Origin: Deltaproteobacteria bacterium
GTDB taxonomy: Bacteria; Desulfobacterota; DSM-4660; Desulfatiglandales; HGW-15
DNA length: 64,000 bases
Assembly (NCBI GenBank): GCA_019310525.1
Contig: JAFDEE010000034.1
Span: forward strand, 1-64,000
Direction of reading: 5' to 3'
Shown: one piece after another, positions 1 to 64,000 of the stretch
Layout of the letters: each line of letters starts with the position of its first letter
Position numbering within the stretch: the stretch's first letter is position 1
The notes under the pieces: model-generated
What the model saw: only the letters and a program-made list of their open reading frames with translations
Told to the model about the DNA's origin: nothing
Database searches by the model: none
Program-made: the position numbers and the translations under genes

Positions 1-275
1 AGATAAAAATCAAGCCTCCAAGGCAGAAAGTAAACTACTATCGGCTGAAGTCGATAGCTTCAAGGGTCGAGGGGTCGAGTGAAGATCATTTTTCCTTAAA
101 TCTCGATTTCTCACCCGAACCCTGGACTCCTTGAACTCTACTCAAAAAGACGATCCAACTGAAGTCTCAGCCTTAAGACTAGGGATTTCTCCCATTTCAA
201 GGTTGGGGCATCAAAAGGGAGCCTGACAGTCTTCCACCTGCTCCCAGTTAAAGTTAAAAATATATGCCCATTGCA

Positions 276-716
276 CTATATATCTCCGCTTTTTCTCATA
301 AGGAATTTGGCCTCTGCTCTTCTAATGCGCTCTTCCTGGTCATCTTTTCTCTTTCGAGCACCCTCCAATTTTGTCATCAAATCTTTGAAGTCAGCTGGCT
401 TCAAAAGATAGTCGAATGCGCCCAACTTCATCCCTTCAACAGCAGTTTCGGTAGTACCATGCCCTGTCAACATGATGACTTCTATCAATGGAAATCTCTT
501 CTTTATTTCCCTTAAAGTCTCAATACCATCCATACCGGGCATCTTTATATCAAGGATGACCACATCAACGTCTTTTTTTTCGAGTATTTCGAGGCATTTT
601 TTGCCACTATAAGCGGTCGTAACTTTTTCTCCTACCTCTTTCAATCTTAGAGAAAGCATTTCCACGAAATCTTTCTCATCATCGACTATAAGCACCCGAA
701 TTGGTATTTTTATCAT
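276..716 (-). CDS. Stand-alone receiver-domain response regulator
   Basis: The 146-residue protein is a single CheY-like receiver. It has the acidic pair at D12-D13, the phospho-acceptor D56 in VVILDIKMPGMDG, the switch T84 in IMLTGHG and the conserved lysine K106 in LLKPAD. About 25 charged residues follow and there is no DNA-binding output domain, so it must act through a protein partner or as a phosphorelay sink. The start is supported by AAAGGAG just upstream of ATG. It is the last gene of a minus-strand series of receivers and kinases surrounding an anion transporter, separated from the preceding kinase by a 149-base miniature element. Which kinase phosphorylates it cannot be read from the sequence. 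Confidence 0.9.
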   Translation of the reverse strand: MIKIPIRVLIVDDEKDFVEMLSLRLKEVGEKVTTAYSGKKCLEILEKKDVDVVILDIKMPGMDGIETLREIKKRFPLIEVIMLTGHGTTETAVEGMKLGAFDYLLKPADFKDLMTKLEGARKRKDDQEERIRRAEAKFLMRKSGDI

Positions 717-860
717 GGTATTTCAACTCCTTTAAAATCTCGACATTTTCTATACCTACTGTGATATATCTTCTTGAGTATACCAGGATACAAATTTGTG
801 GCGTTAGGATTAATAGGTCGCAATATGCCTGGTTCAATTCACTGAACAGTTATATTTGTT

Positions 861-1009
861 CAGTAGTGTCCGGTTAATTCGATGAGCAAAGGATATAACT
901 AGCTGAATATAAAAGCTTTTTAACTGGTTTCAAATGGAATCGACTTGAAATCATTGCAACAACTCGTGTCCAGTAAAAAGGTGAATATTCCTTTAACCGG
1001 ACACTACTG
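861..1009. repeat. 149-bp miniature inverted-repeat element with 9-bp target duplication
   Basis: Perfect 17-base terminal inverted repeats, CAGTAGTGTCCGGTTAA at 861-877 and its complement at 993-1009, bound a non-coding 149-base segment. The flanks carry the same 9 bases, ATATTTGTT, at 852-860 and 1010-1018, which is what a transposition event leaves. No transposase is encoded, so it would be a non-autonomous element mobilised from elsewhere. Its right end overlaps the 3' end of the receiver-kinase gene and provides that gene's stop codon. Confidence 0.85.
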
Positions 1010-2200
1010 ATATTTGTTTATTTTATCCATCAAATCATCCCGGCCAATTTGAGTTTGCACTTCATCTGTTCTATTTTTTTTTGGCAGTCGGACACAAAAG
1101 GTAGTTCCATTACCAAGTTCGCTCTTAACATCGATTCGTCCTCCCAATCTTTCGATGATGCCGCGAGAGACATATAATCCCAAACCTGTTCCTTGACCGG
1201 GATTTTTTGTAGTGAAAAATGGCTCAAAAATCTTATCCAGATTTTCCTTGGGGATTCCCTCCCCAGTATCACGCACCTTAAGCAAAACTTCCTGGTCCAT
1301 ATCTTCAACAATTATTCTCACCCTACCTTCAGGACCAGTCGCGTGAACCGCATTTGTTAATATATTGACCAAAACTTGTCTCAACCGGTACGGATCGCTC
1401 CATATGGTCTGCAGAGAAGCATCAATATCCCTGACAATTTCAATTTCCTTGTTCATCGCTTCACGACTTACAAGTAATAAAGCCTCATCCACCAACTCGG
1501 CCAAACTTACCTCAGTTAACGCAAAATCGTCTTTTCCAACAAATCCCAATAACTGGTGCGTAATCTTTCTAGCCCTTACAATGCTTTTTTCAATTTTATC
1601 CAAGGCCCGTTTTAAGTCGCATCTGAAAGGTATATCTGCCGCTTCTTCTCTTTTTAAGAGGAGATTCATCCAGCCAACCGATTCATTGATAATAGCGAGA
1701 GGATTATTTATTTCATGTGCGATACCAGCTGCCAAAGTTCCCAAGGATGCGAGTCTTTCAGTCGCAATCATCTGTTGCTCCATCTTTTCTCTAAATTCAG
1801 CATCTCTGATTTTTTCTTCTTCCCTGCAGACTTTTTCATGGGCTTGTTTTATCTTCCTAAAAAGATGTTCCAATTCTATAGGTTTACTTAGATAATCAAA
1901 GGCACCCGATTTGATGCCTTCAACCCCATCCTGTGTCGTCGCATGACCAGTCAGGAGTATGACCTCGGTCCGAGGGAATTTCGTTTTGATATGATGAAGT
2001 ACTTCGATCCCGTTCATGCCTGGCATCTTAACATCCAGTACCACCACATCCATAGGTTTCTTTTCTAAAATGGAGAGGCACTCTTCTCCAGTTGACGCCT
2101 CTTCAGGCAGAAGGCCTCTTTTTATCAGGCGCCTGGCGATAGTTTGCCGAAAATCCTCTTCGTCGTCAACTAGAAGAAGCCGCATTTCTTGCATGATCAT
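1004..2200 (-). CDS. Receiver-histidine kinase hybrid (REC-HisKA-HATPase)
   Basis: Residues 1-120 form a receiver with D56 in VVVLDVKMP, T84 and K106. A short coiled linker leads to a HisKA domain with H162 in GIAHEINNPLAI, then an HATPase domain with DTGEGIP and GTGLGLY boxes. There is no membrane segment, so it is a cytosolic kinase switched by its N-terminal receiver, probably by phosphotransfer from another kinase. The start follows GGAG by eight bases. It lies 30 bases downstream of the DASS transporter and is probably co-transcribed with it. The last codons and the TAG stop come from the inserted miniature element, so the original C-terminus was probably slightly different. Confidence 0.9.
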   Translation of the reverse strand: MIMQEMRLLLVDDEEDFRQTIARRLIKRGLLPEEASTGEECLSILEKKPMDVVVLDVKMPGMNGIEVLHHIKTKFPRTEVILLTGHATTQDGVEGIKSGAFDYLSKPIELEHLFRKIKQAHEKVCREEEKIRDAEFREKMEQQMIATERLASLGTLAAGIAHEINNPLAIINESVGWMNLLLKREEAADIPFRCDLKRALDKIEKSIVRARKITHQLLGFVGKDDFALTEVSLAELVDEALLLVSREAMNKEIEIVRDIDASLQTIWSDPYRLRQVLVNILTNAVHATGPEGRVRIIVEDMDQEVLLKVRDTGEGIPKENLDKIFEPFFTTKNPGQGTGLGLYVSRGIIERLGGRIDVKSELGNGTTFCVRLPKKNRTDEVQTQIGRDDLMDKINKYQ

Positions 2201-2230
2201 CCTCGCTTCTCCAACGCTTTGCCGCTGAAA

Positions 2231-3811
2231 TTACACTAGGCCAAGCACCCTCCACCACGCGGCTGCTACCAGTACCAGTATTGTCAACAGGACAGGAGTA
2301 GCTATAGCTCCAGCCTTTGCTAGGTCTGATGCCTTAAAATAACGGTAACTGTAAGAAATAGCATTTGGCGGACATCCGATCACCAGGAGCATGGCGAATG
2401 AAGTGGCCATACCAAGGCAAAGAGCTATGACTCTTGGGTCAACCCCTTCAAGCTGTGCCATAGGGATCACGATGGGGAGTATCAGGGCCGCTGCGGCCAC
2501 GTTGGCCATTGCATTTGTAACCAAGGCCCCGAAGGCCCCTACACCAATGAAAAGAAGCAGCCAACCTCCCCCCTGCACCAATGGGAAAAAGAGGTTGGCA
2601 AAGTACTCTGCAGCTCCAGAGTAACCCATGGCCAAGCCAAGGGATATGCCACCCCCAAAAATAAAAAGAGCTGTTCCCCATTCTAGGTCGGCGTGAATAT
2701 CCTCCCACTTCAAGACGCCTGAAAACACAAGGGCTGCCACACCTAACATGCCGGTTACAGAGTAGTGTATACCATGAAAATTTTTTGTGAGCCATAGCAG
2801 AAATGTCAAAGCTACAATTACAACGGTCTTTTTTTCCAGAGAAGTCCAAGAACCCAGATCTTCGTCGAATTGTGGCAACTTATATTTCGAATCGGGGCGA
2901 AATACGAAATAAACCACTGCTACCGCAGCAGGAACGGTTATCAAGGCTACCGGCATGGCAAACTTGATCCAGTCCAGGAATGTGATCTCTATCCCCGTAA
3001 ACTCCTTGAGAAAAGCAGCCGCCACCATATTCCTTCCGCCTCCCACCAGGGTTCCCATACCACCACATGAACAGGCGAAGGGCAGAGAGAGCATCATAAA
3101 TTTTGCCGTCCTGGTATGAGGCTCTATATTGGCGGCCCTCATCAAGGGAAGCATCGTCACAATGCCGATGGCGCAAGCCGCAGCATCGTGCATAAAGGAC
3201 GATGCAATTCCAAGACCCACGGATAGGATAAAGGTGAATCTAGTGACACTGGTTCCGGCTTTTCTAATGATAAAGTATCCGATTCGTTTTGTAAGGCCTG
3301 CCTTGTCCAACGAAATTGCAAATATAAGGCAGCACATGATAAAAACCACGACCGGATGCATATAAGGAGCCCAGGCATCTCTGACATCACAGATACGCAT
3401 AATGACAAGAAAAATGCCTATACAAATTGCCGTAATTTCAAGTGGGATGGGCTCGACAACAAAAAGAAAGACCAATACCACCAAAACAGCTAGGAATCTT
3501 TTGGCCTTTGGGGAGAGACCATTGAGATAATCAATTTTAACTCCGGTCAATTTTAATTTGATGGCTTTCTCACGCAGGAATAAGCCTGTGGAAACAGGGT
3601 TTCTTGGATCTTTTACCTCTAATATATAACCCTTTTTGTAATCCTTATGGGTAGTAGCCATTTTGAAATTTTGACTTACGCTCCGGAAAAGCATCCGGTC
3701 CTCATCACCAGTTATTCGGAATTTAGTACCTTCAGGTCTGGGCAAAAGCAGAACAACAATCCCAAGTATAAATGCCAAACAGAGCTGGAATCCTTTAGTT
3801 CTAAAAAACAT
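2231..3811 (-). CDS. DASS/SLC13-family sodium:anion symporter
   Basis: The 526-residue protein is a polytopic membrane transporter of the divalent anion:sodium symporter family. One N-terminal segment (about residues 8-25) is followed by a soluble stretch of about 70 residues, then about a dozen hydrophobic helices. The two family hairpin regions are visible as GTLVGGGRNMVAAAFL and TNAMANVAAAALILPI. Family substrates are sulfate, dicarboxylates or citrate; the exact anion cannot be told here. In a sulfate-reducing lineage sulfate or an organic acid is plausible. The position between receivers and a sensory kinase suggests a transporter whose expression or activity is tied to the same signal. 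The soluble N-terminal insertion is longer than usual for the family. Confidence 0.88.
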   Translation of the reverse strand: MFFRTKGFQLCLAFILGIVVLLLPRPEGTKFRITGDEDRMLFRSVSQNFKMATTHKDYKKGYILEVKDPRNPVSTGLFLREKAIKLKLTGVKIDYLNGLSPKAKRFLAVLVVLVFLFVVEPIPLEITAICIGIFLVIMRICDVRDAWAPYMHPVVVFIMCCLIFAISLDKAGLTKRIGYFIIRKAGTSVTRFTFILSVGLGIASSFMHDAAACAIGIVTMLPLMRAANIEPHTRTAKFMMLSLPFACSCGGMGTLVGGGRNMVAAAFLKEFTGIEITFLDWIKFAMPVALITVPAAVAVVYFVFRPDSKYKLPQFDEDLGSWTSLEKKTVVIVALTFLLWLTKNFHGIHYSVTGMLGVAALVFSGVLKWEDIHADLEWGTALFIFGGGISLGLAMGYSGAAEYFANLFFPLVQGGGWLLLFIGVGAFGALVTNAMANVAAAALILPIVIPMAQLEGVDPRVIALCLGMATSFAMLLVIGCPPNAISYSYRYFKASDLAKAGAIATPVLLTILVLVAAAWWRVLGLV

Positions 3812-3926
3812 TTTTCCTCCAAATCAGGATGCATTTTAGCCCATAGATTAATTAAATTTCATAAAGCAGCAAGATGCCACTTTCGTGTACCGTTAGGTTT
3901 TACAGGTCAAATGACGGATTAGAGAG

Positions 3927-4394
3927 TTATATCCGCTTTCGTTCTTGATAGGCCTCCCTGATCTTTGCAAGCAAATCATCAAGTTCACAAGGCTTGGTCA
4001 GGTAATCATATGCACCCAATGCAATGCCTTCTCTGGCAGCCTTTTCTGAGCCGTGGCCAGTCAACATAATAACCTTCATCCGCGGGTCTATTTTCTTGAA
4101 TATCTTCAAAACATCGATGCCATCCATGTCTTCCATCTTAAGATCCAAAACCGCCACATCAAAATCCTCACTTCGAAGAATCTGAATACCCTCAGACCCG
4201 CTGAATGCCTTTTTAACATCAATTCCCCTCTTACCCAACCTATTGGAGAGCACATTTGTGTAACCTTTTTCATCATCGACAAGTAAAAGCCTAATTCTCC
4301 CAGCATGCATGTCCGTCCGCCCGGCGCAAGTTCCCATCAGATCACTTCCAGTCCAAGACCTGTCAGATTTAGAGTTTTCTTTCTTTTCAGACAC
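3927..4394 (-). CDS. Stand-alone receiver-domain response regulator
   Basis: The protein (155 residues) starts at GTG, 8 bases after AGGAGA, and has a polar N-terminal extension of about 30 residues with no visible domain. The receiver follows, with LLLVDDEKGY, the acceptor aspartate in VAVLDLKMEDMDG, the switch threonine in IMLTGHGSE and lysine in YLTKPCELDD. No output domain is present. It is 10 bases from the next receiver gene, so the two are surely co-transcribed. An internal ATG near 4307 would give a conventional receiver without the extension; the Shine-Dalgarno supports the longer form. Confidence 0.85.
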   Translation of the reverse strand: MSEKKENSKSDRSWTGSDLMGTCAGRTDMHAGRIRLLLVDDEKGYTNVLSNRLGKRGIDVKKAFSGSEGIQILRSEDFDVAVLDLKMEDMDGIDVLKIFKKIDPRMKVIMLTGHGSEKAAREGIALGAYDYLTKPCELDDLLAKIREAYQERKRI

Positions 4395-4404
4395 GATTTT
4401 TCTC

Positions 4405-4836
4405 CTAAGTACGTCTGCCTGTAATCTCCTTCATGCGCGCTTCGATGATCTTGTTTTCATGTTGCCTCTTCTTGATAGCCGCTTCCTCTACCTTAGAGAC
4501 AAGCTCATCAATGTCACAAGGCTTCATCAAGTAATCAAAGGCGCCCAGTTTCATTCCTTCAATAGCTGATTCGACCGATCCGTGACCGGTAAGCATGATG
4601 ACCTCCACTAGAGGATATCTCGCTTTGATCAGCCGCAATGCCTCAATGCCATCCATAACTGGCATCTTGACATCAAGAATAACGACTTCAATACTTCTAT
4701 CCTCTTCGAGCCTATTCAAAGCCTCCTCTGCACTAACGGCAGAGATGATATTGAGTTCTCTTTTGGCCAAACGCTTTGTCATCGCTTCCACAAATGGAAC
4801 CTCATCGTCGACTAGAAGTACATTTGCATTAGGCAT
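4405..4836 (-). CDS. Stand-alone receiver-domain response regulator
   Basis: A 143-residue CheY-like receiver with VLLVDDEVPF, acceptor aspartate in VVILDVKMPVMDG, threonine in IMLTGHGSVE and lysine in YLMKPCDIDE. The start at 4836 is preferred because AAGGAGA sits just upstream; a start six codons earlier is open but lacks a ribosome site. The C-terminal 25 residues are a charged helix. It lies 65 bases downstream of the dCache kinase gene and shares the KxGAFDYLxKP surface with the other receivers in the block, so several of them may be paralogues that interact with the same kinase. Confidence 0.9.
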   Translation of the reverse strand: MPNANVLLVDDEVPFVEAMTKRLAKRELNIISAVSAEEALNRLEEDRSIEVVILDVKMPVMDGIEALRLIKARYPLVEVIMLTGHGSVESAIEGMKLGAFDYLMKPCDIDELVSKVEEAAIKKRQHENKIIEARMKEITGRRT

Positions 4837-4901
4837 ATATTGTTCTCCTTTCAAAAAAGCTCCTTCATTTTTACCATTCCACTCTGATTAGAGAAATCCC
4901 T

Positions 4902-6599
4902 TCATATATTGCTATCTTTTGCTATAGGAATGCACACATGAAATGTGGTTCCCACTTCAACGATGCTATGGACTTCTATTTCTCCTCCAAGTTTTTTGAT
5001 AATGCCATAGCAAATAGACAATCCCAGGCCGGTTCCCTTACCGATCGGTTTTGTGGTAAAGAAGGGGTCGAATATTCGTGTCAGATTGGCCTTTGGAATC
5101 CCAGGACCATTGTCAGATACCTCTATCTCGATATAATCCCCTTTTAATCGAGTCCTTACATCTATGGAGCCCCCAGCATTCTCCATGGCATCAAGGGCAT
5201 TATTGATTAGGTTCAAAAGCACCTGCTGCAACTCTGATATGGACATTCGGATAGAAGGCAAATCCCTTTGAAGATCTGTATTTATAGTTACATTGCTATA
5301 TCTCGCCCTTTGGGATGAAAGCGATACCACCTCTTCAATGAGGTCATTTACTTTGACATCCTGGATTGTTGAGTCTGTTTTTCTTGCAAAGCTTAGCAAT
5401 TTGTGAGTTATCTCCTTGCAGCGCATCCCCTGGACATGAATCTGCTTTAATGACCTTTTAAATTCATTATAATTTTCACTGTCATGGAATTCTTCATCTT
5501 CCAATAGATCTTCGATCCAACCAGCTTCCTCAACCATAATAGCCACAGGATTGTTGATCTCATGAGCTATACCGGCCGCCAGTTCACCGACGGATGCCAG
5601 TTTTCCCGCTTCAACAACCTGATCATTCATCATCTGTTTCTCACGATCCACTTTGGCAATACGGTTGACCATTGTTCTTGAGAGAATAAACGACATGGTT
5701 ATGATTGCGATACCACCCAGCATTATAATTGCAAAAGTCATCTTTAATGCCTTATGGTAATCGGAAAAGGCATCAGAGGCATTTTGCTGATAAACTAAAA
5801 GCCAGTCGCCGTTCTTAAGGAAGGCTACCACATAGATATTCTTATTACCGGAGTCATCCGGTCTTTCAATAATGCTTATGTCATCTTTGTTTTTCTTCCA
5901 ACTTTTTAAAAGGTCTATATAAGGTCCCTTTCTCGGTACAATCTCCAGAAGAGGCTTAGTCTGAAATTCTCCTTGTCTATTCAGAATAAAAGCAAATCCA
6001 GTTTCACCGATACGGATATTCTCTACAAGGTTGTTGAAGGCTCCAAAGTCTATGGTAGCCCTCAATATCCAATGCTCTCCTTTCCAATTTTCCCTTACTG
6101 CTATAATGAAGTGAGGCAGGCCGCGGAGGCCCAAAAAAACATCACTGATGAAATACTCCCTTCTCATAGCCTTTTGGAACCAATCAGCATTGTAATATAA
6201 AGCCTTTCTTAATTTAAAAGGGCCAGCATAAGCGACCTGAACCCCTCTAGCATTTATGACTCCAAGATCCACGAAAACGGGGGCATACTCGGTCTGAAGG
6301 GTTTCCAACCTGTCCCGAAGAAAAGATTGGTCCATCATTTCTTCGTAACTAAAGGTCTTAGCCATAGACCGAATATCTCCCAGTTTTTCCCTAAGAAAAC
6401 TATCAATGTTTTGTTTATGTTTTTGAACCAATTCTTTCAGATGAGCATAAACCTTTTCATGATAAGAAATGTTGAACTCATAAATCAAAATCCCACTGGC
6501 CAGAATCATGGGTGTGAAAGACACGATAATTATGATTAAGAACATGTTCCGGGCCAGTGACCGATAATAATCACTATTCATATTTTTAGCTTGATCCAT
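4902..6599 (-). CDS. Membrane sensor histidine kinase with periplasmic Cache-type domain
   Basis: This 565-residue kinase has a transmembrane helix at about 18-41, an extracytoplasmic domain at about 45-280 with the features of a double Cache ligand-binding domain, and a second helix at about 285-306. A HisKA domain follows with H346 in GIAHEINNP, and an HATPase domain with DNGPGIP and GTGLGLS boxes. It has no HAMP domain that I can clearly see; the linker is short. Cache kinases sense small organic ligands directly, so this is the probable input for the operon, possibly detecting the anion moved by the DASS transporter. The receivers on either side are the obvious targets. Confidence 0.9.
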   Translation of the reverse strand: MDQAKNMNSDYYRSLARNMFLIIIIVSFTPMILASGILIYEFNISYHEKVYAHLKELVQKHKQNIDSFLREKLGDIRSMAKTFSYEEMMDQSFLRDRLETLQTEYAPVFVDLGVINARGVQVAYAGPFKLRKALYYNADWFQKAMRREYFISDVFLGLRGLPHFIIAVRENWKGEHWILRATIDFGAFNNLVENIRIGETGFAFILNRQGEFQTKPLLEIVPRKGPYIDLLKSWKKNKDDISIIERPDDSGNKNIYVVAFLKNGDWLLVYQQNASDAFSDYHKALKMTFAIIMLGGIAIITMSFILSRTMVNRIAKVDREKQMMNDQVVEAGKLASVGELAAGIAHEINNPVAIMVEEAGWIEDLLEDEEFHDSENYNEFKRSLKQIHVQGMRCKEITHKLLSFARKTDSTIQDVKVNDLIEEVVSLSSQRARYSNVTINTDLQRDLPSIRMSISELQQVLLNLINNALDAMENAGGSIDVRTRLKGDYIEIEVSDNGPGIPKANLTRIFDPFFTTKPIGKGTGLGLSICYGIIKKLGGEIEVHSIVEVGTTFHVCIPIAKDSNI

Positions 6600-6600
6600 A

Positions 6601-7029
6601 TCAAGATCCAGGAGTTACCGATTTGTTGCTTCTTAGGGTTTTAATCCGCCGATATTTTGATTTTTCTAGAAGTTCACACACTATCTTTTTGAGCTTCTCT
6701 ATACTGTTTCCACTCTTTTCCACAAAGGCAGCAAAACTCGAAATACCCGGATGATTGATATAGACTGGGACAAAACTATGAATCACCACTGGCAAGGTGG
6801 GAATACGGTCCTGAAGCTTCTCCAAAATTTCAAGTTCACTTACATCTGGCAAATCAAGATCCAGTATAAGGAGATCAAGGGGCTCATGGCGGTAAATCCA
6901 TCTTAGCAACTCCATACCGTTTTTTGCCACACGAACTTGATACCCTTCCACCGTCATTTCACGCCTTAAAAAATCACGGACATGAGGATTTCGATCTGCT
7001 ACCAAAATTGTGAATCTCACTTTCCTCAT
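6601..7029 (-). CDS. Atypical receiver-domain protein
   Basis: The 142-residue protein has a receiver fold but with changes at the active site. The usual acidic pair is replaced by DR in LVADRNPHVRDFL, the acceptor aspartate is kept in LLILDLDLPDVSE, the switch threonine position reads VIHSFVP and the lysine is present in VEKSGNS. Loss of one magnesium-binding acid suggests altered or absent phosphorylation. It is the first gene of the minus-strand operon and ends one base before the kinase start, so the two are coupled. The C-terminus is a basic tail, KYRRIKTLRSNK. A role as a non-canonical regulator of the kinase is inference. Confidence 0.8.
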   Translation of the reverse strand: MRKVRFTILVADRNPHVRDFLRREMTVEGYQVRVAKNGMELLRWIYRHEPLDLLILDLDLPDVSELEILEKLQDRIPTLPVVIHSFVPVYINHPGISSFAAFVEKSGNSIEKLKKIVCELLEKSKYRRIKTLRSNKSVTPGS

Positions 7030-7140
7030 GGAATTGCCTGTTAATTATTCAAAAATCATTCAAATTCCGAAGCAATACCCCCGGGCGGGGCGTTTTTGCG
7101 TTTTTCGTACGGCCTAAGATGAAATGAAATATTTTAGACT

Positions 7141-7316
7141 AGTGTCCATCCATAAATGGCCAATTTCCGCAATCTCTGCGTCAGGCTCAAATTTTAATCC
7201 TCAAAATACTTCAATGTATTCCTGCGGTTAAAATTTTCGCCTTCCCCTCCGGGGCGTAGGCCTTACGGGCCGGAGGCTTGACCTTGCACAAATTTTCTCA
7301 TTTATGGATGGACACC
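7141..7316. repeat. Type A modular miniature element
   Basis: Terminal inverted repeats GTGTCCATCCATAAATG (7142-7158) and its complement (7299-7315) bound a 176-base non-coding unit. AGACT at 7136-7140 and 7317-7321 looks like a target duplication. Inside is the shared core, here in the orientation TTTTAATCC..GTATTCCTG..GTTAAAATTTTCGCC, plus a GC-rich module with CCTCCGGGGCGTAGGCC. The same core recurs at about a dozen sites in the window, with either this end type or the unrelated type B end. Confidence 0.85.
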
Positions 7317-7462
7317 AGACTACCCTATATAGAAGTATTGGAGAAGCAAGGGGTGTGCCGGTGAGCTTTTCTGGGATGGCAACATTCAACGTGTTGATAT
7401 TTAACGATATTTTAGCCTGTCAGAATTATCGTTGCTTTATTAATGTGAAAATCGCTGTCCAT

Positions 7463-7485
7463 ATTTTTTACAGAATGTAAAAAAT
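7463..7485. promoter_or_regulatory. AT-rich palindrome, possible operator
   Basis: Ten-base perfect arms, ATTTTTTACA and TGTAAAAAAT, flank the three bases GAA. It lies upstream of the receiver-kinase operon and downstream of the NtrC gene. It resembles a repressor or activator site more than a terminator because there is no GC-rich stem. The binding protein is unknown. Confidence 0.4.
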
Positions 7486-7596
7486 CAAATATATGAACTT
7501 AGTTCCAAACACCACATTTTGTTCAATCTCTGCGCCTGCATGTTCGTCTCTGCATACTGACAAAAGCGACACACACAGGCAGACGCGGACAGCTAG

Positions 7597-7700
7597 GCTT
7601 AATTTTTAATCCTGGAAATACTCCATGTATTCATGTGATTAAAATTCCCGCTTTCCTCTCCAGGTCGAAAGCTTGACTTTGAACAAGCTGAAACGTTTTG
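7597..7700. repeat. Decayed copy of the modular repeat core
   Basis: The segment reads TTTTTAATCCTGGAAATACT, then CATGTATTCATGTGATTAAA, then TTCCCGCTTTCC and CTTGACTTTGAACAA. This is the shared core of the element family with several substitutions. Clear terminal repeats are absent, so it is an old or truncated copy. Confidence 0.5.
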
Positions 7701-7755
7701 AAAATGGCTCAGCTATCTAATGATATTGTCCGGATCCCTGAATCTGAAACCGAGA

Positions 7756-9186
7756 TCATTCCTCCCGAACTGATATCTCGAATTTGAGGCGATACTTTTC
7801 GATTTTGGAGTGGAGGGTCGGGCGGGAGAGGCCAAGGAGTTTGGCGGCACGGGAGCGGTTGCCGCTAGTCAGATTTAACGCTTCCTTAATTAGTATGCCA
7901 GCAAAGTGATCCATACATGCGTCAAAAACGTTGCTCTCGGGTTGAGAGGTGAGCACTTCACGCACCCATCGCCGAATCAATTCATCAGTAGTCTCGCAGC
8001 CAATCCTTGTTCCGTGGTGTTCCCCGGTGATGGCCTGAAGGATATCTTCGCGGCAGATTGGAGCCCCGCGGTTGAATATCAAAGTTTTTTGAATGGTATT
8101 GGCAAGTTCCCGAACGTTGCCCGGCCACGAATAAGTATTGAGAATTTCCATAGCCTCTTCTGTTATACCGGGATTGTCAACACCCACTTCCGCTGCATAT
8201 CGGGAAAGAAAATATTCTGTGAGGAGTGGTATATCACCCTCCCGTTCGCGCAAGGGAGGAAGCCATATTGTGACTACCTTGAGCCGGTAATAGAGGTCTT
8301 CACGGAAACGACCTTGAACAAGAGCCTTTTCCAGGTCCCTGTTAGTTGCGGCAATAATTCGCACATCCACCGGAATGGTTTCCTGCCCCCCTAATCGCTC
8401 GATACTTTTTTCCTGGAGTAATCTCAGTATCTTAGCTTGGATACTGGATGGCATGTCGCCAATTTCATCAAGGAAAACCGTACCCTTGTGGGCCTGTTCG
8501 ATCTTTCCCAAACGGCGATGCGATGCCCCTGTAAAGGCCCCTTTTTCGTAACCGAACAGTTCGCTTTCAAGCAAATTCTCCGGGATCGCCACGCAGTTGA
8601 TCACCATGAAAGGACTTTTTGCTCTGAGACTGTGCTGGTAAATGGCCCGAGCAACCAGTTCCTTGCCGGTACCGGACTCTCCCCGAATAAGCACCGTTGC
8701 ATCCGTTGAGGATACCCGCCCAATTGCCTTGTAAACATCCTGCATCTGTTTGCTCCTGCCAATTATTGCCTCTCTGGAAGCCTTCTCAGGAATAACGTCC
8801 ATCTCTACGGGCGATCGCATAAAACGACCGGCTTCAAGAGCCTGTCCGATTACTACCAACATTTCAGGTATGTCAAATGGTTTGAGTATATAATCGAATG
8901 CGCCCATTTTTGTGGCCTCTATGGCGGTTTCAGTCGTGCCGTAAGCGGTCATTATTATCACAGGTAACTTTGGTTCGATCTTATGAATGCGTTGAAAGGT
9001 TTCAAATCCATTCATTCCCGGAAGGCGCATGTCAAGGATGACCAGGTCAGGAACAGTGGAACAGATCAGTTTGAGGCCTTTTTCTCCAGAGGCAGCGCTC
9101 TGCACGGTATACCCCTCCTCGGCCAAAAGCTTCTCAAAGCTCCTCCGCAACTGGTCATCATCGTCGATGATCAAGATCTTGCTCAA
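7756..9186 (-). CDS. NtrC-family sigma-54-dependent response regulator
   Basis: The 476-residue protein has the three domains of an NtrC activator. The receiver carries D10, D11 and acceptor D52. The AAA+ domain has GESGTGKE at 169-176 and the sigma-54 contact loop GAFTGA at 216-221, followed by a DEIGDM Walker B. A Fis-type helix-turn-helix is at the C-terminus around SRAAKLLGLSRPTLHSKI. It would open promoters held by sigma-54 RNA polymerase when phosphorylated by the kinase encoded 66 bases upstream. I found no clear -24/-12 promoter in the window, so its targets may lie elsewhere. Confidence 0.95.
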   Translation of the reverse strand: MSKILIIDDDDQLRRSFEKLLAEEGYTVQSAASGEKGLKLICSTVPDLVILDMRLPGMNGFETFQRIHKIEPKLPVIIMTAYGTTETAIEATKMGAFDYILKPFDIPEMLVVIGQALEAGRFMRSPVEMDVIPEKASREAIIGRSKQMQDVYKAIGRVSSTDATVLIRGESGTGKELVARAIYQHSLRAKSPFMVINCVAIPENLLESELFGYEKGAFTGASHRRLGKIEQAHKGTVFLDEIGDMPSSIQAKILRLLQEKSIERLGGQETIPVDVRIIAATNRDLEKALVQGRFREDLYYRLKVVTIWLPPLREREGDIPLLTEYFLSRYAAEVGVDNPGITEEAMEILNTYSWPGNVRELANTIQKTLIFNRGAPICREDILQAITGEHHGTRIGCETTDELIRRWVREVLTSQPESNVFDACMDHFAGILIKEALNLTSGNRSRAAKLLGLSRPTLHSKIEKYRLKFEISVREE

Positions 9187-9252
9187 AGTCGGCCCCCTTC
9201 ATTTCTCAAGTATCCTTATTTTTGAATAGTTTGGGTTTATGAGCAGACATCA

Positions 9253-10722
9253 TTATTTGATGGGTTTTACAGGGAGTACAATTACGAAAGTGGCTCCTTC
9301 ATCTCCATTTGACATGAGTTCCAAACGTCCACCATGCTCTCTCACTATTCGGGCTGCGATACTCAGGCCCAAGCCTGTCCCCTCCTCTTTGGTGGTAAAA
9401 AAGGGCTGGAACACCTTATCCCGGATTGATTCCGGGATGCCGGGGCCATTATCGGTCAATCGAATCACGGCCACCTGCCCCAAAGAAGAACTGTAACTAT
9501 CTTCCTCATGAATGACGATTGATCCACCTTTCTGCATTGCTTCACATGCATTTATCAAGATATTGACAAGGACTTCCTTCAACTGCTCGGGATCGATCAG
9601 GATTTCCGGAAGAACACGTTCCCTGTTGAGCCTTATTTCCACCTCATAAGATTCAAGGCGGTGTTGCATCAACTGAATTACCAAGTCTACCACATCTGAA
9701 GGACTAACCCTCTGCATCTTGAGTCTGGGCGGCCGGGAGAATTCAAGGAAATTTTGGACAATAGTGTCTATGTGACGAATTTCTTCGGAGATCACTTCAA
9801 AATCTTCTTTTTGAGGAGCAGACAAATCAAGGTTCCGTCCCAAGGAAAACAATCTCATCTTAACAGAAGTAAGTGGGTTCCGAATGCTATGAGCCATGCC
9901 TGCTGCCAATTTGCCAACAAGGGCCATCTTTTCGGCCTGTAAAAGATGTTCACGACTCTTTTCGAGTTCAGAATAAGTGCGGTACATATCCTCAATCAAA
10001 CCATGAACACTTCGACTGAGTGCTTTGACTTCATCTTCTGGTTCTTGTGAGTTACCTTCTCGATCCGCCTCCAAGGCCAATCTGCGCACCGGACCTAAAA
10101 TTTGGTTTACAAGAACAAAGGCCATGAGCACACCAAGAAACAGGACAATCAACATGGCCGTCCCCGCTATAAGTCTGAGATTTTCGGCCTGGGCATGGCT
10201 TCTGTCAATTGCTCCTTCGGTTCTCTCCGCTTGAAAATCTTTAAATTCTTCGCATAGCTGAAGGATTTTGAAAAAGCGATTCCGTACTTCTTTATGGAGC
10301 CTGGCACCGGCTTCCCGCCTGCCTGCCTTGTAATTGGCGATGACTTGGTCCTTTAAGGTTACATAGCTAGAATATTCTGACTCGATCAGTTTGACGAACT
10401 CTTCTTGTTGTTGAGTTTCAACGAGGAAACGCGCCTTTTGAAGCTGCTCTGTAAAAATCCTGCGATACATTCCTAATTGCCTAAGCCAATCTGGATCACC
10501 ATCCAGAAAGTAATAGGAAACGAATCCCTTCTGGTTCACCAAAGCAACCTCTAATTCTCCGGCTGTCTGGAAGACTTCCATATTTTTATCAATAATAGAA
10601 CTCAAAAGATCTTCCATCTGATAAGTGTACCATACCATCACCAAACCGCCCGCAAATGTGACAAACACCAAGGCAGTCAAAGTCACGTAAATTCGGACGC
10701 GCAGGCTAATTTTTTTCCACAT
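9253..10722 (-). CDS. Membrane sensor histidine kinase, partner of the NtrC regulator
   Basis: This 489-residue kinase has transmembrane helices at about 11-33 and 184-207, enclosing a helical periplasmic domain of the four-helix-bundle type. A short HAMP-like linker precedes a HisKA domain with H278 in GMAHSIRNPLTS and an HATPase domain with DNGPGIP and GTGLGLS boxes. Gene order kinase then regulator, with 66 bases between them, makes this the partner of the adjacent NtrC protein. The SIRNP variant of the H box is common in kinases paired with sigma-54 activators. The ligand is unknown. Confidence 0.92.
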   Translation of the reverse strand: MWKKISLRVRIYVTLTALVFVTFAGGLVMVWYTYQMEDLLSSIIDKNMEVFQTAGELEVALVNQKGFVSYYFLDGDPDWLRQLGMYRRIFTEQLQKARFLVETQQQEEFVKLIESEYSSYVTLKDQVIANYKAGRREAGARLHKEVRNRFFKILQLCEEFKDFQAERTEGAIDRSHAQAENLRLIAGTAMLIVLFLGVLMAFVLVNQILGPVRRLALEADREGNSQEPEDEVKALSRSVHGLIEDMYRTYSELEKSREHLLQAEKMALVGKLAAGMAHSIRNPLTSVKMRLFSLGRNLDLSAPQKEDFEVISEEIRHIDTIVQNFLEFSRPPRLKMQRVSPSDVVDLVIQLMQHRLESYEVEIRLNRERVLPEILIDPEQLKEVLVNILINACEAMQKGGSIVIHEEDSYSSSLGQVAVIRLTDNGPGIPESIRDKVFQPFFTTKEEGTGLGLSIAARIVREHGGRLELMSNGDEGATFVIVLPVKPIK

Positions 10723-10859
10723 TCACCAAACCCTATAGTCTTTATTCAACAGATAATAGGACTTTCGTTCTCATGTATGAAGTATAAGCAAATCGATCTC
10801 ACAAGACAAGGTGGGACAATAATCCTTAAAATCAGGCTATACCTGACAATACAATCCGG

Positions 10860-12041
10860 TTACTTCTCCGCCAGGATGTTGGACAGGGTCCTCCCGACCT
10901 TCCGGAGACTCTCCAGGCTGTCGGCGGGAAGAAAATAATCGACGAAGGGCAAGGCCGCCCGCATCCCTTTGGCCGGGACGTAGGACGCGGAATGGATCGG
11001 GAGGGGATTCAGCCAAAGAATACAGTTCGCACGCCGCTTCAAGTTCGCCATTTCACTCACCAGGATCTGTCTTCCACCAAGATCCCAGCCGTCACTGAGG
11101 ATGACGATGACTGTTCTTCTGTTGAGCAGCCGGTCCCCGTGCTCCTCGTTGAATTGCCGCAGGCTGTGCCCGATGCGCGTCCCCCCCGACCAATCGGGTA
11201 CTTCCCTTGACATGATTTCCAGGACCCGGTCCAGACCGAACTTTTTCATGTATGGAGAAACACATGAGAGGGAAGTAGAAAAAAGGAACACCTCTGCCTT
11301 GGATCCCACACCACGCAGGCCCAGGACGAAAGGGATCACGAAGTGAGCATAACGCTCCATCGATCCGCTCACGTCGGCCAGCACCACCACTTTCTTCGGC
11401 CGTTTCCGTTTTTTCCGGTAATAGAGCTTGAACGGGATTCCCCCTGTCTTCAAGCTCTTGGCCGTTACCCTCCGAAAGTCGATATTCTCCGGTTTCCTGG
11501 ATCTCCTTGTGCGCCTTCCGGTGGAAACCTTGAAAAGAGAGATGAGGTACTTCATAAGAAGCTGGGCGACCCGGATATCCCGCTTGCTGAAGGTGGCGAT
11601 ATCCCGCTTTTCCAGGCTGGGGATAGGGCTGTAGGTGGCTCCTTCGAGGATCTCCTTTTCGGGAAGCTCTTCCAGGGTCTCCGTCCCTGGGGGGTTGGTA
11701 TCCGGGATCACCTCTCCCGCGGGCATCTCGGTAAGGTCGGGAGGGAGTTGAGGTTCCTGTTCCGCCTCCTGGACCCCCTTCGCTGGTATCCCCTTCCAGA
11801 AACTGTCGAAGTACTCCCCGAAAAGGGCCCATTCCGTATCGTTGGATACGAAGTGGGTCCGCAGTGTAGAGAAAAAATCCCTCCTCTCAGCGATGTCTAT
11901 CGCCTGCAGTCCCTGCAAAGCCCCCAGGACGTTTGAGGCGTAGACACGGAATCCCCGGTCCCTCAGATAGTGCGAAAATGCGACGATGCGTTCCGCGAGG
12001 TTTCCGTTATCAGCCGTCGGAATCGGGCTCAAGGTATTCAC
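10860..12041 (-). CDS. VWA-domain protein, CoxE-like
   Basis: The protein (about 393 residues) has an N-terminal helical region typical of CoxE-like proteins and a C-terminal von Willebrand A domain. The metal site is visible as VVLADVSGSMERY with the downstream threonine in WSGGTRIG and the aspartate in VILSDGWD. MoxR ATPases and VWA proteins act together as chaperones that insert metals or remodel cofactor enzymes. The GTG at 12041 is preferred; it overlaps the end of the MoxR gene by 32 bases, which implies translational coupling. The open frame reaches 12077. The client enzyme is not obvious; the UroD/RACo pair lies directly upstream in transcription. Confidence 0.85.
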   Translation of the reverse strand: MNTLSPIPTADNGNLAERIVAFSHYLRDRGFRVYASNVLGALQGLQAIDIAERRDFFSTLRTHFVSNDTEWALFGEYFDSFWKGIPAKGVQEAEQEPQLPPDLTEMPAGEVIPDTNPPGTETLEELPEKEILEGATYSPIPSLEKRDIATFSKRDIRVAQLLMKYLISLFKVSTGRRTRRSRKPENIDFRRVTAKSLKTGGIPFKLYYRKKRKRPKKVVVLADVSGSMERYAHFVIPFVLGLRGVGSKAEVFLFSTSLSCVSPYMKKFGLDRVLEIMSREVPDWSGGTRIGHSLRQFNEEHGDRLLNRRTVIVILSDGWDLGGRQILVSEMANLKRRANCILWLNPLPIHSASYVPAKGMRAALPFVDYFLPADSLESLRKVGRTLSNILAEK

Positions 12042-12930
12042 CCCGCTTCTCAGGATCCTGCCAGATGTCCCGTTCAAACATCCGGATGTCGTCCTGGTAT
12101 TTTAAGATACATCCGAGGGTCTCCCGGACCACCTCCGGGTCCAGTTCCCTGCGCTCCATGGCGATCAAGGCGCGGGCCCAGTCGAGGGTTTCCGACACCC
12201 CGGGTTTTTTAAGAAAGTCCAGGGACCGCACCTTTTGCATGAATCGGGTCACCTGACGGGCCAGGGCCTCGTCGATTCCGGGAAGCCGCGTTTTGACTAT
12301 CCGCAGTTCCTTTTCGAACGACGGGTAGTCGATCCAATGGTAAAGGCAGCGCCTTTTCAAGGCGTCATGCACATCCCGGGTGCGGTTGGAAGTTACCACC
12401 ACCAGGGGACGTTCCCTGGCCTTGAAGGTCCCGATTTCCGGAATCGTGACCTGGAAATCAGCCAGGATTTCCAAGAGAAAGGCTTCGAATTCCTCGTCGG
12501 ACCGGTCGATTTCATCAATGAGGAGAACGGGGGGTTTATGATCGGCACCCATGACGGCCTGAAGAAGCGGCCGCTGGATGAGAAACTCCGGCCCGTAAAG
12601 GGTCCGCTCAATCTCCTCCTTCCTCTTTGTTCCCTGCTCCTCGAGTCGCAAATGAAGAAGCTGCTTGGGATAGTTCCATTCGTAAAGGGCAGCGGAGGCA
12701 TCCAGCCCCTCGTAACACTGGAGCCGAATGAGCTCCGTTTCGAACAACCGGGCCATCACGACCGCCACCTCGGTCTTCCCCACCCCCGGTTCCCCCTCCA
12801 GGAACACGGGCTTCTGAAGTCTGTAAGAGAGGAAAAGCACCGTGGCCAGCGACCGGTCAGCGATATACCTGGCGCCGGCAAGTTCCTCTTCCACCTGGTC
12901 AATGGATTGAAAATGCCTGAAAGTTCCCAT
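12010..12930 (-). CDS. MoxR-family AAA+ ATPase
   Basis: A 306-residue AAA+ protein with Walker A GEPGVGKT, Walker B VLLIDEIDRSD, a sensor 1 region VVVTSNRTRDV and a helical C-terminal lid. The start at 12930 has AGGAGA upstream; the frame is open for 24 more codons without a better site. It precedes and overlaps a CoxE-like VWA gene, the standard MoxR-VWA pairing known from carbon monoxide dehydrogenase, methanol dehydrogenase and rubisco activase systems. It probably uses ATP to remodel a metalloenzyme. It starts 89 bases after the UroD-like gene ends, on the same strand. Confidence 0.9.
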   Translation of the reverse strand: MGTFRHFQSIDQVEEELAGARYIADRSLATVLFLSYRLQKPVFLEGEPGVGKTEVAVVMARLFETELIRLQCYEGLDASAALYEWNYPKQLLHLRLEEQGTKRKEEIERTLYGPEFLIQRPLLQAVMGADHKPPVLLIDEIDRSDEEFEAFLLEILADFQVTIPEIGTFKARERPLVVVTSNRTRDVHDALKRRCLYHWIDYPSFEKELRIVKTRLPGIDEALARQVTRFMQKVRSLDFLKKPGVSETLDWARALIAMERRELDPEVVRETLGCILKYQDDIRMFERDIWQDPEKRGEYLEPDSDG

Positions 12931-13018
12931 AACGAAATCGGTGTCTCCTGTTTTCTCAACAAAAAACCCGATTACGTTAGCGAAACATATATGTCTTTTC
13001 AATGAAAAAAGAGGGGGG

Positions 13019-13936
13019 TCAAGGCAGCCTGTACCTGTATAGTTGTTTCAGGGACTCGATGTCGACGCCCGGGAAGAGCCCCGATGTGGTCCCCAGGATC
13101 AGCCCTCCGCCGGACCCCAGGTAATCCAGGGATTCAAACCATTCCCCCAGGTCCGCCCTGTTTGCGAGGAGACCCAGATCTCCTGGAACCAGATGCCCCC
13201 AGAGACAAAGTTCCTTTCCCCATCGATCCTTAATCCGCCGGATTTCCATGCCGGATTGGGGATCGATGCAGTGGATTCCTTTGATACCTATAGCCAGGAG
13301 ATCGGGAATGATTTCCTCGTACCTGCCATCGGAGTGGAAAAAAGGGACCAGGCCTCTGCGTACCGCCTCCTCCACCTGGTTCTCAAGGCAAGGGAGGAAA
13401 AAGGTGCGGAAGGTTTCGGGATCCGTCATCAAACCGCGGGTATAAGCGATATCATCGGCGAATATGATCCCGTCGACACCCTGCCCGGCGAGCCGCCCCG
13501 TAAGATATCGGTTCAACTTCTCAACTTCTTTGGCAAAGACGAAAAGTTTGGAAGCCGACCGCCTGGGGAGCAAAATGAGTTCCTTGAAACCCAGTATACG
13601 GAGGCCCCACCCGAAGAGCCCATCAAGGATCGCGAAGGTGAAAAGGTCCGTCTTTCCGGTCCACTGGTCCAGGTGGGGCCACCCTGTTTCCCCCGGCGCA
13701 GGAAGAGCACCGGTACCGTTCGGGTAAACCGGGCTTATACAGACAAGGTCGAGACCAAGCCTCTTTACGAACTCAAGCTCCTCCTCGAACCCGACCGTTT
13801 TGGATTCCGGGCACTCCTCCCGGATCACCGCTGGATCTATGATCAGTTCACCCTTCGGTATCCTGTCAGGGACACGGTGTTCAATGGCCAGGCGGACCCT
13901 TTCTGCGGCTTTTTCAAACGATGGACCTTGTTGCAT
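13019..13936 (-). CDS. Uroporphyrinogen-decarboxylase-family protein (methyltransferase-like)
   Basis: The 305-residue protein belongs to the UroD/MtaA/CmuA superfamily. Visible family features are RVRLAIEHRVPDRIP at the N-terminus, FFHSDGRYEEIIPDLLAIG in the middle, GIHCIDPQSGMEI, and LCLWGHLVPGDLG with GGGLILGTTSGLFPG near the C-terminus. It is shorter than true HemE (about 350) and lies beside a corrinoid reactivator, so a methyl transfer or corrinoid-linked role is more likely than haem synthesis. No corrinoid-binding protein is encoded nearby. The specific methyl donor cannot be inferred. It ends the upstream half of a probable four-gene minus-strand operon. Confidence 0.8.
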   Translation of the reverse strand: MQQGPSFEKAAERVRLAIEHRVPDRIPKGELIIDPAVIREECPESKTVGFEEELEFVKRLGLDLVCISPVYPNGTGALPAPGETGWPHLDQWTGKTDLFTFAILDGLFGWGLRILGFKELILLPRRSASKLFVFAKEVEKLNRYLTGRLAGQGVDGIIFADDIAYTRGLMTDPETFRTFFLPCLENQVEEAVRRGLVPFFHSDGRYEEIIPDLLAIGIKGIHCIDPQSGMEIRRIKDRWGKELCLWGHLVPGDLGLLANRADLGEWFESLDYLGSGGGLILGTTSGLFPGVDIESLKQLYRYRLP

Positions 13937-13944
13937 CTTGTATC

Positions 13945-15801
13945 TCAGAAAGGGCCTGCAGGAAAACCCAGAGCCCTCGCGAATTTCGTGGAAAAATCCT
14001 TGTGAAGGGACAGTTCCCTGTGCTCACATCTCTTCGCCAGCATTAGCGCCTCATGAAACTGCTTCCTTGAAAGAAGGGCCCGTACGGCGCCCTTCCCCGC
14101 CGCGTTTCCCACGGGTTCGATGCGCTCGGGTGCAACATCTGGAAGCAGGCCGATGTTCAACAGGCTCCGGGGACGAATCCGGCTTCCAAAGGCACCTGCC
14201 AGCAATACACCGTCAAGTCGGGAGGCATCGAGGTCCAGCTCCTCCAGGAGGATCTCTATACCTGCACGGATGGCGCCCTTAGCCAATTGGAGTTCGCTGA
14301 TATCTTTCTGGGTCAGGGCGACTTCTGCTCTCCCTTCCCACAGCACGAACTTGTATCCCTTGTCGGTCCCCCGGATCCTTTCCCTCACCCCGGCGGACAC
14401 CTCCCTGGGACACGCATCAGGGGGCTTGATCTTCCCATCGGCGCCGATGATTCCGACCCTTACCATTTCCGCAACGGCGTCGATGAGTCCGGAACCGCAA
14501 ATTCCAGAGGGTTCCACACCCCCGATCACCGAGAGGGAGACCTCCCCGCCCAGGTTCACCTCGCACACCGCCCCTGGTTGAGCCCTCATGCCCTGACCGA
14601 TACTCCCTCCCTCGAAGGCCGGACCCGCGGCCGTTGAGCAGGTCAGCAACCTGCCGCCGGATGCCAGGGCCACCTCACCGTTTGTTCCGATGTCTATCGC
14701 GAGCCATGAACCCGGGCGGCGATGGAGGTCTGTGGCCAAGATCATCCCGATGGTATCCGATCCCACGTAACCGGCGATATTGGGCAACAGGAGAAAGGGG
14801 GTTCCCGGGGCAAGGGTTTCCAGGCCTAAGGTCCCGACAGTGGACATGGGGATTTTTGAAAAGGCCGGGACGAATGGAGAGGATGCCACGGCCTCGACGG
14901 GGACGGCCAGGAGCAGATGGCTCATGACCGTGTTTCCAACGACCGAAAGCAGATATACGCGCTCGGCCGGGATACCGGACCCCGCCAACAACTCCGCGAC
15001 GGTCTCATCTATGGTTCTGCAAAGGAGGTCTTTCAGTTCGAAAAGCCCCTGAGGCTCTTTCATAGTATAAGCGATACGGGTGAGGACATCAGCGCCTATG
15101 GTCCTCTGCCGGTTGGATGCGGCGACCGAATGCAGGATCTCCCCCTTCACCAGGTCCACCAGGTACCCCCCCACAGTGGTCGTTCCGATGTCCAGGGCGA
15201 TTCCACAAGACTCACCCGTCGTATCTCCCCCCTCCAGGGCGACCAGCCGTTCGCCCACGACCACGGAAGTCACCCGAAACGAATTGTCCCGCAGGATGCG
15301 GGGGATCTCCCGGATGAGAGGGAGGTCGATCTGAATACCCGCAGGGAGCAGATCCTGTAACCGCTCAAGATCGGGAACCTGGTCCTTGACTGTCGGTACG
15401 GAGAGATTCAGGCAGGTTTTCACAACATGGGAATCGATCTCCTGGAATGAATCGGCCCATTCTCCCTTGTCAGGCGACCGCATTCTTTCCGGGACCTCAG
15501 GCTCTACCTCGATGACGGCATCCCCCAGGAGGGTCCTACGGCAGAGGAGACATGCTCCTCTCTCGATTTGCTCGGGAGACAGGAACTCCTTTTCGGCGGC
15601 GCTCACCTCGCTCACTCGGCCCTCGATAATGCGGCCCAGGCATTTCCCGCACTTCCCGTTTCCCCCGCATACCGAATCCACCTCCAGGCCGACCTTGCGG
15701 GCCGCGTTCAACAGATTGGTCCCGGCCGGGAAAATTCCCTTATTCCCCCAGGGTAAAAAGGTGGCTGTTACGAAAATCTCCTTTTCATCCTTCCTGTGCA
15801 T
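13945..15801 (-). CDS. RACo-type corrinoid protein reactivator (2Fe-2S ferredoxin plus ASKHA ATPase)
   Basis: The 618-residue protein starts with a plant-type ferredoxin domain carrying C45, C51, C54 and C84 in the C-x5-C-x2-C-xn-C spacing. A linker leads to a large actin-like ATPase region with GIALDIGTTTVGGYLVD, LAIDIGTNGEVAL and the C-terminal VLLAGAFGSRI. This is the architecture of reductive activators of corrinoid proteins, which use ATP and an electron to return inactive Co(II) to Co(I). The start at 15801 follows AAGGAGGG; the frame extends 16 codons further without a site. It is nine bases from the UroD-like gene, consistent with an O-demethylase or other methyltransferase system. 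Confidence 0.88.
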   Translation of the reverse strand: MHRKDEKEIFVTATFLPWGNKGIFPAGTNLLNAARKVGLEVDSVCGGNGKCGKCLGRIIEGRVSEVSAAEKEFLSPEQIERGACLLCRRTLLGDAVIEVEPEVPERMRSPDKGEWADSFQEIDSHVVKTCLNLSVPTVKDQVPDLERLQDLLPAGIQIDLPLIREIPRILRDNSFRVTSVVVGERLVALEGGDTTGESCGIALDIGTTTVGGYLVDLVKGEILHSVAASNRQRTIGADVLTRIAYTMKEPQGLFELKDLLCRTIDETVAELLAGSGIPAERVYLLSVVGNTVMSHLLLAVPVEAVASSPFVPAFSKIPMSTVGTLGLETLAPGTPFLLLPNIAGYVGSDTIGMILATDLHRRPGSWLAIDIGTNGEVALASGGRLLTCSTAAGPAFEGGSIGQGMRAQPGAVCEVNLGGEVSLSVIGGVEPSGICGSGLIDAVAEMVRVGIIGADGKIKPPDACPREVSAGVRERIRGTDKGYKFVLWEGRAEVALTQKDISELQLAKGAIRAGIEILLEELDLDASRLDGVLLAGAFGSRIRPRSLLNIGLLPDVAPERIEPVGNAAGKGAVRALLSRKQFHEALMLAKRCEHRELSLHKDFSTKFARALGFPAGPF

Positions 15802-16201
15802 TTCGGAAAAGCCCTCCTTAATGTTCAATGCGGGTTTGTGCCCAGCCATAATCCCTATTTTGTCTTTTCTCGTTTTTTCCGAAATGTTCTTTTCTGTACC
15901 AAGCAGAATAGGAACAAATCAAAAAGTTACGAATAGCCACAGTCCAATATATCCTTCCAACCTGCAGGTAGAACACCATCGGACTCAGAGGCCAGGGAAA
16001 ATGCTTATTTGTAAATGCAAGAGACCAATGCTTGCCATGAGTGTTTTTCTCGGTTCTGATAAAACAAAAGAACTGTTTGTTTCACCAGGAGACAATACTC
16101 TTTTTTGATGCATAAAGGTGCAGCAGAAAAAATGCCAATGAAATACAGGAAAAAGCACAAGGGGCAGACTATCCGGGAAAAAGGCCGAACGATCCATAAT
16201 T

Positions 16202-16238
16202 TATTCTTATACATATCATAACAAAAATAAAATTGACA
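16202..16238 (+). promoter_or_regulatory. Candidate regulatory sequence shared with the UbiD operon
   Basis: The 22 bases at 16217-16238 (CATAAC.AAA.ATAAAATTGACA pattern) match 18 of 22 positions with 21948-21969 in front of the UbiD operon, both ending in TTGACA. ATTCT lies upstream of each. The TTGACA could be a -35 box, but no good -10 follows, as expected for an activator-dependent promoter. The start codon is about 830 bases away, so a long leader would be required. Confidence 0.35.
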
Positions 16239-16396
16239 TACTATTGCGATTTCATAACTATGACACAAGTTATCACTCACATTCACGGGTAACCTACCTT
16301 CAGACAGAAAATCCCTCTCAAGTCATGGAGAGGGTCATACCGGAATATGCGGCGGCCCTGAATTGGGGCCTGGTATCCATAACCGAAATTATAATG

Positions 16397-16550
16397 AGTG
16401 CCCATCCATAAATGGCCCTTTTGCCCAATCTCTGCGTCAGGCTCAGATTTTAATCCTCGAAATACTTCAATGTATTCCTGTGGTTAAAATCTTCGCCTTC
16501 CTTGACCTTGCTTGACCTTGAACAAAATTGCCTATTTATGGATGGACACT
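16397..16550. repeat. Type A modular miniature element
   Basis: The left end reads AGTGCCCATCCATAAATGGC and the right end is TATTTATGGATGGACACT, so the terminal repeats are near perfect. AATG on both sides (16393-16396 and 16551-16554) may be the target duplication. The core is in the same orientation as at 7141. It contains a duplicated CTTGACCTTG near its right side. Confidence 0.85.
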
Positions 16551-17070
16551 AATGAGGTCTTGGCCTCGTATAAACCGCTCCCCCGGGGGATTCATCTTCT
16601 TCAAAACCGTTGTTTCACCTGGGAGTCTGATTTCCATAGTTGCCGGAAAAAACCGATTTCATCGGATCTGCTTCATTATCGAACGCTTGTGACAAGAGAG
16701 TACTATTGCAGGGTCAATGGGCATCTCTGTTGTGTGGACATATATACTCAGGCTCCTATAGCACGCGATAAGGACCCTGATGGAAAGGAACGGAGGGCGG
16801 AGGGGCTTTTTCCGACCCCTTACATCAATAATTTCGGCTGATCCCGTCAATTCGACCGCCGGGATGGTTTTCCCCTTTGAGACCTTTAAAAAATCTTGAA
16901 GTATCGGACAAGCTTAGACAACGGGTGCGTAGGGCCAGCCGAAATAACGGGAGGGGCGGAATCCTTGAAGATCGTCCTGAAGGGAGGTGAAAACGGATAG
17001 ATAGGAAAATGGATACAACCGGATATTCCGAACAAGGATAACACTATTCAACAAAAGAGAGGGGGTCTTT

Positions 17071-18918
17071 ATGGCAGAAAAGAGGCAATTTCCTTTTGCA
17101 GAAGAGGTAGTACTGCCGCCTGAACTGGAGGGATGGGAAGAGATGTATCCGCCCCAGCGTCTTTTCAGTGAGGACCGGGCGGAATGGGAAAAGAAGCATT
17201 TCTGGTATCAGGACAAGATTCACGCACCCGAACCCATGTACCCGCTTGATGATATCTTTCAGGAGGCCTGGCAGATCGCTCTTTCCCAGTTTACGACACG
17301 GGTTTTCTGCATCCCCCCTGCCCAGGGAATCGCTCAAAGAATGTTTGGATGCTATATGTATATCTGTGCGATTGAACCGCCCCCTGGGGAGGTGATCCAA
17401 CAAAAGGCAGAGCTTTTTGAAAAGCGGGTCCCCTATACCTTTCAAAACTACTTGAAACAATTCGAGGTTTGGCTCGAAAGGTTCCAAAAACTGGGGAAGG
17501 ATATGCAGCAACTCCACGTCCCGGAGGAATTGCCTGATTTTGTCCCCGAAGAGGAGGTTATCCCGATACCCAAGGGAACCACTGATGCCTATGATCTGAT
17601 CGAGAGTTTCAACACGATCATCAATATGATCTTCAAGGCATGGCAGTACCATTTCCAGTATCTGAACCTCGCCTATCTTGCCTATCTGATGTTCGTGGAT
17701 ACTGCACGAAAGCTCTTTCCCGGCATTAAAGAAAGCACCATCGGGAAGATGGTTGCAGGAGCCGAGGTCTCGATGTTCCGTCCCGAGGAGGAGTTGTGTC
17801 GTCTCAGCAGGCTTGCAGCGGCCAAGTCTTCCGTAAAAGAAATACTCAAAGGGGACGCTTCTGCCGCGGACAAGATGAACGCTCTGAAGAATACCGATGA
17901 GGGGAGAGAATGGCTCGAAGAACTGGAAAAGGTCAAAGATCCCTGGTTCTTTGTTTCATGCGGGAGCGGATGGTATCATTACGAGGGAAGTTGGATCAAT
18001 AAAATGGATGTTCCCTTCAGCTACTTACAGAGTTACATAAACAGGCTGGAAAAGGGAGAGAAGATCGAACGGAACCTGAACGAAATCTCGGAAGAAAGGG
18101 AAAGGCTTGTTAGTGAGTATAAGGCCCTGATAAAATCTGATGACGACCGCAAATCCTTTGAAGACGCCTATAATGTGGTCCGGTCCATTTACAGATACGC
18201 TGAAGATCACCTCTTCTGGGTAGAACACTGGTTGCACACGATCTGGTTTGAAAAAATCAGGCAGTTCGGGAACATCCTGACCAAGTATGACCTGTTGCAG
18301 CAGGCCGACGACATATACCTCTTCAATCGTTTCGAAATCCCCATGTTGCTTGAGGATTTGGCCACAGCGTGGGCATGCGGGGTCGGCGTTCCCGCAAGGG
18401 GCCCCTACTGGAAGAAAAAGGCTGATAAGAGACGGAAGATCCTGGAGGCGGCCCGAAAGTGGAATCCTGTCCCCGCCCTCGGGGTGCCGCCTGAAGAGGT
18501 CTCCGAGCCCTTTACCCTCATGTTGTGGGGGGTCACCACCGATAAGGTGGACGAATGGCTGAAAGGCTCCACCGAGGTGGACACTGATGTAACCGAGATC
18601 AAAGGCTTTGCATCCTCCGCAGGTGTAGCAGAAGGGCCGGCAAGAGTGCTGAAGATGCTTGGAGACGTCGTGGATCTCAAGCCAGGAGAGATTATGGTCG
18701 CTCCCAGCACCAACCCCTCCTGGGCGCCCGTTTTTACCAAAATCAAGGCAGCGGTAACCGATATCGGAGGACTTACATCCCATGCGGCCATCGTTTCCAG
18801 GGAATACGGTCTGCCTTCCGTGACCGGAACCGGAGTCGCTACAACGGTAATCAAAACCGGGGATATTATCAGGGTGGACGGAAGTTCCGGAACCGTAACC
18901 ATAGTGAAGAGGGCTTAG
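17071..18918 (+). CDS. Phenylphosphate synthase alpha-like subunit (PEP-utilising phosphohistidine protein)
   Basis: The 615-residue (about 70 kDa) protein ends in a swivelling phosphohistidine domain of PEP synthase type, with the acceptor H571 in GGLTSHAAIVSREYG. The preceding 490 residues are helical and unlike the PEP-binding barrel. Known phenylphosphate synthase of Thauera aromatica has a 70-kDa subunit with this histidine and a 40-kDa ATP-binding subunit; the sizes and order fit here. It would carry the phosphoryl group from ATP to a phenolic hydroxyl. The ribosome site GAGAGGGGG supports the start. The substrate might be phenol or another phenolic, since the N-terminal region cannot be read for specificity. 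Confidence 0.8.
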   Translation: MAEKRQFPFAEEVVLPPELEGWEEMYPPQRLFSEDRAEWEKKHFWYQDKIHAPEPMYPLDDIFQEAWQIALSQFTTRVFCIPPAQGIAQRMFGCYMYICAIEPPPGEVIQQKAELFEKRVPYTFQNYLKQFEVWLERFQKLGKDMQQLHVPEELPDFVPEEEVIPIPKGTTDAYDLIESFNTIINMIFKAWQYHFQYLNLAYLAYLMFVDTARKLFPGIKESTIGKMVAGAEVSMFRPEEELCRLSRLAAAKSSVKEILKGDASAADKMNALKNTDEGREWLEELEKVKDPWFFVSCGSGWYHYEGSWINKMDVPFSYLQSYINRLEKGEKIERNLNEISEERERLVSEYKALIKSDDDRKSFEDAYNVVRSIYRYAEDHLFWVEHWLHTIWFEKIRQFGNILTKYDLLQQADDIYLFNRFEIPMLLEDLATAWACGVGVPARGPYWKKKADKRRKILEAARKWNPVPALGVPPEEVSEPFTLMLWGVTTDKVDEWLKGSTEVDTDVTEIKGFASSAGVAEGPARVLKMLGDVVDLKPGEIMVAPSTNPSWAPVFTKIKAAVTDIGGLTSHAAIVSREYGLPSVTGTGVATTVIKTGDIIRVDGSSGTVTIVKRA

Positions 18919-18936
18919 GGACTACGATTGATCCCG

Positions 18937-18966
18937 CCGGGGGTACACATTTACGTGTACCCCCGG
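18937..18966. promoter_or_regulatory. Intercistronic stem-loop between the two synthase genes
   Basis: Perfect 12-base arms CCGGGGGTACAC (18937-18948) and GTGTACCCCCGG (18955-18966) enclose a six-base loop. No T-run follows, so it is not a classical intrinsic terminator. It may stabilise the upstream message or set the ratio of the two subunits. Confidence 0.6.
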
Positions 18967-19005
18967 CACACCTGGAATTACGCGGCATCAAGAGAGGAGT
19001 ACGAC

Positions 19006-20082
19006 ATGCCGGAGCAATGGATATATTGGTTTAGCGAATTGGGCACAGAGCACAACGACATAGTGGGAAAGAAATGCGCCAATCTCGGGGAGCTGACCAA
19101 AGCCGGATTTCACGTGCCGCCCGGTTATGCCTTGGGTGTAGCGGCATACGAAAGGTTCATGAAGGAGACGGGGGCCTCTGAGCGGGTCCTGAAATATTTG
19201 GAAGGATTCCATGCAGACCCGGAAAACGTGGAGGACACTCCGAAATATGAAACCGCCTCCAAGGAAATAAGAGCTATCGTTGAATCCATTGACATGCCCC
19301 CTGACATGGAAGAGACTGTGAAGAAGTATTATTCCCAACTGTGTGAGGAAACAGGGATAGAAAATCAGTTCGTTGCAACACGATCTGCAGGGCCGGCCAG
19401 CCATCCGGGACAGTACGAAACTTATCTGAATGTAAGCGGCCCCGACGACGTTGTTCAGCATATCAAGCGCGTATGGTCAAGTACTTTCAATACCCGTTCC
19501 ATCATCGCCAGGGCGAGGCTTGGTCTCCCGCTCCACCATGATCCGATCGGTGTTGCCGTCCTGACCATGGTCGATGCAAAGGCTGCAGGGGTGATCCTGA
19601 CCGTGAACCCGGTCAACGGCGATGAATCGAAGGTGGCCATCGAGGCGGCTTTCGGGTTCGGCGAAGCGGTCGTCTCCGGGAATGTTACCCCGGACCGGTA
19701 CCTGGTCGACAAAGTGACCCTTGAGATCGAAGAAAAGGTTATCTCCGACAAGGGTGCTGAATTCGTTTACAACCCCGAGACGAGGGAAATGGAGTATAAA
19801 GAACTGCCTGCCGACAAGAGGAAACTTCCCTGTCTCGAAGACATAGAGATACTGGAATTGACAAAGATCGCCAAGAAAATAGAGGCCCATTTCGGTTGCC
19901 TGCAGGATATAGAATTCTCAGTGTCCATGAGTCTGCCTTTTCCTGAAAACATCTTTTTTGTCCAGGCGCGCCCTGAGAGCGTATGGGGCAAGAAGAAAAA
20001 AGAATCGGTTCTGGGGAAAAAGAGCGGCTTCGAACTGCTCTTTGAAAAGGCCACTACGCCCATAAAATTGAAAACCGATTAA
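19006..20082 (+). CDS. Phenylphosphate synthase beta-like subunit (PEP synthase ATP-grasp domain)
   Basis: The 358-residue (about 40 kDa) protein is equivalent to the N-terminal, ATP-binding part of PEP synthase. The family opening is seen in GKKCANLGELTKAGFHVPPG, the nucleotide region in ATRSAGPASHPGQYETYL, and the end in QDIEFSVS..FFVQARPES. It would phosphorylate the histidine of the preceding subunit with ATP. GAGAGG places the start at 19006, 87 bases after the first subunit and beyond a stem-loop; the frame is open to 18928 but without a site. Splitting of PEP synthase into two such proteins is characteristic of phenylphosphate synthase. Confidence 0.83.
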   Translation: MPEQWIYWFSELGTEHNDIVGKKCANLGELTKAGFHVPPGYALGVAAYERFMKETGASERVLKYLEGFHADPENVEDTPKYETASKEIRAIVESIDMPPDMEETVKKYYSQLCEETGIENQFVATRSAGPASHPGQYETYLNVSGPDDVVQHIKRVWSSTFNTRSIIARARLGLPLHHDPIGVAVLTMVDAKAAGVILTVNPVNGDESKVAIEAAFGFGEAVVSGNVTPDRYLVDKVTLEIEEKVISDKGAEFVYNPETREMEYKELPADKRKLPCLEDIEILELTKIAKKIEAHFGCLQDIEFSVSMSLPFPENIFFVQARPESVWGKKKKESVLGKKSGFELLFEKATTPIKLKTD

Positions 20083-20093
20083 GGAGACTGAAA

Positions 20094-20618
20094 ATGTCGG
20101 AAAGCAGCATGTTGAACGGAAAGAAGATTCTTATCGTGGATGACGAGCCGGATGTTCTTGAAGTCCTTGAGGAGTACCTTAAGATGTGCCGCCTTGTCAA
20201 AGCCACCAGCTTCGAAGAGGCAAGGGATCTTCTCGAATCCCAGGATTTCGATGCCGCGATCCTTGATATAATGGGCGTTAAAGGCTATGACCTCCTGGAA
20301 ATCGCAACCCGCAAGAAAATACCCGCCCTGATGCTGACGGCCCATGCTTTCACTCCTGAAGACATGGTGAAATCCGTCAAGGAAGGAGCAGCCTCTTACG
20401 TACCAAAAGAGGAAATCACGAGAATCGAGGATTTTCTGAACGACATCTTTGTGGCCCGGGCAAAGGGCGAGAGTCCCTGGATCTCGTGGCAACAACGAAT
20501 GCCGGGAACCTATTTCGAGATGAAGTTCGGAGCGGCCTGGAAGGCGGCGAGTCAGGAATTCCGAGATGCGCTGAAGGCCAGCATTAAATCCAGAGCAAAA
20601 ACCTTAAAAAAAGAATGA
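20094..20618 (+). CDS. Receiver-domain protein in the synthase operon
   Basis: Residues 9-125 form a receiver with VDDEPD, acceptor D58 in AAILDIMG, threonine in ALMLTAHAF and lysine in SYVPKEE. The remaining 50 residues are a helical tail, PWISWQQRMPGTYFEMKFG and a basic end, with no DNA-binding motif. AAGGAGA precedes ATG, 11 bases after the beta-like subunit, so it is the third gene of the operon. In Thauera the third synthase gene encodes a CBS-domain subunit that stimulates activity; here a receiver takes that position. Regulation of the synthase by phosphorylation is possible but is inference. Confidence 0.82.
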   Translation: MSESSMLNGKKILIVDDEPDVLEVLEEYLKMCRLVKATSFEEARDLLESQDFDAAILDIMGVKGYDLLEIATRKKIPALMLTAHAFTPEDMVKSVKEGAASYVPKEEITRIEDFLNDIFVARAKGESPWISWQQRMPGTYFEMKFGAAWKAASQEFRDALKASIKSRAKTLKKE

Positions 20619-20717
20619 ACACCGCGCTGCAAGCAGTGGAGTGTCTTGAGGGGAATTGAAAAGGAGCCAAACCCGCCTTCGCCCAGAAGCACTTCGGCGC
20701 ATTCACCCCGCCATGGC

Positions 20718-20815
20718 GAGACCTTTGAAAAACGTTCAATTTTGTTCAAGGTCAAGCCTCCGGCCTGTAGGGCTTACGCCCAGGAGAGGAAGGTGTAAAT
20801 TTTAACCGCCCCCCT
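20718..20815. repeat. Partial type B modular element
   Basis: The left end GAGACCTTTGAAAAACG and adjacent TTCAATTTTGTTCAAGGTCA match the other type B copies, followed by the GC-rich module GCCTCCGGCCTGTAGGGC and the first part of the core, TAAATTTTAACCGCC. The right half of the core and the right terminal repeat are missing, so this is a truncated copy. It lies between the receiver gene and the end of the LysR gene. Confidence 0.7.
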
Positions 20816-20858
20816 TGGGATGCCGAGCGGGACAGGCATCCATGAAAAGATAAAGGCA

Positions 20859-21803
20859 TCAGGAAAAATTATTGGAATCAGGGAAAAGAGCCCGGACTCC
20901 GCCCAGGGGTCTCTTCCCGGAGGCCAGATGGTCGAGGGTTTTAAGGAAGGCTTGTGCAGAAGGGGAAAGGGGTTGATTTTTCAAGTACACTATATTCACT
21001 TCAAGGTAGATGTTTTCTCCTTTGATGGGAACTGAGGCCAACCTTCCGGCGCGCAACTCAGCCGATACAGAGGCCTTTACGAGAAAAGAAATACCGTCCC
21101 CCCTCTCCACAAGCTGCTTTATGAATTCCGCGTTGGACGTTTCAATCAGGATATTGGGAACATATCCATTTCGTTTGAAAAGCTCGTTTATGAGCTTCCG
21201 GGTTCCGGATCCGAGTTCTTTCATTATTATCGGTTCATGGGACAATTCCTCTACTGTTACAAATGGTTTTTGCTTGAAAGGATGGTTCGGTGAAATGATC
21301 AGGACCAATTCCTCCTGGGAGAAGGGAACAAATTCCACCTCCGGGCTTTCCTCCACCTTTGCGACAATGGCGACCTCGTTTCTCATCTCCATCAAGCTAT
21401 GGACCATGGATTGTGAACTTCCTTCGTCCAGGTGGATTTTGATCTGCGGGTGCCTCTCGTGAAAGTCCCTCATCAAGTGTGGCATAAGGTAGCGTGCGTA
21501 AGTCTTGGAAGTACCTATGCGAAGGATCCCTCGCTTAAGCTTTCTCATATCTTCGAGAAGTCCCTCAATCTCTTTTTCATAGTCGAAAATCTTACAAGTG
21601 TAATTATAAAGTGTCTTGCCTTCTTCCGTGAGAAAAATTTTTCTCCCCTTTTTTTTAAAGAGCTTCACTCCGCAATAGTCTTCAAAAAGTTTCATCTGGG
21701 CCGTTACGGCGGGTTGGGTGATAAACAACTCTTTTGCGGCCTGGGTGAAACTCAGGTTCTTTGCGACACAGTGGAACACACGAAGCTGGTTGAAATTAAT
21801 CAT
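20859..21803 (-). CDS. LysR-family transcriptional regulator
   Basis: A 314-residue LysR protein. The N-terminal winged helix-turn-helix is plain in NFNQLRVFHCVAKNLSFTQA and LFITQPAVTAQMKLFEDYCG, followed by an effector-binding region of type 2 periplasmic fold (KTYARYLMPHLMRDFHERHP and LIISPNHPFKQKPFVTVEEL). ATG at 21803 has GGAG ten bases upstream; an in-frame GTG five codons earlier is possible. It is divergent from the UbiD operon and lies between the two halves of the aromatic module, so it is the best candidate for their regulator, with an aromatic compound or CoA intermediate as effector. Confidence 0.92.
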   Translation of the reverse strand: MINFNQLRVFHCVAKNLSFTQAAKELFITQPAVTAQMKLFEDYCGVKLFKKKGRKIFLTEEGKTLYNYTCKIFDYEKEIEGLLEDMRKLKRGILRIGTSKTYARYLMPHLMRDFHERHPQIKIHLDEGSSQSMVHSLMEMRNEVAIVAKVEESPEVEFVPFSQEELVLIISPNHPFKQKPFVTVEELSHEPIIMKELGSGTRKLINELFKRNGYVPNILIETSNAEFIKQLVERGDGISFLVKASVSAELRAGRLASVPIKGENIYLEVNIVYLKNQPLSPSAQAFLKTLDHLASGKRPLGGVRALFPDSNNFS

Positions 21804-21931
21804 TTTGAAAAACTCCACACCGGCTCGGGAAGGCCGGCCGTAACTCCCTGGATCTCCCCATCATAAACAATGGGGCACCAGATTAAACTCCATTGAGCAA
21901 CGGGTATCCGCGCCGACTTTTCACCTATAAC

Positions 21932-21969
21932 ATTCTATTATGAATAACATAAGAATTATGAAATTGACA
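21932..21969 (+). promoter_or_regulatory. Candidate LysR operator and activator-dependent promoter
   Basis: An imperfect AT-rich dyad with ATTCT at 21932-21936 and AGAAT at 21952-21956 lies in the divergent LysR-UbiD spacer. TTGACA follows at 21964-21969. The last 22 bases match the region at 16217-16238 upstream of the synthase operon at 18 positions. LysR proteins bind such interrupted dyads between divergent genes. No strong -10 is visible. Confidence 0.4.
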
Positions 21970-22286
21970 ATGCCCGGGTAATAGGCCATTCAAAAAAGCA
22001 GCGGCAACGTGTATCTCATGAAACAGTTTTTATGATTTCGGCGTTTCTCCTGTGAACCGTTGACAGGCACAACCACACTTTCTCAACCCGTCAACCAAAG
22101 AATCAAGCGACTCGTTCTATGGATCCGGTATTTTTTTCAATCATCGGCCCATGAAACAGTCATATCCAAACTTTGTAACCCTTTATCAATGAGGGGCGTT
22201 TGATGGGAAGTGAGCTGATGCCCGGGACTTCACCCGGCCTTTGAGCACTAAAAATCTTATCATTTTTCCTAAAGGAGGTATCTCCC

Positions 22287-23705
22287 ATGAAGGATCTCAG
22301 GGATTATATCGCAAAGGTAGAGGAAATAGGTCAGCTTCGCCGGGTAAAGGCCGAGGTGGACTGGGACCTCGAACTCTCCCACATCGCCAAAATCGTCGAG
22401 GAAAAGAGCGGACCCGCCCTCCTTTTCGAAAACGTGAAAGGATACTCGAGCCCGGTCTTGACCGGCGCCTTCGGCACCACCCAGAGGCTGGCCGTCATCC
22501 TTGGGAAAAACCCCAACCTCTCCATGGTGGAGCTTACGAAGGAATGGGTGGAAGCCACCGTCAAGGAACTTATTCCGGCGAAGGAAGTCAAGGACGGGCC
22601 TATCTTTGAGAATATTCTCGAGGGCGATAAGGTGGATACCTTTGCCTTCCCTTCACCAAGGTTTTACGAACTGGACGGAGGTCGTTACTTCGGCACGGCG
22701 GTTTTCATGGCCATTCAGGATCCTGAAACAGGTGACATCAACCTAGGCACTTACCGCATGGGGGTCCTCGACGATAAGACAGTGGGGGTTCAGATCCTCA
22801 AAGGGAAAAAGGGTGACAGGATCCTGAAGAAGTACGGGAAACAAGGCAAAAAGATGCCCGCATGCGCCATTATAGGCGGTGATCCCCTCCATATCTTTGC
22901 AGGGGCCGCCACAGTAGCCAATGCAAAAAGCGGATACGACGTGGTCAGTTCCCTGCGAGGCTCCCCTGTGGAAACCGTGAAAGGTCATCTCACGGGTCTT
23001 CCATTCCCGGCGACGGCCGAGATTGTGCTGGAAGGGGAAATCGACCCTGAGCACCTGAGAGAGGAGGGACCTTTCGGTGAGTATACGGGCTACTACACGG
23101 AAGAACTCATCAAGCCCATTCCCAAACCAGCCCTTGAAGTCAAGCGCATCTACTTCAGGAACAATCCTATCCTCTGGGAGACGAGCGTGGGGAGACCCGT
23201 GGGCGATCAGCATATGCTCTATGCCTTTGTGCGTAACGCAAGCCTGTGGACGGATCTGACCCGAATGCAGATCCATGGAATCAAATCGGTATATACGATG
23301 CCGGAGGCCTCGGGACGCTTCTGGGTGGTCGTCTCCGTCAAGCAGATGTATCCGGGTCACGCGGACCAGGTGGGCGCGGCGGTCATTGCAAGCAACACGG
23401 GGACATACGGAATCAAGGGTGTGATTATCGTGGACAGCGATATCGATGCAGACGACCTTCCCAGGGTGTGGTGGGCGCTTGGGACCCGCTATAACCCGGC
23501 CCGGGGCACGCAGATAATCAACAGAGGCAGGGCTACACCTCTGGATCCGTCCCTTGCAGCGGATGAGAACAAGTTCATCACTTCGCGGATCATCCTGGAT
23601 GCCACTATACCCTTTGAGTGGAAGGTCAAACCCACGGAGATCAAGCTCACTGAGAGTGTTTTGGAAAAGGTAAAGGCCAGATGGTCGGAATACGGCATCG
23701 ATTAA
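22287..23705 (+). CDS. UbiD-family decarboxylase/carboxylase (phenylphosphate carboxylase-like subunit, copy 1)
   Basis: The 472-residue protein is a full-length UbiD-family enzyme that would use prenylated FMN. The catalytic triad expected from the family is present: R157 in LGTYRMGV, and E260 with E265 in EEGPFGEYTGYY. AAAGGAGG lies directly before the start. It is the first gene of the operon and is followed after 12 bases by a HAD gene. Phenylphosphate carboxylase has two UbiD-like subunits of about 54 kDa; this protein fits one of them. UbiD proteins also handle other aromatic acids, so a hydroxybenzoate or other aryl carboxylase remains an alternative. Confidence 0.88.
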   Translation: MKDLRDYIAKVEEIGQLRRVKAEVDWDLELSHIAKIVEEKSGPALLFENVKGYSSPVLTGAFGTTQRLAVILGKNPNLSMVELTKEWVEATVKELIPAKEVKDGPIFENILEGDKVDTFAFPSPRFYELDGGRYFGTAVFMAIQDPETGDINLGTYRMGVLDDKTVGVQILKGKKGDRILKKYGKQGKKMPACAIIGGDPLHIFAGAATVANAKSGYDVVSSLRGSPVETVKGHLTGLPFPATAEIVLEGEIDPEHLREEGPFGEYTGYYTEELIKPIPKPALEVKRIYFRNNPILWETSVGRPVGDQHMLYAFVRNASLWTDLTRMQIHGIKSVYTMPEASGRFWVVVSVKQMYPGHADQVGAAVIASNTGTYGIKGVIIVDSDIDADDLPRVWWALGTRYNPARGTQIINRGRATPLDPSLAADENKFITSRIILDATIPFEWKVKPTEIKLTESVLEKVKARWSEYGID

Positions 23706-23717
23706 AGGGAGGTCGAA

Positions 23718-24275
23718 ATGGTCTTCGATAAGGATATAGAAGCGGCGAAGGAAAGGGCGAGAAAGGTCAAGTTGTTTGCCCATGATATTCACGGTGTGCT
23801 CACCCAGAACAACTTTTTTTGCGACATCGAGGGAAGAAGAAGATACGGATTCTGGCACATGGACGGATTCGGAGATCTTTCTCTTTCAGCCAACGGGATC
23901 CGTATCGCCTTCCTGGATTCAACTTCCATCGACGATGAAGGATTTTACCGGGCCAAAGAATTGAAACTTGACAAGTACTACTACAAGGTGAAGGACAAGG
24001 TGGGAAAGCTCATCGAACTCGAAGAGGAACTAGGGATTACAGCCGAAAACGTTTGTTATGTCGGTTGCGAGGTCACGGACCTCGAGGCCATGAAACACTC
24101 AGGATTTTCGGTGGCCACGGCCGATGCTATAGACGAGGCCAAGGAAATTGCGGATTACATCACCAATGCGCCCGGAGGAAGAGGACCCATAAGGGAAACC
24201 TGCGAGTTCATCCTCCGGGCCATGGGAGAGTGGGAGAACTGGGTCGAAAAGGTCACCAAAATGGGATACAAGTAG
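23718..24275 (+). CDS. HAD-superfamily protein, carboxylase delta-like (copy 1, degenerate active site)
   Basis: A 185-residue, capless HAD protein of the KDO-8-phosphate phosphatase type, the family of the 18-kDa delta subunit of phenylphosphate carboxylase. Motif I reads HDIHGVLTQN: the nucleophile aspartate is kept but the acid-base aspartate two residues on is histidine. Motif II is FLDSTS and motif IV is GCEVTD, where GD is usual, so one magnesium ligand is also changed. It may therefore have lost phosphatase activity or serve as a structural partner. AGGGAGG precedes the start. The next gene is its paralogue. Confidence 0.82.
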   Translation: MVFDKDIEAAKERARKVKLFAHDIHGVLTQNNFFCDIEGRRRYGFWHMDGFGDLSLSANGIRIAFLDSTSIDDEGFYRAKELKLDKYYYKVKDKVGKLIELEEELGITAENVCYVGCEVTDLEAMKHSGFSVATADAIDEAKEIADYITNAPGGRGPIRETCEFILRAMGEWENWVEKVTKMGYK

Positions 24276-24293
24276 TCGGGAAGGGGGGAAAGG

Positions 24294-24836
24294 ATGGTAA
24301 GCACGGAAACGGCTATCGAAAAGGCAAGACAAGTCAAATTCGTCATCCTTGACATACACGGGGTCCTTACGGACAACACACTCTACTACACGGATGACGG
24401 GAAGAAGTCGGAGTGTTTCTCCCTGGCGGACCGCCTCGGGTGTATCTCGTTGATGGAAGGGGGTATCGGCGTGGCCTTCCTGACCAGTAAGATTTCGAGA
24501 GCCGATCAACAGGTCGGGGAAATCTATACGGTCCCGCCCGATCGGCTCTGGGGAACATCCGCCAAGATAGGAAAACTCGATGAATTCGAAAAAGAGACGG
24601 GTCTCCAGGATCAGGACTTCTGCTATGTAGGAGACGAGATGATTGATCTCGGCATCATGAAACGGGTCGGATTTCCCGTTGCCCCGGCCGACGGCGCCAT
24701 AGAGGCCAGGAATGTTGCTGCATACATCACCAAGGCACCGGGAGGCAGGGGAGTGGTGAGGGAGATCGCCGAGTTCATCTTGAAGGCCCAAGGGAAGTGG
24801 GACACCGTGATCCAAAAAATCTCCCAACACGGCTGA
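24294..24836 (+). CDS. HAD-superfamily protein, carboxylase delta-like (copy 2)
   Basis: The 180-residue protein is a paralogue of the preceding HAD gene and shares its ending, YITxAPGGRGxxRE. Motif I is LDIHGVLTDN, again with histidine replacing the acid-base aspartate, but motif IV is the conventional GDEMID. In phenylphosphate carboxylase the 18-kDa subunit is needed for use of phenyl phosphate, while the UbiD core alone only exchanges CO2. This better-preserved copy is the stronger candidate for that role. The start has a GGGGGGAAAGG site. A 184-base gap with no gene follows before the next UbiD. Confidence 0.83.
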   Translation: MVSTETAIEKARQVKFVILDIHGVLTDNTLYYTDDGKKSECFSLADRLGCISLMEGGIGVAFLTSKISRADQQVGEIYTVPPDRLWGTSAKIGKLDEFEKETGLQDQDFCYVGDEMIDLGIMKRVGFPVAPADGAIEARNVAAYITKAPGGRGVVREIAEFILKAQGKWDTVIQKISQHG

Positions 24837-25020
24837 CATCTTCCAAGGCAAGGAGTTGAACTCCGAAGACCCTTATAATGTTTAAGGGCTTCACCGTTTT
24901 AGAAACCAAGAAGGATATTCAAACCTTTCAGGGGCGGCGTCGATGGGCCTTCTACTCCGGTCACGGAGACGGAAGCGCCTTTTCAGAAATTCCCCTGGCG
25001 GGACAGGACGGGAGGATTTT

Positions 25021-26466
25021 ATGGCCTATACTTATCCCAAAGACAACAGGGAATTTATCAACCTCTTAAAAAAATATGGAGATCTGGTTACGGTGGAACA
25101 GGAGGTGGATTGGGATCTCGAGATGGGTGCGATTGTGCGCCGGGTTTGCGAAAAAAAGCTTCCCTCCCCCTATTTCAAAAAGATCAAGGACTATCCCGGT
25201 TTCGAGGCCCTTGGGGCACCCCTTGCCACCTATCGGAGGCTGGCCATCGCCATGGGATTGGGGAGCGATGCTTCCATTCCCGAAATCGCGGAGGAGTACG
25301 TCCGGAGGACCACGGCCGAGCCCATACCCCCTGTTCTGATCGACCGGAAAGATGCACCCTGCAAGGATAACATCCTGATGGGAGAAGAAGCGGATCTTTT
25401 CAAGCTCCCGGCTCCCATGGTCCACGACGGTGATGGGGGACGGTATCTCGCCACTTGGCATTTCGTAGTATCAAAGGATCCCGAGACTAAAGATATCAAC
25501 TGGGGCATGTACCGGCAAATGGTCTTCGACGAGAAGACCATGGTCGGCCCCGTTCTCCCCTTCTCCGACATGGGAAAGATGTTTTACGGGAAATTCGTTC
25601 CCAAGAACGAACCCATGCCCTTTGCCACCGTGATCGCCTGCGACCCCCTCTCAGGGGTGGCGGCCAGCGCCCCTTCCCCTATTCCTGAAGACCAGTTCGC
25701 GGGCATGTTGATGGGAGAACCCGTCGAGCTGGTCAAGTGCGAAACCTGTGACCTAGAGGTACCCGCCCACGCAGAGATCATTATCGAAGGGGAAGTCATC
25801 CCCAACATGATGATCGAGGAGGCGCCCTTCGGCGAGTACACGGGATACCGCACCTCCCCGAGGGAACCCCGGACGGTTTACAGGGTCAAAGCGATTACCT
25901 ACCGTAACAATCCCATTCTCACGGTCTCCAACATGGGGGTTCCCACGGACGAGGGACAACTTCTACGGTCCTTCTCCCTGGGACTGGAAATGCGAAAGCT
26001 CCTGGAAAGCCAGGGGATTCCCATTACCGGCGTTTACATGCTTCCCGAATCCACCCACCACCTCGTGGTTGTCGGGGTGAAACCCGCTTACAGCGGGATC
26101 GCATCCCAGATCGCCGGGCTGATATTCGGAAGCAAACTGAGTCCGTGGTTTCACATGGTAATCGTCGTGGACCATGAAACCGACATTTACAGCAAGGACG
26201 AAGTCATCCATGCCCTTTCCACCAAATGCCATCCCATCCGGGGCATCCACAAGTACGACCAGGCTCCCGGAACTCCCCTCAATCCTTATGCCTCACCGGA
26301 AGAACGGAAATGGAGCCGCGGAGCCAAGGTGCTCTTCGATTGCACCTTTCCCCTGGACTGGCCGAAGTCCGACCTGCCCATCAAGGTGGCCTTCAATACG
26401 GTCTATCCCAGAGAAATCCAGGAAAGGGTCTTGTCGAATTGGAAAAATTACGGTTTTCAGGACTAG
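25021..26466 (+). CDS. UbiD-family decarboxylase/carboxylase (copy 2)
   Basis: This 481-residue UbiD protein has R165 in WGMYRQMV and E267 with E272 in EEAPFGEYTGYR, so all three expected catalytic residues are kept. GGGAGG precedes ATG at 25021; the frame is open to 24943 but that stretch has no family resemblance. It starts with ATYP-type N-terminal DLVTVEQEVDWDLEMGAIVR, closely parallel to copy 1. It is separated from the gamma-like gene by 12 bases. With copy 1 it could form the alpha/beta pair of a phenylphosphate carboxylase. Confidence 0.88.
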   Translation: MAYTYPKDNREFINLLKKYGDLVTVEQEVDWDLEMGAIVRRVCEKKLPSPYFKKIKDYPGFEALGAPLATYRRLAIAMGLGSDASIPEIAEEYVRRTTAEPIPPVLIDRKDAPCKDNILMGEEADLFKLPAPMVHDGDGGRYLATWHFVVSKDPETKDINWGMYRQMVFDEKTMVGPVLPFSDMGKMFYGKFVPKNEPMPFATVIACDPLSGVAASAPSPIPEDQFAGMLMGEPVELVKCETCDLEVPAHAEIIIEGEVIPNMMIEEAPFGEYTGYRTSPREPRTVYRVKAITYRNNPILTVSNMGVPTDEGQLLRSFSLGLEMRKLLESQGIPITGVYMLPESTHHLVVVGVKPAYSGIASQIAGLIFGSKLSPWFHMVIVVDHETDIYSKDEVIHALSTKCHPIRGIHKYDQAPGTPLNPYASPEERKWSRGAKVLFDCTFPLDWPKSDLPIKVAFNTVYPREIQERVLSNWKNYGFQD

Positions 26467-26478
26467 GAGGAAAGACCA

Positions 26479-26757
26479 ATGGCGGGAAAAGAATTTGACA
26501 CCTTTTTTTTAACGGACCCGGAAAAGATCCCCCAGGAGCAGGAAATTGAAATGATCCTCAGGGACCTCTCCCCCGGCGACAGAAGATATAAATACCGGAG
26601 TTTTTTTGCAAAGGCAATGGTTTCCGATCTGGAATCCAAATATCCGGATCGGCTTTGGGTCAGACTAGGGAGGGGACAACTCCTGGAGAAGCCTTGGTCG
26701 GTTAAGGTCTTGGAGGAATTGAAAAAGTTTTCCGACGTTGAGGGGGGAACATCTTGA
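26479..26757 (+). CDS. Small subunit, phenylphosphate carboxylase gamma-like
   Basis: A 92-residue soluble protein with no membrane segment, signal or cysteine. Its end, ending in GGTS, overlaps the start of the third UbiD gene. Phenylphosphate carboxylase has a unique 10-kDa subunit encoded beside its UbiD subunits; size and position fit and the sequence (LSPGDRRYKYRSFFAKAMVS, then RLWVRLGRGQLLEKPW) looks like that family, but the assignment rests mostly on context. AGGAGGA precedes the start. Its stop TGA is shared with the TTG start of the next gene, so the two are translationally coupled. Confidence 0.72.
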   Translation: MAGKEFDTFFLTDPEKIPQEQEIEMILRDLSPGDRRYKYRSFFAKAMVSDLESKYPDRLWVRLGRGQLLEKPWSVKVLEELKKFSDVEGGTS

Positions 26758-28115
26758 GAGCGATTAGGGGTCTGAAAGAATTCGCCCTGGTTTTAGAAGA
26801 TCAGGGAGAACTCCAGCGGGTCTCCCTTCCCCTTGATCCCCGCTATGAGATTGCGGCTCTGCTCTCTGAAATGGGAAAACGAGAGGCTCCCGCCCTCCTG
26901 TTTGAGAAGGTCAAGGGATGCCAGACAGCTCTCATCGGAAATCTCCTGGGGACAAAGAAGCGCCTCGCCCTGGCCCTGGGAATTCCCGAAAGGGATTTGC
27001 TTCGTGGGCATCTCCCGAACCTGGAAAAGAAAATTCCACCTGTTCCGATCCAAGAAGAACCACCCTCCCGGACCCTTTTGACCGCCGAACAAGGTCTGGA
27101 CATAGGAGAAGTTCTTCCTGTTCTTACCCACTACGTCCGGGACTCCGGTCCCTATATCACAGCAGGTATTACTTCGGCCCGGGATCCGCGGGACGGCACC
27201 ATGGGAAGGGGACTTCACCGAATGGAAATCCGAGGTAAGGAAGCGCTCGGTATTTCATTGCTCAACCCGCCCCTGGCAGATATTTACGCCTACCACCGGA
27301 AGCATGGCACAAAGATGGAAGTGGCTACCGCCATAGGTGTGGATCCGGTCATCCTCTTCGCTACCGTTCTCAAGGTCCCCCAGGGGACGGATAAGCTGGC
27401 CGTGGCAGGCGGGCTGATGGGAGAAGCCGTATGCACGGAACGTGCGAAGACGGTGGATCTGGAGGTGCCCGCCTACTCGGAGATCATCATCGAGGGGGTC
27501 ATCGACCCAATGAGCGAAGAAAGGGACGGGACCCTGGGCGAGGCAAGCGGTTACTATATGTCCTTTTCAAGCAGCCCCACGATCCGTGTCACTGCTATCA
27601 GCTTCAGGGAAGACCCCTATTTCCAGGCTATTCTTCCCTGGAGTCTGGAAGTGGATAATCTCATGTCCCTGATTCATGGGTTGCATTTCATTCCCAAGAT
27701 GATGAAAGAAATACCTTCCCTCCTGGACATCCACCTTGTTCCGGGAACCTTCGGCTCCCACGTCGTGATGTCCATTGAGAGCGAAAATAGGGCGGAAATC
27801 CGGAGGGCCTTGACCCTGGCCCTCTCGTTTACCAGTATAAAGAAGGCTGTCATAGTGAATGGAGACATCGATCCCAGGGACTCGCTGGAGGTGGAATGGG
27901 CCCTGGCGACCCGGTTCCAGGCCGATCGTGACCTCATCGTCATCCCGTGCGTCAAGGGCCAACCCATCGATCCCTCTTCAGGAGAAGGCTTTGGTACGGC
28001 AAAGCTTGGCATGGATGCAACACGCCCCCGAAAGGAAGGGTTCGAAAAGGTCGACTTCCCCCAGGAGATCAAGGGACGATTGGGCTCTTTCATCGAGGCA
28101 ATCAGAAAGGAGTAA
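26754..28115 (+). CDS. UbiD-family decarboxylase/carboxylase (copy 3, divergent)
   Basis: The 453-residue protein is shorter and more divergent than copies 1 and 2. R156 (GLHRMEIR) and E263 (LGEASGYY) are present, but the position of the first catalytic glutamate is aspartate, D258, in RDGTLGEA. It starts at TTG, in the TTGA overlap with the small subunit gene, with GGGGGG upstream. The change could alter proton transfer or mark a different substrate, for example another aryl acid. Thauera phenol clusters also hold an extra ubiD-like gene beside ubiX, which is where this copy lies. Confidence 0.85.
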   Translation: MRAIRGLKEFALVLEDQGELQRVSLPLDPRYEIAALLSEMGKREAPALLFEKVKGCQTALIGNLLGTKKRLALALGIPERDLLRGHLPNLEKKIPPVPIQEEPPSRTLLTAEQGLDIGEVLPVLTHYVRDSGPYITAGITSARDPRDGTMGRGLHRMEIRGKEALGISLLNPPLADIYAYHRKHGTKMEVATAIGVDPVILFATVLKVPQGTDKLAVAGGLMGEAVCTERAKTVDLEVPAYSEIIIEGVIDPMSEERDGTLGEASGYYMSFSSSPTIRVTAISFREDPYFQAILPWSLEVDNLMSLIHGLHFIPKMMKEIPSLLDIHLVPGTFGSHVVMSIESENRAEIRRALTLALSFTSIKKAVIVNGDIDPRDSLEVEWALATRFQADRDLIVIPCVKGQPIDPSSGEGFGTAKLGMDATRPRKEGFEKVDFPQEIKGRLGSFIEAIRKE

Positions 28116-28116
28116 A

Positions 28117-28782
28117 ATGAAAAGAATCGTTGTGGGCATCTCAGGGGCCACAGGCGCCATTTACGGCATCAGGTTGCTGGAGGTTCTTTCCAGGTCGAAC
28201 ATCGAAACCCACCTGGTCATTTCCGAAGCCGCCACCAAGACCATCCGGATGGAGACCCCATGGAGCGTGGAGGATGTCAAGGCCCTCGCCCATACCTGCT
28301 ACGACATCAAGGATGTTGGGGCCGACATTGCCAGTGGATCCTTCCTCTGTGAAGGCATGGTCGTCATCCCCTGCGCCATCAAGACCCTCTCCGGCATCGC
28401 CCACTCTTACAACGACAATCTCCTGGTCCGGGCGGCAGACGTGACGCTCAAGGAGAAACGAAAACTGGTGGTGGTAGTCAGAGAGACTCCCTTTCACAAG
28501 GGACATCTGGCCCTGATGACGACACTGGCCGATCTTGGAGCGACCATCCTTCCGCCTATCCCGGCCTTCTACTTCCTCCCGAAAACGATCGACGATCTTA
28601 TCAATCACACGGTGGGGAAAGTGCTCGATATCTTCCACATCAACCATCATCTCTTCAACAGGTGGGGAAGCGAGGAGATAAAAAGGGCCATTTCAAGCAA
28701 AGGAGAAATGAATGAAAATTCGAGGGAAGATCAGCGAAGGAATGCGGGTCGCGGCCAAGTTCACACAAGTTCCATGGGTTAG
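28117..28782 (+). CDS. ubiX: Flavin prenyltransferase UbiX
   Basis: A 221-residue UbiX/Pad1-family protein. It opens with RIVVGISGATGAIYGIRLL, the FMN-binding signature, and has CAIKTLSGIAHSYNDNLLVR and RKLVVVVRETPFHKGHL further on. UbiX joins a dimethylallyl group to FMN to make prenylated FMN for UbiD enzymes; here it follows three UbiD genes, two bases after the third. The protein is 20-25 residues longer than usual, because its frame runs 71 bases into the riboflavin kinase gene; the tail after EEIKRAIS has no family resemblance. AAAGGAG precedes the start. Confidence 0.93.
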   Translation: MKRIVVGISGATGAIYGIRLLEVLSRSNIETHLVISEAATKTIRMETPWSVEDVKALAHTCYDIKDVGADIASGSFLCEGMVVIPCAIKTLSGIAHSYNDNLLVRAADVTLKEKRKLVVVVRETPFHKGHLALMTTLADLGATILPPIPAFYFLPKTIDDLINHTVGKVLDIFHINHHLFNRWGSEEIKRAISSKGEMNENSREDQRRNAGRGQVHTSSMG

Positions 28783-29101
28783 AGATCAGTGTATCCGGAA
28801 GCTTTCCTTCGATCCCTTCCCCGGCACCCTCAATCTCGATATAGAAGATTCCGGTGACCTGGCGATCCTCAAGGATCTCAAGGCCTCCAAAGGGGTGGAA
28901 TTAGTTCCGGAAAACCCTTCCTTTTGCAGCGCAAAGTGCCTACCCGTACTCATCGCCGGCAGGATCAAGGGGGCGATCATCTTTCCCATGATCGAGGATT
29001 ACCCTCCCAACAAGCTGGAATTGATTGCACCGGTCCACCTCAAGGATTACCTCTCGGTGAGGACGAATGATCTTATCGAGATCGAGGTCCTTTCACCATA
29101 A
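28712..29101 (+). CDS. ribK: Archaeal-type CTP-dependent riboflavin kinase
   Basis: The 129-residue protein matches the DUF120 family, the CTP-dependent riboflavin kinases known from archaea. Features are the opening KIRGKISEGMRVAAKFTQ, the hallmark FDPFPGTLNLDI, then GRIKGAIIFPMIEDYPPNKL, ELIAPVHLKDYLSVRTND and an IEIEVL end. It has no N-terminal DNA-binding domain. It would make FMN from riboflavin for the UbiX protein encoded just before it. The AAGGAG site at 28700-28705 serves ATG at 28712, so the gene overlaps ubiX by 71 bases. Bacteria normally use bifunctional RibF, so this looks like a dedicated supply enzyme, perhaps acquired from an archaeon. Confidence 0.85.
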   Translation: MKIRGKISEGMRVAAKFTQVPWVRDQCIRKLSFDPFPGTLNLDIEDSGDLAILKDLKASKGVELVPENPSFCSAKCLPVLIAGRIKGAIIFPMIEDYPPNKLELIAPVHLKDYLSVRTNDLIEIEVLSP

Positions 29102-29198
29102 CCCTGATCTTTCACATCCATCGGCCCCTGCTGAGTCAATCCAATATAACTCCTCTGGAATTTTGCAAAATTTACGAGGCCCCCCTTTTTGTATCAGT

Positions 29199-29399
29199 GA
29201 GACCTTTGAAAAACGTTCAATTTTGTTCAAGGTCAAGGAAGGCGAAAATTTTAACCACAGGAATACATTGAAGTATTTCGAGGATTAAAATTTGAGCCTG
29301 ACCTGTCTGCCGTGCCTGCCTGTCCCGTTGGAACGGCAGATAGGCCCGGCACAGGCAGGCGCCGAGATTGGGCAAAAGGGGGCGTTTTTCAAAGATCTC
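29199..29399. repeat. Type B modular miniature element
   Basis: GAGACCTTTGAAAAACG at the left and its complement CGTTTTTCAAAGATCTC at the right enclose 201 bases containing the complete core. ATCAGT at 29193-29198 and 29400-29405 is a six-base target duplication. This copy carries an extra internal palindrome, with GCCTGCCTGTCCCGTTGGA and CGGCAGATAGGCC, within the right half. It separates the carboxylase operon from the Tm-1-like gene. Confidence 0.88.
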
Positions 29400-29538
29400 A
29401 TCAGTATCGGAGGGGGCTTGGGGTACCTGTTCATCCACCGGGATCTTGGACAAGGTGAACTTTCTTGTGTTAACATGCCGTCCCTGACAAGGACACACGG
29501 CGGAGAAACCCATGGAGCGGAAAAAGGAGGGAAATCTC

Positions 29539-30801
29539 ATGGCGGGGAAAACCATAGCCGTCGTTGCCACCCTGGACACCAAGGGCCGGGAGACGGCCTT
29601 TCTGAAGCAACTGATAGAAGCGAGAGGACATCGGGTGCTGCTGCTGGACACGAACACCGGGGGCGAGCCGTCAATCCCCGCCGATATATCGGCTGGGGAG
29701 ATCGCCAAGAGCGCCGGGGGAGACATAGAAGAGATCAGGAGATCGAAGGACACCCACAAGGCCTCATCGATCATGGTCGAAGGGGCCTCCAAGATCGTAA
29801 ACGACCTTCTCGAAAGGGGCGAACTTCACGGGATTATTTCCTTCGGCGGGGCCAGCAACACCGCCATGGGAACATCCATCATGAAGTCCCTTCCCTTCGG
29901 TATACCCAAGCTTATGGTTTCCAGCACCGCGGCCATGCCGGCCTATGCCGGAGGGTACTTCGGGACCAAGGATATTACCATATTACATTCGGTGGTTGAT
30001 ATCGCCGGACTCAACCCCCTCGTAAGGGATATCTTGAAAAGGGGCGCGGGGGCCATTTGCGGCATGGTGGAGGAGGGAAAAGGCTTTACTTCCTTGGGTG
30101 GAGATGTCCGGGAAAAGCCCCTCGTCGCCCTCACCGAGTTCAAGTTTTCGGAGAAATGCTGCTCCCTAATCAGGAAACTTCTTCCAGAGCATGGATTCGA
30201 AGTGATCCCATTCCATGCCCAGGGGATCAGTGATCAGGCCATGGAGGAGTTGATCGGGGAGGGACTTTTCAAGGGCGTAATGGATATCGTTCCCGCAGGG
30301 GTGGCAGAGGAACTCTTGGGAGGAAACCGCGCAGCGGGTCCCAACCGCTTGGAACGGGCCGGTGAGATGGGAATCCCCCAGATCGTTACACCCTGTGGAT
30401 TTGAGATGCTCAGTTGCGGCCCCCTCGAAAGGGGAGAAAAAAACGATCCCCTCTGGATTTCCAGGAACATCAAGGAAAGGAAAAGTTTCATCCCGGACCC
30501 TTTCCGGGTTCAAGCCCGTACCACCGCAGAAGAACTGCAAGAGATCGCCCGAGCAGTCGCTGAAAAGCTGAACCGGGCCAAGGGGCCTGTGGCCTTTCTT
30601 ATTCCCCGAAGGGGCTGGTCCTCCCTAAGCGAGGAAGGAAGGCCCCTCCATGATCCGGAAACGGATCGGGTCTTTGTGGAAGAACTCAAGGAAAAATTGA
30701 ATCGGGAGATTCCGGTAATCGAGGTCGATGTCCCTCTAAACTCCCCTGAATTTGCCGAAGAGGCCGTGAAATGGTTCCTGAAACTCACCGGGGAGAAATG
30801 A
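29539..30801 (+). CDS. Tm-1-like ATP-binding protein (UPF0261 family)
   Basis: The 420-residue protein begins KTIAVVATLDTKGRETAF, the mark of the UPF0261/Tm-1 N-terminal nucleotide-binding domain, and its second half resembles the TIM-barrel-like C-terminal part (GHGFEVIPFHAQGISDQAME). Tm-1 of tomato binds ATP and viral replicase; bacterial members have no settled role and are often found near catabolic genes. AAGGAGGG precedes the start at 29539, so the first nine codons of the open frame are not needed. The gap of 440 bases from ribK, containing a repeat, suggests a separate transcript. Confidence 0.85.
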   Translation: MAGKTIAVVATLDTKGRETAFLKQLIEARGHRVLLLDTNTGGEPSIPADISAGEIAKSAGGDIEEIRRSKDTHKASSIMVEGASKIVNDLLERGELHGIISFGGASNTAMGTSIMKSLPFGIPKLMVSSTAAMPAYAGGYFGTKDITILHSVVDIAGLNPLVRDILKRGAGAICGMVEEGKGFTSLGGDVREKPLVALTEFKFSEKCCSLIRKLLPEHGFEVIPFHAQGISDQAMEELIGEGLFKGVMDIVPAGVAEELLGGNRAAGPNRLERAGEMGIPQIVTPCGFEMLSCGPLERGEKNDPLWISRNIKERKSFIPDPFRVQARTTAEELQEIARAVAEKLNRAKGPVAFLIPRRGWSSLSEEGRPLHDPETDRVFVEELKEKLNREIPVIEVDVPLNSPEFAEEAVKWFLKLTGEK

Positions 30802-31005
30802 TACATCGGAAAAAGAACGATCTTGTCCACCCCGTAAAGGTCACCTTCCGGATCGAAATCTTCTCCCCTTAATGTACAGCTTATAGATGTGGATCCGGTA
30901 ACGGAGGCCAGCAGGCTGGATCGTTTCGTGGCCGAAAGCCCGAGACAGGGCCCTTGTAAAAGTGCACGTGTGGTTACCGGGGGCAATCCGTTTTTCCAAA
31001 ATGAC

Positions 31006-31293
31006 TCACTTCTTCTTGAAAAGGGCCTCGAGCGCATCCCTGGCGTTCTTGGCGCGCAGGGTCTTACCGCTCCTTCCCTTGGTGCCCCGAATCTGGAAAT
31101 AGTCGCAGAAGTTGGCCCTCTCCTTGTCCATAATGCGTTCAGCGGACACCTCCCTGCACTCGTTGTAAGCACCGGGGTCGTAAAACCTGCATTGCTTGCA
31201 GCATCTCAGATCCCGGCCACAATGAGGGCACTTGTCATGTCTTCCGATATTTCCTTTTATATCCAGTTCATGGTGACAAAACGCACATTTCAT
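31006..31293 (-). CDS. Small zinc-ribbon-like protein of unknown function
   Basis: This 95-residue protein has an N-terminal double CxxC ribbon: C3/C6 (MKCAFCHHEL), C22/C25 (DKCPHCGRDLR) and further cysteines at CCKQCRFYDPGAYNEC and FCDYF. The spacing suggests two metal sites. The C-terminus is basic with ALEALFKKK. I do not recognise a named family; similar small ribbon proteins occur widely in Desulfobacterota. The gene lies convergent to the Tm-1-like gene and divergent from archease. A GAAG-containing site precedes the ATG. Confidence 0.75.
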   Translation of the reverse strand: MKCAFCHHELDIKGNIGRHDKCPHCGRDLRCCKQCRFYDPGAYNECREVSAERIMDKERANFCDYFQIRGTKGRSGKTLRAKNARDALEALFKKK

Positions 31294-31456
31294 TTCTTCA
31301 ACCTCTTGTTCATTGGTATATTGCTTTTAATTTCCAGATGTATCCTTCAATGAAGGGATCTTTTCCCCGATATCCTCTATCTCCCACCTCCTTCCTTGGA
31401 CCGGCACATTCCGGGTTCATGGGCGGGAAGGGACTGAGAACCTCAAAGCTCTCCTT

Positions 31457-31490
31457 TTGACATTTCATATGCTGACTAATAGAATATTAG
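31457..31490 (+). promoter_or_regulatory. Sigma-70-type promoter of archease-rtcB with overlapping palindrome
   Basis: TTGACA at 31457-31462 and TAGAAT at 31480-31485 are separated by 17 bases, a near-consensus promoter. The -10 box sits inside the palindrome CTAATAGAATATTAG (31476-31490, six-base arms, three-base centre), which may be an operator. Transcription would begin about 100 bases before the archease start. Confidence 0.65.
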
Positions 31491-31598
31491 ATTACCCACA
31501 CTTTGCGGCATGGGTTTTTGAAATGCTTTTTACACGTGAAACCGGGCATGATATCAACCAGGATTCTTCTTACAAAGGGGACTGACTTAAAAAAAACC

Positions 31599-32021
31599 AT
31601 GAAGGATCTCCCTTATACCTTGCTCGACCATACAGGGGACATGGCTGTATGCATCACCGGGTCTGACCCCATAGATCTCTTCGAGAATGCGGGCAGGGCC
31701 CTTATTCATATCGCACTGGGGGATGTGCCGAAGGATCAAGGCCCCTCCTTTTCCATCGACCTTTCAGGTGAAGACCTGGAAGATCTCCTGGTCCAGTGGC
31801 TGGGAGAGATACTGTATCTCCTGGAGGGCGAAAAACAAATCGCCACCGTTTTTTCGGTTGAACACCTGACGGCTTCACACCTCAAGGCAACCCTGGGAAT
31901 CATTCCCTTTGACCCGGGACGTCACGAGATCCTCACTGAAATCAAGGCGGTGACCTACCATCAAATCCAAGTCACCGACCGGGGGGATCACTGGGAAGCC
32001 GTTGTCATCATGGATGTATGA
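31599..32021 (+). CDS. Archease, RtcB cofactor protein
   Basis: The 140-residue protein has the archease opening PYTLLDHTGDMAVCITG, where the HxxD pair binds metal, followed by LFENAGRALIHIALGD and ending GDHWEAVVIMDV. Archease speeds guanylylation and turnover of the RNA ligase RtcB. The start at 31599 gives the family length; open codons back to 31503 would add 32 residues not seen in archeases. It is nine bases from rtcB and driven by the promoter at 31457. The pairing of archease and RtcB is well established in archaea and in many bacteria. Confidence 0.9.
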   Translation: MKDLPYTLLDHTGDMAVCITGSDPIDLFENAGRALIHIALGDVPKDQGPSFSIDLSGEDLEDLLVQWLGEILYLLEGEKQIATVFSVEHLTASHLKATLGIIPFDPGRHEILTEIKAVTYHQIQVTDRGDHWEAVVIMDV

Positions 32022-32030
32022 GGTTTAAGC

Positions 32031-33470
32031 ATGCAAATCAAGCTCGAACAATTGGACGATAACCGATGGCTGATCCCCAAAGCCGGGAAAATGAGGGTTC
32101 CAGGGCTTATCTTTTCAAGTAAGGCCCTGATCAAAGACATCGAAAAGGATCAAAGTCTGGTCCAAGTCACCAATGTTGCGACCTTGCCGGGAATCAGGGG
32201 GTACTCTCTGGCCATGCCCGACATTCACTGGGGATACGGATTTCCGATAGGCGGTGTCGCGGCCTTTGATGTGGACGAAGGGATCATCTCTCCCGGCGGA
32301 GTCGGTTATGATATCAACTGTGGATGCCGCCTCATGACGACTTCCCTGATAGCAAACGAGATCATGCCCAACCTCAGGAAACTTCTCTCAGACTTGTTTA
32401 TTGCGGTTCCCGCGGGTGTCGGTTCCACCGGGGTCGTTCATCTCTCCAAGAAGGAAGAGACCGAGGTGGCCCTGGAAGGTGCCGCATGGGCCGTGAAACA
32501 GGGTTTCGGCCGGCCGGAAGACCTGGAAAGGACCGAAGACCACGGCACCCTTGAAGGAGCTGACCCCTCAGTGCTGAGTGACAGGGCAATGAAACGGGGA
32601 ATCGACCAACTCGGCACGCTGGGGTCTGGAAACCATTTCCTGGAAATCCAGGTCGTGGATAAAGTCTATGATCTCCAAATCGCCCGGGCCTTCCGCATTT
32701 TCGAAGGCCAAGTGACCGTCCTTATCCATTCCGGATCACGGGGATTCGGTCACCAAATCTGCGACGATTTCCTGAAAGAAATGGGCAGGCAACTCCCGAG
32801 CCAAAAAATCGATCTTCCCGACAGGCAACTCGCATGTGCTCTCCTTCGATCGGATCTGGGGAGACGCTACCTTTCCGCGATGGCTTGTGCCGCGAATTAC
32901 GCCTGGGCCAATCGGCAGATCCTCATGCATCTGGTTTACGAGACCTTCATCCGCAGTCTTTCCATCGGCCCAAAGGAACTGGGTATGGAATTACTCTATG
33001 ATGTTTGTCACAATATCGCGAAGATTGAAAGGCATACTTACAAGGGCCGGGAAGTCTCGCTATGCGTTCATCGCAAGGGTGCCACCCGATCATTGCCTCC
33101 CGGGCATCCCGGTATTCCTCCCCTCTATAGGCAGGCAGGCCAACCCGTGCTCATTCCCGGGGACATGGGCACATATTCCTTTATTCTCGCAGGAGCCCCT
33201 GGTGCCATGGAAAAAAGCTTCGGATCCAGCTGTCACGGCGCCGGTCGGGTTATGAGCCGTTCCCAGGCCGTGAAAACCGCGAAGGGAAGGGCTATACATC
33301 GAGAGCTGGAAGATAGGGGCATCCTGGTTCAGTCCAAGGGAAAAAGAACTATGAAAGAAGAGATCCCGGAGGCCTATAAAGATGTTTCCCAGGTCGTCGA
33401 GGTGGTTCATCAAGCCGGACTGGCGAAAAAGGTCGCGCGCCTGAAACCCCTCGCAGTCATCAAGGGATAA
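32031..33470 (+). CDS. rtcB: RNA-splicing ligase RtcB
   Basis: A 479-residue RtcB. Family motifs include GGVGYDINCGCRL with the metal-binding cysteine, GTLGSGNHFLEIQV, HSGSRGFGHQI, and near the C-terminus SCHGAGRVMSR with the histidine that is guanylylated. The enzyme joins 2',3'-cyclic phosphate and 5'-hydroxyl RNA ends using GTP and manganese, and in bacteria repairs tRNA and rRNA. Length and motifs look complete. It follows archease in the same operon. The usual bacterial RtcR/sigma-54 control is not seen; a sigma-70-type promoter lies upstream instead. Confidence 0.95.
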   Translation: MQIKLEQLDDNRWLIPKAGKMRVPGLIFSSKALIKDIEKDQSLVQVTNVATLPGIRGYSLAMPDIHWGYGFPIGGVAAFDVDEGIISPGGVGYDINCGCRLMTTSLIANEIMPNLRKLLSDLFIAVPAGVGSTGVVHLSKKEETEVALEGAAWAVKQGFGRPEDLERTEDHGTLEGADPSVLSDRAMKRGIDQLGTLGSGNHFLEIQVVDKVYDLQIARAFRIFEGQVTVLIHSGSRGFGHQICDDFLKEMGRQLPSQKIDLPDRQLACALLRSDLGRRYLSAMACAANYAWANRQILMHLVYETFIRSLSIGPKELGMELLYDVCHNIAKIERHTYKGREVSLCVHRKGATRSLPPGHPGIPPLYRQAGQPVLIPGDMGTYSFILAGAPGAMEKSFGSSCHGAGRVMSRSQAVKTAKGRAIHRELEDRGILVQSKGKRTMKEEIPEAYKDVSQVVEVVHQAGLAKKVARLKPLAVIKG

Positions 33471-33497
33471 ATCAGCATCCTCCGGGAAAGTCCATTT

Positions 33498-33742
33498 TAA
33501 TACCTTTTGAAAAAAGCCTGACTTTACTCAATCTTCCGCCTCCGCCACGGCGTGACAAGCTGCGTCAGGACCAAACCGGAGACCCCCCGAAGGATAGGGA
33601 GTCCTAGCTACGCGCGGGTAAATTTTAATCCTCGAAATACTTCAATGTATGGTGCCTCTGCCGCTTGGTATCCCAAGCAGGGTGGTTGAAATTTCCGCCT
33701 TTCTCGATCTTGGCCAAAATTGAACATTTTTCCAAAGGTCTC
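33498..33742. repeat. Degenerate type B modular element
   Basis: The ends TACCTTTTGAAAAAAG and TTTTTCCAAAGGTCTC and the core TTTTAATCCTCGAAATACTT are recognisable, but the unit is longer (about 245 bases) and contains unrelated insertions, including GCCACGGCGTGACAAGC on the left and a GCCGCTTGGTATCCCAAGC hairpin at the core centre. It is an older or composite copy. The remaining stretch to 34082 has no gene that I can support. Confidence 0.6.
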
Positions 33743-34082
33743 TTTTCCCGGACTATTATTGCACCCCCCAGGAGTCCGGGCCGCTCTATCTCGACTATTT
33801 ATCAATATGCCTCCCGGGGGTCAACAAGAAAAATGAAGTTACTTGTCGCGGGCAACAGAATATCTTGAACGGAATCGCGGTGGGGCCAAACCTGCCCATT
33901 CGCGCCGAAGCGATTCGATGCGCTCACCCCGCTATTCCTATCCATAGCCAGCCACAAAGTACCCTGGCGGAGGCGAATGACCCCAGAAAAGCCATTTACT
34001 TTCCCGTTTATGTAATGTAGTTTCCTTGGTACAGGATCCCGGCCGAATCCTGGACTTCATGAAACAACAGGAGACTTAGCAA

Positions 34083-34904
34083 TTGGAATCTCTATTGACC
34101 GGATCAATTATCATGGCGGCCGGCAAGGGCAGTCGTATGAAGGGTTATGAGGGAAACAAGGCTCTGCTCCCTCTGGTGCCAGGAAGTTCCCTTTACGATG
34201 GAGATCAACCCATTCTACTCCATATCTTGAAAAACCTCCCTCCCGGCCCCAAGGCCATTGTTGTCAACCACAGGAAAGAAGACGTAATCCGTGCCACTTC
34301 ACACCTAGGAATCGAATATTACGAGCAGCCCGTGACCAACGGGACCGGGGGAGCCCTTCTGGCTGCAAGGCCGTTTATAGAGAAAGGTGATTTTTCACGA
34401 ATGATCATCACCATGGGAGATGTACCTTTTGTCAGGGAGTCCACCTACCAGAACCTTGTCCGGGCCTTAGAGGATAGTTGTTTTGTGGTGCTGGGCTTCC
34501 GAACGGATGACAAGAAACGTTACGGAGTCCTGGAAACCAGGGGAAACCACGTCACCCGAATTGTTGAGTGGACCTACTGGCATCGCCTGCCTCGGGAGGA
34601 GCAGAACCGTTTTCAGATCTGCAATTCCGGGATTTACGGGGCCAGAAGACACGAACTTCTACCTTACCTTGCCCGCCTTGAGAGCCGTCCACACAGGGTT
34701 CTGAAGGAAAGAAAAGGAAAGATGGTAGAAATCGAAGAATTTTTCATTACGGATCTGGTAGAGCTTATCCATTCCGATGGGGGCAAAGTCGGGTTTATTG
34801 TAGCAGAGGACGAACGGGAAGTCATGGGACTGGACGATCCCGTATCCCTCGGAAAGGCCCAGGAGTTTTACAAGAGAGAATGGAAACATCTCGAAGCAAC
34901 CTGA
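34083..34904 (+). CDS. Nucleotidyltransferase, GlmU/MobA-like
   Basis: The 273-residue protein has a Rossmann-type nucleotidyltransferase fold: IIMAAGKGSRMKG with the NTP-binding loop, NKALLPLVPG, EQPVTNGTGGALLAARPF, MIITMGDVPF with the metal-binding aspartate, and CNSGIYGARRHE. It resembles the uridylyltransferase half of GlmU but lacks the left-handed helix acetyltransferase domain. It probably charges a sugar phosphate with UTP or a related nucleotide. A TTG start has AGGAGA before it; ATG at 34113 is the alternative. It stands alone between two repeat-bearing spacers. Confidence 0.82.
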   Translation: MESLLTGSIIMAAGKGSRMKGYEGNKALLPLVPGSSLYDGDQPILLHILKNLPPGPKAIVVNHRKEDVIRATSHLGIEYYEQPVTNGTGGALLAARPFIEKGDFSRMIITMGDVPFVRESTYQNLVRALEDSCFVVLGFRTDDKKRYGVLETRGNHVTRIVEWTYWHRLPREEQNRFQICNSGIYGARRHELLPYLARLESRPHRVLKERKGKMVEIEEFFITDLVELIHSDGGKVGFIVAEDEREVMGLDDPVSLGKAQEFYKREWKHLEAT

Positions 34905-35023
34905 CATAAAACATTCCTTCTTATGTCCGTCTTCACCGTTCCCGCAACGGCCCTGGAAGCTGTTATATTTCCAAGCCCTTCTTCGTAGCGGAACAAGGGA
35001 CCGCACGACGGCACTCTTTATCC

Positions 35024-35052
35024 TTGACACGACCTTTGCTTTCCTTTTATAT
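35024..35052 (+). promoter_or_regulatory. Sigma-70-type promoter of the acyl-CoA ligase
   Basis: TTGACA at 35024-35029 and TTATAT at 35047-35052 are 17 bases apart. The next gene on this strand starts at 35428, so a leader of about 370 bases is expected, and it includes the whole type B element at 35252-35392. The spacer from 34905 to 35427 holds no gene. Confidence 0.5.
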
Positions 35053-35251
35053 TCCCTGAAAAACAAGAGGGTGTGTGAAACCGGCCTGTCCTAAGGCCGA
35101 GAAGATACATTCCGCAAGGTGTCGGACCGCTCAGTCAGGCCCATCCATATCTTCCTGATAGAGTAACAAGCTCTCAAAATGGTGCCTGCCAACTGCGGGC
35201 CCCCTCTTATTCTTTAATGCACTCCCATTTCATCGATCCGATCATAAAAAT

Positions 35252-35392
35252 GAGACCTTTGAAAAACGTTCAATTTTGTTCAAGATCAAGGAAGGCGAAA
35301 ATTTTAGCCACAGGAATACACTTAGTATTTCGAGGATAAAATTTGAGCCTGACGCCGAGATTGGGCAAAAGGGGGCGTTTTTCAAAGGTCTC
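35252..35392. repeat. Type B modular miniature element in a 5' leader
   Basis: The 141-base unit has ends GAGACCTTTGAAAAACG and CGTTTTTCAAAGGTCTC, a perfect 17-base inverted repeat. The core is intact and lacks the GC-rich module, so this is the simplest full form of type B. Flanks AAAAAT and AGAAAT are similar but not identical. Because of its strong palindromes the transcript would fold into a long hairpin ahead of the acyl-CoA ligase start. Confidence 0.88.
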
Positions 35393-35427
35393 AGAAATTG
35401 GGGTGAAAAAGCAAGGAGGTTGGACCC

Positions 35428-37215
35428 ATGGGAGAGTATTCTCTGGGTGATCGTATCTGGTTTAAGAAGTGGCCCGAGCAGGTACCCAAATCCTTGGATT
35501 ATCCTGATTGCTCCCTGGCGGATTTTCTGCACCGGACAACCTCCCGCTATGGCGCGAATCCCGCTATTGTTTTTCTGGACACTGTAATCACCTATGATCA
35601 ACTCTGGGACCTTGTCCGGAGAATGGCCAAGGGGTTTTATTCCCTCGGCCTCCGCAAAGGGGATATCTGCGCCATGATGCTCCCAAATTCCATTCAATAT
35701 GTCGTTGCCTATTACGCCTGCCAGTTCCTGGGAGTCACAGTCACCGCCATCAACCCTACGTACAAGGCCTTTGAAATTCAACATCAATTAAAAGATTCAG
35801 GGGCACGAGCACTCGTCGTCCTGGATGCTGTCTTCAATGAAGCGGAAAAGGCCCTCGAAGGCACCAAGGTCCGCTATCTGATCGGAACCAACGTGGTTGA
35901 TCTTTGCGCCATTTCTTCCTTGAAACGATTCCTGGGGAGGATCCTTGGTAAGATTCCGTCCGGAAAATTGCCCTCGGATGCGATCCGATTCATGAAACTA
36001 TTGAACTCAGACCCCGATCCTCCCCGACCCGACATCGATCCCCGAAACGACGTGGCCGTTCTCCAGTACACGGGAGGCACAACGGGTCTCCCCAAGGGAG
36101 CCATGCTCACACACAGAAACGTGGTGGTCAACGCAGTCCAGTGCGAAGCTATTCTCTGGCAGCATAAACCGGGCATGTGTTTCATCGGCGTTCTGCCCCT
36201 CTTCCATTCCTATGCTATGACAACGGTCATGAACACGGCGATTCGTGTAGGTGGCTTTCAACTGCTCTTTCCCAAGCCCCCTGAAGACTTTTCTGACCTT
36301 TTCACTGCTATCGAGAAGTACAGCCCTCCCGAAGGGTCCATCATGCCCGGAGTGGCCCTGCTCTTCGACAAAATCAACAACCATCCCAAGGTCCGCGAAT
36401 ATGACCTCACCTCCCTGATGATGGCCATCTCCGGTGCCGGCCCCCTGCCCCTGGAAGTCCAAAACCGTTTCGAGGAACTCACGGGTTCCATCATCATCGA
36501 GGGATATGGGCTGTCCGAGGCCACCCCCGTCACCCACGCCAATCCATTGGATAAGGACTTGCGTAAGGTAGGTTCCATCGGACTTCCCCTCCCCGATACG
36601 GACGTCCGTATCGTGGACGTTGAAACCGGCACCAAGGTGCTCGCTCCCCTCCCCTTCGCCCTTTCCAAGACCGGTGGTCTTACCGGGGAACAGGCCCTGG
36701 AGGCCGATGCCTATACGGGAGAACTTATCGTAAAAGGCCCCCAGGTCATGAAAGGATACATGAACAGGCCCAACGAAACCGCCGTCACCATCCGGAACGG
36801 CTGGCTTTATACGGGTGATATCGCCTGCATGGACGCCGAAGGGTTCACGATCCTCAGGGACAGGGCGAAAGACATGATCAAGTGCAAGGGCTACCCGGTT
36901 TTTCCAGCAGAGGTGGAGGACCTTCTCCACAGGCATCCCGCCGTCCTTTCCGCAGCCGTGATCGGTGTGCCCCACGACAAGACTGGCGAGGTGGGAAAGG
37001 CCTTCGTGGTTCTCACACCGGAGAGCCGGGGCAAGGTAAGCGAAAAGGATATTCTGGACTGGGCCAAGGACAAGATTACGGAATACAAAGTTCCAGCATC
37101 CATTGAATTCAGGGATGAACTTCCCACGACCATGGTGGGCAAGGTCCTGAGGCGAGTTCTCAAAGAGGAGGAAGAGGCGAAAAGAAGAGAGATGCACAAG
37201 GGTAAGGCGATTTGA
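35428..37215 (+). CDS. AMP-forming acyl-CoA ligase
   Basis: The 595-residue protein is an ANL-superfamily acid:CoA ligase. The AMP loop is in LQYTGGTTGLPKGAMLTH, followed by EGYGLSEATPVTHANP, LYTGDIACMDAEGF and a C-terminal catalytic lysine in TTMVGKVLRR. The length and N-terminal region are like long-chain fatty acid ligases. GCAAGGAGG precedes the start. A role with aromatic acids from the carboxylase module, such as 4-hydroxybenzoate activation, cannot be excluded, but the sequence looks more like the fatty acid type. Confidence 0.9.
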   Translation: MGEYSLGDRIWFKKWPEQVPKSLDYPDCSLADFLHRTTSRYGANPAIVFLDTVITYDQLWDLVRRMAKGFYSLGLRKGDICAMMLPNSIQYVVAYYACQFLGVTVTAINPTYKAFEIQHQLKDSGARALVVLDAVFNEAEKALEGTKVRYLIGTNVVDLCAISSLKRFLGRILGKIPSGKLPSDAIRFMKLLNSDPDPPRPDIDPRNDVAVLQYTGGTTGLPKGAMLTHRNVVVNAVQCEAILWQHKPGMCFIGVLPLFHSYAMTTVMNTAIRVGGFQLLFPKPPEDFSDLFTAIEKYSPPEGSIMPGVALLFDKINNHPKVREYDLTSLMMAISGAGPLPLEVQNRFEELTGSIIIEGYGLSEATPVTHANPLDKDLRKVGSIGLPLPDTDVRIVDVETGTKVLAPLPFALSKTGGLTGEQALEADAYTGELIVKGPQVMKGYMNRPNETAVTIRNGWLYTGDIACMDAEGFTILRDRAKDMIKCKGYPVFPAEVEDLLHRHPAVLSAAVIGVPHDKTGEVGKAFVVLTPESRGKVSEKDILDWAKDKITEYKVPASIEFRDELPTTMVGKVLRRVLKEEEEAKRREMHKGKAI

Positions 37216-37299
37216 GTTCCAGGGGGATTCCTCAGGGTTCCGGGTCTGCTGAAGGCCTCCCAAGATGCACCAGTTCCCGGAGATCCTGAAAAGAGTTCT

Positions 37300-38406
37300 T
37301 TAACCCAGGGCTGTTTTCAACTCCTTCTCCCTTCGATCCCGCTCCAAGGCCAGCCGGATCAAGCGGTCGATCAACTCTCCGTAAGGTATGCCGCTGATTT
37401 CCCAGAGCTTGGGGTACATGCTGATTTTCGTAAATCCAGGAATGGTATTCAATTCGTTGACGATGATGCGTCCGTCTTCCAGAAGAAAAAAATCCACCCT
37501 GGCCATCCCCTCACAGCAGAGGGCCTGGAAGGAACGGACGGCCAGGTCCTTTATGCGTTGAACGACTTCCTCGGAGACCTTGGCCGGTATTTCGAGAGTG
37601 GCCCCTTTCCCGTCGATATACTTGGCTTCATAAGAGTAAAAGGTATACCTTTCAGGATCGGTAATGATCTCTCCTGGAAGAGATGCGATGGGGTCTTCAT
37701 TCCCCAGGACCGAACACTCTATCTCCCTGCCCGTTAGAGTTTCCTCGATCAAGACCTTTTGATCCCACCGGAAGGCCTCTTCCACCGCGGCCTTGAAGGC
37801 CGCTTCGTCCCCGACCCGCTCTATTCCGACGGAGGAGCCCAGATTTGCGGGTTTGACAAAACAGGGAGATCCCAAGGTCTTCCGGACTTCCTCGAAATCC
37901 ACCTCCCCGGCCCCCCTTTCAAGGACCATGAATTTTGCGATTGGAATACCTGCATCCCTCAACAGCCGCTTGGTCACGTCCTTGTCCATTCCGGCGGCAG
38001 AACCCAAGACCCCTACTCCGCAAAAGGGGACGTGAAGGATTTTAAGGAGTCCCTGCATCGTTCCGTCTTCACCGTAAGGGCCGTGGAGAACAGGGAAGAC
38101 CACATCGATCTTCCCGAGAGAAACATCTCCGGACAAATCCCTGAATGGCCCCTCCCGATCCCCCGGGACGAGGGATATCTGCTGGCCTCCTTCCTTCAGG
38201 GAGATGAGTTTCGGATCCTCAGGGTGTTCCAGGAAATCTTCCGCCTGCTCGTAAGCAAACCACCTTCCTTCCTTGTCGATGCCGATGACCAGGATATCAT
38301 ATCTATCACGGTCCAGGGCATTGATGATGTTCAGGGCGGACTGAAGGGAGACCTCGTGTTCCGCGGATTGTCCCCCGCACAAGACGGCCACTCGCAGCTT
38401 TTCCAT
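37300..38406 (-). CDS. ddl: D-alanine--D-alanine ligase
   Basis: A 368-residue ATP-grasp enzyme. It opens with RVAVLCGGQSAEHEVSLQSA, typical of Ddl, and continues with VFPVLHGPYGEDGTMQGLL, FVKPANLGSSVGIERV and the C-terminal ARVDFFLLEDGRIIVNELNT and NTIPGFTKISMYPKLWE. It makes the D-Ala-D-Ala dipeptide of peptidoglycan. The tyrosine of the YPKLW loop and phenylalanine nearby suggest the D-alanine form rather than D-lactate. It stands 41 bases from the upstream potassium channel gene on the same strand and is convergent with the acyl-CoA ligase. Confidence 0.95.
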   Translation of the reverse strand: MEKLRVAVLCGGQSAEHEVSLQSALNIINALDRDRYDILVIGIDKEGRWFAYEQAEDFLEHPEDPKLISLKEGGQQISLVPGDREGPFRDLSGDVSLGKIDVVFPVLHGPYGEDGTMQGLLKILHVPFCGVGVLGSAAGMDKDVTKRLLRDAGIPIAKFMVLERGAGEVDFEEVRKTLGSPCFVKPANLGSSVGIERVGDEAAFKAAVEEAFRWDQKVLIEETLTGREIECSVLGNEDPIASLPGEIITDPERYTFYSYEAKYIDGKGATLEIPAKVSEEVVQRIKDLAVRSFQALCCEGMARVDFFLLEDGRIIVNELNTIPGFTKISMYPKLWEISGIPYGELIDRLIRLALERDRREKELKTALG

Positions 38407-38447
38407 ATCTATCCACCTGTTTCTACCAAAAAAACCTTTCCTTTCCC

Positions 38448-39473
38448 TTAACCGGCCAGGATTCTCGAAAGTTTCTCCAGTTCCTCGCTCTTTCCCAAGG
38501 CGATGAGGGTATCCCCTGCCCTGATGTGGGTTTCAGATGAGGGATTGAACTTCATCTCTCCCCCCTTTTTTCGTATCGCAACGATGATGACGTTCATGTC
38601 CTTACGGATGTCGGACTCCACCAGGGTGAGGCCGTTCAACTGTGATTCTTCCCCCACTTCCAGTTCACCCATTTCGAGCCCCATATCCCTGTTGTGAACT
38701 GTAAATTCCAGGAAATCCGTCACCGCAGGCCGGGTAAGGATATGGGCCATCTTTTGACCACCGATGAGGTAAGGCATCCCGACCCTGTCGGCCCCCGCCC
38801 GTTTGAGTTTCTTTTCGGTCTGTTCTTCTTCTGCCCTGGCAAGGATAAACAGGGATGGATTCAACCCCCTGGCACTCATGGTGATGAAGAGATTATCAGC
38901 GTCAGAGGCCACCACCGAGACCAGTCCCTTGGCCCGTTTTATCCCCGCTTCCAGCAAGACCTCCTCGTTGGTCGCATCATCGATGATGAAGGGGATGTCC
39001 TCGTTCTCAAGGGCCTGCCTGGCCTCCGGCCGGTTGTCGATCACCACCATGGGGACATTATGGGCCTTCAACTCCCTGCAGATGATCCGGCCGATCCTGC
39101 CGAATCCACAGACGATGAAATGATTTTTTATGGACCTCATCCTTAAACCCAACTTTGTCCTCCCGATCAAAGTACTCATCTGAAATTCGACCATGGCCTG
39201 GGCAACAATACCCAGCACATAGGCGATTATTCCCATTCCAGAAAAGATGATGAAAATGGTAAATATTCTGCCCGCCTCAGAAACTTCCCGCACCTCTTTA
39301 AACCCAACCGTGGTAATGGTGATCACGGTCATATACAGGGCGTCCAGGAAACCCCACCGCTCGATTATCATATAACCGCCGGTGCCCGCAAACACGATCA
39401 CCATTAGAATGGCAAAGGCCCGGATAATTGTCTTGGATCTGAAAGGCGCTATTCTCTTGTTTACCTGGAACAT
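38448..39473 (-). CDS. Two-helix potassium channel with RCK domains
   Basis: The 341-residue protein has helices at about 16-37 and 70-95 with the pore loop TVITITTVGFKEV between them. The filter is TVGF rather than TVGYG. Cytoplasmic RCK-N follows with a nucleotide-binding loop in VCGFGRIGRIICREL, and an RCK-C (TrkA-C) domain at about 260-340. Such channels are gated by nucleotides or calcium. It is probably co-transcribed with ddl. A role in potassium or osmotic homeostasis is likely, and the filter variant may change selectivity. Confidence 0.9.
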   Translation of the reverse strand: MFQVNKRIAPFRSKTIIRAFAILMVIVFAGTGGYMIIERWGFLDALYMTVITITTVGFKEVREVSEAGRIFTIFIIFSGMGIIAYVLGIVAQAMVEFQMSTLIGRTKLGLRMRSIKNHFIVCGFGRIGRIICRELKAHNVPMVVIDNRPEARQALENEDIPFIIDDATNEEVLLEAGIKRAKGLVSVVASDADNLFITMSARGLNPSLFILARAEEEQTEKKLKRAGADRVGMPYLIGGQKMAHILTRPAVTDFLEFTVHNRDMGLEMGELEVGEESQLNGLTLVESDIRKDMNVIIVAIRKKGGEMKFNPSSETHIRAGDTLIALGKSEELEKLSRILAG

Positions 39474-39589
39474 GAACTCATTGCTGTCTGGAATAGAATT
39501 GTTTTGCTATTCATTAATAATAAAATCAGATGGATAGCCATACATAACGGTTTCTTTCAAATTCAGGTTCTTTTGCAGGCCGGCAGAAC

Positions 39590-39772
39590 GCAGAGGCTGC
39601 GGATGTTCTCCTCGCTAACGTTCCCACCAGAAAGCCGGCGGGCAGGCGCTCCGCCGTCCATGGCTCCGCTCCCGCCAGACAGCGGCGGACAGGCACTGCG
39701 GATTTCGGCCCTTCATCTGTCCTGATTCAGGGCCGAAATAGGCCCGCTCCGGAGAAAATCCGAAGCCTCTGC
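39590..39772. repeat. Long imperfect inverted repeat
   Basis: GCAGAGGCTGCGGATGTTCT begins the left arm at 39590 and GGAGAAAATCCGAAGCCTCT the right arm at 39751-39772; 20 of 22 positions pair. The inside is rich in CGG and CCG-containing hairpins, including ATTTCGGCCCT with AGGGCCGAAAT. It occupies most of the 400-base spacer between the channel and zinc-ribbon genes, which has no other feature. No target duplication was found. Confidence 0.55.
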
Positions 39773-39878
39773 TTGGAGCAACAAATCCTATTTTGGACAA
39801 TAGTGACATGAACTTCCTTATTAATATTCTTCAGTTACTCCTTCAGAAGGAACCGGAGGGGCCGTAGAGGTCAGTGGA

Positions 39879-40868
39879 TTATTCCGCCCGGGTGGATGGA
39901 CTGGAACTGACGGCTTCCACGGTAAACTCGCTGAGGTTTTCCGGGAGTTGGTCGAAGACGATCATAATGGGAATCGAATTTCCCGGCAGGATTCCGATGT
40001 TCATGTTTCCCTTTCCGTTTTTGTTGTTGAGGATCTGGTCAATATCCGCCATGGACATGGATTTGAGCTCCTCATCCGGGACACTGTTTCCCGCATAGAC
40101 CTTTTTTATCTTGACTACCTTGCCCCGGTCGTCCAATAGGCTCCCTTTTACGTATATGAAACTGCGGGGTTTGGGGTAATTATTGGTCACCATCCCCCTG
40201 ATCACGAAAAGTTGACCCGCCTTCTGGGACTCCACAAAGGCTCCGCTTACAGTTGGAAAGGTGAGCCTGCTGACACCGGAATCCTTTATCTCCTCCTGCG
40301 GGCTCTTCTTGGGAACAGGCAGGAAGTCAGTGATGATGTCAGGTTTGAAAAAATAGACGTATGCGCCTCCGAGCAGAAGGAGAAGGATAATGATCAGAAC
40401 TATGGGTACTGCCTTTGAACGACCCCGCTTCGGTGCCGTGGACGGCTCGGAGGTCTCCTCAACATCTCCTGAAGGCTCCGGTTCTGCTTCAGTTTCTTCC
40501 ATTTCATCTTCCCCGAAATCAACGGCGCCTTCCTCGACTGCTCCCTCCTCCTCTCCAAAGGAAAAATCCTGAAGTTCTTCTTCGGCTATTTTTTCGGCCT
40601 CTCCCCTGTCAGCTTCCTTCTCCTCCCCCCCGAGAGGTTCGGGCTGCGCCTCTTCCTGACCCGGAGGGGCATCCAGGGCGACGGTTTCCTTCAGGGTCTC
40701 TTCCACCACATCATGGGTATCCTCCGTTTCTCCGGGCTCAACGGATTCGGAGGGATAGGCGGTAAATACGTGTCGGCAGAGGGAACATCTGACCTTGGTC
40801 CCTCCTTCCTTGACCAAACCATCCTCCAACCGGAACTTCGACTGACACTTTTCGCATGTTACAATCAT
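39879..40868 (-). CDS. Zinc-ribbon membrane protein with DUF3426-like C-terminus
   Basis: The 329-residue protein starts with an MJ0042-type zinc ribbon, CEKCQSKFRLEDG with RCSLCRHVF. An acidic, low-complexity linker of about 120 residues is followed by one transmembrane helix (VPIVLIIILLLLLGGAYVYF) and a C-terminal domain of DUF3426 type, which in this group ends with statements such as VRGMVTNNYPKPRSF and LPENLSEFTVEAVSS. The family is common in Desulfobacterota and betaproteobacteria but has no known role. It begins 36 bases after the hpt stop, in the same direction. Confidence 0.82.
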   Translation of the reverse strand: MIVTCEKCQSKFRLEDGLVKEGGTKVRCSLCRHVFTAYPSESVEPGETEDTHDVVEETLKETVALDAPPGQEEAQPEPLGGEEKEADRGEAEKIAEEELQDFSFGEEEGAVEEGAVDFGEDEMEETEAEPEPSGDVEETSEPSTAPKRGRSKAVPIVLIIILLLLLGGAYVYFFKPDIITDFLPVPKKSPQEEIKDSGVSRLTFPTVSGAFVESQKAGQLFVIRGMVTNNYPKPRSFIYVKGSLLDDRGKVVKIKKVYAGNSVPDEELKSMSMADIDQILNNKNGKGNMNIGILPGNSIPIMIVFDQLPENLSEFTVEAVSSSPSTRAE

Positions 40869-40904
40869 ACGCCCCTTCCTCCCTTTGAAGCGCGGGATAC
40901 CCCG

Positions 40905-41417
40905 TCATTCCAGCGTATATATACCCGGCAGGGACCTGTACTGCTCGTTGAAGTCAAGGCCGTATCCCACCAGGAATCCTTTGTCCACCCGGAATCCCCA
41001 ATAATCGATATTTATCTGTTCCTCCCTCCGTTCCAGCTTGTCGATCAAGGCGCAGACTTTTATCGATGAAGGAGACTTGCCTTCGAGGTGTTCCAGGATC
41101 TTTTTCAGTGTGAGCCCGGTATCCACGATATCCTCCACCAGGATGACATCCCTGCCCTCAAGGGGTATCTCGACGTCTTTGGTGAGGGCGACCGATCCGC
41201 TGGATTGCATCCGGGAGCCGTAACTTGATGCCTTTATAAAGTCGATGACAGAAGGAATATCCAACTCCCTGACCAGGTCCGTGAGAAAAAAAACGGCCCC
41301 GTTCAGGACTCCGATAACGACCGGCTCCTTCCCTGCATATTCTGACGATATTTCCCGGGCAAGGCCCTGCACACGCTCAAAAATCGTTTTGCGATCAAAA
41401 AGCAGTTCTTTTTTCAC
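40905..41417 (-). CDS. hpt: Hypoxanthine phosphoribosyltransferase
   Basis: A 170-residue phosphoribosyltransferase. The PRPP-binding signature VILVEDIVDTGLTL is intact, and VVIGVLNGAVFFLTDLVREL, SYGSRMQSSG and YWGFRVDKGFLVGYGLDFN mark the Hpt type. It salvages hypoxanthine and guanine with PRPP. The gene is complete and lies between the zinc-ribbon membrane protein and the thioesterase, all on the minus strand. The start is the only good one in the frame, preceded by GGAAAGG. The function in nucleotide salvage is unlikely to be linked to its neighbours. Confidence 0.94.
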   Translation of the reverse strand: MKKELLFDRKTIFERVQGLAREISSEYAGKEPVVIGVLNGAVFFLTDLVRELDIPSVIDFIKASSYGSRMQSSGSVALTKDVEIPLEGRDVILVEDIVDTGLTLKKILEHLEGKSPSSIKVCALIDKLERREEQINIDYWGFRVDKGFLVGYGLDFNEQYRSLPGIYTLE

Positions 41418-41653
41418 CTTTCCCTTTACTCGCTTTCATACTCGAAATCCACCAGGTTTCTGGTCGAACCCCCCACTTCATCGACCAGCACTCTCTTCGT
41501 AAGATATTGAATTTCTAAAGATAAGTCAACCGACTTCCTAATCCGCCGAGCGCCTTCTCCCCCTTTTTAATCACAAGGCAGTCGGCCCAAGCCCATGAAA
41601 CCCGCCGCTGCATCAATGGAAGCGTCAAAATGCAAGGCGGCTGCATAAAGCAC

Positions 41654-42145
41654 CTATTCTCCATCAAGGAAATCCAGTCGTTCTCCTTTGCGGTAGACCA
41701 GGGCCGTGCAAGAGGCGATGAGGGCCCCTGCGGGGTCCGTCACCTTGATCTCATAGGTCGCCGTTTTCCGGGTACGATGAATTTCTTTCGCCTCGGCCCG
41801 AACCAGGTCTCCCAGGGCAGGCGGCCGGTGAAAGGTCACATTCATGTTCAAGGCCACCGCCTTTGTACCGTGGGAATTGGATGCAATCTCAAAGGCCTCG
41901 TCGATGAGGGAAAAAACGGCTCCTCCGTGGATCATACCGAGGGTGTTGAGGCTGTCATGCCGGATCTTCATTTCCACCACGGCACGACCCTCGTCCACGG
42001 ATATCAACCGCATACCCATTTTAACGGCAAAGGGCTCATCCTCCACCGCCCTCCTAAAAGCCTCTTGCTTCCCCTGCTCCATACCGGTGAACAAGACCTC
42101 CTTTCCGTACCACTCGGCAGACCCTGAGACTCCTGGATCTCTCAT
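41654..42145 (-). CDS. PaaI-like hotdog thioesterase
   Basis: The 163-residue protein has a hotdog fold of PaaI type, with the catalytic signature NTLGMIHGGAVFSLIDEAFE and ALNMNVTFHRPPALGDLVRAEA. PaaI-like enzymes hydrolyse aryl- or medium-chain acyl-CoA esters. The N-terminal 30 residues are extra and polar. It follows the PAS/GAF kinase gene by eight bases. A link to the aromatic operons is possible but it is 13 kb away; a general CoA-recycling role is equally likely. Confidence 0.88.
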   Translation of the reverse strand: MRDPGVSGSAEWYGKEVLFTGMEQGKQEAFRRAVEDEPFAVKMGMRLISVDEGRAVVEMKIRHDSLNTLGMIHGGAVFSLIDEAFEIASNSHGTKAVALNMNVTFHRPPALGDLVRAEAKEIHRTRKTATYEIKVTDPAGALIASCTALVYRKGERLDFLDGE

Positions 42146-42153
42146 CCGTTCTC

Positions 42154-44586
42154 CTAAGCGGAAAATGCACCGTCCCTTTCCTTTCCCTTGTCCTCCCCGG
42201 AAGACTCCTTCTTATCGCAGCCCTCTACCGGGGCCGGAGGGAAGAAGACCTTGAATTTGCTGCCCCCCGATTGGTAACAATCTTCCCTCGTCTTGCAGAA
42301 TGGACACTCCTCTATTTTTCCGGGGCAATGGTCCTGTTCACGAGGGATATAGCGGCACCGGGAGGACTCCATGTCCAGGTCAAAATGGTAGCGTTCCGCA
42401 AAAATCTTCATACGAAGCAGGTCCGCTCCTTTTCCCCCCGCATTGAAATCAAAGGGCCTTTTCGATGAGTATTCCATGGTCTCCTGGGTCATGAAAAACC
42501 CTTCGAAGATGCGCCGTTGGTTTTCCTCGGTGATTCCGATACCGTAATCCTTGACTTCAAACTCCGCACCCCTGCCTCTTTTCCTGACCGTGATCTCGAT
42601 TTTCCCGCTGTCCGGAGTAGCCTCCACGGCGTTCTTCACCATCCCGTCCACGATTTTCCCGAGGACATCTTCCGGAATGCAGATGGAGGGAGTATCTTCC
42701 AATTCTACGTTGATCTCGACTTTCCGGTGTAAAAACTGCTCCTTTAATTGTTCGACCCGGTCTCCCACGAATTTATTAAGGGAAAGCTCCCTGACCTTGC
42801 TCTCCTTTGTGCCGAACAGTTCTTCGATCCGTTTATGTATTCTTTCTACGATGTCGCCCTCTCCCACTTCTTCCGCCACAAGCACTTCAAGTTCGTCCCG
42901 GCATTGTTGAAGTAGCATGGAGAGGAGGGCATGGGTCTTAAAATGCTTCTCCTGCATGATGTCTTCAACCTGGTACTGGATCTCAAGAATTCGGTTGAGA
43001 TTCCTGTGGGCCCTTTCCAAGGTGACTTTCCAGTCTTTTTCCGGAAGGGCTTCAAGCCTTTTTCTCAATATATTCAGGGATCCCATGAGGATGGACACCG
43101 GGGTCTTCAATTCATGGGAGAGGTGATTGATCACCCTGTCCTTGGCGCGGTTGAGGCTGGTCACCTCATTGTAAGCCTCGGTGATCTCTTTGGCGAACCG
43201 GGCGTTTTCCACGGAAAGTGCCACCGTGCCCGCGATCATGTTCAGGAGTTCTTGGTCCTGGCTTTCGAATACGCCTTCTCCCTTATTGATGGCACATAAC
43301 ACACCAATGATCCGATCACTGCTCCTCAAGGGCACCATGAGCATATTTCGGGCATGGGTTCCGAGCCTTCTATCCACAGCCGGGTTGAAATCCGGGTCTT
43401 TCGAGGTGTCCAAAACTATGGCCGGCCTTCCCGTCTGAATCACCCGGCCTGCAACTCCCGTGTTGGCCGGGTATCGGATCTCCCGGGCACGCCTCTGGGT
43501 GTCCTGGTCGAGGTAGGCACCCGCCCTGAAAAAAAGCTCGTTTTTCTCCTCATCCAGGAGAATAACCATGGCGCCTTCGGCGTTCAACAATCGCTTGATC
43601 TCTCCGCTGATGTAATTGAGCAAGTCCTCCAGGTCCGGATATTCAGGAAGGGCCATGCTGATCCGGATCATGGCCTCGCTCATGCTGGTAACGCGTTTTT
43701 CTTGAGTGATATCCCTTAGAATTACGAGTTTTCCGGTCGGGCCGCGGCCATCTTCCGAAAACAGGGTCTCCTTGATGACAACGTCAAGAACCCTGCCGTC
43801 CTTGGTCAGTCTTTTTGACTCATAACGTGATAGATGGTCTTCCTCGAACCGCTTGAGAAAATCCTTGCGGGATTCCTGGGCCAGATCGTCGGGGAAGTAA
43901 GGGATCGGCTTGCCCCTTAATTCTTCCAAGGTCCATCCGAAGGTTTCAGTAAAGGCGGGATTCAGATAGGTCACGGTATCATCCATGGCGAAAACCACCA
44001 TGGGGTAAGGCACAAACTCCAGGAGGGTCCGGTATCTTTTTTCAGCCGCACGGCTTGCCTCGTACTGGCATTGATAACGGTACTCGGATTCGCGAAGGGC
44101 TTCCTGGGCCCTGTATTTCTCCGTGACATCCCTTGCGATTCCCCGAAAACCGATCTTTTCCCCTTCTGGATTGGTGATGAGACTGGCGGAGAGTTCAATA
44201 ATCCTCCCCTGTCCATCCTTGTCCACGATCCGCCAGACCAGATCCGAGATCCCCTCGCCTGTCCTGTAAATCTTGTTGAAGATTTCAAAGGCAGCCCGGG
44301 CATGTTCTTCATCCATGAATTTGCTGAAGTTCTGCCATTGGATCTCTTCCCTAGGGTAGCCGAAGACCGTGCAAAGGGAATTGTTGAAATAGAGAAAATT
44401 GCCGTCGATATCCACTTCATAGACCCCCTCCCTGATATTTTCTATGAAGCTTCGATACCGTTCATCAGAGAGGCGGGCCTGACGGTCAATTTTCGACTTT
44501 CCGGCGCTTTGGGGGCTTCCTATGGGCCCTTCCGGTACTTCCCCCTTTTGGGGTCCCTGTTTTCCGTTCGTTCGATCGTCTGCCAT
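42154..44586 (-). CDS. PAS-PAS-GAF histidine kinase with C-terminal cysteine cluster
   Basis: The 810-residue soluble kinase has two PAS domains (about residues 40-165 and 185-305), a GAF domain (about 320-470), HisKA with histidine in [13 protein letters not shown], and HATPase with [18 protein letters not shown]. The G2 box region is altered to [13 protein letters not shown] and is followed by a cysteine-rich insertion, [18 protein letters not shown], near residues 760-780. That arrangement suggests a metal or Fe-S centre beside the ATP site. There is no membrane segment. No response regulator lies next to it, so it is an orphan kinase. It precedes the thioesterase by eight bases. Confidence 0.9.
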
Positions 44587-44758
44587 AAAAATTCCGCTTG
44601 TAGTATATTTCGTGCATCCTATAATAAATTCAGTTAAATTGTCATTACATTTTTGGGTTTTCCCTCAACCGGTTCAACTTATCGGCTCTCTCGATAGGTT
44701 GGGAAATCCCCTTTTTTTCATTCAGGAACAAGTTTTGCATAAAAATTTCATTCGGGAG

Positions 44759-45766
44759 ATGGGAATCTTGTCTGATGTGACTCGAAAAAATGCTGTAAGA
44801 GGGGAAACAAAGCCTGGTGCGAAGAAAACCCGCAGTGACAGGGCTATCGAGATCTATTGTGACGGAGCTTGTAGCGGCAACCCTGGGCCGGGGGGGTACG
44901 GAGCAATTCTCAAGTTCGGTGATACGGTAAAAGAGATATCCGGCTGCCATCCGAATACCACAAACAACCGAATGGAGATGACAGCCCTGATCGAGGCGCT
45001 CCGCCTTATCAAGAGGCCTTCACGTATACGGGTGACCACCGACTCCAATTATTTGTTAAAAGGAATGACGGAATGGGTTCCCGTCTGGAAAAGAAACAAC
45101 TGGATCAATTCACGGAAGAAACCTGTCCTGAATCGCGATCTGTGGGAGAGACTCCTTGAACTGTCCAAGGGACATGAGATCGAGTGGAAATGGATAAAGG
45201 GGCATGCCGGTCATAAAGAGAACGAGCGTTGTGACGCCCTTGCCAGGGAGGCCCTTCAACAGTGCCAAAGACGCCCGGAGGAAAGAGAACCCGTACCGGA
45301 TGAGTGGCTTGACGTATTGGGATGTATGACTTATGGGATCTATGTCCTGACGGCCCGTTACAAGACACGGATCAACGGCATGATCGCCTCCTGGGTTTCC
45401 CAGGTATCCTATGCCCCTCCCCTTGTCCTGGTCGCAGTGCATCCAAATCGATACACCCACGAACTTATAGAAAAGAGCAACGCCTTTGCCCTTCACCTTC
45501 TCAGAAAGGATCAAAAAGACTTTTTAGAGCGCTTCAAGGGGCCGCAGCCCGGAGCAAAATTCAAGTCCATCGACTGGGTCGAGGGGGCGAGCGGTTGCCC
45601 TATCCTCAAGGATTCGCTTGGCTTTATCGAATGCAGGGTTATCGAAAAATACACTCCAGGGAACCATACCCTTTATGTGGGCCAGGTCCTGAGCGGTCGA
45701 CTTCATTTTAGTGAAGACCCCTTGAATACTTCAGACTACGGAGGGGTGTACCTCGGGAAGGACTAG
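44759..45766 (+). CDS. Fusion of ribonuclease HI and flavin reductase-like domain
   Basis: Residues 28-170 are a complete RNase HI, with D35 in [14 protein letters not shown]73 in [12 protein letters not shown]95 in [12 protein letters not shown]149 in [12 protein letters not shown] and D159. Residues 182-335 are a flavin-binding split barrel ([40 protein letters not shown], ending in YGGVYLGKD) of the flavin reductase-like family. The first would cleave RNA in RNA-DNA hybrids; the second binds FMN. The reading frame is continuous. The start is uncertain: ATG 44759 touches GGGAG, while TTG 44768 has better spacing. Divergent from the kinase gene. Confidence 0.85.
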
Positions 45767-45786
45767 GAAGGGGGCATTTTCGCTGC

Positions 45787-45932
45787 GAGACCTTTGAAAA
45801 ATGCTCAATTTTGGTCAAGTTCAAGGAAGGCGAAAATTTCAACCGCAGGAATACATTTAGTATTTTGAGGATTGAAATTTGAGCCTGACGCCGCAATTAA
45901 TTGGGCAAAAGGGGGCGTTTTTCAAAGGTCTC
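45787..45932. repeat. Type B modular miniature element
   Basis: The 146-base unit has GAGACCTTTGAAAAATG at the left and CGTTTTTCAAAGGTCTC at the right. GCTGC at 45782-45786 and 45933-45937 is a five-base target duplication. The core differs slightly from the main consensus (TTTCAACCGCAGGAATACAT, TTTTGAGGATTGAAATTTGA) and shares those differences with the partial copy at 50181, so these two are sister copies. Confidence 0.9.
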
Positions 45933-45976
45933 GCTGCCGCACCGGACACAGTTACTGTATTCAAGGGATTAAGAAG

Positions 45977-46094
45977 GTGTTTAAAAAATTCGTAACGCTC
46001 AGTTTAGGTTTTTGAAAAACAGCAACCTGGTTCCGGCCTGGGAGGCTCTATTTTCGTCCGAGCCACCAACGCCGGTCATACTCTTTTTAAACAC
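45977..46094. repeat. Short inverted-repeat segment
   Basis: GTGTTTAAAAA at 45977-45987 and TTTTTAAACAC at 46084-46094 are perfect 11-base ends of a 118-base non-coding segment, with a smaller TTTTTGAAAAAC hairpin inside. It lies directly upstream of the acidic zinc-ribbon gene and ends about 20 bases from its start. It might be another miniature element or a leader structure. Confidence 0.5.
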
Positions 46095-46115
46095 AATCAA
46101 CAGCGGGGGTCGAAA

Positions 46116-47363
46116 ATGAAATGCCCAAAATGCAACTATATCAGTTTTGATTATAACCTTGCCTGCCCCAAGTGTAATCGTGACATCTCCCAGGTACAGG
46201 CAATGCTGAATTTCCCGGCCTTTCCACCCAACCCTCCCTTTCTCCTGGGAGCCCTGATCGGCGAGGAGGAAGGGATCGAGGATTCAGCGCAGTTTGACGG
46301 ACAGGCCATTTTGGGTGAACCATCCCTGGATGTTGATCTCGAGGCACAGGATACCATGATGGACGAGACCGGTGAATTCGGGTTTGAACCTCCTGTTGAA
46401 CCTGAAACCGGCGCGGCCGACGAGGGTATTGTTTCAGCAGAAGAAGAGTTGAAGGGAGAAATCGAACTGCCCAAAGAGGCCGAGATCAACATCGGTCCCG
46501 ATTTCGAACTCGAAGTGGCTGAGGAGGAAGAAATCCCCATTGAATCAAAAGAGCCGGCTCCGGAACTCGCCGAAGACCTCCATGAAGAGACCGCGCTGGA
46601 ACCAAAAGAAGAAGAAATCAGTCTCGATTTAGAAGGGCTTGCCTCTGATGAAGAAGGGGAACCCCTGATGGAGGCCGGCTCTGAAGACCTTACACTTGAA
46701 CTCAACAAATACAGTATCGAAGGGGCGGACCAGGGAGATATCTCCGCTCTTGAAGGTGCTGAAGAGAATCCTCCTGAAGTCGGCCTTGAAACGTCTTTAC
46801 CTGAGGGCGAAGGGGAAGGCGAACTGGACCTCAGCGACCTGGAGATCGGAGAAAAAGAGGCTGCAGATACGGGTGAGAGCGGGGAGGTCGAACTTTCCCT
46901 GGATGAGATCAGCCTGGAAGATGAGTTCCTTAAGCCCGGTGACGGCTCCCCTGGAGAAACCGACGAAGAGGTCCCCGTGGAACCGGAAACGACTGGTGGA
47001 GCTGAACTCGGGGAGATCAACCTAAGCCTTGAGGATCTCAAGGTCAATGAGACCGGGGAACTGGAAATCGGGACGGACATACCCCCGGCTCCCCCCCTCG
47101 AAACCGAACAATCCGCCTCTGATGAAGCTCAACCTTCCCTTGAATATGAGGAACTCGAACTTGAGGAACCCATACTGGAACCTGCGGCAGGGAATGAGGG
47201 AGTTGATCTCGAGATAGAAGAGACCCCCATAGATCTGGACGAAATCATGCTTTCTGAAGAGCCGCCACGGGAGTCAACCCCCCAGGAGGAGATTGAACTC
47301 CCCACGGACCTGGAAAACCTGGACCTCGAACTGGAATTGGATAAAGATGATTCTAAGTCCTGA
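46116..47363 (+). CDS. Acidic repeat protein with N-terminal zinc ribbon
   Basis: The 415-residue protein begins with a ribbon of two CxxC pairs (MKCPKCNYISFDYNLACPKC) and then consists almost wholly of glutamate- and aspartate-rich low-complexity sequence, with repeated short units such as EISLDLEGL, EISLEDEFL, EINLSLEDL and LENLDLELEL. There is no signal peptide or membrane helix. The repeated pattern of leucines flanked by acids suggests many short helical or motif-like binding sites. I do not recognise a function. The neighbouring zinc-ribbon membrane protein at 39879 has a similar ribbon plus acidic linker. Confidence 0.8.
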   Translation: MKCPKCNYISFDYNLACPKCNRDISQVQAMLNFPAFPPNPPFLLGALIGEEEGIEDSAQFDGQAILGEPSLDVDLEAQDTMMDETGEFGFEPPVEPETGAADEGIVSAEEELKGEIELPKEAEINIGPDFELEVAEEEEIPIESKEPAPELAEDLHEETALEPKEEEISLDLEGLASDEEGEPLMEAGSEDLTLELNKYSIEGADQGDISALEGAEENPPEVGLETSLPEGEGEGELDLSDLEIGEKEAADTGESGEVELSLDEISLEDEFLKPGDGSPGETDEEVPVEPETTGGAELGEINLSLEDLKVNETGELEIGTDIPPAPPLETEQSASDEAQPSLEYEELELEEPILEPAAGNEGVDLEIEETPIDLDEIMLSEEPPRESTPQEEIELPTDLENLDLELELDKDDSKS

Positions 47364-47468
47364 AAAAAACTAAATTATTGAACCGGTCCACAATCTCTCG
47401 CTCTCTCCCCTTCTGAAAGGACGGAAAGGAATGATGCCGGATCGGGGGAAAATTATGGAAAATTCATC

Positions 47469-47497
47469 TTGACGCGCGAACCCGGAGAGACTATCAT
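47469..47497 (+). promoter_or_regulatory. Promoter of tRNA-Phe
   Basis: TTGACG at 47469-47474 and TATCAT at 47492-47497 are 17 bases apart. Transcription would start about five bases before the mature tRNA end. The stretch between has GCGCGAACCCGG, GC-rich as in stable RNA promoters. Confidence 0.7.
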
Positions 47498-47508
47498 ACG
47501 CCCCGATT

Positions 47509-47581
47509 GCCGAGATAGCTCAGTCGGTAGAGCAGGGGACTGAAAATCCCCGTGTCCCCAGTTCGATTCTGGGTCTCGGCA
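47509..47581 (+). tRNA. tRNA-Phe (GAA)
   Basis: The 73-base sequence folds into a canonical cloverleaf: acceptor stem GCCGAGA pairs with TCTCGGC, D arm GCTC..GAGC, anticodon stem GGGGA/TCCCC with loop CTGAAAA and anticodon GAA at 47542-47544, and T arm CCCAG TTCGATT CTGGG. Discriminator base is A; CCA is not encoded. It has its own promoter and a terminator immediately downstream. Confidence 0.98.
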
Positions 47582-47601
47582 CTCCAAAAGCTAATATGGA
47601 T

Positions 47602-47637
47602 GAGGGTTAGATGGAACACACCTAACCCTCTTTTTTT
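47602..47637 (+). terminator. Intrinsic terminator of tRNA-Phe
   Basis: GAGGGTTAG (47602-47610) and CTAACCCTC (47622-47630) form a perfect nine-base stem with an 11-base loop, directly followed by seven T residues. It ends the tRNA transcript 20 bases after the tRNA. Confidence 0.92.
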
Positions 47638-47727
47638 GTGCCGTTTTGCTGGGTGTAAAGGTACTCGCCTTTCAACCAGCGAATCCGTATCATTCAAAAA
47701 TATCAAAGAATATTGGGAAAACCCATC

Positions 47728-49179
47728 CTATTTCCAACGGCTCCCCACTAGCCGGGCAAGTTCATCAACGGTGGTTTTCAGTTTCTCGGCCCGGGCGTTT
47801 ATCTGTTCCGAGGCGGAAGCCGATTCTTCGGCATTAACGGCATTCTGCTGCACCACCTTGTCCATTTCGGAAATCGCAGTGTTTATCTGATTGATCCCCT
47901 GGGCCTGCTCATTGGAAGCAGCCGCAATCTCAGCCACCAGTTCTCCCACCTTTGAGACACTTTGATACACCTGTGAGAAGGCATCGTTGGTGCGGGAGAC
48001 CAGTTCCGATCCGTTATTCACCTTTTTCACCGTGACTTCAATCAACGCTGCGGTGTCTTTGGCAGCATCAGCCACCCTCATGGCAAGATTTCGCACCTCA
48101 TCAGCCACCACTGCAAACCCGGCGCCAGCTTCTCCAGCCCGTGCCGCCTCCACCGCTGTATTCAAGGCCAGCAGATTGGTCTGAAAGGCGATTTCGTCGA
48201 TGGTCTTTATAATCCTGGAAGTTTCTTCGCTGGCAGCAGAAATTTCCTGCATTGACTCGATCAATTCGGTCATGGATCGGTTCGCTTGACCCACCAGCAT
48301 ATTTGCATCCTTCATCAGATGGTCCGCCTGGTCGGCATTGTCTGCATTTTGACTGGTCATCGACGACATTTCCTCCAATGAAGAAGATGTTTCCTCAATG
48401 GAGGCAGCCTGCTCGGATGCGCCTTCGGCCAATTGGCGACTGGAGGATGATACCTGGGTGGATGCTGAAGCAATATTTTCAGCCCCTTCGTTTATCTGTT
48501 CAGAAACTCTTTTAAGGACTGAAACGAATCCCCATGTAATGAGAAATCCGATGGTTATGGAGGCGACAATGGCCACGATTCCCACTATGGCCACATAGCG
48601 CCTGCTCTTCCGGGCCGAATCCAGCATCGTGGTCTCCTCGGCCAAAACCCGATTTTCGACTTCAGTGCGGATCTCATGTAAAACTTCTCTGATCTCAGCA
48701 AGAGCTGGCATGGCTTTCCTTAAGTAAGTCTCTTCTGCGTTCTTAATGACTGAAAGGTCCTGTCCAGCCTCCTTGAAGTCCTTGCTGATCTTGTCTGCAG
48801 AATCATGAAAACGGCGGTACGGTGCTTCGATTTTGGCAAGTAATGGTGCGAGGGAGGGAAACAACGCTTCTGCCTCTTTGCGCCTGTCGCTATACAGCCA
48901 TTTGCTGAAACCATCCTTGGAGTCATTGATCTGCACAACCAATGTGGCAACGTCCGGGTCGGCCAATATCCCATGGACCTTATTGGCCCAGTCAAGGGCA
49001 TCGACCTCTTCTTGCGCCAAGAGCATATTTAACCTGTAACCTTTGATTATCCGGGAGGCATCGACGATAACTCCGCTCAGGCCGGCAAAACCTAAAAGCA
49101 CCACCACAGTCACTATGATTGTGGCAAGACCAAAACTGAGCCCAATTTGTTTTCCAACCGGTAAATGCTTCAAATTCAT
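47728..49179 (-). CDS. Methyl-accepting chemotaxis protein
   Basis: The 483-residue receptor has a first transmembrane helix at about 10-33, a helical periplasmic domain, a second helix at about 200-222, and the long signalling hairpin. The tip is [20 protein letters not shown], with [17 protein letters not shown], and adaptation sites in the paired helices. The periplasmic part ([26 protein letters not shown]) recalls a chemoreceptor zinc-binding domain but lacks the metal ligands at several positions. The start at 49179 is preferred; the open frame's first ten codons run into a repeat element at 49197. The ligand is unknown. Confidence 0.92.
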
Positions 49180-49196
49180 TTGGCAAATCCCTAAAT

Positions 49197-49297
49197 AGTG
49201 TTCATCCATAAATAGGCAATTTTCTTCAAGGCCAAGCCTCCGGCCCGTAAGGCCTACGCCCCGGAGGGGAAGGCGAAAATTTTAACCGTCTCATGGA
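49197..49297. repeat. Partial type A modular element
   Basis: The left end AGTGTTCATCCATAAATAGG is followed by the GC-rich module GCCTCCGGCCCGTAAGGCC and GCGAAAATTTTAACCGTC. The right half is missing. It abuts the 5' end of the chemoreceptor gene, so it may carry or disrupt that gene's promoter. Confidence 0.75.
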
Positions 49298-50116
49298 GGC
49301 GGAAGATTTGCGCCGGCGGCGGGATATAACGCTACGCAGTATGTCACTGGAGAGTCGTTGTTTTGTCTCCGCCCGGACCCTAACCATTGACCCTCAGGAT
49401 TGGTTTCCGGTTTCCATGGCCTTGCTGAGAAGTACCTGATTTCAAGGTCGAAAAATTTTTAGTGTTTGCAATCTATTCAGGGGTGGATACTACTTGGGCG
49501 GCAAAGCATGTGAAACGTTGCCATCCCTTAATATAGCGCCTTCCTGCGTTACACAGGTTTGCTTAAATTCGGAAACCTGCTCGGCGCAGAAGATCCTATT
49601 AGCACCACGCATGGTCGCACCTACAATGCGGCTGCACCGAAAATTCATTCAAAGGCACTCCTGGCTCCGAATGACCGGGTATTTCGGTACTCCGTCTTGC
49701 CCGGCGAAAAGGTCAGGCAATGGGCTTATCTTTTGAAAATGACCTTTTCGCCCTGATGGATCTATGGTTAGTGGCTGCTTTCCTTTGGTTTCCCTCATTA
49801 TTGCTATCGCGGTCAGGGCATTGATGAATCATCCCCTCAATCGTCATTTTCAGCAGCCGACAATGCTTTTCAGGCCCTTAATAGCATTTTTCTATTATCT
49901 CATCGGTTGATGAAGGTGAAAACTAAACTGAAACCTGAAATGATCGGCTGTGGAGGCAAAAAATAACTCGGGGTCAACCCTTGACGGGCTGTTGCTCGAA
50001 GCTTTCTTGAAGAGAGACGATTTTGCCAGGGGCATTGACTCATAAAGCTGCCATGTTAGCAAGGGACCTTTATTCAAGGCTGTCCTCTTTTTTAAAAATC
50101 AGGGTTCCGGTCATAT
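49298..50116. other. Intergenic stretch without recognisable genes
   Basis: About 820 bases. Short open frames near 49490-49760 have no ribosome site and no resemblance that I can name. There is no obvious promoter, repeat or RNA structure. It may hold decayed remains of a gene. Confidence 0.4.
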
Positions 50117-50656
50117 TCACTCCTTCTCTCCCTGCCGGAGGCACGGGCTTTCCCACATTTCATGAGTGGAACAATAAGGTGAGATCTTTGAAAAATGCTC
50201 AATTTTGGTCAAGTTCAAGGAAGGCGAAAATTTCAACCGCAGGAATACATTTAGTATTTTGAGGATTGAAATTTTGCCGGGCAAAGCCTGGTGGAACACT
50301 TCGCATTTCCGGCAAAGCCTGATCTTTTCTCTCCATGTAACCTGGACTTTCCCCTTACAGAACGTCCCATTGACAAACCAACACAGGTGTCCCAATTGAA
50401 ATTCCCAAGCCGGGCACTTCCGCCGCATTTCTATTGGACAATGGTTGATTTCCCAGCACAGTCCCTTATTCTCTTGCCCTTGGCTCCTGGCACAGGACAA
50501 AAGAAATAAAAGCTGTCTTTCAACGTGGACGGGGATTTTCCTGAGTCCTTGCTCAAAGCTCTGGACAGTCTTGACGGAACATCCCAGAAGATGGGCTATT
50601 TGGGCCTGGGTCTTGCCCAAATTTGACCGGATACGGCCGAATTCTTTCTTATTCAA
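50117..50656 (-). CDS. Helix-turn-helix plus two-CW-domain protein, 3' end altered by a repeat
   Basis: The protein (179 residues as read) has an N-terminal helix-turn-helix of Xre-like type (KTQAQIAHLLGCSVKTVQSF) and then a cysteine/tryptophan region, CWEINHCPIEMRRKCPAW, HLCWFVNGTFC and CRKCEVF, that matches the two-CW domain found mainly in Desulfobacterota. A TTG start has GGGAG upstream. From about residue 128 the sequence ISILKILNVFLRLKF and on is translation of the partial type B repeat at 50181-50277 and the DNA beyond it. The native stop was probably lost by that insertion. Confidence 0.78.
   Translation of the reverse strand: MNKKEFGRIRSNLGKTQAQIAHLLGCSVKTVQSFEQGLRKIPVHVERQLLFLLSCARSQGQENKGLCWEINHCPIEMRRKCPAWEFQLGHLCWFVNGTFCKGKVQVTWREKIRLCRKCEVFHQALPGKISILKILNVFLRLKFSPSLNLTKIEHFSKISPYCSTHEMWESPCLRQGEKE
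50181..50277. repeat. Partial type B modular element inside a coding region
   Basis: GAGATCTTTGAAAAATGCTC and the first half of the core (GGCGAAAATTTCAACCGCAG, TTTTGAGGATTGAAATTT) match the copy at 45787 nearly base for base. The right end is missing: the sequence turns into TGCCGGGCAAAGCC. The element lies in the 3' part of the two-CW gene, read in the minus direction. Confidence 0.8.
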
Positions 50657-50750
50657 AAGGATCTCCCTTCAGGCATCTCTTGTTCAAACATCCAGCAGGA
50701 TTGACGCTTTCCTACAATTTATGCCCTGAACCCGGTGTGTCAACTATATT

Positions 50751-50911
50751 AGTGTCCATCCATAAAGCAGGCAATTTTGTAAGCAGGCAATTTTGTTCAA
50801 GGTCAAGGAAGGCGAAGATTTTAACCGCAGGAATACATTGAAGTATTTCGAGGATTAAAATCTGAGCCTGACGCAGAGATTGGGCAAAAGGGCCATTTAT
50901 GGATGGGCACT
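50751..50911. repeat. Type A modular miniature element
   Basis: Left end AGTGTCCATCCATAAA and right end TTTATGGATGGGCACT. ATATT at 50746-50750 and 50912-50916 is a five-base target duplication. The core is complete and reversed in orientation compared with 7141. The left end carries a small duplication, GCAGGCAATTTTGT repeated twice. Confidence 0.9.
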
Positions 50912-50940
50912 ATATTAACGGACCGCACCAGTTCTCATCA

Positions 50941-51040
50941 AATCCACAATGATGCCCTACAGGGAAAACCTAAAGGATGAGTTGAAAAAAAATCCACAAT
51001 GATGCCCTACAGGGAAAACCTAAAGGATGAGTTGAAAAAA
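50941..51040. repeat. Exact 50-bp tandem duplication
   Basis: Two identical 50-base units, each beginning AATCCACAATGATGCCCTAC and ending GAGTTGAAAAAA, lie head to tail at 50941-50990 and 50991-51040. They are just upstream of the promoter of the sulfide:quinone-oxidoreductase-like operon. There is no open frame through them. Confidence 0.9.
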
Positions 51041-51054
51041 CATTGAGATGTTAC

Positions 51055-51100
51055 TTGACACTATATACTACAATGTCGTATTAATATAACTACATTGTAG
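51055..51100 (+). promoter_or_regulatory. Promoter with paired 11-bp operators for the SQR-like operon
   Basis: TTGACA at 51055-51060 is a -35 box; TATTAA at 51079-51084 is a fair -10 at an 18-base spacing. CTACATTGTAG at 51090-51100 is a perfect 11-base palindrome, and CTACAATGTCG at 51068-51078 is the same box with one mismatch in the right arm. Their centres are 22 bases apart, two helical turns, covering the promoter. The boxes resemble BlaI/CopY-type sites (TACA..TGTA); the regulator is not encoded here. Confidence 0.6.
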
Positions 51101-51351
51101 GATTAACATCCTTTCCCAGGCTGCTGTCTTGGCTCTTTCTTGGCGGGTGAAGCCCAAAATCATAGAAAAGTTTTCCAGCTTTTAGAGCCAATCCTGATCG
51201 AGCAACATCTGGAGCCATCACGATTATTCAACCCTATTGAAGTCGGCCGCCACGGTGCGGCACCTATCGATCCATGGGGACCCGGGGGAAGGATCGGTAT
51301 CTGTTAACGCTGAAGACGGAGATTTCGTTTCAAAATCAGAGGGAGGATCCT

Positions 51352-52584
51352 ATGAAAAAGATCGTAATCCTTGGTTCGGGTGCTGGCGGCACTATGGTTG
51401 CCGCAAAGTTGCAACAACAGCTCGATGAAAATCAATGGCAGATCCAGGTCATCGACAATGACGAGATGCACCACTACCAGCCCGGGTGGTTGTTCATCCC
51501 CTTCGGCGTTTATACCCCGAGGGACTGCGTAAAACCAAAGCGGGAATTCATTCCTGAAGGCGTCCAATTCGTGTTGGATGAAGTAGTGGCCGTTGACCCG
51601 GTCAAGCGAACCGTAACCGGGAAAAAGGGCAACTACGACTACGATTGGCTGGTCATCGCCTCGGGCTGCCGTACAGTTCCGGAAGAGGTTGATGGCATGA
51701 TGGATGGTTGGCGAAAAGATATTTTTGATTTTTATACTTTGGAGGGCGCCATTGAACTCCAAAAAAAGCTGAAATATTTTGAATCCGGCCGTATCGTCCT
51801 CAACATCGCCGAAATGCCCTTCAAATGCCCGGTCGCTCCCATTGAATTTATCTTTATGGCCGATTGGTACTTCACGATAAAGGGTGTGCGCCAAGATGTC
51901 GAGATTGAACTGGTCTCACCACTCGGGGACATATTTACCAAGCCTATGGCCGCCAAGACCTTCGGCAGCTTCGCGGAGCAAAAGGGGGTTCTGTTCACCG
52001 GCAATTTCGACTTGGCCCAGGTGAATCCCGGAGAGAAGACCATTGAGTCATATAAGGGAGACAAGGTGCCTTACGATCTCCTGGTCTCCATTCCACCCAA
52101 CTTTGGGGCCGCTTACGTTCAAAAATCCGAAATCGGCGATCCCATGGGATACGTGGACACCGACCATTACACGCTCAAGGCCAAGCAATATGACCGCATG
52201 TATGTGATCGGTGATGCGACCAACGTTCCTACTTCCAAGGCGGGTGCAGTAGCCCACTACGAATCGGACACCGTGGTGAACAACCTGTTGAGGGAAATCG
52301 ACGGCAAAGAACCCAAGCCCACTTTCGACGGCCATGCCACTTGCTTTATCTGCTCAGGGTATGAAAAAGCCCTATTGATCGACTTCAATTACGAGGTGGA
52401 GCCCCTCCCCGGCAAATTTCCGTTTCCGGGCCTGGGGCCATTCAATCTGCTGGGAGAGAGCGCCTTCAATTACTACGGCAAGATGATGTTTAAGTGGGTT
52501 TACTGGAACCTGATGCTCAAGGGATTGGAGCTGCCATTAGAACCGCAATTCACCATGGCAGGAAAGATGCGCCAGGTCTTTTGA
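51352..52584 (+). CDS. Sulfide:quinone oxidoreductase-like flavoprotein
   Basis: The 410-residue FAD-dependent oxidoreductase has the dinucleotide-binding start KKIVILGSGAGGTMVAAKL, and VIGDATNVPTSKAGAVAHYE near the flavin. Cysteine C159 in PFKCPVAPIEF corresponds to the redox cysteine of sulfide:quinone reductases; C106 and the pair C331/C334 (HATCFICSGYEK) may serve as the other(s). The hydrophobic C-terminus (ALLIDFNYEVEPLPGKFPFP and the KMMFKWVYWNLMLKG helices) would bind the membrane. It would oxidise sulfide, polysulfide or a related thiol and reduce quinone. GGGAGG precedes the start at 51352. The next gene encodes its usual DUF1641 partner. Confidence 0.85.
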   Translation: MKKIVILGSGAGGTMVAAKLQQQLDENQWQIQVIDNDEMHHYQPGWLFIPFGVYTPRDCVKPKREFIPEGVQFVLDEVVAVDPVKRTVTGKKGNYDYDWLVIASGCRTVPEEVDGMMDGWRKDIFDFYTLEGAIELQKKLKYFESGRIVLNIAEMPFKCPVAPIEFIFMADWYFTIKGVRQDVEIELVSPLGDIFTKPMAAKTFGSFAEQKGVLFTGNFDLAQVNPGEKTIESYKGDKVPYDLLVSIPPNFGAAYVQKSEIGDPMGYVDTDHYTLKAKQYDRMYVIGDATNVPTSKAGAVAHYESDTVVNNLLREIDGKEPKPTFDGHATCFICSGYEKALLIDFNYEVEPLPGKFPFPGLGPFNLLGESAFNYYGKMMFKWVYWNLMLKGLELPLEPQFTMAGKMRQVF

Positions 52585-52603
52585 GGGGAGGGAGGAGGGT
52601 ATC

Positions 52604-53299
52604 ATGAATCAAGAAGCTTTGATCTTGGAACGACTCGATCGGATCGAGGCCAAACTAACCCCCTTGCTGGAGGCTTCGGCCTCCATGCAGGAGCTTAAAA
52701 ACGACCTCACGCCCCTGGCCAATCATGCTGTCAAGAGCCTTATAGAAGAACTTCAGGAGGTGGAATCAAGCTTCCAGTTGGAGGACTTATTGGCACTGGG
52801 CAAGCAACTGTTGAGAAGCGTGCGACACCTGACTTACGCGCTACGCCAACTGGGCAATCTGATCGATTTCGTCACCACCTTGGAACCCCTGCTAAAATCC
52901 AGTGTGCCTCAGATCATCAATTACCTTGATGACCTGGAACAGAGGGGGGTGTTCCGCATTCTAAATGCTACGTTGGGTATCCGGGCCAAGATCGCCGCAG
53001 AATATACCCCGGAGGATATCGAACAGATCGGCGACGGCTTGGTGGCCCTGCTGGGTTTCGCGAAGAAACTGACCGATCCCCAAGCCAAGGCCTTTTTTGA
53101 GAGCATGATAGAAGTGCCGTGCAGCGTGGATCTTTCCAAAGCCAAATGCGTAAGCCCTATTGGATTGTTGTGGGGCGGATCCAAAAAAGAACTGAAAGAC
53201 GGTCTCGGTGTGTTGCTCGAATTGACCAAGGGTCTTGGAAAGCTTAAGGAAGCCAGCTCATCCGCCGCTACCAGGGAGGCACGCAGGATGGGAGAGTAA
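52604..53299 (+). CDS. DUF1641-like protein
   Basis: A 231-residue soluble, mainly helical protein. Its C-terminal part (GLLWGGSKKELKDGLGVLLELTKGLGKL) matches the DUF1641 pattern. Genes of this family often follow SQR-like or formate dehydrogenase genes, and this one starts 19 bases after the SQR-like gene behind GGGAGGAGGG. The role is unknown; an accessory or anchoring part is plausible. Two cysteines (VPCSVDLSKAKC) near residue 170-180 are a possible pair. Confidence 0.8.
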   Translation: MNQEALILERLDRIEAKLTPLLEASASMQELKNDLTPLANHAVKSLIEELQEVESSFQLEDLLALGKQLLRSVRHLTYALRQLGNLIDFVTTLEPLLKSSVPQIINYLDDLEQRGVFRILNATLGIRAKIAAEYTPEDIEQIGDGLVALLGFAKKLTDPQAKAFFESMIEVPCSVDLSKAKCVSPIGLLWGGSKKELKDGLGVLLELTKGLGKLKEASSSAATREARRMGE

Positions 53300-53379
53300 A
53301 ACCAGGCAGGCCAGGCTTGGAAGCCATGGGGCCTTCCGCCTTTGGAACATGCATGAACAACACAGGAGAGGAGGGAGCC

Positions 53380-53658
53380 ATGCAAAGGCAAATGGTCCAG
53401 TGTGAAGACGGCCGTCAAAGACAGGCCAGGGTTTACGGAATTCCCCGGGAAGAGGGCGTGTTTACAATATATCAGGCCGGAGTACGCGTAAAGGGAAAGC
53501 ATGTGACCGGTGAAGCCTGGTTCAACAGAAAAAGTGGAATCTGGTATTTCTTTTCCGCCCCTGATGGAAAAAACCCCCATCTTCTCCCCAGGCGATGTCC
53601 TAAACCCGAGTGCACCGAAACACGGATTCTTCGCTCCCCCAGTATCCGAACCTTTTAA
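53380..53658 (+). CDS. Small hypothetical protein of the SQR-like operon
   Basis: The 92-residue protein starts at ATG 53380 behind GAGGAGGGAG, which is better than the open start at 53317. It is basic, beta-rich by eye (VYGIPREEGVFTIYQAGVRV, EAWFNRKSGIWYFFSAP) and ends with a CPKPEC motif. I do not recognise it. Its position 80 bases after the DUF1641 gene on the same strand makes it the probable third gene of the operon. A hairpin at 53705-53751 follows. Confidence 0.65.
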   Translation: MQRQMVQCEDGRQRQARVYGIPREEGVFTIYQAGVRVKGKHVTGEAWFNRKSGIWYFFSAPDGKNPHLLPRRCPKPECTETRILRSPSIRTF

Positions 53659-53704
53659 CACAACCTAAGAGGGTAGCCCCCCTCTTTCCCTGAGGACCGT
53701 CCAA

Positions 53705-53751
53705 CAGGCTGTTGAAAAACGTAGCGAGCGCAGTAGCTTTTCAACAGCCTG
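53705..53751. repeat. Hairpin repeat between convergent genes
   Basis: Fourteen-base perfect arms CAGGCTGTTGAAAA and TTTTCAACAGCCTG enclose a 19-base loop (CGTAGCGAGCGCAGTAG inside). The same sequence, with longer arms and opposite orientation of the loop, occurs at 56231-56289. It separates the SQR-like operon from dtd and may act as a bidirectional terminator or as a dispersed REP-like unit. Confidence 0.65.
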
Positions 53752-53899
53752 CCAAAACCGTTACTCCTCCAGCGGCAAGAAGAGGGCGGCCTCAGGGCAC
53801 TTTGCAAGTATCCTTTTGGGGCCTGGAACGCAGCGTCACCAAAGGCTTTTGGAGAGGCACCGAAATCTTTCCCGCTGCAAACGACCGTTCCAAACCGAC

Positions 53900-54349
53900 T
53901 TAGAAGGCCTTGGAGCTGTCAAGGAGCAGGGTAACAGGCCCATCATTGACGAGGTGCACTTTCATCATAGCCTGGAACTCGCCAGTGGAGACCCTTAAGC
54001 CCATGCCGCGAAGCGCACCTATAAAACGTTCGTAAAGTACTTTTGCCTTCTCAGGAGAGGCGGCGCGGACAAAAGACGGTCGCCTGCCCTTTCGGCAGTC
54101 TCCCCAAAGAGTGAACTGGGAGACCACCAGGATTTCTCCCCCTGTTTCGGCGAGGGACACGTTCATGAGACCATGTTCATCAGGGAAGATCCTGAGATTA
54201 GCGATCTTCCTTGCAAGGTTTTCGCCGTCCTTTTCGTCGTCTTCCTCCCCAACGCCTAGAAAGACCAGGAGTCCAGTCCCGATTTCACCGATCACCCGGT
54301 CCTCCACGAGCACTCTCGCCTCCTCAACTCTTTGAACAACAGCCCGCAT
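53900..54349 (-). CDS. dtd: D-aminoacyl-tRNA deacylase
   Basis: A 149-residue Dtd. The canonical [13 protein letters not shown] start is at 54349, ten codons inside the open frame. The active-site pieces are present: [20 protein letters not shown] with the SQxT-type motif, and [12 protein letters not shown] with the cross-subunit GP motif. It hydrolyses D-amino acids and glycine mischarged on tRNA. It is on the minus strand, apparently alone. Length and motifs are complete, so function is secure. GGATGCGGGC precedes the start, without a strong Shine-Dalgarno. Confidence 0.95.
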
Positions 54350-54435
54350 CCGATCCTCCGAAAAACCATAACCCCGCACCTGATTGTGGCTCGGCCGGAC
54401 CCGCCATCCGGGGCGGCATGCCTCACGTTCTATCT

Positions 54436-54634
54436 AGTGTCCATCCATAAATGAGAAAATTTGTGCAAGGTCAAGGAAGGCGAAAATTTTAACCGCAGGA
54501 ATACCTTGAAGTATTTCGAGGATTAAAATTTGTCCGCGCTGCGCTTGGACTCCCCACCCTTCGGGCGGGTCCCCGGTTTGAGCCTGACGCAGAGATTGCG
54601 GAAATTGGCCATTTATGGATTTATGGATGGACAC
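54436..54634. repeat. Type A modular miniature element
   Basis: Left end AGTGTCCATCCATAAATG; right end TTTATGGATGGACAC, with an extra ATTTATGG tandem beside it. TATCT at 54431-54435 and 54635-54639 is a five-base target duplication. The core is complete. An extra GC-rich palindrome (TCCGCGCTGCGCTTGGAC, CACCCTTCGGGCGGG) is inserted in the right half, near GAGCCTGACGCAGAGAT. Confidence 0.88.
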
Positions 54635-54879
54635 TATCTACGGGATCCCGCGCTGATGGGATTATTGCATAAGATCCCTTTTTATTCAAACCTGTCTTAC
54701 CCCTTACCTTCCAAGGGGAGCCTTTCAGTCCAATGATCCAAATGATCCATTCTGAGCCCAGAGAATTTCATCTGGGAAACCTTCAAAGGCTGTCCATTAA
54801 AACCGGGATAGGTTACAATGGTTGTCCGTCTATTAAGAAGTCCCTAACGAAAGGGGGAAACCTTTCATCCATATTCCAA

Positions 54880-56244
54880 ATGCAAGGTACTTTACTCCTC
54901 ATAAACCCCTGGATTTACGACTTTGCAGCATACGACCTGTGGTCGAAGCCTTTAGGGCTTCTCACCTTGGCCGCCGGGCTGAGGCGACAAGGATATTCGA
55001 TCCGTTTCCTGGACTGCATGGATGTCTATCACCCCCTGATGTACCGGGAATCCTCCCTCCGTCACCCGGTCCGGAGGGCATACGGAACAGGGAAGTTCTG
55101 GAGGGAAAGGGTCCCCCACCCCTCACCCCTCCAAAGGGTTCCCAGGCCTTACAGCCGTTATGGAATCCGAAAGGAGGTCTTTCTCAGGGAACTGGGAGAG
55201 CACCCCCCGCCAGCGGCCGTACTGGTCACCTCCCTCATGACTTACTGGTACCCTGGTGTCCAGGAAGTGATCAATCTGGTGAAAACCAATCTCCCGGGGG
55301 TTCCGGTGATCCTCGGGGGAATCTATGCCACACTTTGCAGGGATCATGCACTGGAGCATTCAGGGGCCGACCATCTCATCCCGGGTGCGGGAAAGCGAGC
55401 CTTCGAGGAGCTGCTGGCACTTTTAAGGAAGCTGGGGATCCCGGAAGGGGAAAGTTTTAACGAGGCTCCGGGATTTCTGGTTCCGGCCTTTGATCTGATG
55501 CGCAGGTTGGATTATGTCTGTCTTTCCACTTCCTCAGGTTGTCCTTACCATTGTCAGTATTGTGCGAGCGGATATCTCCAACCCCTGTTCCTGGAGCGGG
55601 ACCGGGACGAGATCCTGGAGGAGATCCTATACTGGCACCGAGACTTCGGCGTCCGGGACTTTGCCTTTTATGACGATGCCTTGCTCGTCCACGCCGAAAA
55701 CCGCATGATACCGATCATGGAAGACCTGGTCAGAATGGGACTGAAGATCAGGTTTCACACCCCCAACGCCCTTCATGTCAGGGAAATAACGGGTGAGATC
55801 GCAAGGCTCATGATCAGGTCCGGATTCAGGACTATCCGCCTCGGGCTGGAAACCTCGGATATGGAATTGCAAGATCGATTGGGCGGGAAGGTATCCCAGG
55901 GTGAATTCGAGAGGGCCACAGGCCACCTTCATCGGGCCGGTTACGAAAAAAAGGACATCGGAGCTTACATCCTTGCGGGCCTGCCCGGCCAGTCCGTTGA
56001 ATCGGTCATAGACACCATCCGATTCGTGGACAGTGCAGGGGCCATGCCTTACCTCGCCGAATATTCACCCATCCCACACACGGCCCTGTGGGAGGATGCC
56101 TTGAACCAATCGGAGTATGACCTGGCCGGGGAACCCCTTTACCACAACAACACGCTCTGGCCCTGCTGGGATTCGAATCAAAGGGAAAGGGTCCCGGAAT
56201 TGAAGGGGCTGGTCAGGGAAATACGGCATCTAACAGGTTGTTGA
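54880..56244 (+). CDS. Radical SAM protein with N-terminal B12-binding-type domain
   Basis: The protein (454 residues from 54880) has an N-terminal Rossmann-like region of the B12-binding radical SAM class (LLLINPWIYDFAAYDLWSKP, SIRFLDCMDVYHP) and the radical SAM cluster motif CPYHCQYC within STSSGCPYHCQYCASGYLQP. The middle RFHTPNALHVREITGEIARL and ETSDMELQDRLGGKVSQGEF are typical of the Elp3-like fold. Product unknown. The start is uncertain; the frame opens at 54733 but there is no family sequence before 54880. The stop lies in the arm of the hairpin at 56231. Confidence 0.83.
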   Translation: MQGTLLLINPWIYDFAAYDLWSKPLGLLTLAAGLRRQGYSIRFLDCMDVYHPLMYRESSLRHPVRRAYGTGKFWRERVPHPSPLQRVPRPYSRYGIRKEVFLRELGEHPPPAAVLVTSLMTYWYPGVQEVINLVKTNLPGVPVILGGIYATLCRDHALEHSGADHLIPGAGKRAFEELLALLRKLGIPEGESFNEAPGFLVPAFDLMRRLDYVCLSTSSGCPYHCQYCASGYLQPLFLERDRDEILEEILYWHRDFGVRDFAFYDDALLVHAENRMIPIMEDLVRMGLKIRFHTPNALHVREITGEIARLMIRSGFRTIRLGLETSDMELQDRLGGKVSQGEFERATGHLHRAGYEKKDIGAYILAGLPGQSVESVIDTIRFVDSAGAMPYLAEYSPIPHTALWEDALNQSEYDLAGEPLYHNNTLWPCWDSNQRERVPELKGLVREIRHLTGC

Positions 56245-56289
56245 AAAACTACTGCGCTTGCTGATGCTACGTTTTTCAACAACCTGTTA
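56231..56289. repeat. Hairpin repeat overlapping a stop codon
   Basis: Nineteen-base perfect arms, TAACAGGTTGTTGAAAAAC (56231-56249) and its complement (56271-56289), with a 21-base loop TACTGCGCTTGCTGATGCTAC related to the copy at 53705 in opposite orientation. The TGA stop of the radical SAM gene is inside the left arm. It could terminate transcription of that gene. Confidence 0.75.
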
Positions 56290-56438
56290 AGGGGCTGATA
56301 TTCCATTTCGGGGAAAATCCCGATCTTGACGGTTAAGGATTTTCGAGGGTCTTACCTCCCTGCCCTTGGAATTCCGAGTAATGAGTGCCGGGATCAGACA
56401 AGGCGGGAGCCGAAGATTTCAGGCGGGGATTTGGGGCC

Positions 56439-57188
56439 TTACAACCTGTTGATCAAGCTTGCCGCATACCCGGCCCCGAAGCCGTTGTCGATGTTCACGA
56501 CCGTTACCCCGGCGGCACAGGAGTTGAGCATTCCCAGCAGGGCTGCAATCCCCCCAAGGCCTGCACCGTAGCCAATGCTTGTGGGAACTGCGATGACGGG
56601 CTTGTCCACCATTCCCCCCACCACACTGGGAAGCGCCCCTTCCATCCCCGCCACCACGATGAGTACCGCTGCAGCCGCAATCTTTTCCCGGTGAGCCAGG
56701 AGTCTGTGAAGCCCCGACACCCCTAAATCGTAGACGGTCTCCACCCTATTTCCCATGAATCGTGCTGTCAGGGCCGCCTCCTCGGCCACCGGTATATCGG
56801 AGGTTCCGGCGCTGATCACCAGGATCTCTCCCTTTCCCCGGTCCTCTACGGGGCGGTTTTCCAGCACAAGGACACGGGAGTTCTCGTGGTATGTGGCCTC
56901 CGGGTAGCGGGTTATGACCCTCTCAGCCTTTTCAGGAGCCAGCCGGGTGACCAAGATATTGTCTCCCTGCTCACACATCCCCTGCACGATTCCCAGGATC
57001 TCCTCAGCCGTTTTCCCTTCGCCGAAGATAACTTCGGAGGCTCCCCGGCGCAGGCCCCGATGGTGATCGATACAGGCGTAACCGAGATCCTCGAAGGGCA
57101 GCCCCCGGAGGCGTTCCATCGCCTCATCGATCCCGATCCGGCCCTTCCTGACATTCTCCAGCAGTTCCCGAACGGCCTTCTCTTCCAC
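56439..57188 (-). CDS. larB: Nickel pincer cofactor biosynthesis protein LarB
   Basis: The 249-residue protein has the LarB features: N-terminal VRELLENVRKGRIGIDEAME and YACIDHHRGLRRGASEVIFG, then the PurE-like carboxylase domain with VISAGTSDIPVAEEAALTAR, DLGVSGLHRLLAHREK, VVAGMEGALPSVVGGMVDKP and PTSIGYGAG. LarB carboxylates and hydrolyses nicotinic acid adenine dinucleotide in the first step of the nickel pincer cofactor. GTG at 57188 has GGGGAGGGGAGAG upstream. LarC and LarE are not in the window, so the pathway is incomplete here. Confidence 0.92.
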   Translation of the reverse strand: MEEKAVRELLENVRKGRIGIDEAMERLRGLPFEDLGYACIDHHRGLRRGASEVIFGEGKTAEEILGIVQGMCEQGDNILVTRLAPEKAERVITRYPEATYHENSRVLVLENRPVEDRGKGEILVISAGTSDIPVAEEAALTARFMGNRVETVYDLGVSGLHRLLAHREKIAAAAVLIVVAGMEGALPSVVGGMVDKPVIAVPTSIGYGAGLGGIAALLGMLNSCAAGVTVVNIDNGFGAGYAASLINRL

Positions 57189-57222
57189 CTCTCCCCTCCC
57201 CGAAACCTCCCGAGCGGCGGAA

Positions 57223-57705
57223 TCAGCCGCGAAGCTTCTTGACGAGTTCGGCCACCCGTCGTCCGAGCTTCCCGGCGTTCTCTTCTGTCCGGGCGTCCGG
57301 AGCGCCGACACATGCGACGCCGTAATGACCGGTAGCGGACATGGGATCACCAACGATCACCATCCCGTATATCAACAGGGCTTGAATGATGGACATGATG
57401 GTAGTCTCTTTCCCGCCCGAAGGATCTCCAGAAGTGGCGAAGGCGGCACCTACCTTGCCCTCCATTCTCTTACGGACCCCGACGAATTCATCGAAGACCT
57501 TTTTCAATTCAGCGGCCATGACCCCGAAATAGACGGGTGATCCGGCGATGACGCCCTCGGAGGCGAGAAAATCTTCCTGGGTTACCTCTGCCGCGCTCTT
57601 CAGGACGGGTTCAACGCCTTCAACCTCTCCGACCCCCTTTGCGATGGCCTCAGCCAGTTTCCGGGTGTTTCCACCCTTTGAATGATAGAGCACCAAGACT
57701 TGCAT
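57223..57705 (-). CDS. Flavodoxin-family NAD(P)H-dependent oxidoreductase
   Basis: A 160-residue flavodoxin-like protein with VLVLYHSKGGNTRKLAEAIA for FMN phosphate, GSPVYFGVMAAELKKVFDEF and AAFATSGDPSGGKETTIMSI. It resembles WrbA-type quinone reductases but lacks some of the WrbA-specific insert. CAAGGAGG precedes ATG at 57705. It is 34 bases upstream of larB in the same direction; co-transcription is likely. The substrate is unknown. Confidence 0.88.
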   Translation of the reverse strand: MQVLVLYHSKGGNTRKLAEAIAKGVGEVEGVEPVLKSAAEVTQEDFLASEGVIAGSPVYFGVMAAELKKVFDEFVGVRKRMEGKVGAAFATSGDPSGGKETTIMSIIQALLIYGMVIVGDPMSATGHYGVACVGAPDARTEENAGKLGRRVAELVKKLRG

Positions 57706-57794
57706 ACAAACACCTCCTTGAAGATTGGCTTTTTTCTGAAGGCGGCCCAAAGTGGACTTCCTCTTCTTGAGGATCTGCACCCAGAATAGCAGTC

Positions 57795-58151
57795 CTAAAG
57801 CAAGGTCCTTTCCTGGAGCGCCGTCATGGCCTTGAGGCTCGTATTGGTCACCTTGCTCAGGGCCCTTGAAAGATGGATTGCCGCTTCGTGGCCTACACCC
57901 GATTGGATCATGTTGTGGGCCCTTTCAATATGATTCCCGATTTCCTCCCAGGAATCGCCTCCCACAATGTTTCTGGCAGGGCCCAATTCGTTTTCGACAA
58001 ACCTTAGAAGGATGCTCAGGACCCTCTCCGCTCCCTTTCTCTCTGCAGGGGGCAATCCCTGAAGCAGCTCCAGGCTTTGAGAGATCCAGATAAGACCGGA
58101 CTTGATCTTTTCGCTCTGGGAAAAGGCCAAAATCGCCTGTCTTGTGTCCAC
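57795..58151 (-). CDS. Hypothetical helical protein
   Basis: The protein (118 residues from GTG 58151, with GGAGGGG upstream) is helical, with amphipathic segments SLELLQGLPPAERKGAERVL and IGNHIERAHNMIQSGVGHEA. It has no signal peptide, membrane helix or recognisable motif. I do not know the function. The open frame starts at 58214, but the upstream codons come from a remnant of the modular repeat (GGCCGGAGGCCTGTCCTTG and the AATTTTGTTC complement at about 58163-58196). Confidence 0.65.
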   Translation of the reverse strand: MDTRQAILAFSQSEKIKSGLIWISQSLELLQGLPPAERKGAERVLSILLRFVENELGPARNIVGGDSWEEIGNHIERAHNMIQSGVGHEAAIHLSRALSKVTNTSLKAMTALQERTLL

Positions 58152-58400
58152 GTTTTCCCCTCCAGGCCGGAGGCCTGTCCTTGAACAAAATTGCAGGATG
58201 TCCGAAATGCGCATTCTTACTGGGTGTGTGGCCCCAATACGCCCTTAGGACCATAGCCCAAGGTATTCGGCCCGTCAAGTCCCGGTGCGGGGGCATTCCT
58301 CACAGATGTTGACAAGGTGGCCCAATCTCCCTATTCTACCTCCCAAGTCGCAAGCAATGGAAATTCCCGCCATGACGGGGACGAATGCCGGAGGTTCACC

Positions 58401-59975
58401 ATGAAGGTTTGCAGCGTGTCCGAGATGAGGGATTTGGATCGGACGGCCATCGAGACATACGGAATCAAGGATGAACTGTTGATGGAGAACGCCGGTATCG
58501 GACTCTTTACCGTCATTCAGCAGAAGATGGAGGTCAGGAACGGGGAATTTTGCATATTCTGCGGTCTGGGTAATAATGGTGGAGACGGCTTCGTCATCGC
58601 CAGAAAGATCCATTCGAACGGCGGGAGGGCCAAGGTCTTGATCCTGGGCAGGCGGGACAAATTCAGGGGTTCGGCCAGATCGAACCTCGACATCCTTTCC
58701 AGGCTTCCCGTGGAAGTACGGGAAATCACATCCTCCGAATCCGTCCGGGAAGATCTCCGGCATTGTGATGCAGTAGTGGATGCCATCTTCGGAACCGGTC
58801 TTGCCAGGCCGGTAGAGGGCCTGTACCGGGAGGTCATTGAGCTGATCAATACCTGCGGTAAGACTGTGTTCAGCGTGGACATTCCATCGGGGATCAGCGG
58901 GGATACAGGCCAAGCACTGGGGACTGCGGTTAGGGCGGACTGCACGGTGACTTTCGGGCTTCCAAAGTACGGGAACATGCTTTTCCCCGGCTACGAACAC
59001 TGCGGGGAACTCTACGTGACCCATATCTCTTTTCCGCCCATCCTTTACGAGGATGATCGCCTCAAGGTGGAAATCAATCCCATTCCCGCACTTCCCACCA
59101 GGAAAAAGGACGGCCACAAGGGGAGTTTCGGCGACGTTCTTTTCATCGCCGGGGCCTCCGGCTATTTCGGGGCCCCTTACTTTGCGGCCCTCTCCTTCCT
59201 GAAGGCCGGCGGCGGATATTCACGGCTGGCGGCCCCCCGTTCAATAACCCCCTTCATCGCAAACAAGGGGAGTGAAATCGTGTTCGTGCCCCAGGAAGAG
59301 ACCAAGGCCGGAAGCCTGTCCCTTGAGAACGAGGCCGCCCTTGTGGAGCTTGCGGAAAAAATGGATATGGTGGTCCTGGGTCCCGGACTCTCCCTGGCGG
59401 AAGAGACCCGCCGACTTGCCGAAAATCTTGCCAGGGCGATCCCAAAACCGCTCCTTATCGATGGGGACGGCATTACGGCCCTCTGCGCGGACTTAGATAT
59501 CATCAAGAAAAGAGAACATCCCACCATCCTCACGCCCCACCTCGGGGAGATGTCCAGGATCACGGGCATGAAAATTCCCGAGGTGGATCGGAATAAAATC
59601 AGCATACTCAGGGAGACGGCCGGAAAACTCGGAGCGACCATTGTTCTGAAAGGAGCCCATTCTCTCGTGGGAAGTCCCGACGGGCGGGTCTTCATCAACA
59701 CCAGCGGCAACTCCGGCATGGCCACGGCCGGTTCGGGAGACGTTCTAACAGGTACAATCGCCGCCATGTTCGGTCTCGGCCTGCCCGTTCCGGAGGCTGT
59801 CAGGACCGGGGTATTCATTCACGGTCTTTCCGGTGACCTGGCCGCCCTGGAGAAGGGAGAGGACGGGATCACAGCCCAGGACATCCTGGACCATCTGCCT
59901 ATGGCATTAAAGACAGTGCGTGAAGGAATTTCCTCTCCTTTGAAGAAAAGATACGCGGGGGCGCGTATCATTTAG
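58401..59975 (+). CDS. nnr: Bifunctional NAD(P)HX epimerase/dehydratase
   Basis: The 524-residue enzyme has the YjeF N-terminal epimerase (residues about 1-215, FCGLGNNGGDGFVIARKIHS, FSVDIPSGISGDTGQALGTA) and the C-terminal ADP-dependent hydrate dehydratase (about 230-520) with KGSFGDVLFIAGASGYFGAP, LIDGDGITALCADLD and NSGMATAGSGDVLTGTIAAM. It repairs damaged NADH and NADPH hydrates. The start at 58401 follows GGAGG; the open frame from 58317 is not supported. The protein is complete. Confidence 0.95.
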   Translation: MKVCSVSEMRDLDRTAIETYGIKDELLMENAGIGLFTVIQQKMEVRNGEFCIFCGLGNNGGDGFVIARKIHSNGGRAKVLILGRRDKFRGSARSNLDILSRLPVEVREITSSESVREDLRHCDAVVDAIFGTGLARPVEGLYREVIELINTCGKTVFSVDIPSGISGDTGQALGTAVRADCTVTFGLPKYGNMLFPGYEHCGELYVTHISFPPILYEDDRLKVEINPIPALPTRKKDGHKGSFGDVLFIAGASGYFGAPYFAALSFLKAGGGYSRLAAPRSITPFIANKGSEIVFVPQEETKAGSLSLENEAALVELAEKMDMVVLGPGLSLAEETRRLAENLARAIPKPLLIDGDGITALCADLDIIKKREHPTILTPHLGEMSRITGMKIPEVDRNKISILRETAGKLGATIVLKGAHSLVGSPDGRVFINTSGNSGMATAGSGDVLTGTIAAMFGLGLPVPEAVRTGVFIHGLSGDLAALEKGEDGITAQDILDHLPMALKTVREGISSPLKKRYAGARII

Positions 59976-59993
59976 CTGTCATTGGATTGTGTT

Positions 59994-60137
59994 ATGACAA
60001 AAGAAAAATTGTTGGAAATCATCCAGAGCCTTTTGAATACGGATATCGATCTGGGTTTTCTTCTGAAATTGAAACAGAATGAACTCGAAGTGCTTGCGGC
60101 CTGCATCAGGGAACGGGTCGACCATTTCGAAGAGTAA
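59994..60137 (+). CDS. Short conserved-looking hypothetical protein (47 residues)
   Basis: The ORF begins ATGACAAAAGAAAAATTG and encodes a protein starting MTKEKLLEIIQSLLN and containing LGFLLKLKQNELEVLAACIR, a regular amphipathic helix pattern. It starts 19 bases after the Nnr stop, with only a weak TTGGA ribosome site. The helical periodicity suggests a real peptide. Function unknown. Confidence 0.5.
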   Translation: MTKEKLLEIIQSLLNTDIDLGFLLKLKQNELEVLAACIRERVDHFEE

Positions 60138-60362
60138 GAAAAGATACGAGACTTTAAAAAAGGTTCAATTTTTTCAGGATGTTAACACGGGAAGACTTTC
60201 AGGTCTTCTTGTATGGGGCGCACGTTTCACTCTCCGGGAAATTCAGGGTTCAGGAGGACCGATCCACCCGGCGTGTGCTTTCACAAGGAACCCATCGATG
60301 AATGAACGGAAGATCATGGCTCTTTACGGCGGGAAACACCCGGGAATCGAAAAGGTGATGGC

Positions 60363-61037
60363 ATGAAAAGGATTGCATTCTTTTTTGGCGTCTTTCTCTT
60401 GGTCTGCTTGACCGGATCCCTCTCCTGGGCGGAGAAGGCTTATGTGACCGACTCCTTTAAGATTACCCTTCGTTCCGGTCCCAGCGTGGAAAACAAGATC
60501 ATCTCCGTCCTCACCTCCGCTCAGGCCGTGGAAATCCTGGAGACCAAGGGAGATTGGTCGCGCGTTCAGGTCCAGGAGAGCGGGGGAAAAACCCGTGAAG
60601 GATGGGTGCTCGGCCGATATCTCGTGACCCGTGTCCCCTGGGAAATCCAGGCTGACTATTACAAAAGAAAGAATACCGCCCTGGAGAAGAAATTGTCCGA
60701 AACCCGAGAGAGCCTGAACAAGGCAATCGATGAAAATCGAAGTCTCTCGAACCGGCTCCAGGAAACCATACGGACCTTGAAGGATCTTCAAATCCGGCAC
60801 GAGAACCTTAAAAAGGGTGCTGAGGGTTATCTCGAACTCCGGAAAACCCACAAAGCCGCCCAGAGCCTACTGGTCTCTTTGCGAAAGGAACTCCAGCGCC
60901 TGAGCAAGGAAAATGACGACCTTCGGGCCTCCCAAATGAACAAGTGGTTTGCTACCGGGGCCCTGGTTCTTCTTTGCGGGCTCCTTATAGGGCTGATGGT
61001 TGGACGCCAGCAGAGAAGGAGAAGATCACTCTACTAA
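60363..61037 (+). CDS. SH3-domain, membrane-anchored protein (TIGR04211-like)
   Basis: The 224-residue protein has a signal peptide (IAFFFGVFLLVCLTGSLSWA), an SH3b domain with LRSGPSVENKIISVLTSAQA and GWVLGRYL, a coiled coil of about 100 residues (LEKKLSETRESLNKAIDENR) and a C-terminal transmembrane helix WFATGALVLLCGLLIGLMVG with a basic end. The build matches the YgiM/TIGR04211 family, thought to act at the cell envelope. ATG at 60363 overlaps the preceding short frame as ATGA. Confidence 0.88.
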   Translation: MKRIAFFFGVFLLVCLTGSLSWAEKAYVTDSFKITLRSGPSVENKIISVLTSAQAVEILETKGDWSRVQVQESGGKTREGWVLGRYLVTRVPWEIQADYYKRKNTALEKKLSETRESLNKAIDENRSLSNRLQETIRTLKDLQIRHENLKKGAEGYLELRKTHKAAQSLLVSLRKELQRLSKENDDLRASQMNKWFATGALVLLCGLLIGLMVGRQQRRRRSLY

Positions 61038-61097
61038 TCGGCGGGGACTCCTTTTCGGGAGATCGGGCTTTCAACCGTATGAGCAGGCCCTTCTTTT

Positions 61098-61790
61098 TCA
61101 ACCGGCCGCCCCTTCCAGCTTCACCGTCTCCACCAAGACCCGTGCGGTTCCCTTCCGGTAAAAACCGAGCCGCTTGGCCGCACCGGCACTCAGATCAATG
61201 ATCCGCCCCTTCACAAAGGGGCCGCGGTCATTGACGCGGACGATAATGGATCGCCGGTTCTCGAGATTCGTCACCCTCACGTGGGTGGGAAGGGGGAGGT
61301 ACTTATGGGCGGCCGTCAACCCTTCAGGGAAGAAGGCCTCCCCATTCGCGGTCATATGCCCGCCCTTCTTGTTCCGGGTTTCGTACCCGTACCAAGAGGC
61401 GATACCTGTCTCCCGGTAACGCGCCGCCTCCTCTATGGACATGGGCACATACTTCTTTCCCCGGACGACGTAAGGTGAATTCTTAACGCGACCTTTTCGG
61501 ATCGCCTCCTTCGGCGGAAGCCCGTCCATTGATTCGATCTCTTCGTGGGTCAGGGGCCACGAAAGGGGTGCGATGACAACCTTAAAGGTGAAACCACCTA
61601 CCTTGTAAACGACTTTCCCGGTACCCAGGGCCACCTTGGTGACGCCCTTCGTAACCTTATAGGTGGTCTTAACGGTCCCCTCAACAATGTCGTAGCCCGT
61701 TGAGAGCATACTGCAGGAGAATAAAGTTATCGATCCAAGGATAAACGCAAGCAGCCCCCCAATACTCAGGGGCCTGCAATTCCTTTTCAT
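61098..61790 (-). CDS. rlpA: RlpA-like lipoprotein
   Basis: The 230-residue protein has a lipoprotein signal (LLAFILGSITLFSCS with the LFSC lipobox) and a C-terminal double-psi barrel with GIASWYGYETRNKKGGHMTA, FPEGLTAAHKYLPLPTHVRV and VNDRGPFVKGRIIDLSAGAA. The catalytic aspartate and histidine of RlpA lytic transglycosylases are visible (RVNDRGP, AAHKYLP). There is no SPOR domain. It degrades naked glycan strands at the septum. The start at ATG 61790 has GGAGG upstream. Confidence 0.93.
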   Translation of the reverse strand: MKRNCRPLSIGGLLAFILGSITLFSCSMLSTGYDIVEGTVKTTYKVTKGVTKVALGTGKVVYKVGGFTFKVVIAPLSWPLTHEEIESMDGLPPKEAIRKGRVKNSPYVVRGKKYVPMSIEEAARYRETGIASWYGYETRNKKGGHMTANGEAFFPEGLTAAHKYLPLPTHVRVTNLENRRSIIVRVNDRGPFVKGRIIDLSAGAAKRLGFYRKGTARVLVETVKLEGAAG

Positions 61791-61984
61791 CACCAATGAG
61801 CCCTCCTTCCATGGGGCGGAGATCCTTGGGAAACCTCGGTCTCTTTCCCCAACCGGCCTTCTATCGGCCGGTCAAGACGAATGAATAATGGAAAGGATCG
61901 CCCTAGGCCCGGAACAACGACCTGTCAGGAGTCAAAGTATAAGAAACAGTGATTTATTCGTCAACGGCAGCGGGTAGGAAGGAC

Positions 61985-62896
61985 ATGAACCCATCAAGGG
62001 CCTCAGAGGGAAAAAACCGTAGGATTCAGGGGTATGTCCAGGTCGCCTCCGGCGCCGCCCTGATCAGCTTTTCCGCCGTATTCGTCAAGCTGGCCCATGT
62101 AGGACCGGCTACGGCAGGATTCTACCGGATGCTTTTCGGTGGACTCATACTCTTGCTTCTACTGGGTCTCCGAAGAGAACCTATTTTCCGAGGACACGGC
62201 CTATCCCCCTTAGTGGCGGTCTGTGGTCTGCTCTTTTCCCTGGATCTCACCTTCTGGCACCGCAGCATTCAGGCCGTCGGTCCTGGTCTTTCAACTCTTC
62301 TCGCTAACTTCCAGGTCTTTTTCTTGGCACTTGCCGGAGTATGGTTACTGGGTGAGAAAACGACCTGGCAACTGGCTCTCTCACTTCCCCTTGCCATGGC
62401 GGGCCTGTATTTTCTGGTCGGGCCGGACTGGGGAAACTTCCCGGAAATTTACAAGAGGGGCGTGGTTTTCGGACTTCTCGCGGCCCTTTGTTATGCAGCT
62501 TATCTACTCTTCCTGAGAAAAATCAGATCGGAATCCGACAGAAGGAGTTCCTATCACACCGTCGCGTTTGTCTCTCTTTTCTCCGCTCTCTTCATGGGCC
62601 TGGAGGTCTGGCTCGGCGAAGAAGGTTTCGGCATACCAGATCTTCAATCCTGGCTGTCCTTGGTGGCATACGGAATCGCCGGGCAGGTCCTGGGATGGGT
62701 CTTCATCTCGAGGGGGTTGCCGATGGTGAATGCCTCCCGCGCGGGGTTGATCCTCTTACTTCAGCCGACCCTCGCCTTCCTCTGGGATATCCTTTTGTTT
62801 CAACGGCCCATTACTCCCCGTGAAACCTCCGGTGCAATCCTGGCTCTTGTCGCGATCTACCTTGGAACCCTCGGGGAAAAGGGGCCGAAGGAGTAA
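61985..62896 (+). CDS. EamA-family (DMT) transporter
   Basis: The 303-residue protein has about ten hydrophobic helices and two EamA repeats (SGAALISFSAVFVKLAHVGP and RGVVFGLLAALCYAAYLLFL), with PTLAFLWDILLFQRPITPRE near the end. The family includes metabolite and amino acid exporters; no substrate can be told. The start at 61985 has GTAGGAAGG upstream. It is convergent with hgcB, with 38 bases between the two stops. Confidence 0.9.
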   Translation: MNPSRASEGKNRRIQGYVQVASGAALISFSAVFVKLAHVGPATAGFYRMLFGGLILLLLLGLRREPIFRGHGLSPLVAVCGLLFSLDLTFWHRSIQAVGPGLSTLLANFQVFFLALAGVWLLGEKTTWQLALSLPLAMAGLYFLVGPDWGNFPEIYKRGVVFGLLAALCYAAYLLFLRKIRSESDRRSSYHTVAFVSLFSALFMGLEVWLGEEGFGIPDLQSWLSLVAYGIAGQVLGWVFISRGLPMVNASRAGLILLLQPTLAFLWDILLFQRPITPRETSGAILALVAIYLGTLGEKGPKE

Positions 62897-62934
62897 GTCT
62901 CTTTTCATTATCAGATGTCACCGCGCCCTACAGA

Positions 62935-63279
62935 CTAATAACATGCCCCCGGGCCCGGCCCTGCCAGGGGTAACCGTTCCCCTGTCTTCTCCTCATCCCT
63001 TTCCAGGATACAGCGGCATGATCCTTCCCGACCCAGCGCAGTATTGATAACGGCGGCGGCACATCCCACCCCCGCCTCAACGGTTATTGCGCCGAAGGGG
63101 CAGTTCCGCATGCAGGCACCGCATTCCATACATGCGTCCCTGTTCCCGATCCATACTTTTCCGTTTTGCCTGACCAGAACCTCTTGTGGGCAGACCACAA
63201 GACACATTCCGCACCCTGTACACTTCCCTTCATCCAGGGAGAGGGTCACAACATCTTTCAAGTAAATCAGATTTGCCAT
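62935..63279 (-). CDS. hgcB: Mercury methylation ferredoxin HgcB
   Basis: The 114-residue protein has two 4Fe-4S motifs, C20-x2-C23-x2-C26-x3-C30 and C50-x2-C53-x2-C56-x3-C60; the second reads CMECGACMRNCP, characteristic of HgcB. C73 (VGCAA) follows, and C88/C90 (SCRC) come near the end, corresponding to the conserved extra cysteine and the C-terminal cysteine pair of known HgcBs. HgcB passes electrons and probably mercury to HgcA. The start at 63279 has GAAGG before it. It is 11 bases from the end of hgcA. The C-terminal tail after residue 90 is unusually long. Confidence 0.92.
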   Translation of the reverse strand: MANLIYLKDVVTLSLDEGKCTGCGMCLVVCPQEVLVRQNGKVWIGNRDACMECGACMRNCPFGAITVEAGVGCAAAVINTALGREGSCRCILERDEEKTGERLPLAGPGPGACY

Positions 63280-63290
63280 ATCATTAACCT

Positions 63291-64000
63291 TCAGGCAAGC
63301 AAGCGGGATCCCAACCACAGGACGAGACCCGTTATGCCGGCCCCTATTTCAGCCGGAACGGCCCATTTCATCTCCTTCCTGACCCCCGAAAGGGAGGTAT
63401 AGGTAGAGGCCCCGGTAAAATTCATGGCGAAATATCCGGCCAGAGCAGGCACCAGGAAAAACCAACCCAGGATCTCCAGGCTATCGGGCCAACCCTCTAT
63501 CCGCCACCCACGGTATAAGGCCAAACAACCAGCGCACAGGATCCCCATACACATGCCCTTTAAGGTGAAGGCCCTGCCAGGCAACCAAGGAAGGAAAAGG
63601 GGGGTGAAAATGACGCCTGCCGCAAGGGCGGTAAATAGAGCATATACAGCGAAGAGGCCCGAGTCCATCGCCGTTGCCCAGAATCCCTCCGGTCCTCCCA
63701 TCCCCCCCAGCAAGAAAAATACCGGGGCTACGATCAAGGTCCATTTCAAGGCCGTCACGAATTCGACCGGAATCAAGACGGCCCTTTCCCAGGTCGTGAA
63801 GGTCTTCTTCCTCATCTCAGGGGTCGCATGAAAGTGCCCGTCAAGAAATGCAGGAAGATCCTCCGCCTTGATGGGCCCGTATATCACCTTGAATCCTGTG
63901 CTCTTACTCACGAGGTGTGCTGCCACACCCGGGGCCCCCAGCTGGGGCAGGATGATCAGCCTGTGGGAGACCAGTTCCTTGAGCCTCATGGACTCGATAC
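63291..64000 (-). CDS. hgcA: Mercury methylation corrinoid protein HgcA, C-terminal part (continues beyond window)
   Basis: The frame is open to the right edge, so the first part of the gene lies outside. The visible 236 residues start with the end of the cobalamin-binding domain (SHRLIILPQLGAPGVAAHLV, STGFKVIYGPIKAEDLPAFL) and continue with about five transmembrane helices, ending MNFTGASTYTSLSGVRKEMK and WLGSRLLA, all typical of HgcA. The diagnostic cap-helix motif NVWCAAGK would be in the missing part. HgcA transfers a methyl group from its corrinoid to Hg(II). It is followed directly by hgcB. Confidence 0.9.
   Translation of the reverse strand, partial: IESMRLKELVSHRLIILPQLGAPGVAAHLVSKSTGFKVIYGPIKAEDLPAFLDGHFHATPEMRKKTFTTWERAVLIPVEFVTALKWTLIVAPVFFLLGGMGGPEGFWATAMDSGLFAVYALFTALAAGVIFTPLFLPWLPGRAFTLKGMCMGILCAGCLALYRGWRIEGWPDSLEILGWFFLVPALAGYFAMNFTGASTYTSLSGVRKEMKWAVPAEIGAGITGLVLWLGSRLLA

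Follow-up and report, generated by a model that had tools for sequence, protein, structure and literature searches.

A probably functional hgcAB gene pair in an uncultured Desulfobacterota lineage and the uncommon cysteine pattern of its HgcB tail

Results

Identification of hgcA and hgcB

The window, that is, the whole 64,000-nucleotide stretch of DNA that was analysed, carries at its edge the genes hgcA and hgcB, which are complete (when hgcA is followed beyond the edge), conserved and, as judged from their sequences, probably functional. By analogy with characterised systems, the genes probably let a sulfate-reducing bacterium convert inorganic mercury to methylmercury; we consider it very likely that they form a functional pair. 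Both genes are present, with the order, diagnostic residues, family scores and overall fold of hgcAB, and they evolve under constraint. With this locus, an uncultured Desulfobacterota lineage that bears dsrA joins the probable methylmercury producers. The two genes are

63291–64000, minus strand: 3′ part of hgcA, 235 codons plus stop (open reading frame with motif; profile score)
62935–63279, minus strand: hgcB, 114 residues from ATG; encodes a dicluster ferredoxin in which Cys73 is followed by a 41-residue tail ending ACY

The window edge cuts hgcA, and the remainder is carried by the contig (G000:C34; 66,425 bases), on which the full open reading frame reaches position 64481 (ATG) or 64508 (TTG) and encodes 396 or 405 residues, respectively. 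Full-length HgcA scores 450 bits (4.4e-135) against the NCBIfam model for HgcA (NF040863; curated equivalog cut-off, 275 bits), and the window fragment alone scores 267.3 bits against the same cut-off; HgcB scores 117.5 bits (1.8e-34) against NF040864 (curated equivalog cut-off, 99 bits), and the profile search of the genome detected no rival HgcB, the next best protein scoring 48 bits. At these expectation values (4.4e-135 and 1.8e-34), the identity of both proteins is far beyond chance; the first-pass annotation had placed an hgcA–hgcB pair at the window edge from the letters alone, and the scores of both proteins bear it out. The peptides that it had taken as diagnostic of the HgcA C-terminus (LPQLGAPGVAAHLV, STGFKVIYGPIKAEDLPAFL and MNFTGASTYTSLSGVRKEM) and the CMECGAC of HgcB are all encoded on the minus strand. 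It had also proposed a search for NVWCAAGK upstream of the fragment, with absence of the motif pointing to a non-methylating paralogue; the part of hgcA outside the window encodes GINVWCAAGKG (residues 150–160 in the 405-residue reading, with the cap-helix cysteine as Cys155). HgcA also keeps the residues that are invariant in nine relatives.

The hgcB start lies 11 bases past the hgcA stop; the listed 127-residue open reading frame from 63318 uses a GTG upstream of the hgcB ATG. Both CxxCxxCxxxCP motifs of HgcB are complete, that is, all eight cluster cysteines and Cys73 are present (cysteines 20, 23, 26, 30, 50, 53, 56, 60 and 73), and these nine positions are numbered identically in HgcB of Pseudodesulfovibrio mercurii (Desulfovibrio desulfuricans) ND132 (ND132 numbering from PMC7305189). 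The order hgcA–hgcB, the cap-helix cysteine and the five-helix membrane domain are likewise the same in ND132. A promoter-like sequence (a consensus match only) lies just upstream of hgcA, and no known RNA elements were found near the gene.

In the AlphaFold model of HgcA (mean pLDDT, 73), the C-terminal part (residues 239–404) folds into five long helices, in keeping with the membrane domain expected of HgcA. The best fold match of the model is the published HgcAB model (9a0b_A), followed by corrinoid iron-sulfur proteins; by both sequence and predicted fold, the corrinoid domain matches the large subunits of the latter (2h9a, 2ycl). The first 52 residues are modelled with very low confidence; relative to ND132, the window HgcA is extended at its N-terminus by about 50 residues, which are predicted to be without structure. 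The N-terminal extensions of the HgcAs of several relatives (L013, L015, L018 and L009) contain adjacent cysteines (CC), and that of the window HgcA has single cysteines (TPCP, SSCRG).

The genome and the origin of hgcAB

The genome is a 3.78-Mb metagenome-assembled genome (MAG; 96.8% complete, 3.1% contamination). It contains dsrA (570 bits), and the organism is therefore probably a sulfate reducer. A search for merB gave no match, nor did its control searches. The hgcA gene is found in 22 of the 85 genomes of its Desulfobacterota order and in 6/17 of its family; identical hgcA sequences are common to members of the order and MAGs labelled Desulfobacteraceae or Deltaproteobacteria (L041, L042, L076). 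The collections searched contain no close relative of the window hgcAB, the closest HgcA being 67% identical. By tree path, the nearest HgcA is that of Desulfobacteria bacterium SG_15_bin16 (L044), 67% identical; the sister relation is weakly supported (89/56).

In the HgcA tree, the window HgcA lies within the HgcAs of a different family (f3) in the order, and its own family's HgcAs are dispersed over the tree. Horizontal transfer has been reported widely for hgcAB (PMC7438021), and the scattered tree suggests it as a possibility here, at a level short of statistical support: holding the own-family HgcAs as one clade is not rejected, either in the full tree (p-AU 0.256, six sequences) or in a smaller tree (p-AU 0.203 with five, 0.185 with three). 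Transfer specifically from family f3 was considered and set aside; the tree is scattered, but the own-family clade is not rejected and the sisterhood with L044 is weak. A plasmid origin was also discarded (no tblastn match in PLSDB).

The grouping of HgcA with f3 members could also be read as a sign of contamination, with a contig that comes from a different family in the order and an hgcAB foreign to this genome. Two further features point in this direction, the low GC content (0.483) over the first 20 kb of the contig and a gene located 3 kb from hgcAB:

58404–59972, plus strand: YjeF-type gene of the f3/f4 type (57–73% identity there), which we take to be NAD(P)HX epimerase/dehydratase

The identity of this gene to its counterparts in nearly all own-family members is 37–41%; however, the genome shows no second copy, and from these comparisons replacement by transfer is possible. 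The D-Ala-D-Ala ligase (Ddl), D-aminoacyl-tRNA deacylase (DTD) and RtcB encoded on the contig have their best matches in the genome's own family, and the composition of the 20–66 kb segment agrees with that of other contigs (compared on sampled stretches of the genome). Because these three proteins match the family and the composition fits outside the first 20 kb, the contig is apparently part of this genome, and we regard contamination as unlikely.

The HgcB tail

The C-terminal region of HgcB was compared among 83 distinct HgcBs from relatives, the window HgcB included:

62935–63015, minus strand: C-terminal part of HgcB, Ser87-Cys88-Arg89-Cys90 through Cys113-Tyr114 (compared with 82 further distinct HgcBs)

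The first-pass annotation had described an unusual tail of about 24 residues following a cysteine pair, with another cysteine next to the last residue. The 24 residues after C-x-C and the second-to-last cysteine are as described; the "pair", however, is really C-R-C, in which the two cysteines are not adjacent, and the length of the tail is ordinary (41 residues after Cys73; median of the 83 HgcBs, 35, with nearly all at 16–42). The uncommon feature, of mild interest, is the cysteine pattern. In the usual tail, a variable linker separates S-C-C-C from a C-C that is terminal or nearly so; in the window HgcB the pattern is S-C-R-C…A-C-Y, with three cysteines, none adjacent. The positions of Arg89 and Tyr114 are Cys in 78% and 80% of relatives, respectively, and tails that lack an adjacent CC are found in just 3/83 HgcBs (those of the window, L108 and L118; the pair is present in 80/83), with the qualification that assembly errors in the MAG could account for single residues. 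The L044 HgcB also lacks a terminal pair (it ends TYCVE); unlike the window HgcB, it keeps S-C-C-C. In ND132, HgcB has 95 residues and a terminal Cys94-Cys95 pair, compared with 114 residues, C-R-C and a terminal C-Y here.

Cysteines in the C-terminal tail are common in members of NF040864; their number varies, and they are not strictly defining. Among 2432 HgcBs, mostly metagenomic, at least one cysteine follows Cys73 in 1943 and at least two in 1317 (PMC7305189). In ND132 HgcB, Cys73 is essential; replacement of just one terminal Cys, whichever it is, has no effect, and replacement of both leads to a 95% loss of activity (PMC7305189). Because three tail cysteines remain, the window HgcB falls within the known range and would be expected to work; together with the activity of the ND132 single-terminal-Cys mutants (PMC7305189), this makes methylation still the best prediction. 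Whether a natural HgcB devoid of any adjacent tail cysteine pair supports mercury methylation is, in our estimate, an evenly balanced question. If it does, C-x-C and a single cysteine near the terminus are what Hg(II) delivery to the corrinoid depends on, and the adjacent pair is common in HgcB yet not required; HgcB variants of this sort offer a natural test of the extent to which mercury delivery needs the cysteine-rich tail.

Constraint on hgcAB

The loss of tail cysteines could instead reflect relaxed selection on an impaired or decaying hgcAB, in an organism with little or no mercury methylation. In addition to Arg89 and Tyr114, where about 80% of relatives have Cys, the end branch of HgcA is long for its clade (0.46), and relative-rate tests of hgcA are significant for several comparisons when L136 is the outgroup; with L135 as the outgroup, however, none is significant. 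There is no frameshift and no stop, and HgcA retains 115 of the 120 columns that are invariant in 12 relatives (the relatives themselves retain 113–117 of about 118); the gene is not visibly decaying. Relative to the L044 hgcA, codon positions 1, 2 and 3 differ at 27%, 18% and 60%, respectively; with differences highest at third positions, hgcA is under purifying selection as judged from this comparison, and the codon positions lend no support to relaxed selection. With three cysteines left in the tail and a single terminal cysteine having sufficed in ND132 (PMC7305189), we judge impairment to be quite improbable.

A paralogue with another methyl-transfer role, for instance a corrinoid iron-sulfur protein or a fusion of the HgcAB-like type, is highly improbable: HgcA does share homology with these families (73 to 195 bits), and eight related genomes carry HgcAB-like fusions, but here hgcA and hgcB are separate, HgcA scores 450 bits against its own model and 194.6 bits against the fusion model (NF043039; cut-off, 285 bits), its cap helix reads NVWCAAGKG where fusions have NVWCA-TGG, and it has the predicted five-helix membrane domain. 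The fusions (NF043039, with CpaM, NF043040) share a related corrinoid domain and ferredoxin; they are single fused proteins with a cap helix ending TGG and an adjacent methyltransferase gene, and neither NF043039 nor NF043040 has a match above cut-off in this genome. The large subunit of corrinoid iron-sulfur proteins (CdhD/AcsC type), with its homologous corrinoid-binding domain (2h9a, 2ycl), is without the membrane domain and cap-helix cysteine of HgcA; this genome encodes it separately, on contig C78. In the fusion loci L020–L025, the cap helix is NVWCA(A/S)TGG or NVWCG(A/S)TGG and a class I methyltransferase is encoded alongside, a steady pairing; the methyltransferase in L020 scores as CpaM (NF043040).

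Discussion

Proposed function

In the published scheme, the Cys-ligated corrinoid of HgcA is methylated, with SAM as the donor in vitro, HgcB reduces the corrinoid, and Hg(II) and methylmercury are shuttled by Cys73 and the cysteines of the HgcB tail (PMC7305189, PMC11588087). All parts that this scheme requires are present in the window pair, to which we extend its chemistry, that is, corrinoid binding, electron transfer and mercury methylation, from the published ND132 work. The N-terminal domain of HgcA would bind the corrinoid, with Cys155 (405-residue reading) as the lower axial cobalt ligand, and the five predicted transmembrane helices would anchor the protein; the methylated cobalt would then donate its methyl group to Hg(II), and HgcB would supply electrons that bring the cobalt back to Co(I). 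Cys73 and the tail cysteines of HgcB may handle and shuttle Hg(II) and methylmercury; in the window HgcB, the tail would work with C-x-C and the lone near-terminal cysteine instead of adjacent pairs. Apart from this tail, the window hgcAB is in line with known hgcAB, its patchy distribution included.

Genome neighborhood and other loci on the contig

Upstream of hgcA and divergent from it is an azlC-like gene, which scores below the curated cut-off; a small gene follows it at the place of azlD. Downstream of hgcB and convergent with it is a gene for an EamA transporter. The neighborhood is not conserved: of the flanking genes tested (AzlCD, EamA, RlpA, YjeF and LarB), none accompanies hgcAB in the other loci retrieved, the exception being a distant AzlCD pair in L115.

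Window positions 1–20000, where the GC content is 0.483 and tetranucleotide agreement is below that of the rest of the contig and of the sampled genome, hold several response-regulator-like genes. A RACo-type activator of corrinoid proteins, which may serve HgcA or a different corrinoid protein, is encoded on the same contig (13945–15849, minus strand), 47 kb from hgcAB. The region that follows contains

17071–18918 and 18928–20082, plus strand: split pair with PEP-utilizers and PPDK_N domains (domain search)
22287–23705, 24943–26466 and 26754–28115, plus strand: three tandem UbiD-family genes, located after the PEP-utilizers/PPDK_N pair

and, taken together (17071–28115, plus strand), resembles a phenylphosphate synthase and carboxylase cluster of anaerobic phenol breakdown.
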